A stretch of DNA of 45,534 nucleotides from Acidobacteriaceae bacterium (GTDB lineage: Bacteria; Acidobacteriota; Terriglobia; Terriglobales; Acidobacteriaceae). Positions within the stretch are counted from its first letter, which is position 1. Each line of letters opens with the position of its first letter. Location: contig JASHPJ010000151.1 in assembly GCA_030038195.1 (NCBI GenBank), positions 1 to 45,534 on the forward strand, in the 5' to 3' direction. The notes under the pieces were generated by a model, which saw only the letters and a list, made by a program, of their open reading frames with translations, had not been told where the DNA came from and did not search any database. Shown here one piece after another: positions 1-45,534 of this stretch. The translations under genes and the position numbers were made by a program.

Positions 1-58
1 TGTTGGCTGGCGGAAGGCCGTAGCCAGGGGCGGCGTTCGCTTGCTCTTGGGTCGCCAC
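1..58 (-). CDS. 5' end of a divergent gene, cut by window edge
   Basis: On the minus strand a GTG codon at 58-56 is preceded by GGAGG (68-64) at a spacing of 5 nt, which is a very good ribosome binding site. The frame then stays open to the window edge and reads MATQEQANAAPGYGLPPAN. Only 19 residues are visible, so no family can be assigned. The Ala/Pro/Gly-rich start resembles a flexible N-terminus rather than a signal peptide. It would be transcribed divergently from the GMC oxidoreductase gene, sharing the 59-379 intergenic region. Confidence 0.4.
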   Translation of the reverse strand, partial: MATQEQANAAPGYGLPPAN

Positions 59-379
59 GGTAACCTCCAGGGACAGGCAAAGATGCGCTTTGTGAGCTAC
101 AGCTCAGTCATCGCGCTGGACGCGACTGAAAGCATATGCTGCTTTTGCCGCTTGACCCAGAGACAACGCAGAAAAACAAGCCATGGCGCGCGGCGCGGAT
201 GCGGGCCTGTGGTTCAAAACCGTTGTGGATGCTCCTGAGCTTCAGAAGATACCACAACGCAGCCGCCGCTGTATGCGGCTATTTTTTCGCTGTGTGGTCC
301 GCGCGGTGCAGGTAGAATCGGAGCGCAGGATCTGCGACAGCAGGGCCGGTGGTGTATTGCGGGGATGGCGGGCGGTGGA
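59..379. other. Divergent intergenic region upstream of the GMC gene
   Basis: This roughly 320-bp stretch lies between the divergent start at 58 and the GMC gene. No convincing gene is seen: the open frames in it are short and conflict with each other. A TAGAAT hexamer at 313-318 is a fair -10 box for the rightward gene, but no good -35 stands 16-18 bp upstream. A T-run (283-288) lies in a locally AT-rich patch. The promoters for both flanking genes are expected here. Confidence 0.4.
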
Positions 380-2245
380 ATGAGTCTGGAAAACGCGGAG
401 TACGAATATATTGTTGTGGGCTCGGGCGCTGGCGGCGGCACGGTAGCGGCGCGCCTGGCCGAAGCCGGCCGGTCAGTGCTGTTGCTCGAGGCCGGCGGCG
501 ATCCCCGCAAACTGGCCGGTGGCGATCCCATTGATCCCAGCGGCAACCGGCTGCCGGTCGACTACGATGTGCCTGCCTTTCACGCCTTCGCTTCCGAAAA
601 CGAAGCAATGCGATGGGACTACTTTGTGCGCCACTACTCCGATGACGCCGCGCAGAAGCGCGACTGGAAGTACCGGGAGTGGTGGGACGGCAAAAGGGTG
701 GACGGCGTCCTCTATCCCCGTGCCGGAACGCTGGGCGGATGCACGGCCCACAACGCGCACGTTCTGATTTATCCGGAAAGCTCCGACTGGAAGCACATTG
801 AAGAACTGACCGGCGACGCGAGCTGGAATCCCAAGCGCATGCGCCGCTACTTTGAACGCCTGGAGAACTGTCGCTACCGGCCGCTGCTGCGGTGGTTGTC
901 GTGGCTCGGCATCAATCCCTCGCGCCATGGCTGGAAGGGCTGGCTGCACACGGAGAAGGCCATCCCGAAGGCCGCCATCGAGGAAGTCAATCTTTCCGAC
1001 ATGATCGTGAGCGACGCCAATACGGCTCTGCAGCTCTCGCGGAATATCGTGCGCAGCGTGCTGGGGCTGCTCCAGAGCTGGGCCGATCCCAACGACTGGC
1101 GCCGGGAGACCGGGCATCTTGAGGGCGTTTGCTATACCCCGCTCACCACCCGGAAGCACGCACGGAAGGGAACCAGGGAGCGGATCCTGGAGACTGCGCG
1201 CAGGCATCCAAACCTGAAACTGCAGCTCAATGCACTTGTGACGCGCGTGCTGCTCGATGAAAGCAATCGCGCAACCGGCGTGGAATGGATGGATGGCGAA
1301 CGACTCTATCGTGCAAGCTGGCGGCCGGCTGAGCAGGCGGGCGAACGGCGCGTAGTGCAGGCAAAGAAAGAAGTGATTCTAGCCGGCGGCGCTTTCAACA
1401 CGCCGCAATTGCTCATGCTTTCGGGCCTCGGCCCGCGCGCTGTGCTGGAGCGGTTTGGCATCTCGGTGCGCGTCGATCTGCCGGGAGTGGGACAAAACCT
1501 GCAGGACCGTTACGAAATCGGCGTGGTTCATCGCATGAACTTTCCGGAGTGGGACGTTTTCAAAGACGTTCGCTTTGCGCCTGGCGATCCGCAATTTGCG
1601 CAGTGGGAGCGCAGCCGCAGCGGAGTCTACACGACCAACGGCGCAGTGCTTGCGGTCTTTCGCCGCTCACCCGTTGCCGCCGGGCCGCCTGACCTGTTTT
1701 GCATGGGGCTGCTCACGGATTTTCAGGGATACTATCCCGACTACTCGCGCGTACTCCGCGAGAAACTCAATTACCTTACCTGGGTGGTGCTCAAGGCGCA
1801 TACGCGCAATCGCGCCGGAGAAGTGACGCTCCGCTCTGCCGATCCGCGTGACATGCCACGCATCGACTTCCGTTACTTTGCAGAGGGCGCCGAAAAAGAC
1901 CTCGACGCAGTGGTAGACGGCATCCGTTTCATCCGCAAGCTCACTGCTCGTCTTCGCGCCAGCGGGCATGCGACAGAAGAGGTTCCCGGCGAGTCGGTGG
2001 AGAGCGACGAGGATTTGCGCGCGTTTGTCCGCAACAACGCGTGGGGCCATCATGCGTCGTGCACCTGCGCCATTGGCCCGCGCGAGAACAACGGCGTGCT
2101 GACCAGTGACTTCAAGGTGCACGGCACAACCGGCCTGCGCGTTGTGGATGCATCCATCTTCCCGCGCATTCCCGGAACATTTATCGTCAGCGCCATTTAT
2201 ACCGCTGCCGAAAAGGCAGCCGACCGGATCCTGGCGGAATCCTGA
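380..2245 (+). CDS. GMC-family FAD-dependent oxidoreductase
   Basis: This is a flavoprotein of the glucose-methanol-choline oxidoreductase family, which oxidises alcohol groups (sugars, sterols, choline, long-chain alcohols) using FAD. The FAD-binding Rossmann motif is at the N-terminus (IVVGSGAGGGTVAARLAEAG). The GMC signature-like stretch with PRAGTLGGCTAHNAH follows at about residues 110-125. The C-terminal substrate domain carries the active-site His region (WGHHASCTCAIG) and ends in VVDASIFPRIPGTFIV. The usual second catalytic His/Asn position is not obvious in this C-terminus, as in some GMC subgroups. At 621 aa it is slightly longer than typical bacterial choline dehydrogenases (about 540-560). 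There is no signal peptide, so it is probably cytoplasmic. The start at 380 (MSLENAEY) has GGTGG just upstream; 365 is an alternative five codons earlier. It is followed by the DyP and cytochrome genes on the same strand, which suggests a shared oxidative pathway. Substrate unknown. Confidence 0.9.
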   Translation: MSLENAEYEYIVVGSGAGGGTVAARLAEAGRSVLLLEAGGDPRKLAGGDPIDPSGNRLPVDYDVPAFHAFASENEAMRWDYFVRHYSDDAAQKRDWKYREWWDGKRVDGVLYPRAGTLGGCTAHNAHVLIYPESSDWKHIEELTGDASWNPKRMRRYFERLENCRYRPLLRWLSWLGINPSRHGWKGWLHTEKAIPKAAIEEVNLSDMIVSDANTALQLSRNIVRSVLGLLQSWADPNDWRRETGHLEGVCYTPLTTRKHARKGTRERILETARRHPNLKLQLNALVTRVLLDESNRATGVEWMDGERLYRASWRPAEQAGERRVVQAKKEVILAGGAFNTPQLLMLSGLGPRAVLERFGISVRVDLPGVGQNLQDRYEIGVVHRMNFPEWDVFKDVRFAPGDPQFAQWERSRSGVYTTNGAVLAVFRRSPVAAGPPDLFCMGLLTDFQGYYPDYSRVLREKLNYLTWVVLKAHTRNRAGEVTLRSADPRDMPRIDFRYFAEGAEKDLDAVVDGIRFIRKLTARLRASGHATEEVPGESVESDEDLRAFVRNNAWGHHASCTCAIGPRENNGVLTSDFKVHGTTGLRVVDASIFPRIPGTFIVSAIYTAAEKAADRILAES

Positions 2246-2287
2246 GCGCTGCGATGTGTCCGGCGACTGCCGCAGCGGAAAAAGTCA

Positions 2288-2317
2288 TTGACAATCAATT
2301 CGATGCAATTCAATAAT
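2288..2317 (+). promoter_or_regulatory. Putative sigma-70 promoter of the DyP/cytochrome operon
   Basis: A perfect TTGACA (-35) lies at 2288-2293, with AATAAT (-10-like) at 2312-2317 after an 18-bp spacer. It sits in the 138-bp gap after the GMC gene and 66 bp before the next start codon. The downstream gene has AAGGAG at a good spacing before its ATG. It suggests that the genes from 2384 onward can be transcribed independently of the GMC gene. Confidence 0.45.
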
Positions 2318-2383
2318 TGCCCACCAGCTTCATAGCGGATAAGCCGGTCATCTCCGCATCATTTCGGCAAGGAGCTACGCGAA

Positions 2384-2842
2384 ATGGCTTACGATGTCCC
2401 CCAATTGCTCCAGATGTCCTCTGCTGACCTGGATTCACTCTTTTCTGCAAGCCCGGCAGGCGACATCCCCAACGGTCCGGCCAAAGGCACGGCAATCGTT
2501 GCGTCAGGCACCGTGTTCAGTCCTGAGATTGCCGAGATCATCAGCCTGTTTGTCTGGCAGGGCAAGACCTTTGACGGCGCGCACGGAGTGCTGCGCAATC
2601 GCATTCTGCCCTTCGGCATCAGCGCCATCGTCGCCGAGGTATACAAGGGCCCGAGCCTGCTCGACAATAAGGAGTGCATCGTCCTCGACTACTCAAAGAC
2701 CTCTGAAGTTGCGCAGTGGATTCGCGACGAAATCCGGCTGATTGCGTCCGATTTTTACCTGGGGCGCGTCTATTGGAGCGGCAAGCCGCTCATTCACTTT
2801 TGTCTCCAGTTCGGCGCAGCCGCCGCTCCGGCGCAGTCTTGA
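2384..2842 (+). CDS. Small conserved-looking protein of unknown function
   Basis: A 152-aa soluble protein with no signal peptide and no membrane segment. I do not recognise the family. The start ATG at 2384 has AAGGAG 9 nt upstream, which makes this start secure. The middle part is hydrophobic and beta-rich (EIISLFVWQGKTFDG, ILPFGISAIVAEVYKG). The C-terminus reads RDEIRLIASDFYLGRVYW followed by SGKPLIHFCLQF, which reads like the core of a small beta-barrel ligand-binding or lipocalin-like fold; this is only an impression. It lies between a GMC oxidoreductase and a DyP peroxidase. The phrase DFYLGRVYW followed by a hydrophobic strand would suit binding of a hydrophobic substrate shared by the enzymes of the cluster. 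Confidence 0.75.
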   Translation: MAYDVPQLLQMSSADLDSLFSASPAGDIPNGPAKGTAIVASGTVFSPEIAEIISLFVWQGKTFDGAHGVLRNRILPFGISAIVAEVYKGPSLLDNKECIVLDYSKTSEVAQWIRDEIRLIASDFYLGRVYWSGKPLIHFCLQFGAAAAPAQS

Positions 2843-2981
2843 ACGCAGCGCACGAAACGGAAAACGCAATCAGCACACTAAACTCATAAGACTGCGGCAT
2901 GCGCAGCGAGAACCGGGCCCCTCGTTTGAGGCAATGCCTGCCGCTTTCCCCGCTCCCGGCGCAAACAGGGACGGGATAGAA

Positions 2982-4301
2982 ATGGATCGCGTCCCCATGA
3001 TGCCGCAATCCAACCTGCTGGTCGCGGCACCGCTCCGCGCGGAGCGCGAGGCGGAGTTACGCGCTCTGCTCGCGTCTATGAACGAGGCGCCGGGCCGCGT
3101 CAATCCAGCCAACGACATCCTTCCTTTCGAGCAGTTCGCGCAGCTTCACGTTGCCCGGCTGGTCATTCTTGAAGACCAGACGGTCAGCGACCTGCACCTC
3201 GCCTATGGAGGCTCCGCACCCAACTATCCGCTGATACTCGCGTTTCTAGCGGACTTCGACGGGTCAGCGGACGCGTTTCGCGCTGATCTGGCCGTGCGCG
3301 CCGGCAAAGGCCTGGAGCGCATCTTTTCCTGCTGCCACGGATTCACAGCCGGCACAGACATTGCACAGTGGATGAAGAAGCACGAAACGCCGCCGGCGAC
3401 GAACTACATCAACTGGCTGGGCCGCACCGTGAGCCAGGTTCGCGAAGAAGATGCGCTGCGGCTCGCGCTTGAAGACCATTTGCAGAGCCATGCCTCGCTC
3501 TTTGCCGCCATGGGCCTGAAGGAAACCCATGCGGCGTTGCGTGAGTTCATGCTAGGCGAGATTCGTGCCGGCCGGCTTGCCGTGACTCCGCAGCCGCCCA
3601 CTCCGCTGGGCTGGCGCCTGCACAATCTGCTCCATCTCGTCGGCGTGCCGCTGTTGCTGCTTTTGCTCGCGCCGCTACTCATCCTGTATCTGCCCATCTT
3701 CGCCATTCAGCTTCGCAGCCGCGAGAAAACTGATCCTGAGATTGCGCCGCGCGTGAAGGCGAGTTACGCAGAGGAGCTGGCCACTATCGAAGACTACGAC
3801 GTGACCAACCAGTTCACGGCCATGGGCAGCCTCAAGCCCGGGCTGTTCCGCCGCTGGACGCTTGCATTCCTGCTGTGGGCGTTGAACTGGACCACGCGTC
3901 ACATTTATACGCGCGGCCAGCTCGCGCGCGTAGGCACCATTCACTTTGCGCGCTGGGTCTTTATCAATGGCCGAAGGCGGCTACTGTTCGCCAGCAACTA
4001 CGACGGCGCCCTGGAAACCTACATGGACGATTTCATCAATAAAGTTGGCTGGGGATTGAACCTGGTATTCAGCAACGGGGTCGGCTATCCGTCATCGCGC
4101 TGGCTCATCCTCGACGGTGCAAAGGACGAGCAGAAGTTCAAGAATTTTCTTCGCCGGCACGAGCTGCCCACGCAGGTCTGGTACAAGGCATATCCCGGGC
4201 TGACGGCGTTCGATCTCAAGCGTAACACCCTCATTCGCGAGGGAATTGAAAAGTCTTCATTGCCGGATGCGGATTTGCGGCAATGGGTGGCGTTGTTTTA
4301 G
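2982..4301 (+). CDS. Membrane protein with two similar modules, unknown function
   Basis: About 439 aa from the ATG at 2982, which has AGGGACGGGA just upstream; the frame is open further upstream to 2742, but that part overlaps the previous gene and lacks a good start. The N-terminal module contains LHVARLVIL, then LAFLADFDG and GLERIFSCCHGF. The C-terminal module contains IHFARWVFI, then LLFASNYDG and GLNLVFSNGVGY. The two modules share the order H-x-A-R-x-V, DG and G-L-x-x-(I/V)-F, so they look like an internal duplication. Between them is a strongly hydrophobic hairpin (VGVPLLLLLLAPLLILYLPIFAI), and a second hydrophobic stretch (LAFLLWALNW) precedes the second module. It ends only 12 bp before the DyP peroxidase start, so the two are co-transcribed. 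Function unknown; a membrane partner of the DyP enzyme is inferred from position. Confidence 0.75.
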   Translation: MDRVPMMPQSNLLVAAPLRAEREAELRALLASMNEAPGRVNPANDILPFEQFAQLHVARLVILEDQTVSDLHLAYGGSAPNYPLILAFLADFDGSADAFRADLAVRAGKGLERIFSCCHGFTAGTDIAQWMKKHETPPATNYINWLGRTVSQVREEDALRLALEDHLQSHASLFAAMGLKETHAALREFMLGEIRAGRLAVTPQPPTPLGWRLHNLLHLVGVPLLLLLLAPLLILYLPIFAIQLRSREKTDPEIAPRVKASYAEELATIEDYDVTNQFTAMGSLKPGLFRRWTLAFLLWALNWTTRHIYTRGQLARVGTIHFARWVFINGRRRLLFASNYDGALETYMDDFINKVGWGLNLVFSNGVGYPSSRWLILDGAKDEQKFKNFLRRHELPTQVWYKAYPGLTAFDLKRNTLIREGIEKSSLPDADLRQWVALF

Positions 4302-4312
4302 AGGAGCAGTGG

Positions 4313-5845
4313 ATGTCTGCAGCGGTGGATTACTCGGATGTGCAGGGGCTGGTGCGCTTCGGCTTTGCCCATATGAACGAGGCCGCGTACCTGCTGCTGC
4401 GCGTCCGCAATCCCGCCGCTGCGCGCGCATGGCTAGATCAGGCGCCAGTCACCACGGCAGCCGACCGCAGCCCCGTGCCTTCTACCGCGTTGCAGATTGC
4501 ATTCACGCACCAGGGGCTTGAAGCGCTGCGCATCCCACAGCACGTCATCGCCGGATTTTCCGCCGAGTTTCTTTCAGGAATGGCCGGAGACGCCAACCGC
4601 TCGCGCCGTCTGGGCGACACGGGCGCGAACTCGCCCTCCGCGTGGCGGTGGGGCGGAGAAGGCAAGATTCCGCATGTGGTGGTCATGCTATTTGCAGAGG
4701 ATGGGCAACTGGATACCTGGCAGCAATCAGTGGCAACACCCCTGTTTCAGGGTGCGTTTGAAGAGATCGGACGGCTGGACACCTCCGATCTGGGCGGGCG
4801 CGAGCACTTCGGCTTCATCGATGGCGTCAGCCAGCCGCAGCTTGACTGGAGCCGCGCGCGCACGGTGAGCGTCAACGGCAATCAGCTTGCTTACGGCAAC
4901 GTGGTTTGTCTCGGTGAATTCCTGCTCGGCTATCCCAACGAATACAGCCGCTACACAGAGCGGCCGCTGCTCGACGCCGGCGAAGCGGGCAGCGACGAGC
5001 TGCCGCAAGCCGAAGACCAGCCTGCGAAGAAGGACCTGGGCAAAAACGGAACCTACGTTGTCATTCGCCAGCTTGAGCAGGATGTGCGCGCCTTCTGGCA
5101 GTACGTGGATGAAGCCACGAAGTCCCTGCATGAAACCGGTTACGGCCTTGCGGAGAGCATGGTCGGACGCAGGCTTGAGGATGGTGCGCCGCTGGTCCCG
5201 CTCAGCCAGTCGCCCGTTCCCGGCGTTGGCGATGCGGGAAGCGCAGCCAGGCGCCGGAAGGATGTACAGCTTAACCAGTTCACCTACGAGTCCGATCCCG
5301 ATGGCGCGAGTTGTCCGATTGGCGCGCACATTCGCCGCGGCAATCCGCGCACGGTCGATCTGCCCGGCCATCCGAAGGGATTACTGGCGCAGGCATTTCA
5401 CCTGCTCGGCTTTGGCGAGGCCAACCTGCACGACGATCTCGTTGCTTCGGTGCGCTTCCATCGCATTCTGCGCCGCGGCCGCGAGTATGGGCCGGCACTC
5501 TCGCCGGGGGAAGCCGTTCAGCCCGCGCCTTCCAACGATCCCGGGCGCGGGCTGCACTTCATCGCGCTCAACGCCAATATCGAGCGCCAATTCGAATTCG
5601 TGCAGAATGCATGGATGGCGCGGACGAAATTCGACGGCCTCACCGAAGAGAGCGATCCGCTGCTCGGCAACCGCGAGCCGGTAAAGGGCTGTCCTTTCAC
5701 CAACGCGTTCTCCATTCCGCAGGATGGCAAGGCGCGCAAGCGCCTGGTGGAGATGCCTCAATTTGTCACCGTGCGCGGCGGAGCGTATTTTTTCATGCCG
5801 GGCATCAGGGCCCTGAGATATTTAAGCAAGACCGGCGGCGCTTAA
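4313..5845 (+). CDS. DyP-type heme peroxidase
   Basis: Dye-decolorizing peroxidases use H2O2 to oxidise phenols, dyes and lignin-related compounds through a heme held by two ferredoxin-like domains. The hallmark GxxDG motif is visible as FGFIDGVSQP, with the distal Asp at about D170. The proximal heme ligand lies in CPIGAHIRRGNPR (about H339), and a likely distal Arg in VRFHRILRRG (about R381). GEFLLGYPNEYS, GTYVVIRQLEQDVRAFW and GLHFIALNANIERQFEFVQ are also typical. At 510 aa it belongs with the longer (C/D-like) classes. No Tat or Sec signal is seen, so it is probably cytoplasmic or associated with the upstream membrane protein. The start at 4313 has GAGGAG 7-8 nt upstream. It sits 12 bp after the two-module membrane protein and 31 bp before the cytochrome gene, so it is clearly in an operon. 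Its neighbour, a GMC oxidoreductase, could supply H2O2. Confidence 0.93.
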   Translation: MSAAVDYSDVQGLVRFGFAHMNEAAYLLLRVRNPAAARAWLDQAPVTTAADRSPVPSTALQIAFTHQGLEALRIPQHVIAGFSAEFLSGMAGDANRSRRLGDTGANSPSAWRWGGEGKIPHVVVMLFAEDGQLDTWQQSVATPLFQGAFEEIGRLDTSDLGGREHFGFIDGVSQPQLDWSRARTVSVNGNQLAYGNVVCLGEFLLGYPNEYSRYTERPLLDAGEAGSDELPQAEDQPAKKDLGKNGTYVVIRQLEQDVRAFWQYVDEATKSLHETGYGLAESMVGRRLEDGAPLVPLSQSPVPGVGDAGSAARRRKDVQLNQFTYESDPDGASCPIGAHIRRGNPRTVDLPGHPKGLLAQAFHLLGFGEANLHDDLVASVRFHRILRRGREYGPALSPGEAVQPAPSNDPGRGLHFIALNANIERQFEFVQNAWMARTKFDGLTEESDPLLGNREPVKGCPFTNAFSIPQDGKARKRLVEMPQFVTVRGGAYFFMPGIRALRYLSKTGGA

Positions 5846-5876
5846 ACGCCGCAATCATGCAGTGGAGGGTACTTCC

Positions 5877-8423
5877 GTGGCTGGAAAGCTCACTCGTTTT
5901 CTCGCAAAATCTCTGCTAGTCGTTGTCCTGTTGGTTGCAGCCTGCTTTGCGGCCTACGGAATCTGGTGGCTCAAACAGCCCAAGCCGGGCCACGTGAAAG
6001 ACGAGGCGTTGCTTGCCGGCCGGGATGCGTCAACGTTTCCCGCCGCCGATGAAGACTACTTCCACGACATGGATGGCGGCATCGATCTCACCGCCGCCGC
6101 GCCGCCCCAAGACAAGAAAGCGCTGATTAAAGGGCGCGATACATGGATCGTGTGGTCGGGTGGCAACGACAAGTTGTGGGACACGCTCGTCTACCGCAGC
6201 GCCGGCGCGCTGGACTTCCTCAAAGTGCTCTCCGACCATCCCGCGTTGCTCAAGATCGATCCGAATTTCAGCCGCGACCATCGCTGGGAGTATCTGGGAT
6301 TGATCAACGATCCGTGCTTTGAAAAAGCCACCGGCCCCGATCCCGACCGCTGGGGACTGTGGCTCGATAAGCGCCGCCCGGACTGCCAGCCCGATCCCTT
6401 CGAGAACGAGCAGAAGTATCCGGGTGTGAAGATCGGCTCGCGCGGAACCATCGTGGATGGCAAGCCATTTCCAGTCGGCTCGTATTACGGCTATGAGACG
6501 GGCATCGTCGGGCTGCGCCTGTTTCCCAATCCCGCATTCAACAGCGCGGCTGCCAGGCGCTGGGACCCGGTGCGCTATTACACCGATCCTTCGTATTACA
6601 ACGACAAGAAACTCATCCGCCCCTATCGCGTAGGCATGTCGTGCGGCTTTTGCCATATCGGGCCGAACCCGGTGAAGCCGCCCGCTGATCCCGACAATCC
6701 CAAGTGGGAGAATCTCAGCTCTGAAGTCGGCGCGCAATATTTCTGGATCGATCGCATCTTCTACTGGGAGGGCGATCAGTCGAACTTCGTCTGGCAGTTG
6801 TTCCACACCTCGCGTCCCGGCTCGCTCGACACATCGTTCATCTCCACCGACAACATCAACAACCCGCGCACGATGAATGCGGTGTATCTGCTGCAGGAGC
6901 GGCTGGACAACGCGCTGCGCTGGGGCAAGGAATCGCTCGAAGGACCACAGCGCGACAACAGGCAGCTCAACGATTATGTGAGCAGCGGTCCGCTGACCCG
7001 GTACTTCACGCCGCCGGGCACCGTCTACACGCCGCGCGTGCTCAAGGACGGCGCGGACTCGGTGGGCGTGCTGGGCGCACTGAATCGCGTCTTCCTCAAC
7101 ATCGGCACCTTCAGCGAGGAATGGCTGCTCCACTTCAACGCGCTGGTGGGCGGAAAGAAAGTGAGCCCGATTCCGATCGCCGTCGCGCGCAAGAACTCTG
7201 CGTACTTCGCGGCTACCGAGAACCAGACGCCGGATATGGCGCTGTTCCTGATAGCCGCCAGCGGACCGCATCATCTGGCCGATGCGCCCGGAGGCGCGGC
7301 GATCCTCAAGAAAGACGAGAACCTGGTGCCGCGTGGCAAGCAGGTCTTTGCCGAGCGCTGCGCGCGTTGCCACTCGAGCAAGCTGCCCGATCCGCCCGCC
7401 GATCTCCAGTCTATCGGCATGGAGAACGGCGGCGGCTGCGCGGGCAAGAACTACCTGAGCTGCTGGAATCGGTACTGGGCGTGGACGCAGACCGACGACT
7501 TCAAGCAGAAGATGACAAAGATCGTTGCAGCGCCGGACTTCCTCGACCACAATTATTTATCGACCGAGCTGCGCGTGCCGGTCACGCTGCTGCAGACAAA
7601 TGCCTGCAGTCCGCTGGCCACCAACGCAATCGCAGACAACATCTGGGACAACTTCTCTTCGCAGTCGTACAAAGATCTGCCATCCGTGGGAACCATCACC
7701 TGGTACGATCCGTTTACCGGAGAGCCGAAACAGTATGTGATGCCTGCCGGTGGCCGCGGCTATACGCGTCCGCCGTCGCTGGTGAGCCTGTGGTCCACGG
7801 CGCCGTTCCTGCTCAACAACAGCGTGGGCAAGTTCAATCCCGATCCGTCGGTGCAGGGAAGGCTCGATTCGTTCCAGGACTCGATCGAGCAGATGCTGTG
7901 GCCCGAGAAACGCGACAAGGACGAGGTGCTGGGTGACAAGATTCCCGGCAAGATCGACCGCACCACGCAGACCAGCTATCTGCGCATCTCCTACGGCTAC
8001 CTGCCTGACGCGCTGCAGAGCCTGCGCGGCATTGCGCGCTTCTTCCCTTGGCTGATCGACGACAAGGACAAGATGATCCAGATCGGACCGATTCCGAAAG
8101 GCACGCCGGTCGGCTTGCTCACCAACATCGACCCGCTCGGCGAGAGCACGGATCCTGCGGCCAGGCTTGCGCACGACAAGCAGTTGCTCGACCTGGTGGT
8201 GAAGATCAGCGCCGACCTGGCGAAGCTGCCGCCGGGAGCCACAGACGAGCAGGCGCGCCAGGTCTTCTCAAATGTTGCAGAGCAGATGCTGAGCCTGAGC
8301 AAATGCCCTGACCTGATCGTGAACCGCGGCCACTACTTCGGCACGAGCGAATTTGCCGGCGGCGAGCCGGGTCTGAGCGATGACGACAAGCGCGCCTTGA
8401 TCGCATTCCTCAAGCGGTTCTGA
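5877..8423 (+). CDS. Large membrane-anchored diheme c-type cytochrome
   Basis: An 848-aa protein with an N-terminal signal anchor (SLLVVVLLVAACFAAYGIWW) and a periplasmic body. Two heme c attachment motifs are visible: C256-GFC-H260 and C495-ARC-H499, about 240 residues apart. That spacing is far larger than in small diheme peroxidases and recalls big diheme oxygenases of the RoxA/LcpA type; I do not see enough to place it in that family. The C-terminal part contains the region GGRGYTRPPSLVSLWSTAPF typical of cytochrome-like domains in cytochrome c peroxidase relatives. The GTG at 5877 is preferred because GGAGGG lies 7 nt upstream. It is last in the operon and is followed by a hairpin terminator. 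Likely role: accept electrons from, or act on the same substrate as, the GMC/DyP enzymes, on the periplasmic side. Confidence 0.85.
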   Translation: MAGKLTRFLAKSLLVVVLLVAACFAAYGIWWLKQPKPGHVKDEALLAGRDASTFPAADEDYFHDMDGGIDLTAAAPPQDKKALIKGRDTWIVWSGGNDKLWDTLVYRSAGALDFLKVLSDHPALLKIDPNFSRDHRWEYLGLINDPCFEKATGPDPDRWGLWLDKRRPDCQPDPFENEQKYPGVKIGSRGTIVDGKPFPVGSYYGYETGIVGLRLFPNPAFNSAAARRWDPVRYYTDPSYYNDKKLIRPYRVGMSCGFCHIGPNPVKPPADPDNPKWENLSSEVGAQYFWIDRIFYWEGDQSNFVWQLFHTSRPGSLDTSFISTDNINNPRTMNAVYLLQERLDNALRWGKESLEGPQRDNRQLNDYVSSGPLTRYFTPPGTVYTPRVLKDGADSVGVLGALNRVFLNIGTFSEEWLLHFNALVGGKKVSPIPIAVARKNSAYFAATENQTPDMALFLIAASGPHHLADAPGGAAILKKDENLVPRGKQVFAERCARCHSSKLPDPPADLQSIGMENGGGCAGKNYLSCWNRYWAWTQTDDFKQKMTKIVAAPDFLDHNYLSTELRVPVTLLQTNACSPLATNAIADNIWDNFSSQSYKDLPSVGTITWYDPFTGEPKQYVMPAGGRGYTRPPSLVSLWSTAPFLLNNSVGKFNPDPSVQGRLDSFQDSIEQMLWPEKRDKDEVLGDKIPGKIDRTTQTSYLRISYGYLPDALQSLRGIARFFPWLIDDKDKMIQIGPIPKGTPVGLLTNIDPLGESTDPAARLAHDKQLLDLVVKISADLAKLPPGATDEQARQVFSNVAEQMLSLSKCPDLIVNRGHYFGTSEFAGGEPGLSDDDKRALIAFLKRF

Positions 8424-8435
8424 GCGGCAGAGAGA

Positions 8436-8474
8436 ATGCTGCGCAGAAAGTGACTTGCCTGCGCAGCATCTTTA
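8436..8474 (+). terminator. Hairpin terminator after the cytochrome gene
   Basis: An 11-bp perfect stem (ATGCTGCGCAG at 8436-8446 with CTGCGCAGCAT at 8459-8469), a 12-nt loop and a short T-rich tail (ctttatcgttt). It begins 13 bp after the cytochrome stop codon and would end the operon. Confidence 0.6.
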
Positions 8475-8570
8475 TCGTTTCATGCGGATCGTCGAGCAGC
8501 AGCCCCGGCGTATCGATGGCGATCCCGCGCGCCTTGCTGGAATGTCTTTAAGAAGCTCTGATTCAGTCGC

Positions 8571-8631
8571 CGTTTTGAAAGGGCACGACTTCAAGCTCAG
8601 GGCAGGCTTGAAGTCGTGCCTTTTCAAAACC
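8571..8631. repeat. Dispersed palindromic repeat, copy 1
   Basis: Two 25-bp arms (8571-8595 and 8607-8631) are inverted copies with only two mismatches; the core is TTTTGAAAGGGCACGACTTC. About 36 bp beyond the right arm (to about 8665, containing CCGATTGCCG and CTGGTTCAT) also match the flank of the copy at 32932-32985. The inner hairpin of the element at 12603-12698 has the same core. The hairpin lies between the cytochrome terminator and the aldehyde dehydrogenase promoter region; no gene is seen in the 390-bp gap. Confidence 0.8.
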
Positions 8632-8816
8632 GATTGCCGTCTCTGGTTCATTTTCTTCTCGCGCAGTCCTGGGCTTTTTGAGGCGCCGGCTGCCAGGCGT
8701 GTCGCGCCGGGTGTATCATGCTTTCGCTGCGGTGGCCTCCCACGGTTCACCGCTGCTTTTCCCTTGCCGGCTACGCATGGCGCAAAGCAAGCGGAACACC
8801 GAAGGAGGAGTTCACC

Positions 8817-10346
<1,530 letters not shown>

Positions 10347-10373
10347 ACCAACGCGCGTTTTAGCGCGAATACG

Positions 10374-10418
10374 GGTGCCCCATCCTTTCGCCGTCTTTGG
10401 GCGAAAGGATGGGGCACC
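10374..10418. repeat. Perfect 19-bp hairpin between aldB and DUF779
   Basis: GGTGCCCCATCCTTTCGCC at 10374-10392 is repeated perfectly in inverted orientation at 10400-10418, around a 7-nt loop. A smaller GC hairpin (CGCGC/GCGCG) lies just upstream at about 10352-10367. There is no T-tract after the large stem, so it is better explained as an intergenic repeat than as a terminator, although it could attenuate transcription into the DUF779 gene. Confidence 0.75.
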
Positions 10419-10445
10419 ACGGAATCCGACTCAACCGAGATTTCC

Positions 10446-10823
10446 ATGGCCGATCTTCCACAACAGGTCCTCGCAACCGATCTCGCCATTCACCTGATCC
10501 GTGTGCTGCGCCAGAAGCACGGACCGCTGATGTTTCACCAGTCCGGCGGATGCTGCGACGGCAGCTCGCCCATGTGCTATCCGCGCGGCGAGTTCCTGGT
10601 GGGCGACTCCGACGTGCAACTGGGCGAAGTGGATGGCGAGCCTTTCTACATGAGCCGCAGCCAGTTCGAGTACTGGAAGCACACGCAGCTCATTCTCGAC
10701 GTGGTGCCTGGCCGCGGCGGCCAGTTCTCGCTGGACAACGCCGAGGGCATGCGCTTCCTCATCCGCTCGCGCGTCTTTGCCGACGACGAGATTCGCGACC
10801 TGCGCGCAGCCGGCCGCATCTGA
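10446..10823 (+). CDS. DUF779 family protein, aldehyde dehydrogenase partner
   Basis: A 125-aa protein of the DUF779 family. The visible hallmarks are the N-terminal LIRVLRQKHGPLMFHQSGGC followed at once by CDGSSPMCYPRGEF, then a beta-rich body ending in GMRFLIRSRVF. Members are almost always encoded next to AldB/ExaC-type aldehyde dehydrogenases, as here. The paired cysteines in GGCCDGSSPMC could bind a metal. The biochemical role is not established; a helper or regulator of aldehyde oxidation is the common guess. Start ATG at 10446 follows a weak GAGA. It is soluble with no signal peptide. Confidence 0.9.
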   Translation: MADLPQQVLATDLAIHLIRVLRQKHGPLMFHQSGGCCDGSSPMCYPRGEFLVGDSDVQLGEVDGEPFYMSRSQFEYWKHTQLILDVVPGRGGQFSLDNAEGMRFLIRSRVFADDEIRDLRAAGRI

Positions 10824-11198
10824 AGTGAATTTTCACGCTCTTCTTGTGGCTGCACCCCAGTGCAAAACTTTGCAACTGTGCTCTTATCAGGAGCGATCTT
10901 TTGCCTCTTTTCGAAATCGAATTACCCTGGTTACCCGCAGATCGCGGCAAAGTGGTAACTAAAGGGTCTGTCACGTTGGATAGTTACCATATTTTCAGTT
11001 GTTTACAGTGCTTCACCCCCTCCCGCGGCCGTGAGTTCCGTGCTAGAGTTTGAGAATCCTGCCGATCTTTTCGTGTCTCTTCCACGATGGGCCGGAACCG
11101 TAAAAATCTTGTTTAGATCGGCCGCAGGAGCTGAAGCGGTTTTCCCTGCATAGTGATGAGGTCATAGCAGCAAACCATAGATATCGCTAGGTTCGTTT
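10824..11198. other. 375-bp intergenic region upstream of the PP2C gene
   Basis: No coding sequence is convincing here. Directly seen is an inverted repeat, GGTAACTA at 10954-10961 and TAGTTACC at 10981-10988, with a 19-nt gap, in an unusually AT-rich part. This could be a regulator binding site or a small RNA hairpin. A G+C-poor segment with TAAAAATCTTGTTTAG (about 11101-11116) follows. The region may hold a promoter and a long 5' leader for the phosphatase gene. Confidence 0.4.
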
Positions 11199-12575
11199 AT
11201 GAGTGTGGTGTCAATTCCGGACGCGGTCGCGATTTCCATCGCGGGCCAGTGCGACTGCGGCAAGGTACGCGAGGAAAACCAGGATCGAGCGCTGCATGTG
11301 AGCACGTCTCTCGGCGATCTCCTGATCGTCGCCGATGGAATTGGCGGCTACCCTGGCGGCGGCGTGGCCTCGCAGATGGCGGTGGACACGGTCTCTTCGT
11401 GCGTCAGGGGAATGCCCACTTTCTTCCCGCCTGAGATTGCCGTTGAAGAGGCTATCTGCCACGCCAATGCCGCTATCGCCGCCGCGGCTGCAGAGCCGGA
11501 CTCTCCGAACAACCACATGGGCACCACGATGATTGCCGCTCTGTTGCGCACGGACCCCGATCGCGCGCACGCACCCGTGCAGGCGATCATCGCCCATGTG
11601 GGCGACAGCCGCGCTTACCTGGTTCACAACCAGAAGCTCGCGCAGCTCACGCGCGACCACTCCGTGGTACAGGATCTGCTCGACAGCGACAGGATTACGC
11701 CCCAGGAGGCGGAGAACCATCCGGATGCGTCAATGCTGACGCGCTGCCTTGGCCATGAGCCCAGCGTGCAGGTCGAGATGCGCGAGGTACCGCTCGAAGT
11801 GGGCGATACGCTGCTGCTATGCTCTGACGGGCTCTGGGGCTACGTTTCTGACCGCGAGATCGAGCGTGTTCTTGCCGATCGCGCTCTCGATGTGGAGTCG
11901 GCGGCCAGGACCCTGCTCGATCTGGCTCTCGCCGCTGGCGGCCACGACAATATCGGCATCCAACTGGCGCGCATCCGCGTGCCCGACGTTCACGCCGCCG
12001 CGCGCGCATCTTCGCCCGCACCGCACATCGCAGACCCCACTCGCCAGGAGAATCCGGTTGCAAAGCCGGTACTACGCAAGCCGGCTTCAGGCGTTGCCGC
12101 CAAAAAGAACGCGGTCTCGCCTACAGTTGAGTCCATATCCCAGGCCACGCCCACGCCGTCGGCGCGCAGACCGGCCCCAGGCGTCGCGTCCACGTGGAAG
12201 CCGGTTTTGCCGCCAGCCGAGACCATTCTTACAATCGTGCCCGCGCCACCGCCGGCACCTTTGCCCGCGGCTCCTGCTTACAAGTCCGCGCCACCGCCCG
12301 CTCCTGCGCCCGTACCGGTCATCGAACTGGCTGCTGCCACTCAAATCAATCCCGCGCGCTACGCGGACTCCATGATGTTGCCTGAGCTGATCGTCGTGCC
12401 CAGAATCGAATCCATTTCCGCTCCCAGATCGTCCATTGCTTCCACGCCGGAGCCTGCGCAGATCGGATTCGCGCGGCTCGCCGCAATCTTTCTGCTTGCC
12501 TTTGCCGCATCAGGCACGCTGGCCTATCTTGCGCTGGTGTACGACTGGCTGGGGATTCTGCACCTGGCGCGCTGA
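11199..12575 (+). CDS. PP2C-family serine/threonine phosphatase with C-terminal anchor
   Basis: A metal-dependent protein Ser/Thr phosphatase (PPM/PP2C). The conserved motifs occur in order: REENQDRAL, IVADGIGG, GTTMIAALL, HVGDSRAYL, LTRDHSVVQ, CLGHEP, LLLCSDGLWGYVSDREI and GGHDNIGIQLARI. The acidic residues of IVADGIGG, CSDGLWG and GHDN bind the two Mn2+/Mg2+ ions. The catalytic domain covers about residues 1-255. It is followed by a roughly 160-aa linker rich in Pro and Ala, and a C-terminal membrane helix (LAAIFLLAFAASGTLAYLALV). The enzyme should therefore be tethered with the phosphatase on the cytoplasmic side. It would reverse Hanks-type kinase signalling; no kinase gene is in this window. 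Start ATG at 11199; no strong ribosome binding site is seen. Confidence 0.93.
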   Translation: MSVVSIPDAVAISIAGQCDCGKVREENQDRALHVSTSLGDLLIVADGIGGYPGGGVASQMAVDTVSSCVRGMPTFFPPEIAVEEAICHANAAIAAAAAEPDSPNNHMGTTMIAALLRTDPDRAHAPVQAIIAHVGDSRAYLVHNQKLAQLTRDHSVVQDLLDSDRITPQEAENHPDASMLTRCLGHEPSVQVEMREVPLEVGDTLLLCSDGLWGYVSDREIERVLADRALDVESAARTLLDLALAAGGHDNIGIQLARIRVPDVHAAARASSPAPHIADPTRQENPVAKPVLRKPASGVAAKKNAVSPTVESISQATPTPSARRPAPGVASTWKPVLPPAETILTIVPAPPPAPLPAAPAYKSAPPPAPAPVPVIELAAATQINPARYADSMMLPELIVVPRIESISAPRSSIASTPEPAQIGFARLAAIFLLAFAASGTLAYLALVYDWLGILHLAR

Positions 12576-12602
12576 GCGCCCGGCCGGCCTTAAATCACCT
12601 TA

Positions 12603-12698
12603 GAACCTGTTTAAAAACTTGATGTTTTGAAAGGGCATGGCTTTAGCCGTGCCCTTTCAAGGCTCTTGCCTTGCCCGGATGAGTTTTTGGACAGGTTC
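12603..12698. mobile_element. 96-bp MITE-like element with TTA target duplication
   Basis: The ends are inverted repeats: GAACCTGT at 12603-12610 and ACAGGTTC at 12691-12698, extending inwards as GAACCTGT-yy-AAAAACT with two mismatches. The flanks are TTA at 12600-12602 and TTA at 12699-12701, a candidate 3-bp target duplication. Inside is a 16-bp hairpin (12627-12642 / 12645-12660) whose core matches the dispersed hairpins at 8571 and 32932. A TNA target and GA-starting ends are known for some IS5-family groups, so an IS5-type transposase may have moved it (inference). The right-hand TTA is, on the minus strand, the TAA stop of the diguanylate cyclase gene. Confidence 0.65.
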
Positions 12699-15626
12699 TT
12701 AAATCTCGGTCGCAATCAAGCAGTTCCGGCCGCTGTTCTTGGCCTTGTAAAGAGCGCCATCGGCGGCCTTGATGAGCTCCTCGTAATCGATAGGGAAGCC
12801 CGACGCTACGCCGAAGCTCGCCGTCATCTGGATGTGCCTACCCTCGTGGGCGATCTGCGCCGATTCCACCGATACGCGCAACTGCTCGGCGCGCAGCCGT
12901 GCGCTTGAGAAGTTCGAGCCGGGCAGAATCAGCAGGAACTCCTCACCGCCGTAGCGCCCGACCCAGTCGTACGATCGCACGGACCGCAGCAGGATGGCTC
13001 CCATCTCTTTGAGCGCCAGGTCGCCGGCGGGATGTCCCAGTGTATCGTTGATCTGCTTGAAGTGGTCCAGGTCGATCAGGATCACGCTGAGCGGAATCTT
13101 TTCGCGCCGCGAGCGCTGCACCTCGATGCGCAGCCGCTCCACGATGATGCGATGGTTCCACAGGCCGGTCAGATCATCGTGTTCCGCGAAGTGGCGCATC
13201 TGCTCGCGTGCGCGCAACAACTCCGCTTTCTCGCGTTCCAGGTCCTCGGTGCGCCGCTTGACTGCGAGTGCGAGGTGCTGTTTCTGGTTCATCAGCATGT
13301 GGATGCGCCACCGCCAGACCTGCACCACCGCAATCGAAGCCAGCAATGCCACCAACAGGATCAGCCATCCGCTCTGCCACCAGCGCGGGGCGATGCGGAA
13401 ATCGATCTCCGCGATGGGTGATACCGCGCCATCGCTGGCGTCAACCGCCTCGGCCTGGAACCTGTAGCTGCCCGGATCCAGGCGTGGATAGCGCAGGGTT
13501 TCCTCGGCTGTTTCCACCCACTCCGATTCCAGCCCCAGCAGTCGGTAGCGGAAGTGAATCCGGTGGGCGTCGCTGAAATTCATCGACGATAGCGAGACGG
13601 TGAGCGGTTCCGCGCTCCACCGGATGCGCGCGTGGCTGGTGACTGCCTGGCCACCAAAGGCAATCTCCGAGATGGCCGGAGGCCGCAGGATGGAAGCCGG
13701 CGCAGCGCCGGGGTGCATCAGGTGAGAGAGACCGCCTGAAGTGCCGATCCACAGGCTGCCATCCGGGTCTTCGGCCAGTGCGTAAGCATCGGTATCGTTC
13801 CAGATCAGGCCGTCGTTCTGGGTAAAACTGCGCCAGTTCCGGCCGTCGAAGATCGTCAGTCCTGCATCCTGTCCCACCCAGAGCCAGCCACGATGGTCAA
13901 GCAGAAGCGCAACCGCCTGGTCTGAAAGCAGGTGAGGCCGCACAATATGCTGCGACTCCACGATCCGGTCATTTTCAATGCGCAGGCGCAGGATGCCCGC
14001 AAACGAGCCGGTAGCCCAGACCACCCCTCTCCTGTCGACTGCCAGTTGGTACGGATTGACGCCGGGCAGTCCGGGATCGATCCTCTTCCAGCCTTTTGCA
14101 TCTTTGCAGTACAAGCCACCGTCCGACGCGGCCCACAACCGGCCCGCATCGTCCAGGCTCAGATCAGTGAACCGTTGCGTGATGCGCGCAAATGCGGGGT
14201 CGTTCACCAGCAGCGGCGGCTGGTCCTTGGCGCCCGTGTCCACCGCGTACAAACCGCCGCCGGTGGCTACCCACAGGTGGTGGCCGTTGTCGCGCAACAC
14301 GCGGTAGACCTCCGGGACAGCCCACTGCCTGCCTGCAAGCGTTTTCTCGTCGATTCTCACCAGGCTTCCGGCGGCGCTGCCCATCCAGACGTTGCCGTCG
14401 TCGCTCTCCGCCAGTGAGACGGCGCGCGCCGTAGAGATGCCGTTGCGCTGCCACGCCTGCGCGGTGTCGCCGCCGGCCGGAATCCAATCGAGACCCGACT
14501 CGGTGCCAACCCACAGCCGCCCGGTTTTATCGCGGAGCGACGCCCACACCACGTCGTCGCTCAAGCCTTCGGCGGCGGTGTAGGCCTCCCAATGTCCCTG
14601 TCCCACCCAGCGCATCAGCCCGTGCCCGATAACGCCAAACCACATGGCGCCGTCGCGGTCCACAAACAAAGCAGAGATATCGTAGGGCGTGAGCCCGTTG
14701 CGCTGGGTTACCATGCGCCAGGCGCCGTCCTGCCACCATCCGAACGCCGATCCCTGCGACGCGGTGATGCGTCCGTGCGCGTCTACAGTCAGCGCGTTGT
14801 AAGGCGCGGCGTTGGCTGGGCCGGAAAGATCGTGCTCCTCGTAGCGGTTCTCAGCGGGAAACACTTCACCCAGGTGGTTCCATCCGCGTATCCACAAGTG
14901 CCCGTCTGCGGTGAATTGAAGATGCAGCCAGTTGTCCTGCGGAAGCGCAAGGACAGACCCAAGGTGGACCGTCTTTCCGCCGCTCTTCCGGCAAAGATCG
15001 GAACCGCATCCGTACCACAGCGCGCCATGCGGTCCGTAAAGCACGCTCCACACGGCGCCTCGCTCCAGACGCATCGGCTCGGCACTCCATTCGTCGGGCC
15101 CCACGCGGCGCAGCCGATAAGCGCCGCTGCGGTCGGCCGCCACCACCTGGCCGGGAGCGATCGCCGTGAAGGCTGTTCCGATGCGCTGATAGAACACCGT
15201 GTCGGGAGTCGGCGGGCGAATCTCCGCGATGGTCCCGTCCTGCCGCACAAAGTAGAGGCCCGCCGTGGTTCCCACAAACAACGTTCCATCCGGCGCGGCG
15301 AACAGGTTCTGAATGGTCCTGGCATGGAGACCGTCAGCCGCTCCATACTTCCGAAACCGATTTCCATCGAAACGGTAAAGGCCGTTTTCAGTGCCTACCC
15401 ACAGAAATCCCGAGCGGTCCTGCGCCATGCAGTTCACGTTCAGGTTGTCCATGCCGGCAGTGATTGCGCTGAAGCTCAGATGCTGCGCCGCGCACGAGAG
15501 TGCCAGCAGCCAGGCCGCAGCCAGGCCGCATGCGCAAATCCACGCAGTACCCTTCAGCTTTCGCGCGACGCTCCTCAAACGGGGGACCTTCTTGCCTGGA
15601 ATGTGTTCACTCTGTCTTCTTAACAC
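12699..15626 (-). CDS. Propeller-sensor diguanylate cyclase (Reg_prop/Y_Y_Y/GGDEF)
   Basis: A 975-aa membrane protein that should make cyclic di-GMP from two GTP. After an N-terminal signal/membrane segment (AWICACGLAAAWLLALSCAA) come about twelve two-component propeller repeats of the form G-x-LW-x-G-x-x-x-GL (for example GFLWVGTENGLYRFDG and GSLWIGTSGGLSHL). These form a periplasmic double beta-propeller sensor. A Y_Y_Y domain follows (FRYRLLGLESEW). A membrane helix lies at about 750-770, then a coiled coil, then a GGDEF domain from about 815. The signature is GGEEF (about 892-896), which is active-type, and RSYD five residues before it is a product-inhibition I-site. The EAL half is absent. 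The start at 15626 is used; Met residues nearby are few. The stop codon lies inside the target duplication of the MITE at 12603. Confidence 0.93.
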   Translation of the reverse strand: MLRRQSEHIPGKKVPRLRSVARKLKGTAWICACGLAAAWLLALSCAAQHLSFSAITAGMDNLNVNCMAQDRSGFLWVGTENGLYRFDGNRFRKYGAADGLHARTIQNLFAAPDGTLFVGTTAGLYFVRQDGTIAEIRPPTPDTVFYQRIGTAFTAIAPGQVVAADRSGAYRLRRVGPDEWSAEPMRLERGAVWSVLYGPHGALWYGCGSDLCRKSGGKTVHLGSVLALPQDNWLHLQFTADGHLWIRGWNHLGEVFPAENRYEEHDLSGPANAAPYNALTVDAHGRITASQGSAFGWWQDGAWRMVTQRNGLTPYDISALFVDRDGAMWFGVIGHGLMRWVGQGHWEAYTAAEGLSDDVVWASLRDKTGRLWVGTESGLDWIPAGGDTAQAWQRNGISTARAVSLAESDDGNVWMGSAAGSLVRIDEKTLAGRQWAVPEVYRVLRDNGHHLWVATGGGLYAVDTGAKDQPPLLVNDPAFARITQRFTDLSLDDAGRLWAASDGGLYCKDAKGWKRIDPGLPGVNPYQLAVDRRGVVWATGSFAGILRLRIENDRIVESQHIVRPHLLSDQAVALLLDHRGWLWVGQDAGLTIFDGRNWRSFTQNDGLIWNDTDAYALAEDPDGSLWIGTSGGLSHLMHPGAAPASILRPPAISEIAFGGQAVTSHARIRWSAEPLTVSLSSMNFSDAHRIHFRYRLLGLESEWVETAEETLRYPRLDPGSYRFQAEAVDASDGAVSPIAEIDFRIAPRWWQSGWLILLVALLASIAVVQVWRWRIHMLMNQKQHLALAVKRRTEDLEREKAELLRAREQMRHFAEHDDLTGLWNHRIIVERLRIEVQRSRREKIPLSVILIDLDHFKQINDTLGHPAGDLALKEMGAILLRSVRSYDWVGRYGGEEFLLILPGSNFSSARLRAEQLRVSVESAQIAHEGRHIQMTASFGVASGFPIDYEELIKAADGALYKAKNSGRNCLIATEI

Positions 15627-15701
15627 GCAGGGCTGCAGGGAAAGAGTTCCGCAAGTTTGTTGCTTTCAACTTGTCAAAATTGTATTCAATCGCAATTGTA
15701 T

Positions 15702-16949
15702 TCAGTCGCAGACCAGTTCGGTGGCAAAAAATGCCGGCGAACCCTCTTCAGGTGCTGGCAGTTCATCCAGGAAATGGGTCTGCCAATGGGTCTGTGCGAA
15801 GAACTCTTCTACCTGCGCCAGTACCTCGTTGCCGCTGCGCGCCTGGTAAATGGCCGCGCGCAGCCTGGCTCCGCCGGGCACGCCGTGCGTGAACCAGGTG
15901 GCGAACTGCTTCATCTTGCCGGCTACGTCGCCCATGCGCCCATCGCGCGGCAGCGACTGGCTGGCCTCGGCCTCCGTCAGCAGCATCTCGAAGTAGGCGC
16001 GAATCATGCGGTAACGGTCCTCCACCGCTGCCACGTCGTAGCATCCGGCAGCCGTGTACTGCGCGATCTGGCGGAAGATCCATGGATTCGCCGGCGCGGC
16101 GCGCCCGATCATCACCACATCGCAGCCCGTTTCGGCCACCATGGCCGCCGCGTCCTCCGGCGTGCGCACGTCTCCGTTGCCGATGACCGGAATGCGCACC
16201 GCCTGCTTGACTGCGGCGATCCACTGCCACTGCGCCTGCCCGCTGTAGCCCTGCTCGCGCGTCCGCGCATGGAGAGCCACGGCGTTCAGCCCCTCGCTTT
16301 CTGCCATGCGCGCCAGCTCCACGCACACGATCTGCCTATCGTTCCAGCCCATGCGGAACTTCACGGTGAAGGGAATTGTCACCGCCTTGCGCACGGCGTG
16401 AAAGATCTCGCCTATTTTGGGCAGGTCGCGCAGCAGGCCCGAGCCGCCGTTGCAGCCCACCACGCGCTTGGCCGGGCAGCCCAGGTTCAGGTCCACGGTG
16501 TCGAAGCCGGTGTCTTCCACGATCCGCGCTGCTTCGGCCAGCGTCTCCGGATTCGAGCCGAAGAGCTGCGCGCCGATGGGATGCTCGTCATCGTAAAAGG
16601 TCAGGTAGCGGCGGCGCTTGGTTTCGCGCATCCGCGCCAGCCCGTCGGCCGAGGTGAACTCGGTCATCAGCAGCCCGCATCCAGACTGCGCATTGGTGAT
16701 GGCCGACTCAATCTCCGATTCGCCGATCGTGTTTTCGCCAGTGTCTGCGGCAGTGGTGAACAGGCTGGCGTGGCGGATGAACCGGCGAAAGACCGTGTCG
16801 GTGACGCCGGCCATCGGGGCCAGCACCGTCGCAGGCGCCACGCGGACCGCGCCAATGCGCACCTCGGCCGGAACCCGCACTTGCGCGGGCATCGCATGCT
16901 CCACCGGATTGTCCCAGTTCTTCTTCACGGCAAAGCCTCGTTGCGTCAT
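15702..16949 (-). CDS. dusB: tRNA-dihydrouridine synthase
   Basis: A 415-aa FMN enzyme that reduces uridines in the D-loop of tRNA to dihydrouridine. The TIM-barrel signatures are clear: LAPMAGVTDTVFRRFIR near the N-terminus, the catalytic Cys in NLGCPAKRVVG, the FMN-binding KFRMGWND and GNGDVRTPEDA, and a C-terminal helical domain. At 415 aa it is longer than E. coli DusB (about 320), with a longer N-terminus and an insert. The ATG at 16949 has AGGAG 8 nt upstream. It lies downstream of rpmE on the same strand, separated by 92 bp and a strong GC hairpin, so coupling is uncertain. DusB versus another Dus class cannot be settled by eye. Confidence 0.92.
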   Translation of the reverse strand: MTQRGFAVKKNWDNPVEHAMPAQVRVPAEVRIGAVRVAPATVLAPMAGVTDTVFRRFIRHASLFTTAADTGENTIGESEIESAITNAQSGCGLLMTEFTSADGLARMRETKRRRYLTFYDDEHPIGAQLFGSNPETLAEAARIVEDTGFDTVDLNLGCPAKRVVGCNGGSGLLRDLPKIGEIFHAVRKAVTIPFTVKFRMGWNDRQIVCVELARMAESEGLNAVALHARTREQGYSGQAQWQWIAAVKQAVRIPVIGNGDVRTPEDAAAMVAETGCDVVMIGRAAPANPWIFRQIAQYTAAGCYDVAAVEDRYRMIRAYFEMLLTEAEASQSLPRDGRMGDVAGKMKQFATWFTHGVPGGARLRAAIYQARSGNEVLAQVEEFFAQTHWQTHFLDELPAPEEGSPAFFATELVCD

Positions 16950-16991
16950 TCAACCGCTCCTGGGGGCACTCACGTGCACCTAAACGAACGT

Positions 16992-17015
16992 GGGCCTCCG
17001 CCGCGGCGGAGGCCC
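16992..17015 (-). terminator. GC-rich hairpin between rpmE and dusB
   Basis: An 11-bp perfect stem, GGGCCTCCGCC (16992-17002) with GGCGGAGGCCC (17005-17015), starts 27 bp after the rpmE stop codon on the minus strand. There is no good T-run behind it, so it may only attenuate transcription into dusB. Confidence 0.45.
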
Positions 17016-17041
17016 CATCGATCGAACCTGCTGACCGCGCC

Positions 17042-17266
17042 TTACTTGGCTGCCACTGCGCTGGCCTTGGCGTACTTGCGGCGGAACCGCTCCACGCGTC
17101 CGGCCGTGTCCACCAGCCTCTGCTTGCCGGTGAAGAACGGGTGGCAAACCGAACAGATTTCCACGTGAATGTCGCCCTTGTGGGTCGACCGGGTCTCAAA
17201 GTTGTTTCCGCAGGCGCACACCACGCGCACCGCAGCATAGTTGGGGTGAATCTTTTCCTTGGGCAT
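17042..17266 (-). CDS. rpmE: 50S ribosomal protein L31, zinc-binding type
   Basis: A 74-aa ribosomal protein L31 that sits at the 50S-30S bridge. The sequence has the typical start [10 protein letters not shown] and the zinc-binding Cys set (C17, C19 in VCACGNNF, and C38, C41 in [10 protein letters not shown]), so it is the C+ form that also serves as a zinc store. Length is normal for the family. The final residues (KASAVAAK) are a variable tail. Start ATG at 17266. Confidence 0.97.
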
Positions 17267-17364
17267 GGTTAAAAGACAAACCTTTCCGGCACTTGTTCTC
17301 TCTTATTCTACGTGGATTTGGCGGCTTTTCGCAACGTACGGCCCAGCGATAAGTATGGGTGCAC

Positions 17365-18144
17365 CTACCTGCCGCCCAGCGCCTTCTCAATTCCCGCCTC
17401 GGCCAGCGGGACCATCACCGCGTATCCGGCCGGCAGCGGATGCACTCCATCCTTGCTCAGCGTGGCTGGCAGCCCGCCGCGCTCATCCTTCATGGCCGCG
17501 TAGTAGTCCACGTAAGGATAGCCCTTCTGCGCGGCATACGCCTTGATCCACTCGTTGAGTTTTACGATCTTCGGCGCCGGCTCCTGTCCGGGGTTCCACG
17601 GAAAATCGAAGGCCGGCAGCACCGAGCAGAGCACCACGCGAATCCCGTTGGCCGTTGCCAGGTCGGCCATGGAAGCCAGGTTGTTCTCCGTCTGCTCCGG
17701 CGTCATGGGGCCGGTGTTGCCGGCAACGTCGTTGGTGCCGGCCAGGATGATCACCACCTTCGGCTTCAGGTCGATTGCATCCTGCCGGAAACGCACCAGC
17801 ATCTGCGGAGACGTCTGCCCGCTGATGCCACGATTGATGTACGGTTTGCCCGGAAACGACTCGTCCAGGCGCCATCCCTGGGTAATCGAGTCGCCCATGA
17901 ACACCACGCGATTCTCATCCGGCGTTGGCGGCGGCAGCGCCGCATCCGCGTCCTTGAAGCGTGCCAGGTCGCCAAAATCCACCACAAGCTGCTGATCGTG
18001 TTTGTTCCAGCCCGCGCCGGTGTGCGCGGCCGGAGCAGCGGCGGGCTGGGTCTGGGCTGGCTGGGCGTCTCCGGGCACACGGATTAAAGCCAGGGCGAGA
18101 AGAGCAAGTAAAACGGTACGGTTGCGCCAGGCGGATCGATCCAT
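17365..18144 (-). CDS. Secreted SGNH/GDSL-family hydrolase
   Basis: A 259-aa esterase/lipase-like enzyme. The four SGNH blocks are present: catalytic Ser in VFMGDSITQGW (about S86), Gly in GISGQTSPQM, Asn in LAGTNDVAGN, and Asp/His in DGVHPLPAGY. A Sec signal peptide covers the start (VLLALLALALIRVPGDAQ), followed by a Pro/Ala-rich linker. Relatives act on acetylated sugars, rhamnogalacturonan or lipid esters; the substrate cannot be told. Start at 18144 is preferred over 18183 because GAGGGAAG lies at the right distance. It is transcribed divergently from the DnaC-like gene across about 138 bp. Confidence 0.92.
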   Translation of the reverse strand: MDRSAWRNRTVLLALLALALIRVPGDAQPAQTQPAAAPAAHTGAGWNKHDQQLVVDFGDLARFKDADAALPPPTPDENRVVFMGDSITQGWRLDESFPGKPYINRGISGQTSPQMLVRFRQDAIDLKPKVVIILAGTNDVAGNTGPMTPEQTENNLASMADLATANGIRVVLCSVLPAFDFPWNPGQEPAPKIVKLNEWIKAYAAQKGYPYVDYYAAMKDERGGLPATLSKDGVHPLPAGYAVMVPLAEAGIEKALGGR

Positions 18145-18282
18145 GGGTGTTCTTCCCTCGCCAGCGATTGTAGGCAATCGCATCCAGCTTCGTCACCCGC
18201 GGAGTACGGCGGCGTTTTCCACATTGCCTCCCGCGGGCCGTACCGCAGCGCGCGCAGGCCCCATCGGCTACGCTTGAAAGGG

Positions 18283-19041
18283 ATGAGCACCTGCCCGATC
18301 TGCGACGGCGTTGGCCTGGTCCGCGTGGTGGACGCGCAGGGACGATGGATTTCCCGTCCCTGCCGCTGCCAGGAAATCGAGCGCGAAGAGCGCCGCATCG
18401 CTGCCGCACGCATTCCCGAACGCTATCGTGATTGCAGCCTGGATACCTACGAGATTTACCACGGTGCCGACCCCTCGCTGGCTGAAGCGCTGCTAACCGC
18501 GCGCCGGTTCGTGGAGGAGTATCCGGCGTTCACCGCGGGCAAAGGGCTGTTGTTTACCGGCTCCATTGGCGTGGGCAAGACACACCTTGCCGTGGGCGTG
18601 CTGCAAAGGCTGGTGCGCGAGCGCGGCGTGAAAGGCCTTTTCTGCGACTATCGCGAGCTACTCAAGAATATTCAGAACAGCTACAACCCGCAGGTGAATA
18701 CCACCGAACTTGAGCTGCTTAAACCGGTCTTTGCCGCAGAGGTCCTGGTTCTGGACGATCTGGGCGCGCAAAAGCCGAATGACTGGGTCTGGGATACAGT
18801 AGCCCTGATTTTGAACACGCGCTACAACGACCGCCAGACAACGGTCATTACGACGAATTATGCCGATCAACCCACTGCTGCGGTCGCGCTCAGCGACGTG
18901 GATCGCGCTGCGCGTGAGCAGACCCTCGGCGACCGGGTCGGCGATCGCATGCTCTCGCGCCTGGCCGAGATGTGCATCCGCGTGAGGATGACCGGCAAGG
19001 ATTGCCGCCAGACCGGCATCAAGCGAGCACGCTTCGGCTGA
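18283..19041 (+). CDS. DnaC/IstB-like ATP-binding protein
   Basis: A 252-aa AAA+ ATPase of the DnaC helicase-loader type. Walker A is GSIGVGKTH (about 93-101) and Walker B is VLVLDDLG (about 154-161). A sensor region follows (TTVITTNYAD). The N-terminus has four cysteines arranged as CPIC...PCRC (C4, C7, C27, C29), a likely zinc site. It is a chromosomal stand-alone gene with no transposase next to it, so a role in replication restart or helicase loading is more likely than IstB function. The start is the ATG at 18283; TTG at 18274 is an alternative in frame. Confidence 0.9.
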   Translation: MSTCPICDGVGLVRVVDAQGRWISRPCRCQEIEREERRIAAARIPERYRDCSLDTYEIYHGADPSLAEALLTARRFVEEYPAFTAGKGLLFTGSIGVGKTHLAVGVLQRLVRERGVKGLFCDYRELLKNIQNSYNPQVNTTELELLKPVFAAEVLVLDDLGAQKPNDWVWDTVALILNTRYNDRQTTVITTNYADQPTAAVALSDVDRAAREQTLGDRVGDRMLSRLAEMCIRVRMTGKDCRQTGIKRARFG

Positions 19042-19131
19042 ATCTGCTTTTCGGCCACGGGACCTGGACGTGAAAGCGGAACTATGGGTTGCCTCTCCGC
19101 CCTTCGATACAATGGCTCTCAGCCGCGTCCC

Positions 19132-19617
19132 ATGCGTAAAGCACTTGAAATTGTCGGCATCCTCGCGCTGATCCTGCTTGTCATTCTCACCATCCGCACC
19201 TTTTATGGCCCGGCGCGTCTGCCTGCTCGCATTCCTACCCACTTCAACGCGGCCGGCCAGGCAGACGGCTGGGGCTCGCCGGCCATGCTGCTGGTCTTTC
19301 CCGCCATTGCCGTGGTGATCTACCTGCTCATGACGCTGGTCTCGCGCTTTCCGGCGGCGTTCAACTTTCCTGTGCGCGTCACGCCCTTCAACCGCCAGCG
19401 GCTCGAAGATCTGGCTTTGAACATGATCGCCTGGTTGAAGGTGGAGATCGTGGTTTTCTTCACGTGGATTGAGGCGAGCGCCATTCAGGCTGCGCGCCAT
19501 CCGGGCCATCGGCTTTCCCCGTTCCTCATGCCTGCGCTGCTGGTGACTGTTTTTGTCACCTGCAGCCTCCACATTGCCGGAATATTCAGGGCAGCGCGCA
19601 TAGGGTCGCCGCGGTAG
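19132..19617 (+). CDS. DUF1648-domain membrane protein
   Basis: A 161-aa protein with four or so hydrophobic helices. The DUF1648 motif is seen as RIPTHFNAAGQADGWGSP after the first helix (LEIVGILALILLVILTI). Members occur beside SdpI-like immunity/signalling proteins, but the function here is unknown. The start at 19132 (MRKALEIVG) is preferred to 19084, since a TACAAT -10-like hexamer at 19108-19113 lies between them, so transcription probably begins after 19084. The protein ends with FRAARIGSPR on the cytoplasmic side. Confidence 0.85.
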   Translation: MRKALEIVGILALILLVILTIRTFYGPARLPARIPTHFNAAGQADGWGSPAMLLVFPAIAVVIYLLMTLVSRFPAAFNFPVRVTPFNRQRLEDLALNMIAWLKVEIVVFFTWIEASAIQAARHPGHRLSPFLMPALLVTVFVTCSLHIAGIFRAARIGSPR

Positions 19618-19641
19618 GCCGCACGAGCCGGGCCCGGCGCA

Positions 19642-19788
19642 TCAGAAGACCCAGAGACTCACCAGCAACAGCACCATGGCCGCGATTGTCAGTCCCTGGT
19701 AGACCCTGTCTGCGGCCCGGTGTGAATCCCGCCCGGCTGCGGCCTCCGTAGTCGAAGGCGCGGTTGTCGTTTGAGGGGAGGTGTGCAT
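19642..19788 (-). CDS. Small tail-anchored protein, unknown
   Basis: A 48-aa protein with a polar Thr/Ala-rich N-terminal half (MHTSPQTTTAPSTTEAAAGR) and one C-terminal membrane helix (LTIAAMVLLLVSLWVF). The frame remains open to 19854, but AAGG precedes the ATG at 19788 and the extra 22 residues look unrelated. I do not know its function; small tail-anchored proteins of this shape are common in related genomes as far as I recall. Confidence 0.5.
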   Translation of the reverse strand: MHTSPQTTTAPSTTEAAAGRDSHRAADRVYQGLTIAAMVLLLVSLWVF

Positions 19789-20007
19789 CCTTGGCCTGCC
19801 TTTCCATGCCTTCCATAAGAGTCCGAGCCTGGCCGCACCGTTCATAACAATCACGCAACCAGCGCTCTTGCCCTTTTAGACGCGCCATCGCGCGCGGCGA
19901 TGCAATCAATCCGCACCAATGCAATTGAAAGTCCGGCATCGGATCAGCGCCCGCTGCGGCTCTGGCCGCACATCGTCTTGAGCCGCAGCCGGTGTACAAT
20001 CTCGATC

Positions 20008-20529
20008 GTGAGCACAGGCCCACAACTCATCCGTCCCGCGCAGCCGGCCGAACGCAACTGGGTTCCGGTGGCCATCGCGGCTTGTGTGGTCGCTGCCGTT
20101 GTCGTGGGCCTGGTGGTTTTCATGGGGCACGGCAAAAGCGCTCCACAGGTTACGCCCATCTCCGCGCAGCTCGATCCCTACGCTGCCAATCTGCCCATCA
20201 CCAACCTGGCCATGAGCGAGTCTTCAAACCTGGCGGGCGGCAAGGTCACTTACCTCGACGGCCACATCGCCAACCACGGCGGCCGCACCGTTACCGGCAT
20301 CATCGTGCAGGTGCTGTTCCGCGACTATGCGCGCGAAGTGGCGCAGAATGAGACCCAGCCGCTCCAGCTCATCCGCACCCGCAACCCCTACGTGGATATT
20401 GAGCCCGTCTCTGCCGCTCCGCTCAAGCCCGGCGACGAGCACGATTTCCGGCTGATCTTCGACACCGTTGCCGACAGTTGGGACGGCGCTTATCCCGAGA
20501 TTCGCATCGTCCACGTCGACGCGCAATAA
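20008..20529 (+). CDS. Membrane-anchored protein, DUF2393-like
   Basis: A 173-aa protein with one N-terminal helix (VAIAACVVAAVVVGLVVFMG) and a periplasmic immunoglobulin-like domain (GHIANHGGRTVTGIIVQVLF, LKPGDEHDFRLIF, IRIVHVD). This resembles the DUF2393/FxLYD-type beta-sandwich. The frame is open to 19900, but a TACAAT box at 19995-20000 ends 7 nt before the GTG at 20008, so the mRNA probably begins at or next to this GTG (leaderless). That makes 20008 the favoured start. Function unknown; a cell envelope role is likely. Confidence 0.75.
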   Translation: MSTGPQLIRPAQPAERNWVPVAIAACVVAAVVVGLVVFMGHGKSAPQVTPISAQLDPYAANLPITNLAMSESSNLAGGKVTYLDGHIANHGGRTVTGIIVQVLFRDYAREVAQNETQPLQLIRTRNPYVDIEPVSAAPLKPGDEHDFRLIFDTVADSWDGAYPEIRIVHVDAQ

Positions 20530-20860
20530 CTGGCCGATTCTTTCCAGGCAGTCCACAGTGGCAGCACGTCTCTTGCGCGCCATCTCAGCGCAAATTGGCC
20601 GTCTCACCGGGCGCTTTTGCTTCTTTACAAGGTAGAAACTACGCAACCGCGCAAAATTTACACAATCGCCACCGATATCCCTTGCCGTTGCGCCTCTTCT
20701 TATCACCTCAATATTTTTAACAAATATAAGAAAAATATGGAGTTAAATCCATCCATCCGTGATGCTTCCGGTTTGGCATGAGTGTTGCTTGAAGAGAGGC
20801 GGGCAGACGTAGCGCCCAATGGCCTTTTGGACGGCGTTTTATTTTGAGGATTCCACTCCC
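20530..20860. other. 331-bp intergenic region before the OmpA-domain gene
   Basis: No credible gene. The stretch 20700-20760 is strikingly AT-rich for this genome (for example TTTTTAACAAATATAAG), and is the obvious place for the promoter of the OmpA-domain gene. No clean -35/-10 pair with normal spacing stands out to me. Confidence 0.45.
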
Positions 20861-21757
20861 ATGAGATCAAACATGAACAGACCAAGCTCCTACTCCCGCC
20901 AGTTCGCAGTGCTTTTACTGGCGTCCGCAATTGGCATCCCTGTCTGGGCGCAGCAGTCGCAGCCGGCAGGGGATTCCCAGAGTACTCCTCCTGTGGCGGC
21001 GCAGCAGCAGCCCTCCTCCGAGGCTCAGCCTCTCAGCACGCCTAAGGAGGGGTTCTGGGGTCGCGTGAATCCCTTCGCCCGCAAGAAGTGGGTCAGGAAG
21101 CAGCTTGATCCGATCAACGACCGGCTCAGCGAGCTCGACGAGGTGAATGCGCGGAACGCGCGGGACATCAAGGACGTGGATGCCCGCGCCCAGGCCGGCA
21201 TTCAGAAGGCCCAGTCTTCCGCCGATGCGGCCGACCAGGCTGCGCTCTCCGCCAGCAATGAAGCTCAGGCTGCAAACAGCACCGCACAACAGGCCTCGGG
21301 CCATGTCGATCAGTTGAACACCACGGTCAACGGTCTTGACCAGTACCATTCGATCACCGACCTCCGCGTCACCTTCCGCCCCGGCACCTCGGTGCTCACC
21401 GCGGACTCCCGCCAGAAACTGGATGAGCTGGCCGCCGGGCTGACCGGCCGCCAAGGATACATCCTGGAGATGGAAGCCTATTCGCCGGCCTCGGGCAGCG
21501 TAGGCATCCAGAGCTCGGCGCGTATGGCGGAAGCGGTCAAGCGCTATCTCGTGGAAGAACACCAGATTCCCATCTACCGGCTGCACTCCGTGGCCCTCGG
21601 CAATGCGCAGGCACCCGCCTCTGGCGACGACGACGCGAAGACCGAGCGCGCCAGAACCAGCAGTGTGCATATCCGGCTGATGGAAAACAGTTTGGCGGCC
21701 CAGGCTGCAGCGCCACCCCAAAGCGCTTCAGCTTCGACCGGTGCGGAACGGCCGTAA
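20861..21757 (+). CDS. Secreted OmpA-family protein with coiled coil
   Basis: A 298-aa exported protein. A signal peptide ends around VWAQQ (FAVLLLASAIGIPVWAQQ). A Gln/Pro-rich linker and a patch FARKKWVRKQLDP follow, then a long Ala-rich coiled coil (about 95-165) and a C-terminal OmpA/MotB-like domain (LRVTFRPGTSVLTADSRQKL, then SSARMAEAVKRYLVEEHQIP, and IRLME). The usual peptidoglycan-binding Asp/Arg pattern NxxLSxxRAxxV is replaced by QSSARMAEAVKRYL. Hence it is an OmpA-like fold and peptidoglycan binding is uncertain. Start at 20861 has GAGGA about 10 nt upstream. A strong terminator follows at 21861. Confidence 0.88.
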   Translation: MRSNMNRPSSYSRQFAVLLLASAIGIPVWAQQSQPAGDSQSTPPVAAQQQPSSEAQPLSTPKEGFWGRVNPFARKKWVRKQLDPINDRLSELDEVNARNARDIKDVDARAQAGIQKAQSSADAADQAALSASNEAQAANSTAQQASGHVDQLNTTVNGLDQYHSITDLRVTFRPGTSVLTADSRQKLDELAAGLTGRQGYILEMEAYSPASGSVGIQSSARMAEAVKRYLVEEHQIPIYRLHSVALGNAQAPASGDDDAKTERARTSSVHIRLMENSLAAQAAAPPQSASASTGAERP

Positions 21758-21860
21758 GTTCGCGGCCATCCTCCCCCCGAGGCTCCGTTCCAGCGCCAAC
21801 GGCCACCCCGCCGTAGGCCGCCAACCAAGCTCTCGCAACGCGAGAGAACCAAGGCAACTT

Positions 21861-21890
21861 GGCCCCCGCTCAAACGGGGGCCGTTTTTTG
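21861..21890 (+). terminator. Rho-independent terminator of the OmpA-domain gene
   Basis: Perfect 8-bp GC stem, GGCCCCCG (21861-21868) with CGGGGGCC (21875-21882), a 6-nt loop, and a run of T residues (21884-21889). It is the best terminator in the window and lies 100 bp after the stop codon. Confidence 0.85.
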
Positions 21891-22088
21891 TCTGCCGCTA
21901 TCATGGTGCTGACGCACAAAGCTCTCTCATCAAACTGAAAATAAATGAGTTGCAAAACACGTTTTGCGCTTTGATGACATCAACGTATTTCCCTGCGGCC
22001 GAGACAGACCTGCGCTAAAACAAAGAAATGGCGCGATATACAAGCCTGAAACCGGCCTGGCTCATCCGTGAGTGGATTTACGCGGCCA

Positions 22089-22114
22089 GCATCTAACTAA
22101 TATTATTAGCATCT
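22089..22114 (+). promoter_or_regulatory. Putative VapBC operator
   Basis: Between the terminator and the antitoxin gene is an AT-rich palindrome CTAATA-T-TATTAG (22097-22109), framed by a direct repeat GCATCT (22089-22094 and 22109-22114). Ribbon-helix-helix antitoxins bind such short palindromes to repress their own operon. TATTAT within it and TATGAT at 22119-22124 are candidate -10 boxes. That the palindrome overlaps the promoter fits autoregulation (inference). Confidence 0.45.
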
Positions 22115-22163
22115 GATGTATGATGTTTAATGCAAGGCAGCCCAACAAAGGAGTGTCTGTGCC

Positions 22164-22394
22164 ATGCGAACCACCTTGGCAATCGACGATGATGTGCTGG
22201 CCGCCGCCAGGGAGATGGCCACCATGAGGCAAAAGAGCATTGGCGAGGTCATCTCCGCGCTTGCGCGCCAGGCCCTGCGGCCGGCGGAAACCGGGCGCAG
22301 GAGTCGTAATGGCGTGCCTCTTCTGCCCGTCAAACCGAATGCGGCCCGCGTAACCTCTGAGTTGGTTCACCAGTTGCGCGAAGAGTTGCTGTGA
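22164..22394 (+). CDS. vapB: Ribbon-helix-helix antitoxin (VapB-like)
   Basis: A 76-aa antitoxin. The N-terminal ribbon-helix-helix is visible (MRTTLAIDDDVLAAARE, then IGEVISALARQAL), and the C-terminal tail (VTSELVHQLREELL) should wrap the toxin. AAAGGAGTG precedes the ATG at 22164. It overlaps the toxin gene by 4 nt (GTGA), the common toxin-antitoxin arrangement that keeps the two products in balance. A palindrome upstream (22097-22109) is a likely autoregulatory operator. Confidence 0.9.
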   Translation: MRTTLAIDDDVLAAAREMATMRQKSIGEVISALARQALRPAETGRRSRNGVPLLPVKPNAARVTSELVHQLREELL

Positions 22395-22822
22395 CGCGCT
22401 TTCTACTGGACGTAAATGTGCTGATCGCGCTGATTGATCCGGTGCACGTGCAGCACGATGCCGCACATGAGTGGTTTGCCGCATCCGGCAGCAAGGCCTG
22501 GGCAACCTGCCCGTTTACCGAAAACGGAGTGCTGCGCATCGTGGGTCATGCCCGCTATCCCAACTCGCCGGGAACGCCAGCAGCGGTAGCAGAACTGCTC
22601 GGGGAGCTTCTCGTGCATCCAGGCCATGAATCCTGGTCAGACGATATCTCGCTGCTCAATGCTCGATGCGTCCACGCCGCACGCCTGCTCGACTCAGCGC
22701 AGGTTACGGACACCTATCTGCTGGCGCTGGCGGCGGTGCATGGCGGTAAGCTGGCCACTTTCGACCGTCAACTTGTACCCGATGCGGTGGTCAACGGACG
22801 GCAGTTTCTGCACCTGATTTGA
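22391..22822 (+). CDS. vapC: PIN-domain ribonuclease toxin (VapC-like)
   Basis: A 143-aa PIN-domain toxin that would cleave RNA (often tRNA or rRNA) using Mg2+. The four acidic positions are present: D7 in LLDVNVLIAL, E44 in PFTENGVLR, D107 in VTDTYLLALA and D125 in ATFDRQL, so it looks catalytically intact. The N-terminus matches the PIN subfamily with LLDVNVLIALID. It starts with GTG inside the antitoxin stop. The pair lies between housekeeping genes, far from the genomic island at the right end. Confidence 0.92.
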   Translation: MTRFLLDVNVLIALIDPVHVQHDAAHEWFAASGSKAWATCPFTENGVLRIVGHARYPNSPGTPAAVAELLGELLVHPGHESWSDDISLLNARCVHAARLLDSAQVTDTYLLALAAVHGGKLATFDRQLVPDAVVNGRQFLHLI

Positions 22823-23076
22823 GATTTGAGCTAGAGTGCTGCTCACGCGGGGATAGACCTATCCGTTGCCGGATACAGTTACATGCAATCCTGCCACCGA
22901 CATCCCCGGAGCGAATAACTGCGGTTTCGTTGTACATCAGCGTTTGTTTTCATCGGATCAAACGACCCGCGGGCGCTTTTGTGCATCTGCGCCATAATAG
23001 CGTTGTCTGTGCCCAAAGCGTTCCATCCGCGATCTTCGCTCCACGCGCCGCTCCCGGCCGGCCACTCCCGGCCGGA

Positions 23077-23105
23077 TTGACATCTTCTCAGAGCCCTCCT
23101 AAAGT
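23077..23105 (+). promoter_or_regulatory. Promoter of the GH127 gene with AGCGCT repeats
   Basis: TTGACA (23077-23082), a 17-bp spacer and TAAAGT (23100-23105) form a good sigma-70 type promoter 67 bp before the GH127 start. Just downstream, about 23122-23137, two AGCGCT hexamers are separated by CAAAA; each is palindromic and could form the half sites of a LacI-family operator. The remaining 22823-23076 holds no gene that I can support. Confidence 0.5.
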
Positions 23106-23171
23106 GCGTTTGTCCGCTGTAAGCGCTCAAAAAGCGCTCGCTAATTCCGGTACACCCTCAGGAGCTCTCTT

Positions 23172-25610
23172 ATGACCATCGATCGCCGCGAGTTTATCAG
23201 GACCACGGCCGCAGTTGCTGCCGCTGGAACGCTTGCTTCACGCCGGTCTTTCGCGGACGTGGGCAGCGGAGGAGCCGGCTGGAAGGCGGCGCAGGAAGGG
23301 CAGATGGCGTATAACCCCGCCACGTGGTATCGCCCATACCTCTCGCAGCTTGCGCACCAGCCGGATACGCCGATGTGGCTGGAGGTCGATCTCGGCGCTG
23401 CAAAGCCCATCGACGGTCTGCGCCTGTATCCCGCATTTACCCCCGGCGACCTGCATGCGCGCGGCTATGGTTTTCCGGTCCGCTTTCGCGTCGAGGCATC
23501 GAACGATTCTTCCTTTGGCAGCTCGACGCTTTTCGTGGACCAATCCGAAGAAGATTTCGCCGATCCCGGTGACGCGATCACTGCCTTTCATGCGCCCGCG
23601 CCTGTCAATGAGCATTACGTCCAGGCGCGTTACGTCCGGCTCACCGCAACGCGTCTGCGCGCTGCGCAGGATGGAGTCGGCTATCAGCTTGCCCTGGCCA
23701 GGATGGAAGTTCTCTCAGTCGGCAGGGACGTAGCCGTGCACTGCGCCGTAACCGGCGATTCCGCCTACGCCAACCCCAAAGACTTCGCGCAGGTCACCCG
23801 CGCACCTCGGCCCATGGGCGAGGGCATCGTTACCGACAATCCATCAAACGTGATCTCTGCAGCGCAATGGCATCCTGTGCCCTTTGCCGTCACCATCCCG
23901 GTCTCCAGCGTTACGCCGCAGGGCGAGCTCTTCCGCCATGCGATGGAGAACAATATCAATTACCTGCTTAGCTCATTCTCGGTGGACGAGATGCTGCGCC
24001 CCTTCCGCGAGCGGGCCGGCAAACCGGTTGCAGCGGGCCTGCGCAATCCCATCCCATTCTGGGATACGACGCTGCCCGGCTCGAGCGCCGGCCGATTCCT
24101 GATGGGCGCAGGCAACACGCTGCGCTGGATCGATCATCCACAGCTTCGCGCATCGATGAACGCGGTCGTCGACGGCATCGAGGAGTGCCGCGCGCCGAAC
24201 GGCTACATCATGGCCTACCCTGAAGATCTGATCCTCAAATCCGAGCGCGGCGGCTACACGCGCTCCTGGCTCACGCACGGGCTCATCGAGGCTGGCTACG
24301 CGGGCAATCTCAAGGCCTTCGCGCTGTTGCGCGGCTTCTATGACTGGTTCGACAACTGCGCGTATCTGCCCAGGATGATGCGCGGCGGCACACAGGGCGT
24401 GCAGGGCATGATCGCCAATACGCGCACGTACTTTACGCCGCTCGGCAAGCCCGAAGATATCCAGGTAATCCAGCGCTACTACCAGGAAAACTACTGGCTC
24501 GATGGGCTGGCGAAGCGCGATACGGATGTGGTGTGGCAATATCCTTACGACCGTCCGCATAACTACCTTATCACCGACTTTGAAGCCTACCTCGATATTT
24601 ATCGCGCCACGGGAGATACCAGGTATTTGCGCGCCATGGAGGGAGCCTGGGAGTTATACCACGATAACTGGGAGCACGTGGGTGGATCGATTGCCATCAC
24701 CGAGTTCGGCCAGTTTCCGCCCCAATCCTACCGGCTCGCCGCGCAGTTTCCTTTCTGCGAAACCGGAGAAACCTGCGGCAGCAGCTTCTGGGTCAAGTTC
24801 AACCAGCGTTTTCTCACCATGCGCCCGGAAGAAGAAAAGTACGCCGCGGAGATCGAAAAATCCATCTACAACGTGGCCCTTGCCAACCAGGTTGGAGAGC
24901 GTGGCATCATCTATCACACGCGTCTCGTGGGCATGAAGGGCGATCTGCCCGTTCCGCTCTGCACCAACTCGTGTTGCGAAGGACAGGGGACTCGCCTGAT
25001 CGGCTCGCTGCCGGAGTATATCTTCTCCATCGCTCCGGATGGACTGTATGTCAACTTATTCGAGCCGGCATCGATCCAATGGTCGCAGTCTGGAACTAAT
25101 ATGAGAGTTAGCATGTCAGGTAACTTCCCCTATCATCCGGATATAAGTATGAAGATAACTGCCTCGCGTCCTGCTCGGGCCAGGATGCGTGTTCGCATTC
25201 CCGCCTGGGCTGCTTCGCCGGTCGAGCTGCGTGTCAATCGGCAGTCCGCTGCCACCGGGGCACCTGGCACGTATGTCACTCTCGACCGCACCTGGTCCAC
25301 TGGCGATACAATCCGCTTTACGCTGCCGATGCAACTCAAGCTCACGCGCTACACCGGCCTCGACCAGATCGAAGGCCATCCGCGTTTCGCGCTCGAATAT
25401 GGGCCGGTCCTGCTCGCGCTCGTCGGCTCGGACAGCGCCGTGCTGACCGCCTCCGGCGCGCGCCCGGAAACCATCCTCGACCGTCTTCAGCCAGACCCGT
25501 TCCGACCGCTGCACTTCAACATCGACGGCCATCCGCAGTTCAGATACATCCCCTACTGGCAGGTGCTCACCGAGCCTTTTACCTGCTTTCCGGTGATCGA
25601 CGCCGCCTGA
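23172..25610 (+). CDS. Tat-exported GH127-type glycoside hydrolase
   Basis: An 812-aa exported enzyme of the GH127/DUF1680 beta-L-arabinofuranosidase type. A twin-arginine signal starts it (DRREFIRTT). An N-terminal discoidin-like module (about 40-185; MWLEVDLGAAKPIDGLRLYP, then QARYVRLTATRLR) comes before the (alpha/alpha)6 catalytic barrel. The zinc/catalytic set expected for GH127 is present: Glu and Cys in GETCG (E533, C535) and the double Cys C601-C602 in NSCCEGQG, one of which is the nucleophile in this family. A C-terminal beta domain completes it. The expected substrate is an arabinose- or galactose-type glycan of plant origin; GH146-like specificity is possible. Start has AGGAG 7 nt upstream. 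Confidence 0.92.
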   Translation: MTIDRREFIRTTAAVAAAGTLASRRSFADVGSGGAGWKAAQEGQMAYNPATWYRPYLSQLAHQPDTPMWLEVDLGAAKPIDGLRLYPAFTPGDLHARGYGFPVRFRVEASNDSSFGSSTLFVDQSEEDFADPGDAITAFHAPAPVNEHYVQARYVRLTATRLRAAQDGVGYQLALARMEVLSVGRDVAVHCAVTGDSAYANPKDFAQVTRAPRPMGEGIVTDNPSNVISAAQWHPVPFAVTIPVSSVTPQGELFRHAMENNINYLLSSFSVDEMLRPFRERAGKPVAAGLRNPIPFWDTTLPGSSAGRFLMGAGNTLRWIDHPQLRASMNAVVDGIEECRAPNGYIMAYPEDLILKSERGGYTRSWLTHGLIEAGYAGNLKAFALLRGFYDWFDNCAYLPRMMRGGTQGVQGMIANTRTYFTPLGKPEDIQVIQRYYQENYWLDGLAKRDTDVVWQYPYDRPHNYLITDFEAYLDIYRATGDTRYLRAMEGAWELYHDNWEHVGGSIAITEFGQFPPQSYRLAAQFPFCETGETCGSSFWVKFNQRFLTMRPEEEKYAAEIEKSIYNVALANQVGERGIIYHTRLVGMKGDLPVPLCTNSCCEGQGTRLIGSLPEYIFSIAPDGLYVNLFEPASIQWSQSGTNMRVSMSGNFPYHPDISMKITASRPARARMRVRIPAWAASPVELRVNRQSAATGAPGTYVTLDRTWSTGDTIRFTLPMQLKLTRYTGLDQIEGHPRFALEYGPVLLALVGSDSAVLTASGARPETILDRLQPDPFRPLHFNIDGHPQFRYIPYWQVLTEPFTCFPVIDAA

Positions 25611-25684
25611 GCGGCCACGAATCGTCGCACGGCAGATCGAAGAGACGTACAATGCTTCTATTCGTTCCGATCTTCGGAGGCATG

Positions 25685-26128
25685 ATGCGCAAACTGCTTC
25701 TAGCCGTATTGACTGTCGTCTTTGCCATGCCACTTCTGGCGCAGGGCGCGCCGCCACAGGGCAGCGCCGGCCAGCCCTACGCGGTTGAGTACTACTACAA
25801 GGTGCAATGGGGCCATCAGCAGGAGTTCCTCGACCTTTTCTTAAAGAACCATTACCCGCTGCTGAAAAAGATCCAGTCCACGGGCCGCATTCTCTCACTC
25901 AAGATCGAGTCGCCGGCGTATCACACCACCGAGGACGGCCGCTGGGATTATCGCGTGACCATCGTCTACAAGGACTCGACCGTGGCCACGACCGCCAATC
26001 CCGACGAAGAGGCCTTCATCAAGGAACTGTGGCCCGACCAGGAGACCTACAAGAAGGAAGAGCAGCGCCGTTTCGAGATTCTGCTCGCTCACTGGGATCT
26101 GCCGGTCACGGATATCACGCCGAGATGA
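25685..26128 (+). CDS. Small secreted protein, unknown
   Basis: A 147-aa protein with a signal peptide (MRKLLLAVLTVVFAMPLLAQ) and a mature domain that begins VEYYYKVQWGHQQEFLDLFLKNHYPLLKK. This opening, one strand then a helix with conserved aromatic residues, resembles a ferredoxin-like/dimeric alpha-beta barrel, but I cannot name the family. GGAGG lies 4 nt before the ATG at 25685; TACAAT at 25648-25653 is a -10-like box, so starts before it are unlikely. A four-copy 7-bp tandem repeat follows right after the stop codon. Confidence 0.75.
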   Translation: MRKLLLAVLTVVFAMPLLAQGAPPQGSAGQPYAVEYYYKVQWGHQQEFLDLFLKNHYPLLKKIQSTGRILSLKIESPAYHTTEDGRWDYRVTIVYKDSTVATTANPDEEAFIKELWPDQETYKKEEQRRFEILLAHWDLPVTDITPR

Positions 26129-26156
26129 GGGAATAGGGAATAGGGAATAGGGAATA
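26129..26156. repeat. Tandem repeat (GGGAATA)x4 next to the stop codon
   Basis: Four exact GGGAATA units begin immediately after the TGA stop at 26126-26128. Too short and regular for a CRISPR; a slippage-prone microsatellite. Confidence 0.95.
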
Positions 26157-26279
26157 GTAAAGACCCTTGTGGCTCTGTTCTTTTTCAGTTTCTGCAAAAA
26201 ATTATTGAGGGTGCATGGATCGAAAGCGTGCACATATAGCTATAGCATTTTCAGAGTTGCTGTACTCTTTCATCGCGTT

Positions 26280-26352
26280 GTCATCCTGAGCGACCAAGTG
26301 TTTTCCCTCATGCAATGAGGGAAAGCGCGAGGGAGTCGAAGGATCTGCGGTT
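26280..26352. repeat. Intergenic repeat with TTTCCCTCAT hairpin
   Basis: A segment starting GTCATCCTGAGCGACC and ending GAGTCGAAGGATCTGCGG encloses a perfect 10-bp hairpin (TTTCCCTCAT 26302-26311, ATGAGGGAAA 26315-26324). From memory, the outer phrases recur as an intergenic repeat in acidobacterial genomes; that is recollection, not a search result. The rest of 26157-26455 shows no gene. Confidence 0.5.
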
Positions 26353-26455
26353 GTTTTTCTGATTCGAGATGGAGCACACCATCTGTGAAATTGCTCTAGC
26401 CACTGCAGAGAGCACCACACCGACTCCTGACCCCTATTCCTGCTCTCTCCCTCGG

Positions 26456-27436
26456 TCACCACTTCTCCCTCCACTGCCGCACCAGGTCTTCGGCGGCCTG
26501 CGGCCACTCGGGAAAGTCAAAGATGAATCCGGCATCGAGCAGCTTGCCGGGAACCACGCACCGGCTCTTGAGCACCAGCTCCGGCTCGGTGCGCAGAAAG
26601 AACATGCCAATCTTCATCAGCAGCGCCGGCGCGGGCAGGCCGTTAGGCATGTCCCACGCATCGCGCAGCGCCACCATGAACGCACGGTTGGGCAGCGGAT
26701 GCGGCGCGGCCAGGTTGACCGGCCCATCCATCTCTTCGTGCTCGATCAGGAATTCGACGGCGCGCGCGTAATCCCGCTCGTGCATCCACGAGACGTATTG
26801 CCGGCCGTTGCCCTGTGTGCCGCCCAGTCCCAGCCGCACTAGGTTCGAGAGCACCGCAAACACGCTGCCCGGCGCAGGACTGAAGACCAGCGAGGTGCGC
26901 AGGACGATCTTGCGGGTGCGCGGCGTGGGCGCATCAAAAACAGTAGCCTCCCAGTCCTTTACCAATTGAATGGTCCAGTTCCATTTCTCCGGCGCGCGCT
27001 GGCGGGCGGAGACCATCTCGCCTCCGCCAATCTCGCCGGTCGCTTCGTCCATGTCGCGGTCGAGCGCATGGCGATAGATCGTCGCCGTCGATGCGTTCAT
27101 CCACACGCGCGGCGGCTCGGCTAGCCCGGCAATCACGTGGCTCAACAGCCGCGTGGGCCCGATGCGCGAATCGTACAGCTCCTTCCGGTTTTTGGCGGTG
27201 TAGCGGCAATGGACGCTCTTACCCGAGAGATGAATGCAGATGTCCGCGCCTTTCAGTGTCTCCACCCACGGGCCAACGCGCTTGCCGTCCCAGTGCACGG
27301 TCTGCCACGGCGCGCTGTAAGGACTGCGCGTGAGCACCGTTACGTGATGACCACGTTCCTGAAAGTACGCGGCCAGCACGCGGCCCACCTGGCCGCTGCC
27401 TCCAGGGATGACGATGCGCAGCCTGCGGCCAGGCAT
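26456..27436 (-). CDS. TIGR01777-family NAD(P)-dependent epimerase/oxidoreductase
   Basis: A 326-aa short-chain dehydrogenase/epimerase-like protein. The Rossmann motif is IVIPGGSGQVGRVLAAYF near the start, the WDG and ICIHLSGKSV stretches follow, and the C-terminus has the DUF1731-like end (KSRCVVPGKLLDAGFIFDFP). The family (YfcH/SDR39U1 type) has no firm substrate. Start at 27436 is 2 bp after the tetR stop codon, so it is co-transcribed and translationally close. The open frame extends upstream into tetR but that part is a shadow of the regulator gene. Confidence 0.9.
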   Translation of the reverse strand: MPGRRLRIVIPGGSGQVGRVLAAYFQERGHHVTVLTRSPYSAPWQTVHWDGKRVGPWVETLKGADICIHLSGKSVHCRYTAKNRKELYDSRIGPTRLLSHVIAGLAEPPRVWMNASTATIYRHALDRDMDEATGEIGGGEMVSARQRAPEKWNWTIQLVKDWEATVFDAPTPRTRKIVLRTSLVFSPAPGSVFAVLSNLVRLGLGGTQGNGRQYVSWMHERDYARAVEFLIEHEEMDGPVNLAAPHPLPNRAFMVALRDAWDMPNGLPAPALLMKIGMFFLRTEPELVLKSRCVVPGKLLDAGFIFDFPEWPQAAEDLVRQWREKW

Positions 27437-27438
27437 CG

Positions 27439-28110
27439 CTACACTTCTCCGTAAATGGCGCGCAGCAGCTCGCCTGCAGGCCGGAAGAGCGGCCGGAGCG
27501 GCGGCAGCTCCGCAAGTTTGAAGGCCATCCGCATCATCCTGAGCGTCTTGTCGAACAGCATCCCGGTGCGGCCCTGTTGCGGCGAGCAGTCGTAGACCCA
27601 GAACAGCACAAGGCCCATCTGGTAGAGCCACAGCAGGCGCGGCAGATAGGGCAGGATCGAAGCCGGGAGCCGCAGCTTTGACTCGGCCACCGCCCGCTCG
27701 AAGAAGGCGAGGTCCCGGTTGCGGATCGGCGCCGTCGCCGTGCTGAAGGGTGAAAGCGGGTGCGCGGGATCGATGTGTGCCGTGAGCGCACCCACCAGCG
27801 CACGGTTCGGCGCAAAGTAAGCGAGCTTTTGCCCGATGATGCCGCGCAGCCGCTGCTCGATGGTGTGGCTCGCCGACAGGATGCGCTCGAGCTCCGGCGC
27901 CATCTCATCCTGCGCTTGCTCGTAGAAGGCCATCACCAGCGCATCCTTCGAGTCGAAGTAGTAGTAGGCTGCGCCCACGGCCACGCCGGCTGCCGCGGCG
28001 ATCTCGCGCATGGTGGCATTTTGGAATCCGCGCTCGCGGAACACGGTGAGCGCGGCAGCCAGAATGCGCCTGCGGGTTTCTTCCGACTTGGGAACAGTTC
28101 GCCGCGTCAT
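27439..28110 (-). CDS. TetR/AcrR-family transcriptional regulator
   Basis: A 223-aa repressor. The N-terminal helix-turn-helix is clear (about 12-58): ILAAALTVFRERGFQNATMR, then AAAGVAVGAAYYYFDSKDAL. The C-terminal part is a helical ligand domain with unknown effector. It starts 3 bp after the stop of the small membrane protein and is the middle gene of a three-gene operon. Two palindromes TTTGAAC-NN-GTTCAAA in the promoter are probable binding sites for it (see 28494-28563). Confidence 0.93.
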   Translation of the reverse strand: MTRRTVPKSEETRRRILAAALTVFRERGFQNATMREIAAAAGVAVGAAYYYFDSKDALVMAFYEQAQDEMAPELERILSASHTIEQRLRGIIGQKLAYFAPNRALVGALTAHIDPAHPLSPFSTATAPIRNRDLAFFERAVAESKLRLPASILPYLPRLLWLYQMGLVLFWVYDCSPQQGRTGMLFDKTLRMMRMAFKLAELPPLRPLFRPAGELLRAIYGEV

Positions 28111-28113
28111 GTC

Positions 28114-28470
28114 CTATGCCACGCTTTCGTGGGTGGTGCGGCGGCGCATCTTGGCCAGCACAAACATATTGAAGAAGTGCATTCCACCCAGGATCAGCAG
28201 CACGACCCCGATCTTTCCACTCTCCAATTCAATCACGCCGCGCAAATCTCTCAACGGATCGGCGGTCTTGAGCGCCAGGGCAATGTAGCCGATATTGACG
28301 AGATAGAAGCCCACGACCAGCAGTTGGTTCACTGACTCGGCCAGCGGCGCGTTGCCGTGAAATGCATCGAGCAGAAAAACACGGCCACTCCTGTGCAGCG
28401 TCCTCGCCACCCAGACGGTCACTGCGATGCTGATTGCCAAATAGCTGAAATAACAGCCCGCCACGTACAT
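28114..28470 (-). CDS. Small multi-pass membrane protein, unknown
   Basis: A 118-aa protein with three membrane helices (YFSYLAISIAVTVWVA, LLVVGFYLVNIGYIALAL, GVVLLILGGMHFFNMFVLA). I do not recognise a named family. ATG at 28470 follows GGGAGAGG with normal spacing; the longer frame starting at 28536 begins inside the -35 box and is rejected. It is the first gene of the operon with tetR and the epimerase, so it may take part in the response governed by TetR. Confidence 0.8.
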   Translation of the reverse strand: MYVAGCYFSYLAISIAVTVWVARTLHRSGRVFLLDAFHGNAPLAESVNQLLVVGFYLVNIGYIALALKTADPLRDLRGVIELESGKIGVVLLILGGMHFFNMFVLAKMRRRTTHESVA

Positions 28471-28493
28471 CTCTCTTACCTCTCCCTTATTAT

Positions 28494-28563
28494 TTTGAAC
28501 ACGTTCAAATAGAATGTAGCCCTGGAATATTCCCAAGTCAAGATAAATTTGAACGAGTTCAAA
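28494..28563 (-). promoter_or_regulatory. Promoter and two TetR-type operators
   Basis: On the minus strand, TTGACT (28541-28536) and TACATT (28518-28513) are separated by exactly 17 bp. Palindrome TTTGAAC-AC-GTTCAAA (28494-28509) covers the likely transcription start, and TTTGAAC-GA-GTTCAAA (28548-28563) lies just upstream of the -35 box. Their centres are 54 bp apart, about five helical turns, so bound regulators would face the same side. This is a textbook repression layout for the TetR encoded two genes downstream (inference; no footprint). Confidence 0.75.
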
Positions 28564-28636
28564 ATAATTTCAAGGCGCAAATGAGAGTGATTTGAATGGA
28601 AGGCTTACATGCGGAAAGGGAACAGTTTTGGTTGGT

Positions 28637-29191
28637 CTACCGCTGCGGTGGATAGGGGTAGCCGCCGGCCATCCAGCGCCGGCGCTGGAGGACGCGCACC
28701 TCGCGCACAATGACCCACGCCACCAGGAAGATCACGATCAGCGGCCCGTAGAAGACCATCCACGGAATGCCGACGCGGTCTCCGCCCACCGAGGCTGAAG
28801 CGGGCGCCCGGACCGAGCCGAAGACGCATACCAAGTCCTGGCCGATGTGCACGTTCTCGCCCAGCCGCACGCCGCCGAAGAAGCTCACCACATCGTCTCC
28901 GATCGACGAGTTATCCGCGGCCGTGATGTGGCCGAAAAAGCTCACCACATCGTGGTGGGCCTGGCCGTTGATGCTGATGTTGCCGAAAAAGACGACGATG
29001 TCGCCCAGCGCCTGGCCGTCCACGTGCACGTTGCAGAAAAAGCACACAGCATCGTGAACCGGCGTATCGGGGGTGACGTCGATGTCCTTGAAGAACTGCA
29101 CGGCGTCTTCTTCCGCGCATGCCGGCGCAGCGGCAGCCAGTAAGGCGCTGAAAACGAGGAAGCACCCGAGGATGCGTTGGATTCCCAGCAT
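28637..29191 (-). CDS. Secreted/anchored repeat protein, bactofilin-like repeats
   Basis: A 184-aa protein with a signal peptide (ILGCFLVFSALLAAAAPACA), five or so repeats of about 17-20 residues, each like DVVSFFGxxxxxGxAxxD (for example DIVVFFGNISINGQAHHD), and a C-terminal membrane helix (MVFYGPLIVIFLVAWVIV) with a basic tail. The repeats have the rhythm of a left-handed beta-helix, as in bactofilins and polymer-forming proteins. A TATAGT -10-like hexamer (29204-29199) ends 7 nt before the ATG at 29191, so the mRNA may be leaderless. Function unknown; probably a periplasmic scaffold or adhesion element. Confidence 0.8.
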   Translation of the reverse strand: MLGIQRILGCFLVFSALLAAAAPACAEEDAVQFFKDIDVTPDTPVHDAVCFFCNVHVDGQALGDIVVFFGNISINGQAHHDVVSFFGHITAADNSSIGDDVVSFFGGVRLGENVHIGQDLVCVFGSVRAPASASVGGDRVGIPWMVFYGPLIVIFLVAWVIVREVRVLQRRRWMAGGYPYPPQR

Positions 29192-29240
29192 CAACTCCAC
29201 TATACGCGCGGGCCGTGCTGGCGGTTCCCAGGAAAATGCT

Positions 29241-31934
29241 CTAAAACTGGAACCGCATGGCCAACTGGATGCGCCGTGCCGGAGCTACCGAGGTGACCTG
29301 CCCGAACTGCGGCGAGGTATCCACCGTGTCGATACCCTCGCCATTCACATGGTTCAGCACGTTGAACGAGCTGGCCGAGAAACCCAGCCGCGGAGCCTCG
29401 TCGGCCTTGTTGGCGGTAATGGCAAAGTCGTGTCCCCAGCGCAGATCCAGGTCCACATAGTCGGGTCCAACCTCGGAGTTCCGGTCCACGCCCTCGGGAC
29501 GTGTATTGAAGAGCCCGTCCCCGTAGTAGTCGGTTCCGGTCAGCTCGGTCCATGGCGAGCCGCTGTTGGCAAAGATGCCGGCCGCCAGGTTGAGCAGGCT
29601 CTTCTGCTGGAAGATGGCGTACATGCCCAGCCGCTGCGCGCGGTCGTAGCCCGAGTTCGACCACTCGTCGCCGGGGTCGTACTGGTTTTGCGGGTACCAG
29701 CTGATGCCGCCGGTATTCGACTCGTAATGGGACCACGTATAGCGCCCGAAGCCGGTGAAGTGCTTGTTCCACATGCCGCGGTAGGAGATGTCGAGGCCGC
29801 TGCCGGCGTAGAAGGCGGCTGGCTGCATCTGGCGGATGCGGCCGTATGCAGGATTCGGCCGCTCGGTGTAGCCCGACTCGGGCGTGGGGGCATTCACATC
29901 CACCGAGCGGAACATGTCGATGCCGCGCATCTGGTATACGCTGACGGTGCCCGTGGCGCGCTCGCCCAGTTGCCGCTCGATGGAGAGGCCGTAGTGCATC
30001 TGGTAGGGAATCTTGGCGTTGGGCTCCAGCTCGGCCAGAGCCGGCGGCTGCGCAGCCAGCGAAGGGCAGCCGATGCTGGTGATAGGCATGCAGCCGGTCT
30101 GCGGCAGCGTGGCCGGATTCATGGACAGAATTACGGACCTGCGCCGCGCTGTCTCGTAGCGGGTAAGGTCGAGCAGCGGGCCGCCGCCGAAACGGTCATA
30201 GTAAATGCCGCCGCCGCCGCGCAGGATGGTCTTGGACTGCGGATCGAGCACCCAGGCGAAAGAAATCCGCGGCGAGAAGCCCAGCCGGCGGTTGGCCAGG
30301 AAGTTCTGCCAGTCGTAGCGCAGGCCTGGGGTGATCCCAAACCGGCCGTTCACCTTGTACTGGTCCTGGATAAACGCGCCTACCTCCTGCTGGTGATAGA
30401 TGAAGTGCGTGTCGCCGGTGTTCTCTGAGAATCCGGAAGGCAGGCCGTTTGCGTAGTTCTGGAGCGCCGTCGCCAGCACCGTCACTCCGTCTGCGGCCAG
30501 CGTGGGGCCGAAGGTGTAGCTGCCTAACGCGTCGGTCTCGTCGTCGTAAGCACGGCGGCTCATGTGTGGAACGCCGATGCCGTACTTCACCAGGTTGTGC
30601 CCATGCGTCCAGGTCACAACGTCCGAGAGCCGCGCGTTATATTCCGTCGCGAACGAGTCGTTCTGCGCCGAACCGTCCACGAAGTCTCCCGGCAGGCTGA
30701 TCTGTGGGTCTTCTGTCGTATTCCGGTTGCGGTTTGACCAGTGCTCGCCCACCAGGGATGCCTGGTTGAGCATGGTTGCCGAGAGCGTCGAGTCCACGTG
30801 CGCCACCATGTCGTCTTCGTGATACCCATTGTCATAGCCTGCCGCGGCCAGCGTCTGTCCTCCGACGCCCTCGTTCTGCGCCGTCGCATCCTGGTAGCTG
30901 TACTGTACGTAAGCCGAGTGCATGCCGAACTGGTGCGCCGCCCGCACGCTGAACTCGGTATCCCGCGTGGGCGCCGGCACGTTGGCCTGGAACGCGCCGG
31001 AAGGATTAGCCGTGGTGGGCTCGACGGTTGCGCTCACCACGGCGTCCTGATCCTGCTCCGCGCGGTTGAAGGAAACCAGGAAGCTAGAGTTCTTGGCATG
31101 AGGAATGGGGCCGGTCGCGCTGCCTTCGTAGATGCGCCGCTGCTCGAATGGCTTGGATGGCGCCAGCGCATTCTGCGCATTGAGCGCCGAGTCGCGGAAG
31201 TAGAAGTTCAGCTCACCGTGAAAGTTCTGCGCGGCCGATTTGGTGATGATCTCCATTTGCCCGCGCCCAGGGTAGTAGTAGCGCGCCGAGTAGGGGTCCT
31301 GGTTGATCAGCACCTCCTGCACGGCTGAGGGCGAGACGGTGACCCGGTTGGCCTCCACGCCATCAACCATCAGCCCCGAGCCGCCCGTAGCCGCCACGTC
31401 CGAGTCCAGGAACGCGCCCATGGCCGAGACAAAGTCGTTGTCGAAGATCGGCAGCGCTTTCAGGTCTTGTGCCGTCATGACCGAGGAGTCGTGATTTTCA
31501 TCGGTCGAGGTCAGGTCCTCATTCGATTCCGCGCTGACCGTCACATTGGTCGCAGCCGGCGCAATGGGCAGCACGATATGCAGCGGCGCAGCCAGCTTGA
31601 CGGCCGCCTGGCTGGCAACCGCAGAAGCTGCCGGAGCCGCAATCTGCACCGGCAGGCTCACGGTCTTGAATCCCGGCTCGGAGACCACCAGCGTGTATGC
31701 GCCCGCGTGCGGCGCCGTCACCTGGAAGCTGCCGTCTGCGCCCGACTGAAACTTGCCGTCGACGGCGCCGCTCGCATCCTCCAGGTTGATTTCGGCATTG
31801 GGAATAATGGCTCCCGTTGAGTCAGACACCACGCCGCGCAGCGCCGGCCGGGGCGGCGGAGGCTGGATGCTGGTATGGCAGGCGAGGGCAACGGCCGGGG
31901 CGGACAGAAGAACAGCCAGGACAATGGAACGCAT
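29241..31934 (-). CDS. TonB-dependent receptor with carboxypeptidase-regulatory domain
   Basis: An 897-aa outer-membrane receptor. A signal peptide (MRSIVLAVLLSAPAVALA) is followed by a carboxypeptidase-regulatory-like beta-sandwich (LRGVVSDSTGAIIPNAEINL, then FQVTAPHAGAYTLVVSEPG). A plug domain follows (MTAQDLKALPIFDNDFVSAM, then GLMVDGVEANRVTVSP), then a long beta-barrel that ends with the typical aromatic C-terminus RRIQLAMRFQF. It is of the acidobacterial/Oar-like type used for uptake of large nutrients; the substrate is unknown. Start at 31934 has GAGG 7 nt upstream; the longer frame to 32075 is not supported. No TonB-ExbBD genes are in the window. Confidence 0.93.
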   Translation of the reverse strand: MRSIVLAVLLSAPAVALACHTSIQPPPPRPALRGVVSDSTGAIIPNAEINLEDASGAVDGKFQSGADGSFQVTAPHAGAYTLVVSEPGFKTVSLPVQIAAPAASAVASQAAVKLAAPLHIVLPIAPAATNVTVSAESNEDLTSTDENHDSSVMTAQDLKALPIFDNDFVSAMGAFLDSDVAATGGSGLMVDGVEANRVTVSPSAVQEVLINQDPYSARYYYPGRGQMEIITKSAAQNFHGELNFYFRDSALNAQNALAPSKPFEQRRIYEGSATGPIPHAKNSSFLVSFNRAEQDQDAVVSATVEPTTANPSGAFQANVPAPTRDTEFSVRAAHQFGMHSAYVQYSYQDATAQNEGVGGQTLAAAGYDNGYHEDDMVAHVDSTLSATMLNQASLVGEHWSNRNRNTTEDPQISLPGDFVDGSAQNDSFATEYNARLSDVVTWTHGHNLVKYGIGVPHMSRRAYDDETDALGSYTFGPTLAADGVTVLATALQNYANGLPSGFSENTGDTHFIYHQQEVGAFIQDQYKVNGRFGITPGLRYDWQNFLANRRLGFSPRISFAWVLDPQSKTILRGGGGIYYDRFGGGPLLDLTRYETARRRSVILSMNPATLPQTGCMPITSIGCPSLAAQPPALAELEPNAKIPYQMHYGLSIERQLGERATGTVSVYQMRGIDMFRSVDVNAPTPESGYTERPNPAYGRIRQMQPAAFYAGSGLDISYRGMWNKHFTGFGRYTWSHYESNTGGISWYPQNQYDPGDEWSNSGYDRAQRLGMYAIFQQKSLLNLAAGIFANSGSPWTELTGTDYYGDGLFNTRPEGVDRNSEVGPDYVDLDLRWGHDFAITANKADEAPRLGFSASSFNVLNHVNGEGIDTVDTSPQFGQVTSVAPARRIQLAMRFQF

Positions 31935-32093
31935 GCAGAAACCTCGAGCAACGAAGTTAAAACGTGGATTTTGAAGAGGTTGATCGACTGTGTGCGCGGG
32001 CTCGTGCGATCGTGATTGGTCCCGTCTTCGAGATACAGGCTTGGATTGCAAACGTTGCCAGCCGCCTCCAAACAACGCTGCGGCCCCGACACG

Positions 32094-32846
32094 TCAAGCG
32101 CTTTCAGGCCACACTCCAATTTTCGCAGGACTGAGCGCCTCCGTCCAGTCCGATGCCCGGTCGACCAGGATGTCCGGAGGGGTTTCCATCAGCGTCTGGG
32201 GGCCAAAGCCGAAAGCGCACCCCACGGTCCACGCGCCGGCGTTGCGCGCGGTGAGCATATCTACCTGGCTGTCGCCGATCATCACTGTTTCTTCCGGCGT
32301 TGCGCCGGTCTCTTGCATCAGCTTGCGCAGGCCGGTCGGATCGGGCTTTTTCACCGCGAAGCTGTCGCCTCCGTAGATATGGGGGAAAAAGTCCGCGAGC
32401 CCCAGCCCCTCGCAGATACCGCGCGCCGGCCGCACCGGCTTGTTGGTCAGCACAGCCATGGTTCGCTTTGTGCCTCCCGGCGCCTCATGCAGATCGCGCA
32501 GCGCCTTCAGCGCTTCCAGCACGCCTTCATAGGCGTAAGTGAAATCCAGCTTGTGCTCGCGGTAATACTGCAGGAAAAACAGGTAAGCCTTGTCGAGCAG
32601 CTCAGGATTCACATCGTCAGGGTTGACGTGGCTCGCCAGGGCCAGTGACCGCCGCATCAGCATCGGCGCGCCGTTGCCTACAAAGCTCGCAATCGCCGGG
32701 TCAGGCAGCGGCTGGTGGTGGAACGCCTGCAGCGTAGCGTTCACGCTGTTGCACAGGTCCTGCGCAGAGTCGATCAGCGTGCCGTCCAGGTCGAAGACCA
32801 GCAGTTTCAGCCGCTCCACGGGAATTTCACGAAAAATTCGAACCAT
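32094..32846 (-). CDS. gph: HAD hydrolase, phosphoglycolate phosphatase-like
   Basis: A 250-aa HAD-superfamily phosphatase. The nucleophile motif is [13 protein letters not shown] (D19, D21), the cap lies between, and motifs II-IV follow ([31 protein letters not shown]). The overall pattern fits Gph, which removes the phosphate from 2-phosphoglycolate, although other HAD enzymes share it. GGAGAC precedes the start at 32846. The gene upstream on this strand is the frameshifted SEC-C gene. Confidence 0.85.
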
Positions 32847-32931
32847 GTCTCCAGTTTAGAGCGAAACCAGAGTTCGTGTGCTCTGTGAGCAGGGTAAATG
32901 CATAAATGACAAACTCTGCGGAATGCGGTCT

Positions 32932-32990
32932 TAAAAGGGCAGGCTTGAAGCCGTGCCCTTTCAAAACCGATTGCCGCCGCTGGTTCATCT
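32932..32990. repeat. Dispersed palindromic repeat, copy 3
   Basis: The hairpin AAAAGGGCAGGCTT...AAGCCGTGCCCTTT and the right flank to about 32990 (containing CCGATTGCCG and CTGGTTCATC) match the copy at 8571-8665. It is located right behind the frameshifted SEC-C gene. Confidence 0.75.
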
Positions 32991-32993
32991 TTT

Positions 32994-33258
32994 TCATGCG
33001 ATTGCCCCGTCGCCGATCCGCAAGCCGATTATTCCCGGAAAAAAGTAGTTGCGATTCGAGCCGTCGAACTTGCCGGATTTCAGGCAGCATCGGTTGAAAG
33101 CTGCGGCCCGATCCGCACGGACAAAGGTCCCGGCGGCCGAGCTTTTCCACAAGCTCTTTCTCTGTGCCGACTATGCGGAGTCCGCGCTTGACGCGGGTTT
33201 CGGAAGGGTAGCCCTTGCGGCGCTTACTGCTGCGCTCGAAAGGAGAAAGCTTCGTCAC
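32994..33258 (-). pseudogene. Frameshifted small SEC-C zinc-motif protein
   Basis: From the GTG at 33258 the frame reads [20 protein letters not shown] and then [21 protein letters not shown], the first half of a SEC-C motif (CxCGSGxxFxxCC). The next residues (QPMLPEIRQ) do not fit. Removing one base from the short A-run at 33097-33099 restores [16 protein letters not shown] and so on to a stop at 32994-32996, giving a complete [13 protein letters not shown] motif. Either the gene has a one-base insertion or the base is a sequencing error. An AAGGAG site upstream points instead to an ATG (33274) whose frame ends after 16 codons. The SEC-C motif binds zinc, often in small proteins tied to SecA/SecB. 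Confidence 0.7.
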
Positions 33259-33384
33259 AATGCATCGTAGCCATAATCACTTCTCCTTGAGGTGGAATGA
33301 CTCGATATTATCAAAGGTTGCCTGTAGAAACGAGCGAAATGATTTCGAGCTGCGGCTCGAAACCATGCAGAGGAGTGGAGCACC

Positions 33385-34101
33385 TTGAAGCGCATTTTCA
33401 GTATCGCCGGCGTTCTCTGCGTTGCCTTCGCGGCTTTGATCCCGCTCGCAGCGCAAACTCAGCAGCGGCCTGTCTTCAGTACCGATGCGCAGGCTGAGCA
33501 GATTCCCAATCTCGGCGCTCTCGTCATCGAGTTGAAGCAGTACCACGACTGCACCTGCAAGTGCGGCTGCTACGCACACGACCTCGACACGCAGGCCGGC
33601 CGCGCCATTGTCTTTCTGCGCCAGCGCGCCGCGCGCCGGCAGCCCAGGGAAAAGCTCGCCGTAGTGCTGGACATCGACGAAACCTCGCTCTCCAATTACC
33701 AGGAGATGCTCGGCTCCAGCTACGTCTTCGATCCCAAGGCTTTCGACGTCTGGGTCAATACCGCGGCCGCGCCGGCGATTCCCGGCACTCTGCGCCTGGA
33801 CAAGGAAGCGCAGAGGCTCGGCATCGATGTATTCTTCATCACCGGCCGCAGTGATTCCGAGCGTCCTGCGACCGAGCGCAACCTGCGCGCCCAGGGATAT
33901 ACATGGAAGCAGTTGACCCTGCGCTCCGCGTCCACGCAGTCGGAGACAACAATCCAGTACAAATCCGGCGCGCGTGCGCAGATCACCGCGCAGGGCTACA
34001 AGATCGTCCTCAACATGGGCGACCAGTGGAGCGACCTCAAGGGTTCTCCGCAGGCCGAGTTCAGCGTGAAATATCCGAACCCGTACTACCTGATCCCTTG
34101 A
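33385..34101 (+). CDS. Secreted HAD-family acid phosphatase
   Basis: A 238-aa exported phosphatase of the class B/C acid phosphatase-like HAD group. The signal peptide is FSIAGVLCVAFAALIPLAAQ. The catalytic DxD is in VVLDIDETSLSNY (D96, D98); FFITGRSDSERPATERNL and LNMGDQWSDLKGS supply the later motifs. A tight cysteine cluster DCTCKCGCYAHD (C56, C58, C60, C62) is unusual and could bind a metal. The start is TTG at 33385, supported by AGGAG-type sequence upstream (GGAG at 33376-33379). It is likely to release phosphate from organic esters outside the inner membrane. Confidence 0.88.
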   Translation: MKRIFSIAGVLCVAFAALIPLAAQTQQRPVFSTDAQAEQIPNLGALVIELKQYHDCTCKCGCYAHDLDTQAGRAIVFLRQRAARRQPREKLAVVLDIDETSLSNYQEMLGSSYVFDPKAFDVWVNTAAAPAIPGTLRLDKEAQRLGIDVFFITGRSDSERPATERNLRAQGYTWKQLTLRSASTQSETTIQYKSGARAQITAQGYKIVLNMGDQWSDLKGSPQAEFSVKYPNPYYLIP

Positions 34102-34122
34102 CTGGTCTCCTGGTGCATCCGC

Positions 34123-34959
34123 TCAGTCGATCCGGATCGATCCTGACCCCGTCGTCACGTGCACCAGTGGGCCGCCGCCGTTGATCCTGCCTGCAAGATG
34201 ATGCTTTTCCAGCCTGCTTTGCCCCATGATCTCGCGGTCACAGCGGATGCCGCCCGATCCCGTCGAGGCATCCAGCGTGAACGCTGCGCCGTCGGTGGAG
34301 AGATCTACGCCACCCGATCCGGTTTCGAGGCGCCATGGTCCCACCGGAACTCCCTCAACCTTGATGCTGCCGGAGCCCGTGTCGGCCTTGAGCGCTCCGT
34401 GCAGATTGTGCAGCTCGATCGTCCCTGATCCCGTCTCCGCCCGCACGTCGTCGTTGCCGCTTCCTTCCGCGTAGATGCTTCCCGATCCGGTGCTCGCCGA
34501 GTACCCGCCCTCAAGCCCGGTGGCGTGGATGCTGCCCGACCCCGTGCTGAGCCTGGTGTCTGCGCCCACGCCATCATCATTGATGCTGCCCGAGCCGGTC
34601 GCCGCGTCAAGGTAGGAGTCAGCCGGCGCTTCCACCTCGTAGTCGATGCTGATATTGCGCAGATTCCCGCGCCGCTCGCCCACGCGCACAATATTGCCCG
34701 TCTGCTCGATCGGCGGATGCGCTGCAATCTCGCTCACCCTGGTGTCATTGCCGCCCCAGAACGACCGCACACGCCCGAAGACGTGAACATGCCCGCTCGC
34801 GCCACGGGTCAGATGAATAGTCCCCGAGCCAGTGGCCACGGTCAGTTGCACCTGGCCGGCCACAACCAAGTCGCGCTCAAAGGTGGCTTCTGCGCCGCGC
34901 GCCGGGATCGCCGCCAGCACCGCCGCGCCTATCCAAATTGCCGTGAGGATTCCTCTCAT
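34123..34959 (-). CDS. Secreted DUF4097-like protein with TGSG repeats
   Basis: A 278-aa exported protein. After a signal peptide (MRGILTAIWIGAAVLAAIPA) it carries nine copies of the phrase TGSG(S/T/G)(I/V) at roughly regular 20-residue spacing, for example AATGSGSINDD, LSTGSGSIHA and AETGSGTIEL, which implies a beta-helix or beta-solenoid. Such DUF4097/DUF2807-type proteins are envelope proteins of unknown role. Start at 34959 (MRGIL) is preferred over the GTG at 34971; GGGGTGAG lies at a good distance. It lies convergent to the acid phosphatase. Confidence 0.85.
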   Translation of the reverse strand: MRGILTAIWIGAAVLAAIPARGAEATFERDLVVAGQVQLTVATGSGTIHLTRGASGHVHVFGRVRSFWGGNDTRVSEIAAHPPIEQTGNIVRVGERRGNLRNISIDYEVEAPADSYLDAATGSGSINDDGVGADTRLSTGSGSIHATGLEGGYSASTGSGSIYAEGSGNDDVRAETGSGTIELHNLHGALKADTGSGSIKVEGVPVGPWRLETGSGGVDLSTDGAAFTLDASTGSGGIRCDREIMGQSRLEKHHLAGRINGGGPLVHVTTGSGSIRID

Positions 34960-35113
34960 GCCGCAACTCACCCCTTATCCGTCCTCTCTCCATACGTTCC
35001 CGCCGGCCATGCAGTTCCACCGGACCTGCTTTTTCACCGGCTCCGGTTTCGTAGCTTGAGAGAACGCATCCGCCCTGATGCCTGAAACCCAGGGATGCTA
35101 TCCTCTCCCCCAG

Positions 35114-36457
35114 ATGCACGGCCTTCCCCTTCTCAAGTCGGTCGCAGTGGCCATGCTCATCCTGGCCAACGCCTTTTTTGTGGCTGCCGAATTCGCGCTT
35201 GTTTCCATCCGCGACACCCGCATCGAGCAGCTTCTCAAGGCGCAGGTCCCCGGAGCCCGCGCCGTGCGGCGGCTGCAGCGCAGCATTGACGATCTTCTGC
35301 CCGCCGTGCAGCTTGGCGTCACGCTCTGTTCGCTGGCGCTGGGCTGGCTGGGCGAGCCGCTGGCCGCCTCGCTGCTGCAGCCATGGTTTGGAGAGCTGCC
35401 GCACGCCAGCGTCTATGGGCATATTGCCGCGGTTGCCATCGGTTTCGCCTTCATCACCTACTTTCATGTCGTGGTCGGCGAACTGGTTCCCAAGTCGCTC
35501 GCGCTGCGCCGGGCTGAGGCACTTGCCGTGGCGGTTGCGCCGCCCATGCTGGTTTTCATGGCGATTGTCCGCCCGGCCGTGCGATTGCTGCGCGGCTCGG
35601 CCGCCGTGGTCCTGCGCGGTTTCGACGTGCCGATGACCGAGCGCGCTGCCGTCCATTCCGCTGAGGAGCTCAAGCTGATCGCCACGGCCGCGCGTCGCCT
35701 GGGCCTGCTTCCGCAGTTTCAGGAGATGCTGATTCACCGCGCCGTCGAGCTCGACGACGTGCCCGTGCGCGAGATCATGACCCCGCGCCAGAAGATCTTT
35801 TCGCTGCCTTCGAACATGCTGCTCGAGGATGCCTGCGCGCGCGTGATGGCCCGCCACTACTCCCGGATTCCTGTTTACGACGAGACGCGCGGCCCCGAGC
35901 ACATCATCGGCGTCGTCTACGCGCGCGACCTGGCGCGGCTGCTCTACTTCCGCACTTCCTCGAGCGCTCCGCAGCCCGAGCTGCTCCTTGCCCAGATCAT
36001 GCGCGAGGTCGTCGTTGTTCCTGAGACCAAGTCGGTCCTCGCTCTCATTCGCGACTTTCAGCAGCGTCGCCGTCATCTCGCCGTCGCAGTGGACGAGTAT
36101 GGCTCCATCGTCGGGCTGGTCACTGCGGAGGACGCCATCGAGCAGTTGACCGGCGAGTTCCAGGATGAGTTCGATTCACCCTCGCGCCCAGTGTTCACCA
36201 CGGCTGGAGGCGCCGTGCTGATGGAAGGCAGCGTGAACCTGCGCGACCTTGAAACCCAGATGCAATGGAAGCTGCCCCGCGACGGAGGCGTGGAGACGCT
36301 GGCTGGCTTCGTACTCTATCGTCTCGGCCACATCCCGCAGTCTGGCGAATCGATCGTCTTTGAAGACCGCCGGCTCACCGTGGTGGAGATGGATGCGCGC
36401 CGCATCGCGAAGATTCGCGTGGAGCCCATCGCGGCCGAGGCTGAGCCAGCCAATTAA
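35114..36457 (+). CDS. CNNM/CBS-domain membrane protein (hemolysin C-like)
   Basis: A 447-aa protein of the CNNM/HlyC family, related to MgtE-independent magnesium or divalent cation transporters. The N-terminal CNNM domain has four membrane helices (AVAMLILANAFFVAAEFALV, TLCSLALGWLGEPLAASLL, FAFITYFHVVVGELVPKSLA and others). Two CBS domains follow (VREIMTPRQKIF and SKLVLRD-like LARLLYF), then a CorC/HlyC C-terminal module (GGAVLMEGSVNLRDLE). Start at 35114 (MHGLPLLKS) lies 9 nt after a TATCCT -10-like hexamer (35099-35104). The next gene is more than 400 bp away, and the hairpin at 36498-36529 may end its transcript. Confidence 0.88.
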   Translation: MHGLPLLKSVAVAMLILANAFFVAAEFALVSIRDTRIEQLLKAQVPGARAVRRLQRSIDDLLPAVQLGVTLCSLALGWLGEPLAASLLQPWFGELPHASVYGHIAAVAIGFAFITYFHVVVGELVPKSLALRRAEALAVAVAPPMLVFMAIVRPAVRLLRGSAAVVLRGFDVPMTERAAVHSAEELKLIATAARRLGLLPQFQEMLIHRAVELDDVPVREIMTPRQKIFSLPSNMLLEDACARVMARHYSRIPVYDETRGPEHIIGVVYARDLARLLYFRTSSSAPQPELLLAQIMREVVVVPETKSVLALIRDFQQRRRHLAVAVDEYGSIVGLVTAEDAIEQLTGEFQDEFDSPSRPVFTTAGGAVLMEGSVNLRDLETQMQWKLPRDGGVETLAGFVLYRLGHIPQSGESIVFEDRRLTVVEMDARRIAKIRVEPIAAEAEPAN

Positions 36458-36879
36458 AGCAGATCCAGCGTGTCTCTGCTCCGGAGCCGTTGCGACGAAG
36501 GGACTTTTTCCTCAAGAAAAAGCCCCTTTGCTCGATTTCCAATGGAATCACGTGTTGACCCGGGAACGGTCCGGGGCGGGCTCACTGGTCACGTCCGACG
36601 AAGACGGCAATGGAAGAGATGCGGTTGTTCCAGGTTTTGGCGGGGTTTTCCGGCAGTCTGAAGTGGATCAGGCTGTAGATATCGTGATCGACCAGAGGGC
36701 TGATGACGCCGAATTATCGTTGTTGAAGACCCGCGCGCGCCCCACCAAATACGCGGACAGACGAGATTCTGTCATTGAAGCCTGGCAGGAGCGACGAACT
36801 TCTGGGACACCACACGAGTGCGCATCTTCTTCAGGGCCGGTTTCAGGGCCGGTCGCTGATTTATCGTGGTACCCGAGCT
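36458..36879. other. 422-bp non-coding gap before the ABC permease
   Basis: No convincing gene. A hairpin AAGGGACTTTTTC (36498-36510) / GAAAAAGCCCCTTT (36516-36529) may terminate the CNNM gene. At 36483-36511 is the repeat phrase GGAGCCGTTGCGACG also seen at 40026-40054. A 12-bp tandem duplication TTCAGGGCCGGT lies at 36830-36853. The + strand frame in which the sequence reads KADPACLCSGAVATKGLFPQ runs on through the region and into the permease but has no signature. Confidence 0.45.
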
Positions 36880-37815
36880 ATGAAGCAGACCCTCACCCGC
36901 CTTTTTCTTACCCTGCCGGTCGTCTGGCTCGTGGTCTCGCTTGTTTTTCTGCTCATTCATCTTGTTCCCGGCGACCCCATTCTGCAGATGCTGGGCGAAG
37001 GCGCAACTGCGGCTGACGTGACGGCGCTGCGCCATCAGTACGGCCTCGACCAGCCGCTCTGGACGCAGTACACCCATTATTGGGCGGGCGTTGTGCACGG
37101 CAATCTCGGCGCCTCCATCCGCCTGCACGACTCGGTAATGCACCTTATCCTCGAGCGTTATCCATATACACTGGCGCTCACGGCTGCCGCGCTAGTCCTG
37201 GCGATGGTTCTGGCGCTGCCCGCCGGCATCCTTGCCGCGCTGCACCGCGGCCGTGCGCTCGACCAGTCGCTTTCGGTGGTGAGCCTCTTCGGACTCTCGG
37301 TGCCGGGCATCGCGCTCGGCCCGGTGCTGATCCTGGTTTTCTCCATCGGCCTGGGATGGACGCCCGTCTCCGGCGCAAACGCCGGCGGCGCGGCTTCGAT
37401 CGGATGGCGCTACCTCATCCTTCCCGCCATCACCATGGGAGCATCTCTGGCGGCCATTCTTACGCGCATGGTGCGCACCGCCATGCTGGAAGAACTGGGC
37501 CAGGACTACATCCGCACCGCGCGCGCCAAGGGACTGGGCGAAGTGGCCGTCGTCTGCCGCCACGCATTGCCTAATGCGCTCATCCCCATCGTGACTGTTA
37601 TCGGCCTGCAATTCGGCGCGCTGCTGGCTGGCGCCATCGTAACCGAAAAGATCTTCAGTTGGCCGGGTCTTGGCCGGCTTGTGGTCGATGCCATCTCCAA
37701 CCGCGATTACGCGCTTGTGCAGGGCTGCCTGCTGGCCATCGGCCTGACCTATGTGCTGGTGAATTTTCTGACGGATGTGGCCTATCGATGGATCAACCCA
37801 CGCATGCGTGCATAA
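36880..37815 (+). CDS. ABC transporter permease, DppB/OppB type
   Basis: A 311-aa inner-membrane permease of a peptide/nickel-type ABC importer. It starts MKQTLTRLFLTLPVVWLVVS and has six helices. The EAA loop that contacts the ATPase is IRTARAKGLGEVAVV followed by CRHALPNALIPIV. The open frame continues upstream to 36775, but the ATG at 36880 begins the conserved part. Normal partners (DppC, two ATPases, a binding protein) are not adjacent in the same orientation; the DppC-type gene lies downstream in the opposite orientation (38287-39144). Confidence 0.9.
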   Translation: MKQTLTRLFLTLPVVWLVVSLVFLLIHLVPGDPILQMLGEGATAADVTALRHQYGLDQPLWTQYTHYWAGVVHGNLGASIRLHDSVMHLILERYPYTLALTAAALVLAMVLALPAGILAALHRGRALDQSLSVVSLFGLSVPGIALGPVLILVFSIGLGWTPVSGANAGGAASIGWRYLILPAITMGASLAAILTRMVRTAMLEELGQDYIRTARAKGLGEVAVVCRHALPNALIPIVTVIGLQFGALLAGAIVTEKIFSWPGLGRLVVDAISNRDYALVQGCLLAIGLTYVLVNFLTDVAYRWINPRMRA

Positions 37816-37825
37816 TACGAGAGGA

Positions 37826-38290
37826 TCAGGAGACATGCAGCGTAACAATCTTCGGTTTCAGTTCGCCGTCAGCGTTCACCGTCAGCAGGCCAACCGTCAC
37901 CGGCAGCTCAAACCGGCGCGGGCCGCAGGAGCCTGGATTGAAATACAGCACGCCTTTTTTCGTGTGGTAGTTGGGCACATGCGTGTGCCCGTAGAGCACC
38001 GCGGCAAACTTGCCTGCGGCCGGGTCGAGGTGCAGCATCTTCAGGTCGTGAAGCATGTAGAGGTAATGCTCCTCGATCAGCACTACGTCCGTCTCCGGCA
38101 GCTTGCTGCACGCTCCTTCGTGGTCCACGTTGCCGCGGATCGCCGTGACCGGCGCAATCTTGCCCAACTCGTCCAGGATTGCGGGTCTGCCCACGTCACC
38201 CAGGTGCAGAATGCGCTCCACGCCCTTAAGCGCCGGCGCAACCTCGGGGCGCAGCAGGCCGTGGGTATCGCTCACCACGCCGATCTTCAC
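37826..38290 (-). CDS. YfcE/MJ0936-family metallophosphoesterase
   Basis: A 154-aa phosphodiesterase. The metal-binding signatures are MKIGVVSDTHGLLRPE, HLGDVGRPAIL, IRGNVDHEG and LYGHTHVPNYHTKKG, all intact, so it should bind two metals. E. coli YfcE hydrolyses bis-p-nitrophenyl phosphate; the natural substrate is unclear. The GTG start (38290-38288) overlaps the TGA of the upstream DppC-type gene by 4 nt (GTGA), which suggests translational coupling. It ends 11 bp from the end of the DppB-type gene coming from the other side. Confidence 0.9.
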   Translation of the reverse strand: MKIGVVSDTHGLLRPEVAPALKGVERILHLGDVGRPAILDELGKIAPVTAIRGNVDHEGACSKLPETDVVLIEEHYLYMLHDLKMLHLDPAAGKFAAVLYGHTHVPNYHTKKGVLYFNPGSCGPRRFELPVTVGLLTVNADGELKPKIVTLHVS

Positions 38291-39144
38291 AGTCCCAGTT
38301 CCAGCCGCGTGCGCGGGTCGAGCTCGTCGCGCAGCGCATCGCCCAGAAAATTGAAGCCGAGCACCGCGCCCGCCACGGCTGCTGCGGGAAACAGCACCAG
38401 GTGCGGCGAGTCGAACAGGTGCAGCCGCGCATCGTTGAGCATGGCGCCCCAGCTTGGCGTAGGCGCCGGAATGCCCAGCCCGAGAAACGACAGCGTTGCC
38501 TCGGCCAGGATCACGCCGGCCATGCCGATGGCCGCCTGCACCAGCACCGGCTGCACAATGTTGGGCAGAATGTGCCGGAAGAAGATATGCAATCCGCCCG
38601 CGCCCAGCGCGTGCGCCGCATCCACATACTCGCGCTCGCGCACGGCCATCACCTGCGCGCGCACCAGCCGCGCGTAGCCGGCCCATCCGCCGATGGCCAG
38701 CGCCAGCACGAGATTCGTAAACCCCGGTCCCAGGAATGCGGCAAAGGCGATGGCCAGCAGGATGCCCGGCAGCGCCTGAAAGGTATTCATTGCGAAGGTG
38801 GTGAGCGCTGCGTCCACCCATCCACCCAGGTAGCCGGCCAGGCCGCCAATCGCCAGCCCCAGCGCCAGAGAAACCGCAACCACGCTTACTGAGACAGCCA
38901 GCGAAAGCCGCGCGCCCCACAGCAGTCGCGCCAGCGTGTCGCGGCCCAGTTCGTCGGTTCCCGCCCAGTGCGCCATCGAAGGGCCTTCGAGCCGGTGCAC
39001 AAGGTCAATCGCCGACGGATTGTATGGGGCGAGCCATGGCGCAGCCAGGCCGCACACCACGAATGCCGCCAGCAGCACTACTCCTGCCACGGCCAGCGGC
39101 TGCCGCCGCACACGCATGCCCAGCCTGGAACTGGAAAAAATCAT
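38287..39144 (-). CDS. ABC transporter permease, DppC/OppC type
   Basis: A 285-aa permease, the second half expected for a Dpp/Opp-type importer. The start region MIFSSSRLGMRVRRQPLAVA is followed by the family signature HWAGTDELGRDTLARLLWGA and the EAA loop VDAAHALGAGGLHIF with FRHILPNIVQPVLV. It lies on the minus strand, convergent with the DppB-type gene. Start is placed at 39144; 39150 is an alternative two codons earlier. No ATPase or substrate-binding protein gene is in the window. Confidence 0.9.
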   Translation of the reverse strand: MIFSSSRLGMRVRRQPLAVAGVVLLAAFVVCGLAAPWLAPYNPSAIDLVHRLEGPSMAHWAGTDELGRDTLARLLWGARLSLAVSVSVVAVSLALGLAIGGLAGYLGGWVDAALTTFAMNTFQALPGILLAIAFAAFLGPGFTNLVLALAIGGWAGYARLVRAQVMAVREREYVDAAHALGAGGLHIFFRHILPNIVQPVLVQAAIGMAGVILAEATLSFLGLGIPAPTPSWGAMLNDARLHLFDSPHLVLFPAAAVAGAVLGFNFLGDALRDELDPRTRLELGL

Positions 39145-39198
39145 CGGCACTCAAAAAGAATACAGCGACACCCGCACCTGGTCCGGGTCTAAACCACC

Positions 39199-39993
39199 AT
39201 GAGATTCGCCTGCCGTGCTTTTGTTTTTTCGCTGGCGCTTGCCGCCATGCCGCTCGCTGCGCAGATGTATCCGCCTTCCCAGCAGGCGGAGGGACCTGAC
39301 CTGCGCGCAGAGGCGGAACAGTTGTTTGCTCTTGCCAACCAGGCCCGCACGCAGGCCGGCGCAGGCCGCCTGGAGTGGGACCCGGCCCTGGCCGAGGCTG
39401 CGCTCTATCATTGCCGCCGCATGGCCTACGAAGGGCCCATCGCGCACCGCTACGACGGCGAAGCCGATGTGGCCGGCCGGGCTGCGCAGGCGGGCGCGCG
39501 CTTCGGGCTCATCGAAGAGAACGTCGCCGTGGGTCCCTCGGCTGAAGCCATTCACCAGGAATGGATGAACTCGCCCGGCCATCGCGACAATCTGCTCAAT
39601 CCTGAAGTGGATCACGTCGGCATCGCCGTCGTGGCCAACCGCGGCGTGCTCTACGCGGTGGCCGATTACTCGCATGCCGTGCTCGCGCTCTCTGCACCGC
39701 AGGTCGAAGCGCGCGTCGCCGGTCTCATCCGCCCCAGCGGCGTGACCATTCTCGTGAACCCATCCCTGGCGCGCGCCGCCTGCACAAGAGACTCCGGCCT
39801 GCCGCGCGCCGCTTCCGGTCCGCAGCCGCGTTTCATCATGCGCTGGCAGGATTCCGATCTCGCACGCCTGCCACAGGCGCTGGTTGATCGCCTCAGCTCC
39901 GGCAATTACACAAAGGCTTCCATCGGAAGCTGTCCCGCGCAGAGCGCGCAAAGCTCGTTTTCTGCCTATCGCATTGCCGTGCTGTTGTATTGA
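39199..39993 (+). CDS. Secreted CAP-domain (SCP/PR1-like) protein
   Basis: A 264-aa exported protein. The signal peptide ends near PLAAQMYP. The CAP domain covers about residues 37-155: LFALANQARTQAGAGRLEWD, LAEAALYHCRRMA and EEWM-like QEWMNSPGHRDNLLNPEVDH followed by VGIAVV. The His and Glu residues typical of CAP cavities are in HRYDGE and IEENVAVGPS. The C-terminal 100 residues are a separate unnamed domain. Functions of bacterial CAP proteins vary (lipid binding or proteolysis). It is divergent from the DppC-type gene. Confidence 0.9.
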   Translation: MRFACRAFVFSLALAAMPLAAQMYPPSQQAEGPDLRAEAEQLFALANQARTQAGAGRLEWDPALAEAALYHCRRMAYEGPIAHRYDGEADVAGRAAQAGARFGLIEENVAVGPSAEAIHQEWMNSPGHRDNLLNPEVDHVGIAVVANRGVLYAVADYSHAVLALSAPQVEARVAGLIRPSGVTILVNPSLARAACTRDSGLPRAASGPQPRFIMRWQDSDLARLPQALVDRLSSGNYTKASIGSCPAQSAQSSFSAYRIAVLLY

Positions 39994-40025
39994 GTGTCAG
40001 GGCAGCTCCAGAGTTGTTCTATCCT

Positions 40026-40054
40026 GGAGCCGTTGCGACGGAGCGGCTTTGTCA
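40026..40054. repeat. Short repeat GGAGCCGTTGCGACG, copy 2
   Basis: The 15-mer GGAGCCGTTGCGACG at 40026-40040 and its continuation (pattern rAGsGrCTTT) match 36483-36511. It stands between the CAP gene and the HAD gene stop codon at 40060. Confidence 0.65.
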
Positions 40055-40059
40055 CATCT

Positions 40060-40680
40060 CTATGCAGTCATCCCGGCTTCGGTTCCCTTGCGCCGCTCCA
40101 GCGCAGAAGGTACGCGCACGGACGCCATACCCGCGGCCGTCGCTGCCTGTATGCCGAACGCCGTGTCTTCAAAGACGAGGCAATCTGCCGGCACCACGCC
40201 GAGCCGCTCGGCAGCCGTCAGGAAGCCATCCGGCGCCGGCTTGCTCCGCGCATAATCTTCCGCGCCTACAATCGTGTCGAACCGGTCAAGTAGCCCAAGT
40301 GCCGTGAGCGAATTCACCACCGACTCGCGGCTGCTGCCTGACACCACGCCCAGTGGAATCGACCGATGCTTCTCCTCAATCTGCTCCAGCACCTCCGGCA
40401 CGGCCTGCAGATGGGGCAGTTGCTCGTAATAGAGGCTCTCCTTGCGCTCGCCCACCTCGGCCACGGGCATGTTCAGCCCCTGCATCCGGTTCAGCGTGGA
40501 GATGATCTCGTGCACCGGCTTGCCACCCCACTCATAAAAGAGCGCTTCGTCAAACGGGCAACCCCACTCGCCCAGAGCCGTCTTCCACGCAATGTAGTGT
40601 AGCGGCATGGAGTCGGCAATGGTGCCGTCGCAATCGAACAGATACGCGTGGAATGCGCCTTCGGGGATATTCAGCTTCAT
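40060..40680 (-). CDS. HAD hydrolase, beta-phosphoglucomutase/YqaB-like
   Basis: A 206-aa HAD protein. The nucleophile motif is YLFDCDGTIADSMPLHY, with Cys between the two Asp residues. Cap and later motifs are LGVVSGSSRESV, SKPAPDGFLTAAERLG and LVFEDTAFGIQAATAAGM. This resembles beta-phosphoglucomutase and fructose-1-phosphatase (YqaB), where the same FDCDGT variant occurs. Start at 40680. The longer open frame to 40788 runs into the AhpD-like gene and is unlikely. Confidence 0.88.
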   Translation of the reverse strand: MKLNIPEGAFHAYLFDCDGTIADSMPLHYIAWKTALGEWGCPFDEALFYEWGGKPVHEIISTLNRMQGLNMPVAEVGERKESLYYEQLPHLQAVPEVLEQIEEKHRSIPLGVVSGSSRESVVNSLTALGLLDRFDTIVGAEDYARSKPAPDGFLTAAERLGVVPADCLVFEDTAFGIQAATAAGMASVRVPSALERRKGTEAGMTA

Positions 40681-40771
40681 GCGTAAGAGTATCCTTCTCG
40701 GATGGATGCTGCGCATGCCAGGGAGGAGGCTTCCGGCAACCGCTGAGCCGCGCCGCCCGGAGCATACAGGT

Positions 40772-41371
40772 CTATTGCAGTGTCGCATTCTGCGCCAGCC
40801 GCGGCCCGTCCTGCTCCATCGGCCTGGCGCAGCCGCCCTCGCCCGGCTTGGTTGGCTCCATTCTCAGCGCATTGTTGAACCGGTTGAAGTAGTTGAAGAG
40901 CCCGATGGCGCACAGCAGCTCCACGATCTCGCCCTCGGAGTAGTAGCTGCGCAGCTCGGCAAACTGCTCGTCGGTCACTGCGTGCGCATCGCCGGTCACC
41001 GTCTCGGCCAGCCGCAGCGCGGCCTTCTCTGCCGGCGTAAAATCCGTGCGCTCCCGCCACTCGGCCAGGTGGGCAAGCTGATCGTCGGTCCATCCCAGGT
41101 TCCTCGCCAGGATCGTGTGGCTTGCCAGGCAGTAGAGCGTGTCGTTCACCTGGCTGGTCCTCACAATAATCAACTCCTTCAGCCTGGTGGGGACCGTGCC
41201 CGTATTCAGCACCGCGCCAAAGTGCGCCTGCATGGTGGCAAAGATCTCCGGCCGGTGCGCCATCACCCGGAACATATTCGGCACATTGCCGCGCTGCGCA
41301 TAGGCCTTGTCATAGAGTACAGCCAGCTCCGCGCTTACCTCGCTTCGATCGAGCCTGGAAATCCGTGACAT
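40772..41371 (-). CDS. AhpD/carboxymuconolactone decarboxylase-like protein
   Basis: A 199-aa all-helical protein of the AhpD/CMD fold. The active segment is NDTLYCLASH: the second Cys (C81) and the His (H85) are kept, but the first Cys of the usual CxxC is Thr (T78). It may therefore not work as a classical AhpD thiol peroxidase. GTVPTRLKELIIVRTSQV precedes it, as in the family. AGGAGG lies before the ATG at 41371. Role: peroxide or small-molecule metabolism, not resolved. Confidence 0.88.
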   Translation of the reverse strand: MSRISRLDRSEVSAELAVLYDKAYAQRGNVPNMFRVMAHRPEIFATMQAHFGAVLNTGTVPTRLKELIIVRTSQVNDTLYCLASHTILARNLGWTDDQLAHLAEWRERTDFTPAEKAALRLAETVTGDAHAVTDEQFAELRSYYSEGEIVELLCAIGLFNYFNRFNNALRMEPTKPGEGGCARPMEQDGPRLAQNATLQ

Positions 41372-41454
41372 CGCGCACCTCCTCCTTTCAGCCTATCCTA
41401 CCGCCGGCTCATGGCTCGTACCCGCGATCTCGCACCGCCAATCATCTTCCACCC

Positions 41455-41680
41455 CAGGGCAAACGCATCTTAATTCCGTTTCGCGCTGTTGGAGTGCGGC
41501 GTAGCCGTTTTCGGGCGATGTAGCAGGCCAAAAACCAGTTCGATCTGTGCCGATCATAGCCAAGAGATGATTGGCGAAGCGATTTTCAACGCCGACGGGA
41601 ATGAATTCGTATGCCAACCTCGCTCAAATGAACCCCGATAGTAATCTTTAGCCGCGAAAAATTAAGATGCGTTTGCCCTG
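41455..41680. mobile_element. 226-bp MITE with 21-bp perfect terminal inverted repeats
   Basis: The two ends are exact inverted 21-bp copies (41455-41475 and 41660-41680), each beginning CAGGGCAAACGCATC when read from outside. They are flanked by the 10-bp direct repeat TCTTCCACCC (41445-41454 and 41681-41690), a target-site duplication. The internal 184 bp have no transposase. The element is non-autonomous and young, since ends and duplication are perfect. A 10-bp duplication occurs among IS4-type elements (inference). It lies 62 bp upstream of tRNA-Asn. Confidence 0.85.
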
Positions 41681-41750
41681 TCTTCCACCCTCCTTTTGAC
41701 GCCCAAGCCCTGCTCTGATACTTTGATAGAGGACAACTCAGCGCCCAACA

Positions 41751-41827
<77 letters not shown>

Positions 41828-41831
41828 TAAA

Positions 41832-43106
41832 TCAAGCACTTGCAGCAACCCTTCCGATCGACTTCGCCGAACTTCGCCGAATTCCATTCAGACCTTTAAG
41901 ATTCCTCCCCTTCAGGCCCAAACTTTCCTCCGGCATTCTCCAATCGCCGAGCACCGCCGACGTGCGCGAGTTCACGGCGGCGAGGACGCTCTCTTCGATT
42001 GTCTGAACGTAAACGTCGCCCGTCGTCTTAATGCTCGCGTGACGCAACATGCCTTGTGTGTCTTTCAGGGTTCCATGCTGCTGCATGTCCGTTCCCAGTG
42101 TCCGGCGCATCACCTGGAAGGTGACCAGCCGATCCGGGATGCCCAACTTCTGGGCGACCGGGCGAACGCGCCATTTAAGGAAGTTTTTTCCCCATCGTGG
42201 CACTGCCTGTCCCTTCCGTTCTCCACGTCCGAACGTGGGGAACATCAGGGCCTCCGGCGAAGAGTCCTTCGAGAGCCTCCGCCAGGCTTCGATCACGGGC
42301 CGCACTTGCTCGGGAACCGGAATCGGCGCCTTGCTTTGCTTGGTCTTCAGTCGGCCGCTGTAGAACTGCCCTTCATAGGCCGTCCCGTACGGCTGAAGTG
42401 CTTCACCCGTCCAGGACTTCCATTGCAGGCCCATGACTTCACTCGCGCGAGGGCCACAGAAGATGCCGACCTGAAGGAGACAGAGATCGTGCATGTCCTC
42501 AATACCGTTGACGAGGCCCAGAATCTGGTCCTGCGTCATCACTGGTTTTTCAACCGGCTTGGTCTGAGGCATTGTCACGTCTTCTCCTGGGTCTTCCTTA
42601 AGGAACTTCTGCTTGCGAGCCATTGCGGTGATCGCACGGACGTTTGAATAACAAGATCGAACAACCGACTCGGAATAATCTTCAGCCATTCCGTTCAACC
42701 AGATTTGAATCTGGAACGAATCGAGCTTGCGCAGTGGAAGATCACCGAATTTTGAGATCAGATAACGTTCAATCTGATCGGTATTGGTTTGCTTGTAGGC
42801 CGGGCTCCATTTGCCCTGCCGCATCGGGATGTAGCGTTCCTTGACGAACCATCGAAACGTCACTGCTTCGTCTTGCTGAACACTGGGCATTTCAGCGAGA
42901 ATCCCGCAATCCTTGAGGATCATCTCCCGCAACAGCTGTTCGGCCTTCCACTTCGGATTGCCCGCTTTGGGGCAGATCGGCACGTTGCGGTGCTTCCGGA
43001 CCTCCTTTCCTAGGTTGTTCTGCCCGTAGATGAGGTACTTCCCGTACCACATCTTCACCTTCTTCCCACTCGGGTAGACGGTGCCCTTCTGATACTTCAT
43101 TGCCAT
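41832..43106 (-). CDS. Tyrosine recombinase (integrase)
   Basis: A 424-aa phage/ICE-type tyrosine recombinase for site-specific insertion at tRNA-Asn. A SAM-like core-binding domain (IQIWLNGMAEDYSESVVRS) precedes the catalytic part. The catalytic residues are R220 in GPRASEVMGLQW, R334 in FQVMRRTLGTD, H356 in MLRHASIKTTGDVY and the nucleophile Y366. The His that usually starts the HxxR box is Gln (Q331), as in a known acidobacterial-type variant (from recollection). The ATG at 43106 has GGAG 6 nt upstream; the TTG at 43166 is an alternative. It faces the tRNA. Confidence 0.93.
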   Translation of the reverse strand: MAMKYQKGTVYPSGKKVKMWYGKYLIYGQNNLGKEVRKHRNVPICPKAGNPKWKAEQLLREMILKDCGILAEMPSVQQDEAVTFRWFVKERYIPMRQGKWSPAYKQTNTDQIERYLISKFGDLPLRKLDSFQIQIWLNGMAEDYSESVVRSCYSNVRAITAMARKQKFLKEDPGEDVTMPQTKPVEKPVMTQDQILGLVNGIEDMHDLCLLQVGIFCGPRASEVMGLQWKSWTGEALQPYGTAYEGQFYSGRLKTKQSKAPIPVPEQVRPVIEAWRRLSKDSSPEALMFPTFGRGERKGQAVPRWGKNFLKWRVRPVAQKLGIPDRLVTFQVMRRTLGTDMQQHGTLKDTQGMLRHASIKTTGDVYVQTIEESVLAAVNSRTSAVLGDWRMPEESLGLKGRNLKGLNGIRRSSAKSIGRVAASA

Positions 43107-43167
43107 TTCGTTCTCCGGTTTCTGCTTCCGGTCCTGGTCGTGGAGAACAATTCCTTCATACACCAAA

Positions 43168-43446
43168 TCAGGAGCGACGGAAAGTGGAAATGGTGTTCAA
43201 TTCAGCCATGAAAATCTCAACATCGGCAGCTCGGTAGCGAAGGAGCTTGCCTAGCTTCACGCCAGGAATTCGCGGAGAGCGGCGCGTTGTGTGATCGCGG
43301 ATGAATCGTTCGGATACGCCGAGTTTGGCGGCTACCTGGCGTGCATCGAGCAGGCGATCATCGTCTCGCTCTGGAGTGACATCGGTGCTCAGTGCGACCG
43401 AAGAGGCCGGAGTCGGCATCACATTTGGCGCCGTGGCAGTTGTCAT
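43168..43446 (-). CDS. AlpA/excisionase-like helix-turn-helix protein
   Basis: A 92-aa DNA-binding protein. The winged helix-turn-helix is LLDARQVAAKLGVSERFIRD, followed by SPRIPGVKLGKLLRYRAADV, the pattern of AlpA/Xis-type factors. GAGGTG precedes the ATG at 43446. It lies directly upstream of the integrase, so it probably directs excision or regulates the integrase gene. Its first 30 residues are an unstructured Thr/Ser/Pro-rich stretch. Confidence 0.85.
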   Translation of the reverse strand: MTTATAPNVMPTPASSVALSTDVTPERDDDRLLDARQVAAKLGVSERFIRDHTTRRSPRIPGVKLGKLLRYRAADVEIFMAELNTISTFRRS

Positions 43447-43499
43447 GGTTCACCTCGGGGGATTCATTTCATTCACGTCCACGCTCAGCGCGTTGAAGG

Positions 43500-43697
43500 T
43501 CAGTGCATATTACCTTTCTCGATCTTGTTCGCGTCCTGTTCTGCCATCCGACACACTTCCGCAGATGTGTCGGAACGAAGGCACTCCTGAAATCCTTTGC
43601 AGGTAGCTTGGGAATCTGCAGGATCGCACGCAACATGCTTCTTGCAGCCGGACAGAATCAACAGAGCGAGAAGCGATGGAATGATGAACAGGCGCAT
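43500..43697 (-). CDS. Small lipoprotein, TrbK-like
   Basis: A 65-aa lipoprotein: signal peptide and lipobox in LLALLILSGCKK, with Cys18 as lipid anchor, then a Cys-containing mature part (HVACDPADSQATCKGFQECL). It follows the trbI-like gene by 9 bp, with GGAG 5 nt before the ATG at 43697. Small lipoproteins in this position of conjugation operons (TrbK type) serve in entry exclusion; the identity here is by position and shape only. Confidence 0.65.
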   Translation of the reverse strand: MRLFIIPSLLALLILSGCKKHVACDPADSQATCKGFQECLRSDTSAEVCRMAEQDANKIEKGNMH

Positions 43698-43706
43698 GTC
43701 AGCTCC

Positions 43707-44972
43707 TTAATAGGTCTGTGGAATCGTGTGATTCTCATACGCAGGCAGCAACATATCCTGCATGAAATACACCTTGACGCGGTGGCCTTCACGGATGGTG
43801 ATGGTGGGCGGAATCTGCATGAAGCGATCAAGGATGGTGGTGGCCGACTGCGAGACGCTGGCAGACGCTCCGGTGGCGAATGCCTGGCTGCCGCTGGTGG
43901 TGATGGTGCCGCCGCCCTCTTCGATTTCGCCGGCGCCGGCGATGACGCCAAGCGCAATGGATGTCCCGAAGATTTGGAGATAATGATTGTTGACCTTATC
44001 CTTCAGGCCCTCTTCGCCGATCTGGTCGAGGCCGTGGAACTGGTCGAGGTCCACGCTGTACCCGTCGGGCATAATCATGCGGTGAAAGACCACGGCTATG
44101 CGGCGCTGCTGGCCGAATCCGGCTGCGCCGATCTTGCGGGCCTCTCCCAGCACGATCGTCCCGTCAGGGATGAGCACGTGCTGGCGGTCGTGCGAGTAGA
44201 CCGGGTTCGAGACAAGTACCTTGACCGGCCCGGCGGCATCGCCATCCAAGCGGTTCATCAGAACCGTGTCAAGGGTTGTTCCCTCGTACAGCACATAAGG
44301 CTGGCCGATAGCAGAGTCGATGTTAACCTCCGGCCTGCGCTCGGCTGCGGCCTGTGCAGCCGACGGCGCAGGCGGATCGCCCGCAGTGCGCGACGCGATA
44401 AGGTTAGTGGCTGCCAGCGTGGATGGAGCTGCCGAAACCGGCTGCGTCGATGCTTGCTGCGGCGTGTCTGGCTGCCGTGCAAAGACGAGATTCGAGGCGA
44501 AGCGAGAATCGTAGGCCAGCTCGCGGTCTTTGGCGGCGAGCTGCTGCTCCTCCTGCGCGGCCGGCGATAGCTGCTGTTGCGGGCAAGACTGGCCCGGTGC
44601 ACAGGAGACCGCCTGGCCCGTAGGGCCATAGGAGGCGACCGCGGCCTGCTGCGCAGGCGTCGCGGCGACAAGCGCCGGGTCTGGAACCGTCTGCTGCGCG
44701 GCTTTCTGCTGGGCTGCGGCAACCTGATTTTTGAGGTCCTGCACGTTGTTGTCGGTCGCGTCCTGAATCATGGGCTGCGGCGGCTGATTGGGCGTCGAGC
44801 CTTTTTGTGTCGTAGGTTTTTTGCCGGTGCCGCTGAAGATCGCAGCCACAATCACCAGCACCGCCGCGCCCAGGTACAGCATCGGCTTGAGATTCTTTTG
44901 TAGAACGCCCTTGGGATCGAGAGCCCGCTTGGTCAGCCCTGGCTCCTGTTTCTGCTCTGCCATGACTGTCAT
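43707..44972 (-). CDS. Type IV secretion protein VirB10/TrbI
   Basis: A 421-aa protein of the VirB10/TrbI family, which spans both membranes and forms the outer part of the T4SS core. One N-terminal helix (LYLGAAVLVIVAAIFSGTGK) is followed by a Gln/Ala/Pro-rich periplasmic linker (about 55-210), then the conserved beta-barrel domain (GTTLDTVLMNRLDGDAAGPV, VLIPDGTIVLGEARKIG, FHRMIMPDGYSVDLDQFHG, and an antenna helix followed by REGHRVKVYFMQDMLLP). The ATG at 44972 overlaps the upstream TGA by 4 nt (ATGA); 44963 is an alternative start with better ribosome binding site spacing. Confidence 0.93.
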   Translation of the reverse strand: MTVMAEQKQEPGLTKRALDPKGVLQKNLKPMLYLGAAVLVIVAAIFSGTGKKPTTQKGSTPNQPPQPMIQDATDNNVQDLKNQVAAAQQKAAQQTVPDPALVAATPAQQAAVASYGPTGQAVSCAPGQSCPQQQLSPAAQEEQQLAAKDRELAYDSRFASNLVFARQPDTPQQASTQPVSAAPSTLAATNLIASRTAGDPPAPSAAQAAAERRPEVNIDSAIGQPYVLYEGTTLDTVLMNRLDGDAAGPVKVLVSNPVYSHDRQHVLIPDGTIVLGEARKIGAAGFGQQRRIAVVFHRMIMPDGYSVDLDQFHGLDQIGEEGLKDKVNNHYLQIFGTSIALGVIAGAGEIEEGGGTITTSGSQAFATGASASVSQSATTILDRFMQIPPTITIREGHRVKVYFMQDMLLPAYENHTIPQTY

Positions 44973-45534
44973 CCTTTCCGCGCGAACTCCAGCCGTTTCT
45001 TGCCCAGCTCGACGTAGCCCGAATCCATCACCTTGGGGATGATGTAGGTGCCGTTGTTTAGCTCATAGGTGACGAGATTGGGTTTGCCGTCCTTCATCTC
45101 GTACACGCTGAACTTTTCCTGCGCATCGGTCTTGATATAGGTGAACTTGTCATCGTGATAGATGGCCTCGATGTCAAAGGGCGCTTCATTGGCGTGGAAG
45201 CTGTAATCGAACTTGAGCGAGAGCGGATACGCGCTCTTGTACTCATCGACGGCCTGGGTGACGTGGGCCTGCACAGCGGCGAGCGCCTGCTGCGACTGCT
45301 CAAGCTGCGCGGCGGGCACGAACTGCGGCGGCCCCTGCGACGCGACGAGGGAGGACCGGTCGGCGGGCTGGACAATCACCTTGAGATCGGGAGCGTCGCT
45401 ACTGCCCGAAACATCCTGCAAAGTGAAGCTGTAGATGTTGCCCTTGTCGGTGATGAGATTCAGATTCGAGCTGATGCCGGCCTTGGCCGGATGAACAAAA
45501 CAGAAGTTGCCGACCACATCGACTACCCAGAAAT
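44969..45534 (-). CDS. Type IV secretion protein VirB9/TrbG (N-terminus cut off)
   Basis: A CagX/VirB9/TrbG-family protein of the T4SS core, truncated by the right window edge. The frame is open to 45534 (reading FWVVDVVGNFCFVHPA). The C-terminal domain contains LSLKFDYSFHANEAPFDIEA, HDDKFTYIKTDAQEKFSVYE and the closing GTYIIPKVMDSGYVELGKKR. It lies upstream of and overlaps trbI by 4 nt, the usual order in VirB/Trb operons. Confidence 0.9.
   Translation of the reverse strand, partial: FWVVDVVGNFCFVHPAKAGISSNLNLITDKGNIYSFTLQDVSGSSDAPDLKVIVQPADRSSLVASQGPPQFVPAAQLEQSQQALAAVQAHVTQAVDEYKSAYPLSLKFDYSFHANEAPFDIEAIYHDDKFTYIKTDAQEKFSVYEMKDGKPNLVTYELNNGTYIIPKVMDSGYVELGKKRLEFARKG

What the first reader, a model, noticed from the sequence alone, without database searches (positions are those of the whole stretch)
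380..10823. Possible alcohol-oxidation system: GMC + two unknowns + DyP + giant diheme cytochrome + AldB/DUF779
Seen: seven same-strand genes with very short gaps from 2384 to 8423 and an AldB/DUF779 pair following. Known: GMC enzymes oxidise alcohols, DyP uses H2O2, AldB oxidises aldehydes. Inference: the block could oxidise a hydrophobic or lignin-like alcohol to acid, using two unknown proteins as binding or membrane components. The combination of a cytoplasmic DyP without export signal and a periplasmic diheme cytochrome in one operon is unusual.
Basis: partly seen in the sequence, partly recalled or inferred. Interest (0 to 1): 0.62.

Follow-up and report, generated by a model that had tools for sequence, protein, structure and literature searches.

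The report
Conserved bacterial lipid-oxidation gene module
A soil acidobacterium carries a set of genes, shared by bacteria of about ten phyla including nitrifiers, that looks like a little-known pathway for making and converting oxidised lipids, and it suggests a natural job for a class of peroxidase whose purpose has been unclear.

Summary
The block is real, but its edges differ from those given. Its parts are GMC (380-2245), U152 (2384-2842), U439 (2982-4301), DyP (4283-5845) and a diheme cytochrome (5862-8423), plus a catalase-like gene running off the left edge (1-58, minus strand; the rest is on contig C114). AldB/DUF779 does not belong.

Anchored on U439, 80 loci of ten named phyla all have DyP beside it. 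In the 45 loci with full flanks, U152 is in 43, the catalase-like gene in 44, the cytochrome in 36, GMC in 28, AldB/DUF779 in 0. The nine without the cytochrome carry an alpha-dioxygenase-like enzyme; five loci add a lipoxygenase. Patatin genes recur. One distant catalase-like relative lies between two lipoxygenases. Natural proteins fuse P450, the U439 C-terminal half and DyP.

Best reading: a dioxygenase makes a lipid hydroperoxide, which catalase-like and DyP heme enzymes convert, with a lipocalin-like U152, a membrane-anchored U439 barrel and GMC. The chemistry is inferred; nothing was assayed. The alcohol/lignin reading is not supported; the operon and the binding/membrane guesses are.

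The parts
1..58 (-). 5' end (GTG start at 58) of the divergent catalase-like gene; the contig ends inside it, and the rest lies on contig C114:2-1165 of the same genome
   Evidence: Minus-strand translation ends ...GYGLPPAN, resembling residues 23-30 of the L020 homologue; C114 resumes at residue 41, 73% identical. L020 has the same divergent arrangement. The two pieces were not joined.
380..2245 (+). GMC flavoenzyme (FAD alcohol oxidoreductase)
   Evidence: PF05199 E 1.6e-30, PF00732 E 2.1e-26; nearest PDB choline dehydrogenase/oxidase-like, also alcohol oxidases and fatty acid photodecarboxylase; in full-flank loci present only where the cytochrome is, 28 of 28
2288..2317 (+). sigma-70-like promoter site TTGACA-18-AATAAT before U152
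   Evidence: 11 of 12 consensus positions; number of such sites not above shuffles; consensus match only
2384..2842 (+). U152, predicted lipocalin/FABP-like beta-barrel
   Evidence: AlphaFold2 pLDDT 80.6, best PDB match 4mve (Foldseek E 2.4e-4; Z 11.4, 130 aligned, rmsd 3.3); in 43 of 45 full-flank loci, there always on the strand of U439; on the other strand in L030 and L031
2982..4301 (+). U439, predicted ABM/SchA-like double ferredoxin-like barrel with a hydrophobic helical hairpin about residues 209-250 (likely start codon 3000)
   Evidence: AlphaFold2 pLDDT 92.1; 9lmn Z 13.3 (222 aligned, rmsd 4.1), 9ltx Z 11.0; followed by DyP on the same strand, overlapping or within 150 bp, in 80 of 80 loci (start codons estimated)
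4283..5845 (+). DyP-type peroxidase (likely start ATG 4313)
   Evidence: DyP_N 28.3 bits (cut-off 27.5), Dyp_perox_C 24 bits (cut-off 20); D180, H349, R397/R398 invariant in 23 aligned rows; PDB DyP relatives to E 1.4e-74
5862..8423 (+). large diheme c-type cytochrome, distantly related to RoxA, probably membrane-anchored or periplasmic (likely start GTG 5877)
   Evidence: CxxCH at 261-265 and 500-504, invariant H824 in GHxFG; 40%-identical paralogue L026:1453-3621 passes PF21419 and a profile of that group hits RoxA 4b2n best (E 0.0095)
8572..8630 (.). 25-bp inverted repeat, 9-nt loop, between the module and AldB; boundary feature, not part of the module

Best explanation
The genes left of about 8430 form a patchily distributed but widely shared module for making and converting lipid (most likely fatty-acyl) hydroperoxides, that is, a bacterial oxylipin-type pathway. 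Proposed working: (1) patatins or lipases free acyl chains (seen in some loci, not in the window); (2) a dioxygenase adds O2 to an unsaturated chain: in the window this would be the RoxA-related diheme cytochrome, elsewhere an alpha-dioxygenase-like heme enzyme or a lipoxygenase; (3) the hydroperoxide is handed over, perhaps by the lipocalin-like U152 and at the membrane by U439; (4) the catalase-like protein (heme framework apparently kept, distal His apparently replaced by Asn) rearranges or cleaves it, and DyP, probably in contact with U439, reduces or further oxidises it; (5) GMC oxidises the resulting alcohol, perhaps giving electrons to the cytochrome. Shown here: gene content, linkage, fold predictions, conserved residue patterns, the U439-DyP fusion. 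Inferred: every chemical step, the substrate and the order. Whether the product is a signal, a catabolite or a detoxified lipid is open.
For: Linkage: 80 loci (the best 80 of 171; 77 of them classed, ten named phyla); of 45 with full flanks, DyP 45, catalase-like 44, U152 43, cytochrome 36 (three of these at 26-28% identity), GMC 28, alpha-DOX-like 15 (two at 27%), lipoxygenase 5. All 45 have the cytochrome or the alpha-DOX-like enzyme: 30 cytochrome only, 9 DOX only, 6 both. The DOX profile (11 of 18 loci) is nearest plant alpha-dioxygenases (4kvj E 1.1e-72; lactoperoxidase 7.9e-6); VYRxH in 16 of 21 ORFs, several of them fragments. Lipoxygenase PF00305 E 2.4e-62; patatin; one class 3 lipase. 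The only PDB chains under E 1 for the catalase-like profile are coral allene oxide synthase-lipoxygenase (E 0.0085, 0.071). A 38%-identical catalase-like gene lies between two lipoxygenase genes (L126). Independent anchor: catalase-like at E<1e-100 in 5 of 396 acidobacterial genomes, all five among the six with U439 at E<1e-40; the four other than the window's have the partners within 10 kb in differing order, one contig ending before the cytochrome. P450-U439C-DyP fusions. Precedents: P. aeruginosa diheme 10S-DOX (PMC4496055, abstract, passages, section 21); Nostoc 10S-DOX with a catalase-related hydroperoxide lyase (PMC13049297, passage).
Against: No activity, transcript or product was measured. 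In the window's genome no alpha-DOX homologue was found (an empty result without positive control) and lipoxygenase was not sought, so step 2 rests on the diheme cytochrome. The window cytochrome is below the Pfam RoxA-like cut-off (12.8 vs 26.7 bits) and has Leu where RoxA and PA2077 have the MauG-motif His. The link of the catalase-like family to catalase/AOS is weak: the segment that fixes the distal site scored -0.4 bits, hhalign with a catalase gave probability 21.6, and Pfam gave nothing. If the alignment holds, the distal His of coral AOS is Asn here, so AOS chemistry cannot be assumed. Of seven distant catalase-like loci examined, five had neither lipoxygenase nor DyP. Most bacteria concerned are not known to make polyunsaturated fatty acids (general knowledge). 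The compartments seem to differ (cytochrome exported, DyP not). Alpha-DOX and lipoxygenase are in a minority of loci.
Confidence: 0.56

Rival explanations
1. Isoprenoid route: the RoxA-related cytochrome cleaves C=C bonds of a polyisoprenoid or terpenoid (rubber-like polymer, carotenoid, squalene, hopanoid); GMC and the heme enzymes process the aldehydes, alcohols and peroxides.
For: RoxA 4b2n is the best PDB hit of the paralogue profile; for the paralogue L026, NCBIfam RoxB, RoxC and RoxA models match weakly; two shorter RoxA-like cytochromes lie beside the cytochrome homologue on Rhizobium pRL11.
Against: The nine full-flank loci without the cytochrome have an alpha-dioxygenase-like enzyme, some loci add lipoxygenase or patatin; the Rox matches are far below the NCBIfam cut-offs.
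Confidence: 0.18
2. Defence rather than synthesis: the module detects and removes lipid peroxides formed by oxidative stress; the dioxygenase-like genes are optional additions.
For: The most constant genes are the processing ones (U152, U439, DyP, catalase-like) rather than a dioxygenase of one type (U439 was the anchor); in P. aeruginosa the PA2078 step relieves hydroperoxide toxicity (PMC4496055 section 21).
Against: All 45 full-flank loci still hold a dioxygenase candidate; the module is rare (full-length U439 in 1 of 21 genomes of the genus), unlike a general stress defence.
Confidence: 0.18
3. One reading: an alcohol-oxidation system for a hydrophobic or lignin-like alcohol that ends in acid by AldB/DUF779.
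For: GMC and ExaC-type AldB are well identified and lie on one strand; another aldehyde dehydrogenase (27-31% identical) lies in L047, L064 and L074.
Against: AldB/DUF779 absent from 45 of 45 full-flank loci; the pair occurs without full-length U439 in 5 other genomes of the genus; 393-bp gap with an inverted repeat. Aromatic-pathway neighbours were not searched for as such.
Confidence: 0.05
4. Chance neighbours with no common function.
For: Operon-like spacing alone would not exclude it.
Against: Recurrence in ten named phyla, rearranged but linked sets, and the gene fusion.
Confidence: 0.02

Closest known systems
Oleate-diol synthase operon of Pseudomonas aeruginosa (PA2077 10S-DOX, PA2078 7,10-DS; FadCcp family; PMC4496055)
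   Same: Large exported diheme cytochromes related to RoxA, operon pairing of hydroperoxide-forming and hydroperoxide-consuming heme enzymes
   Different: Two diheme enzymes of about 67 kDa do it there; here one diheme protein of 853 aa sits with DyP, a catalase-like protein, U152, U439 and GMC. No sequence comparison with PA2077/PA2078 was made.
Nostoc punctiforme linoleate 10S-DOX with its catalase-related hydroperoxide lyase (Brash et al. 2014, as cited in PMC13049297 and PMC9579011; not read itself)
   Different: The dioxygenase there is a COX relative, in these loci alpha-DOX-like or diheme; the catalase-like protein here seems to have Asn for the distal His; there are further genes. No sequence comparison was made.
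Coral allene oxide synthase / hydroperoxide lyase-lipoxygenase fusions (cAOS, 1u5u, 3dy5; PMC5617202)
   Same: Only PDB relatives of the catalase-like profile under E 1 (0.0085, 0.071); conserved Arg, Arg, Tyr, Arg at matching spacings; a relative lies between two lipoxygenases
   Different: Distal Thr-His aligns with Gly-Asn; not fused; similarity very low
Rubber oxygenases RoxA/RoxB (PMC6311187)
   Same: Two c-type hemes, C-terminal axial-His region; a paralogue passes the Pfam RoxA-like model
   Different: Larger, MauG-motif His is Leu in the window protein, different gene company
DyP peroxidases such as PDB 8re3, 7anv (named D-type) and 5c2i (class V by recall)
   Same: Catalytic Asp, proximal His and Arg kept
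   Different: Tied to U439 by linkage and, on some plasmids, fused to a U439-like domain and a P450-like domain

Membership tests
RoxA/FadCcp-type diheme oxygenase (cytochrome 5862-8423) | Two CxxCH heme motifs in a large exported monomer | tested here: met
   Two CxxCH in 56 of 60 ORFs matched, the other four with one or none and not inspected; hydrophobic N-terminus in 47 of 60, lipobox-like in 23 of 60, crude rule; export and monomer state not shown
RoxA/FadCcp-type diheme oxygenase (cytochrome 5862-8423) | C-terminal heme axial His region (RoxA H641) | tested here: met
   GHxFG in 58 of 60; the paralogue profile aligns this end with RoxA 638-662
RoxA/FadCcp-type diheme oxygenase (cytochrome 5862-8423) | Passes the Pfam RoxA-like model PF21419 | tested here: not met
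   12.8 bits, cut-off 26.7; the paralogue L026:1453-3621 passes with 28.5
RoxA/FadCcp-type diheme oxygenase (cytochrome 5862-8423) | MauG-motif His | tested here: not met
   Leu in the window protein and in 37 of 60; His in 10, Gln in 5, pattern not found in 8
RoxA/FadCcp-type diheme oxygenase (cytochrome 5862-8423) | F317/W302 equivalents and oxygenase activity | not tested
   No RoxA or PA2077 sequence was aligned over these positions; no assay
DyP-type peroxidase (4283-5845) | Pfam domains and catalytic Asp, proximal His, distal Arg | tested here: met
   all three motifs in 71 of 96 ORFs, several of the rest being fragments or remote DyPs; TIGR01413 below its cut-off, 84.7 vs 100.5
Heme catalase superfamily / catalase-related AOS-HPL (1-58 minus, C114) | Heme framework Arg (R64), Arg (R102), Tyr (Y353), Arg (R360) of cAOS | tested here: inconclusive
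   R123, R163, Y400, R407 invariant in 36 aligned rows; patterns in 69 of 70 matches, the odd one (L078) doubtful. R123/R163 correspond to R64/R102 in an HMMER segment of only -0.4 bits; Y400/R407 rests on spacing alone. cAOS residues from PMC5617202
Heme catalase superfamily / catalase-related AOS-HPL (1-58 minus, C114) | Distal His (H67) | tested here: inconclusive
   Asn126, invariant, aligns with H67 in the same low-scoring segment; the nearby H130 is replaced in 4 of 36 rows, so it is a poor alternative
Heme catalase superfamily / catalase-related AOS-HPL (1-58 minus, C114) | Profile similarity to catalase | tested here: inconclusive
   No Pfam match to E 0.05; cAOS E 0.0085; hhalign with a 280-aa part of the genome's own catalase-family protein probability 21.6, E 0.001, 181 columns
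GMC oxidoreductase (380-2245) | GMC_oxred_N and _C over cut-off | tested here: met
Lipocalin-like ligand binder (U152) | Lipocalin-like barrel | tested here: inconclusive
   Predicted barrel, 4mve Z 11.4, lipocalins only Z 5-6; ligand binding not testable here
ABM/SchA-like alpha+beta barrel (U439) | Two ferredoxin-like halves forming one barrel | tested here: met
   Predicted model, pLDDT 92; 9lmn Z 13.3, 222 aligned, rmsd 4.1
AldB/ExaC-DUF779 pair (8817-10823) | ExaC equivalog and DUF779 over cut-off | tested here: met
   956 vs 900 bits, DUF779 164.4 vs 25 bits; not part of the module

The most novel reading that the evidence does not exclude
A previously undescribed oxylipin pathway shared by about ten bacterial phyla, in which interchangeable dioxygenases (RoxA-like diheme cytochrome, alpha-DOX-like enzyme, lipoxygenase) feed one constant hydroperoxide-converting core made of a new catalase-related enzyme with Asn in place of the distal His, a membrane barrel U439 that docks a DyP peroxidase, and a lipid carrier U152. 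DyP would have a lipid hydroperoxide as its natural substrate.
Probability: 0.4. Interest if true: 0.82.

Novelty: new variant of a known kind. Interest (0 to 1): 0.66.

Why it matters
[quoted passage not shown] This module gives a defined gene set, present in cultured organisms such as Nitrosomonas europaea (L079), with which a general bacterial route could be tested. It also offers a concrete hypothesis for the natural role of some DyP peroxidases, whose physiological substrates are mostly unknown (my general knowledge), and gives two protein families without a match in the databases searched a structural and functional setting.

Tried and rejected
Rejected: AldB/DUF779 as part of the unit. 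Rejected: the lignin or aromatic reading; no aromatic-pathway gene was noted among the recurring clusters, though none was searched for as such. Rejected: foreign base composition as a sign of recent arrival: module 61.4% GC, rest of the window 61.6%. Weak: PDB sequence searches with U152 and U439 profiles gave only chance-level rows; the window-group cytochrome profile gave generic cytochromes c in the 60 of 82 rows shown, so the paralogue group was used. The profile comparison of the two cytochrome groups is not independent, as A4 holds members of A6; it is not used. U152 against lipocalins: Z 5-6 only, not claimed as membership. Terminator-like sites 10 vs mean 8.8 (sd 3.4) and promoter-like sites 3 vs mean 2.6 (sd 1.8) in shuffles: no excess. 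A search of the window for further copies of the inverted repeat found only itself. My first clustering of neighbours was swamped by antisense ORFs; it was replaced, in which some catalase-like genes were still hidden by antisense ORFs; one search recounts by BLAST.

Subsets used: A1 67 of 71 U152 matches (two of them trimmed long forms), A2 61 of 91, A3 35 of 70 plus the C114 piece, A4 28 of 60 plus a second cytochrome of L026, A5 23 of 96, A6 nine paralogues, A7 11 of 18; tree 83 of 91 U439 rows, chosen by length. The count 68 of 80 for the catalase-like gene includes L078, which lacks the motifs; 67 of 80 is the safer figure. Of ten weaker catalase-like genomes, seven were looked at.

Literature: nine searches listed no paper that seems to describe this gene set, judged from titles and starts of abstracts; several lists were cut (for example 20 of 33, 15 of 96, 12 of 59). 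One more was on GXWXG/DUF4334. Only open-licence PMC papers are held, so this is a weak negative. PMC13056722 was opened and proved irrelevant.

Full report
What is there. The window is the whole of contig C88 of an acidobacterial genome (153 contigs, 97.5% complete; phylum by its nearest named relatives). From the left edge: the 5' end of a catalase-like gene on the minus strand (1-58), then GMC 380-2245, U152 2384-2842, U439 2982-4301, DyP 4283-5845 and a diheme cytochrome 5862-8423, all on the plus strand. Then come 393 bp with a 25-bp inverted repeat, AldB/ExaC and DUF779.

The missing partner. A catalase-like protein from a relative (L020) was sought in the window's genome: one match, 73% identical, at the very end of contig C114, beginning at query residue 41. 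The minus strand at the start of the window encodes ...GYGLPPAN, resembling residues 23-30 of the same query. The contig break thus most likely lies inside this gene. L020 has the same divergent catalase-like/GMC layout.

Conservation. A scan of 84,980 species with U439 gave 171 relatives, of which the best 80 were kept. By record title, 77 of these fall in Acidobacteriota, Verrucomicrobiota, Pseudomonadota, Nitrospirota, Thermodesulfobacteriota, Myxococcota, Gemmatimonadota, Planctomycetota, Chloroflexota and Actinomycetota; many are metagenome bins, so the five phyla with a single record are unsure. U439 is followed by DyP on the same strand, overlapping or within 150 bp, in 80 of 80. In the 45 loci of at least 20.5 kb: U152 43, DyP 45, catalase-like 44, cytochrome 36, GMC 28, alpha-dioxygenase-like 15, lipoxygenase 5, AldB 0, DUF779 0. 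Three of the 36 cytochromes are only 26-28% identical, and two of the 15 dioxygenase-like genes 27%. GMC occurs only with the cytochrome, 28 of 28. Every one of the 45 has the cytochrome (30), the alpha-dioxygenase-like gene (9) or both (6).

An independent anchor. In 396 genomes of the phylum, a U439 match better than E 1e-40 occurs in six and a catalase-like match better than E 1e-100 in five; the five are all among the six. In the four of these other than the window's own, the partners lie within 10 kb but in differing order and orientation; one contig ends before the cytochrome. The sixth (L125) has only a diverged U439 and DyP. Linkage kept through rearrangement speaks for a shared function. 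The module is patchy: full-length U439 in 1 of 21 genomes of the genus, some of them incomplete; one other genome gave a weak C-terminal match. The U439 tree needs 12 changes of phylum where 9 is the least possible, which hints at transfer but does not prove it; base composition gives no sign of it.

What the parts look like. U152: predicted barrel (pLDDT 80.6), closest 4mve, a structural-genomics protein (Foldseek E 2.4e-4; Z 11.4, 130 aligned, rmsd 3.3), followed by designed barrels and lipocalins at Z 6.5 and below. From memory, 4mve belongs to a lipocalin-like GXWXG/DUF4334 type; no call shows this. U439: pLDDT 92, two ferredoxin-like halves as in WhiE-ORFI 9lmn (Z 13.3, 222 aligned, rmsd 4.1), with a long helical hairpin about 209-250 whose sequence is strongly hydrophobic. 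DyP: catalytic Asp, His and Arg invariant in 23 rows, PDB relatives to E 1.4e-74. Cytochrome: two CxxCH and a C-terminal GHxFG. A paralogue group, about 40% identical to it, has RoxA 4b2n as best PDB hit (E 0.0095), and its member in L026 passes the Pfam RoxA-like model. The window protein itself does not pass and lacks the MauG-motif His.

The catalase-like family. No Pfam or NCBIfam model matches the L020 member. The family profile finds only two PDB chains below E 1, both coral allene oxide synthase-lipoxygenase (E 0.0085 and 0.071). Comparison with the genome's own catalase-family protein is weak but collinear over 181 columns (probability 21.6). With the cAOS residues listed in PMC5617202 (R64, R102, R360, H67, T66, N137, Y353; passage), R123 and R163 stand at R64 and R102, and Gly-Asn126 at T66-H67, in an HMMER segment that itself scores only -0.4 bits; Y400 and R407 have the spacing of Y353 and R360. 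All of R123, N126, R163, Y400 and R407 are invariant in 36 rows and the patterns hold in 69 of 70 matches. N137 was not placed. So heme binding is likely, catalase activity unlikely, and the hydroperoxide chemistry is a prediction.

Why lipids. (a) The dioxygenase-like neighbour is far nearer plant alpha-dioxygenases (E 1.1e-72) than lactoperoxidase (7.9e-6), and carries a YRxH motif. (b) Lipoxygenase genes lie in five loci, all Nitrosomonas or Nitrosovibrio. (c) Patatin-like clusters occur in 9, 5 and 4 loci (one member of each of the first two checked by Pfam), an alpha/beta-hydrolase in 4, a class 3 lipase in one checked locus. (d) In L126 a catalase-like relative (38%) sits between two lipoxygenase genes. 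Of the seven distant catalase-like loci examined, this one has lipoxygenases, one (L132) has U439C and DyP, and five have neither. (e) On Rhizobium pRL11 a 46%-identical cytochrome is followed by GMC and patatin and preceded by two RoxA-like cytochromes and an old-yellow-enzyme homologue; no U152, U439, DyP or catalase-like match was found in that stretch. (f) Precedents: PA2077 of P. aeruginosa, a RoxA-related diheme protein, makes a 10S-hydroperoxide from oleate, and PA2078 relieves its toxicity (PMC4496055, abstract, passages, section 21); Nostoc pairs a heme dioxygenase with a catalase-related lyase (PMC13049297, passage).

DyP and U439. On plasmids of Novosphingobium and Sulfitobacter the C-terminal half of U439 lies behind a P450-like domain and in front of DyP in single annotated proteins of 1443 and 1620 residues. 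The P450 match is over the Pfam cut-off in the second (29.8 vs 22.8 bits) and just under it in the first (20.2). Short U439-C-like genes also stand beside DyP in other acidobacteria. This is good evidence that the two work together. P450s that use fatty-acid hydroperoxides exist in fungi fused to dioxygenases (PMC13049297 passages); that the P450 here replaces the catalase-like enzyme is only a thought.

The verdict. The gene set is a true functional unit by conservation, with AldB/DUF779 excluded. A lipid-hydroperoxide pathway explains the recurring partners best, at about 0.56. The main weak points are the lack of any assay, the diverged cytochrome in the window, the uncertain catalase kinship and the unknown substrate. 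Parts of the idea are known (diheme fatty-acid dioxygenases, catalase-related lyases); the combination, its spread and the roles of U152, U439 and DyP were not met in the papers listed by the nine searches named under Tried and rejected.

Noticed in passing
window 41752-44972: tRNA-Asn (41752-41826) directly followed by a tyrosine integrase (41832-43166, minus; PF00589 E 9.5e-9) and a TrbI-type conjugation protein (43707-44972, minus; PF03743 E 7e-49): likely an integrative conjugative element in tRNA-Asn running off the right end.
   Followed up: partly
L137:5829-10160 and L138:5787-10649: Single annotated proteins with a P450-like N-terminus, a U439-C-like middle and a DyP C-terminus on plasmids of Novosphingobium aromaticivorans and Sulfitobacter pontiacus.
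   Followed up: partly
L126:5144-9340: Lipoxygenase, catalase-like gene, lipoxygenase in a row in another acidobacterium.
   Followed up: partly
L139:5035-17387: Rhizobium plasmid pRL11: old-yellow-enzyme homologue, two RoxA-like cytochromes, the 46%-identical large cytochrome, GMC and patatin in a row.
   Followed up: partly
L045, L055, L059, L060, L061, L063, L098: Variant loci with a 26-28%-identical cytochrome, a U152-like part in a larger protein (about 290-370 aa) and a further protein of about 656 aa (cluster c5), four of the seven from Nitrospira.
   Followed up: no
window 8572-8630: 25-bp near-perfect inverted repeat between the cytochrome gene and AldB; terminator or repeat element.
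   Followed up: no
window 11199-15626: Large protein with regulator-propeller repeats, Y_Y_Y domain and GGDEF output on the minus strand (12699-15626), beside a PP2C phosphatase (11199-12575).
   Followed up: no
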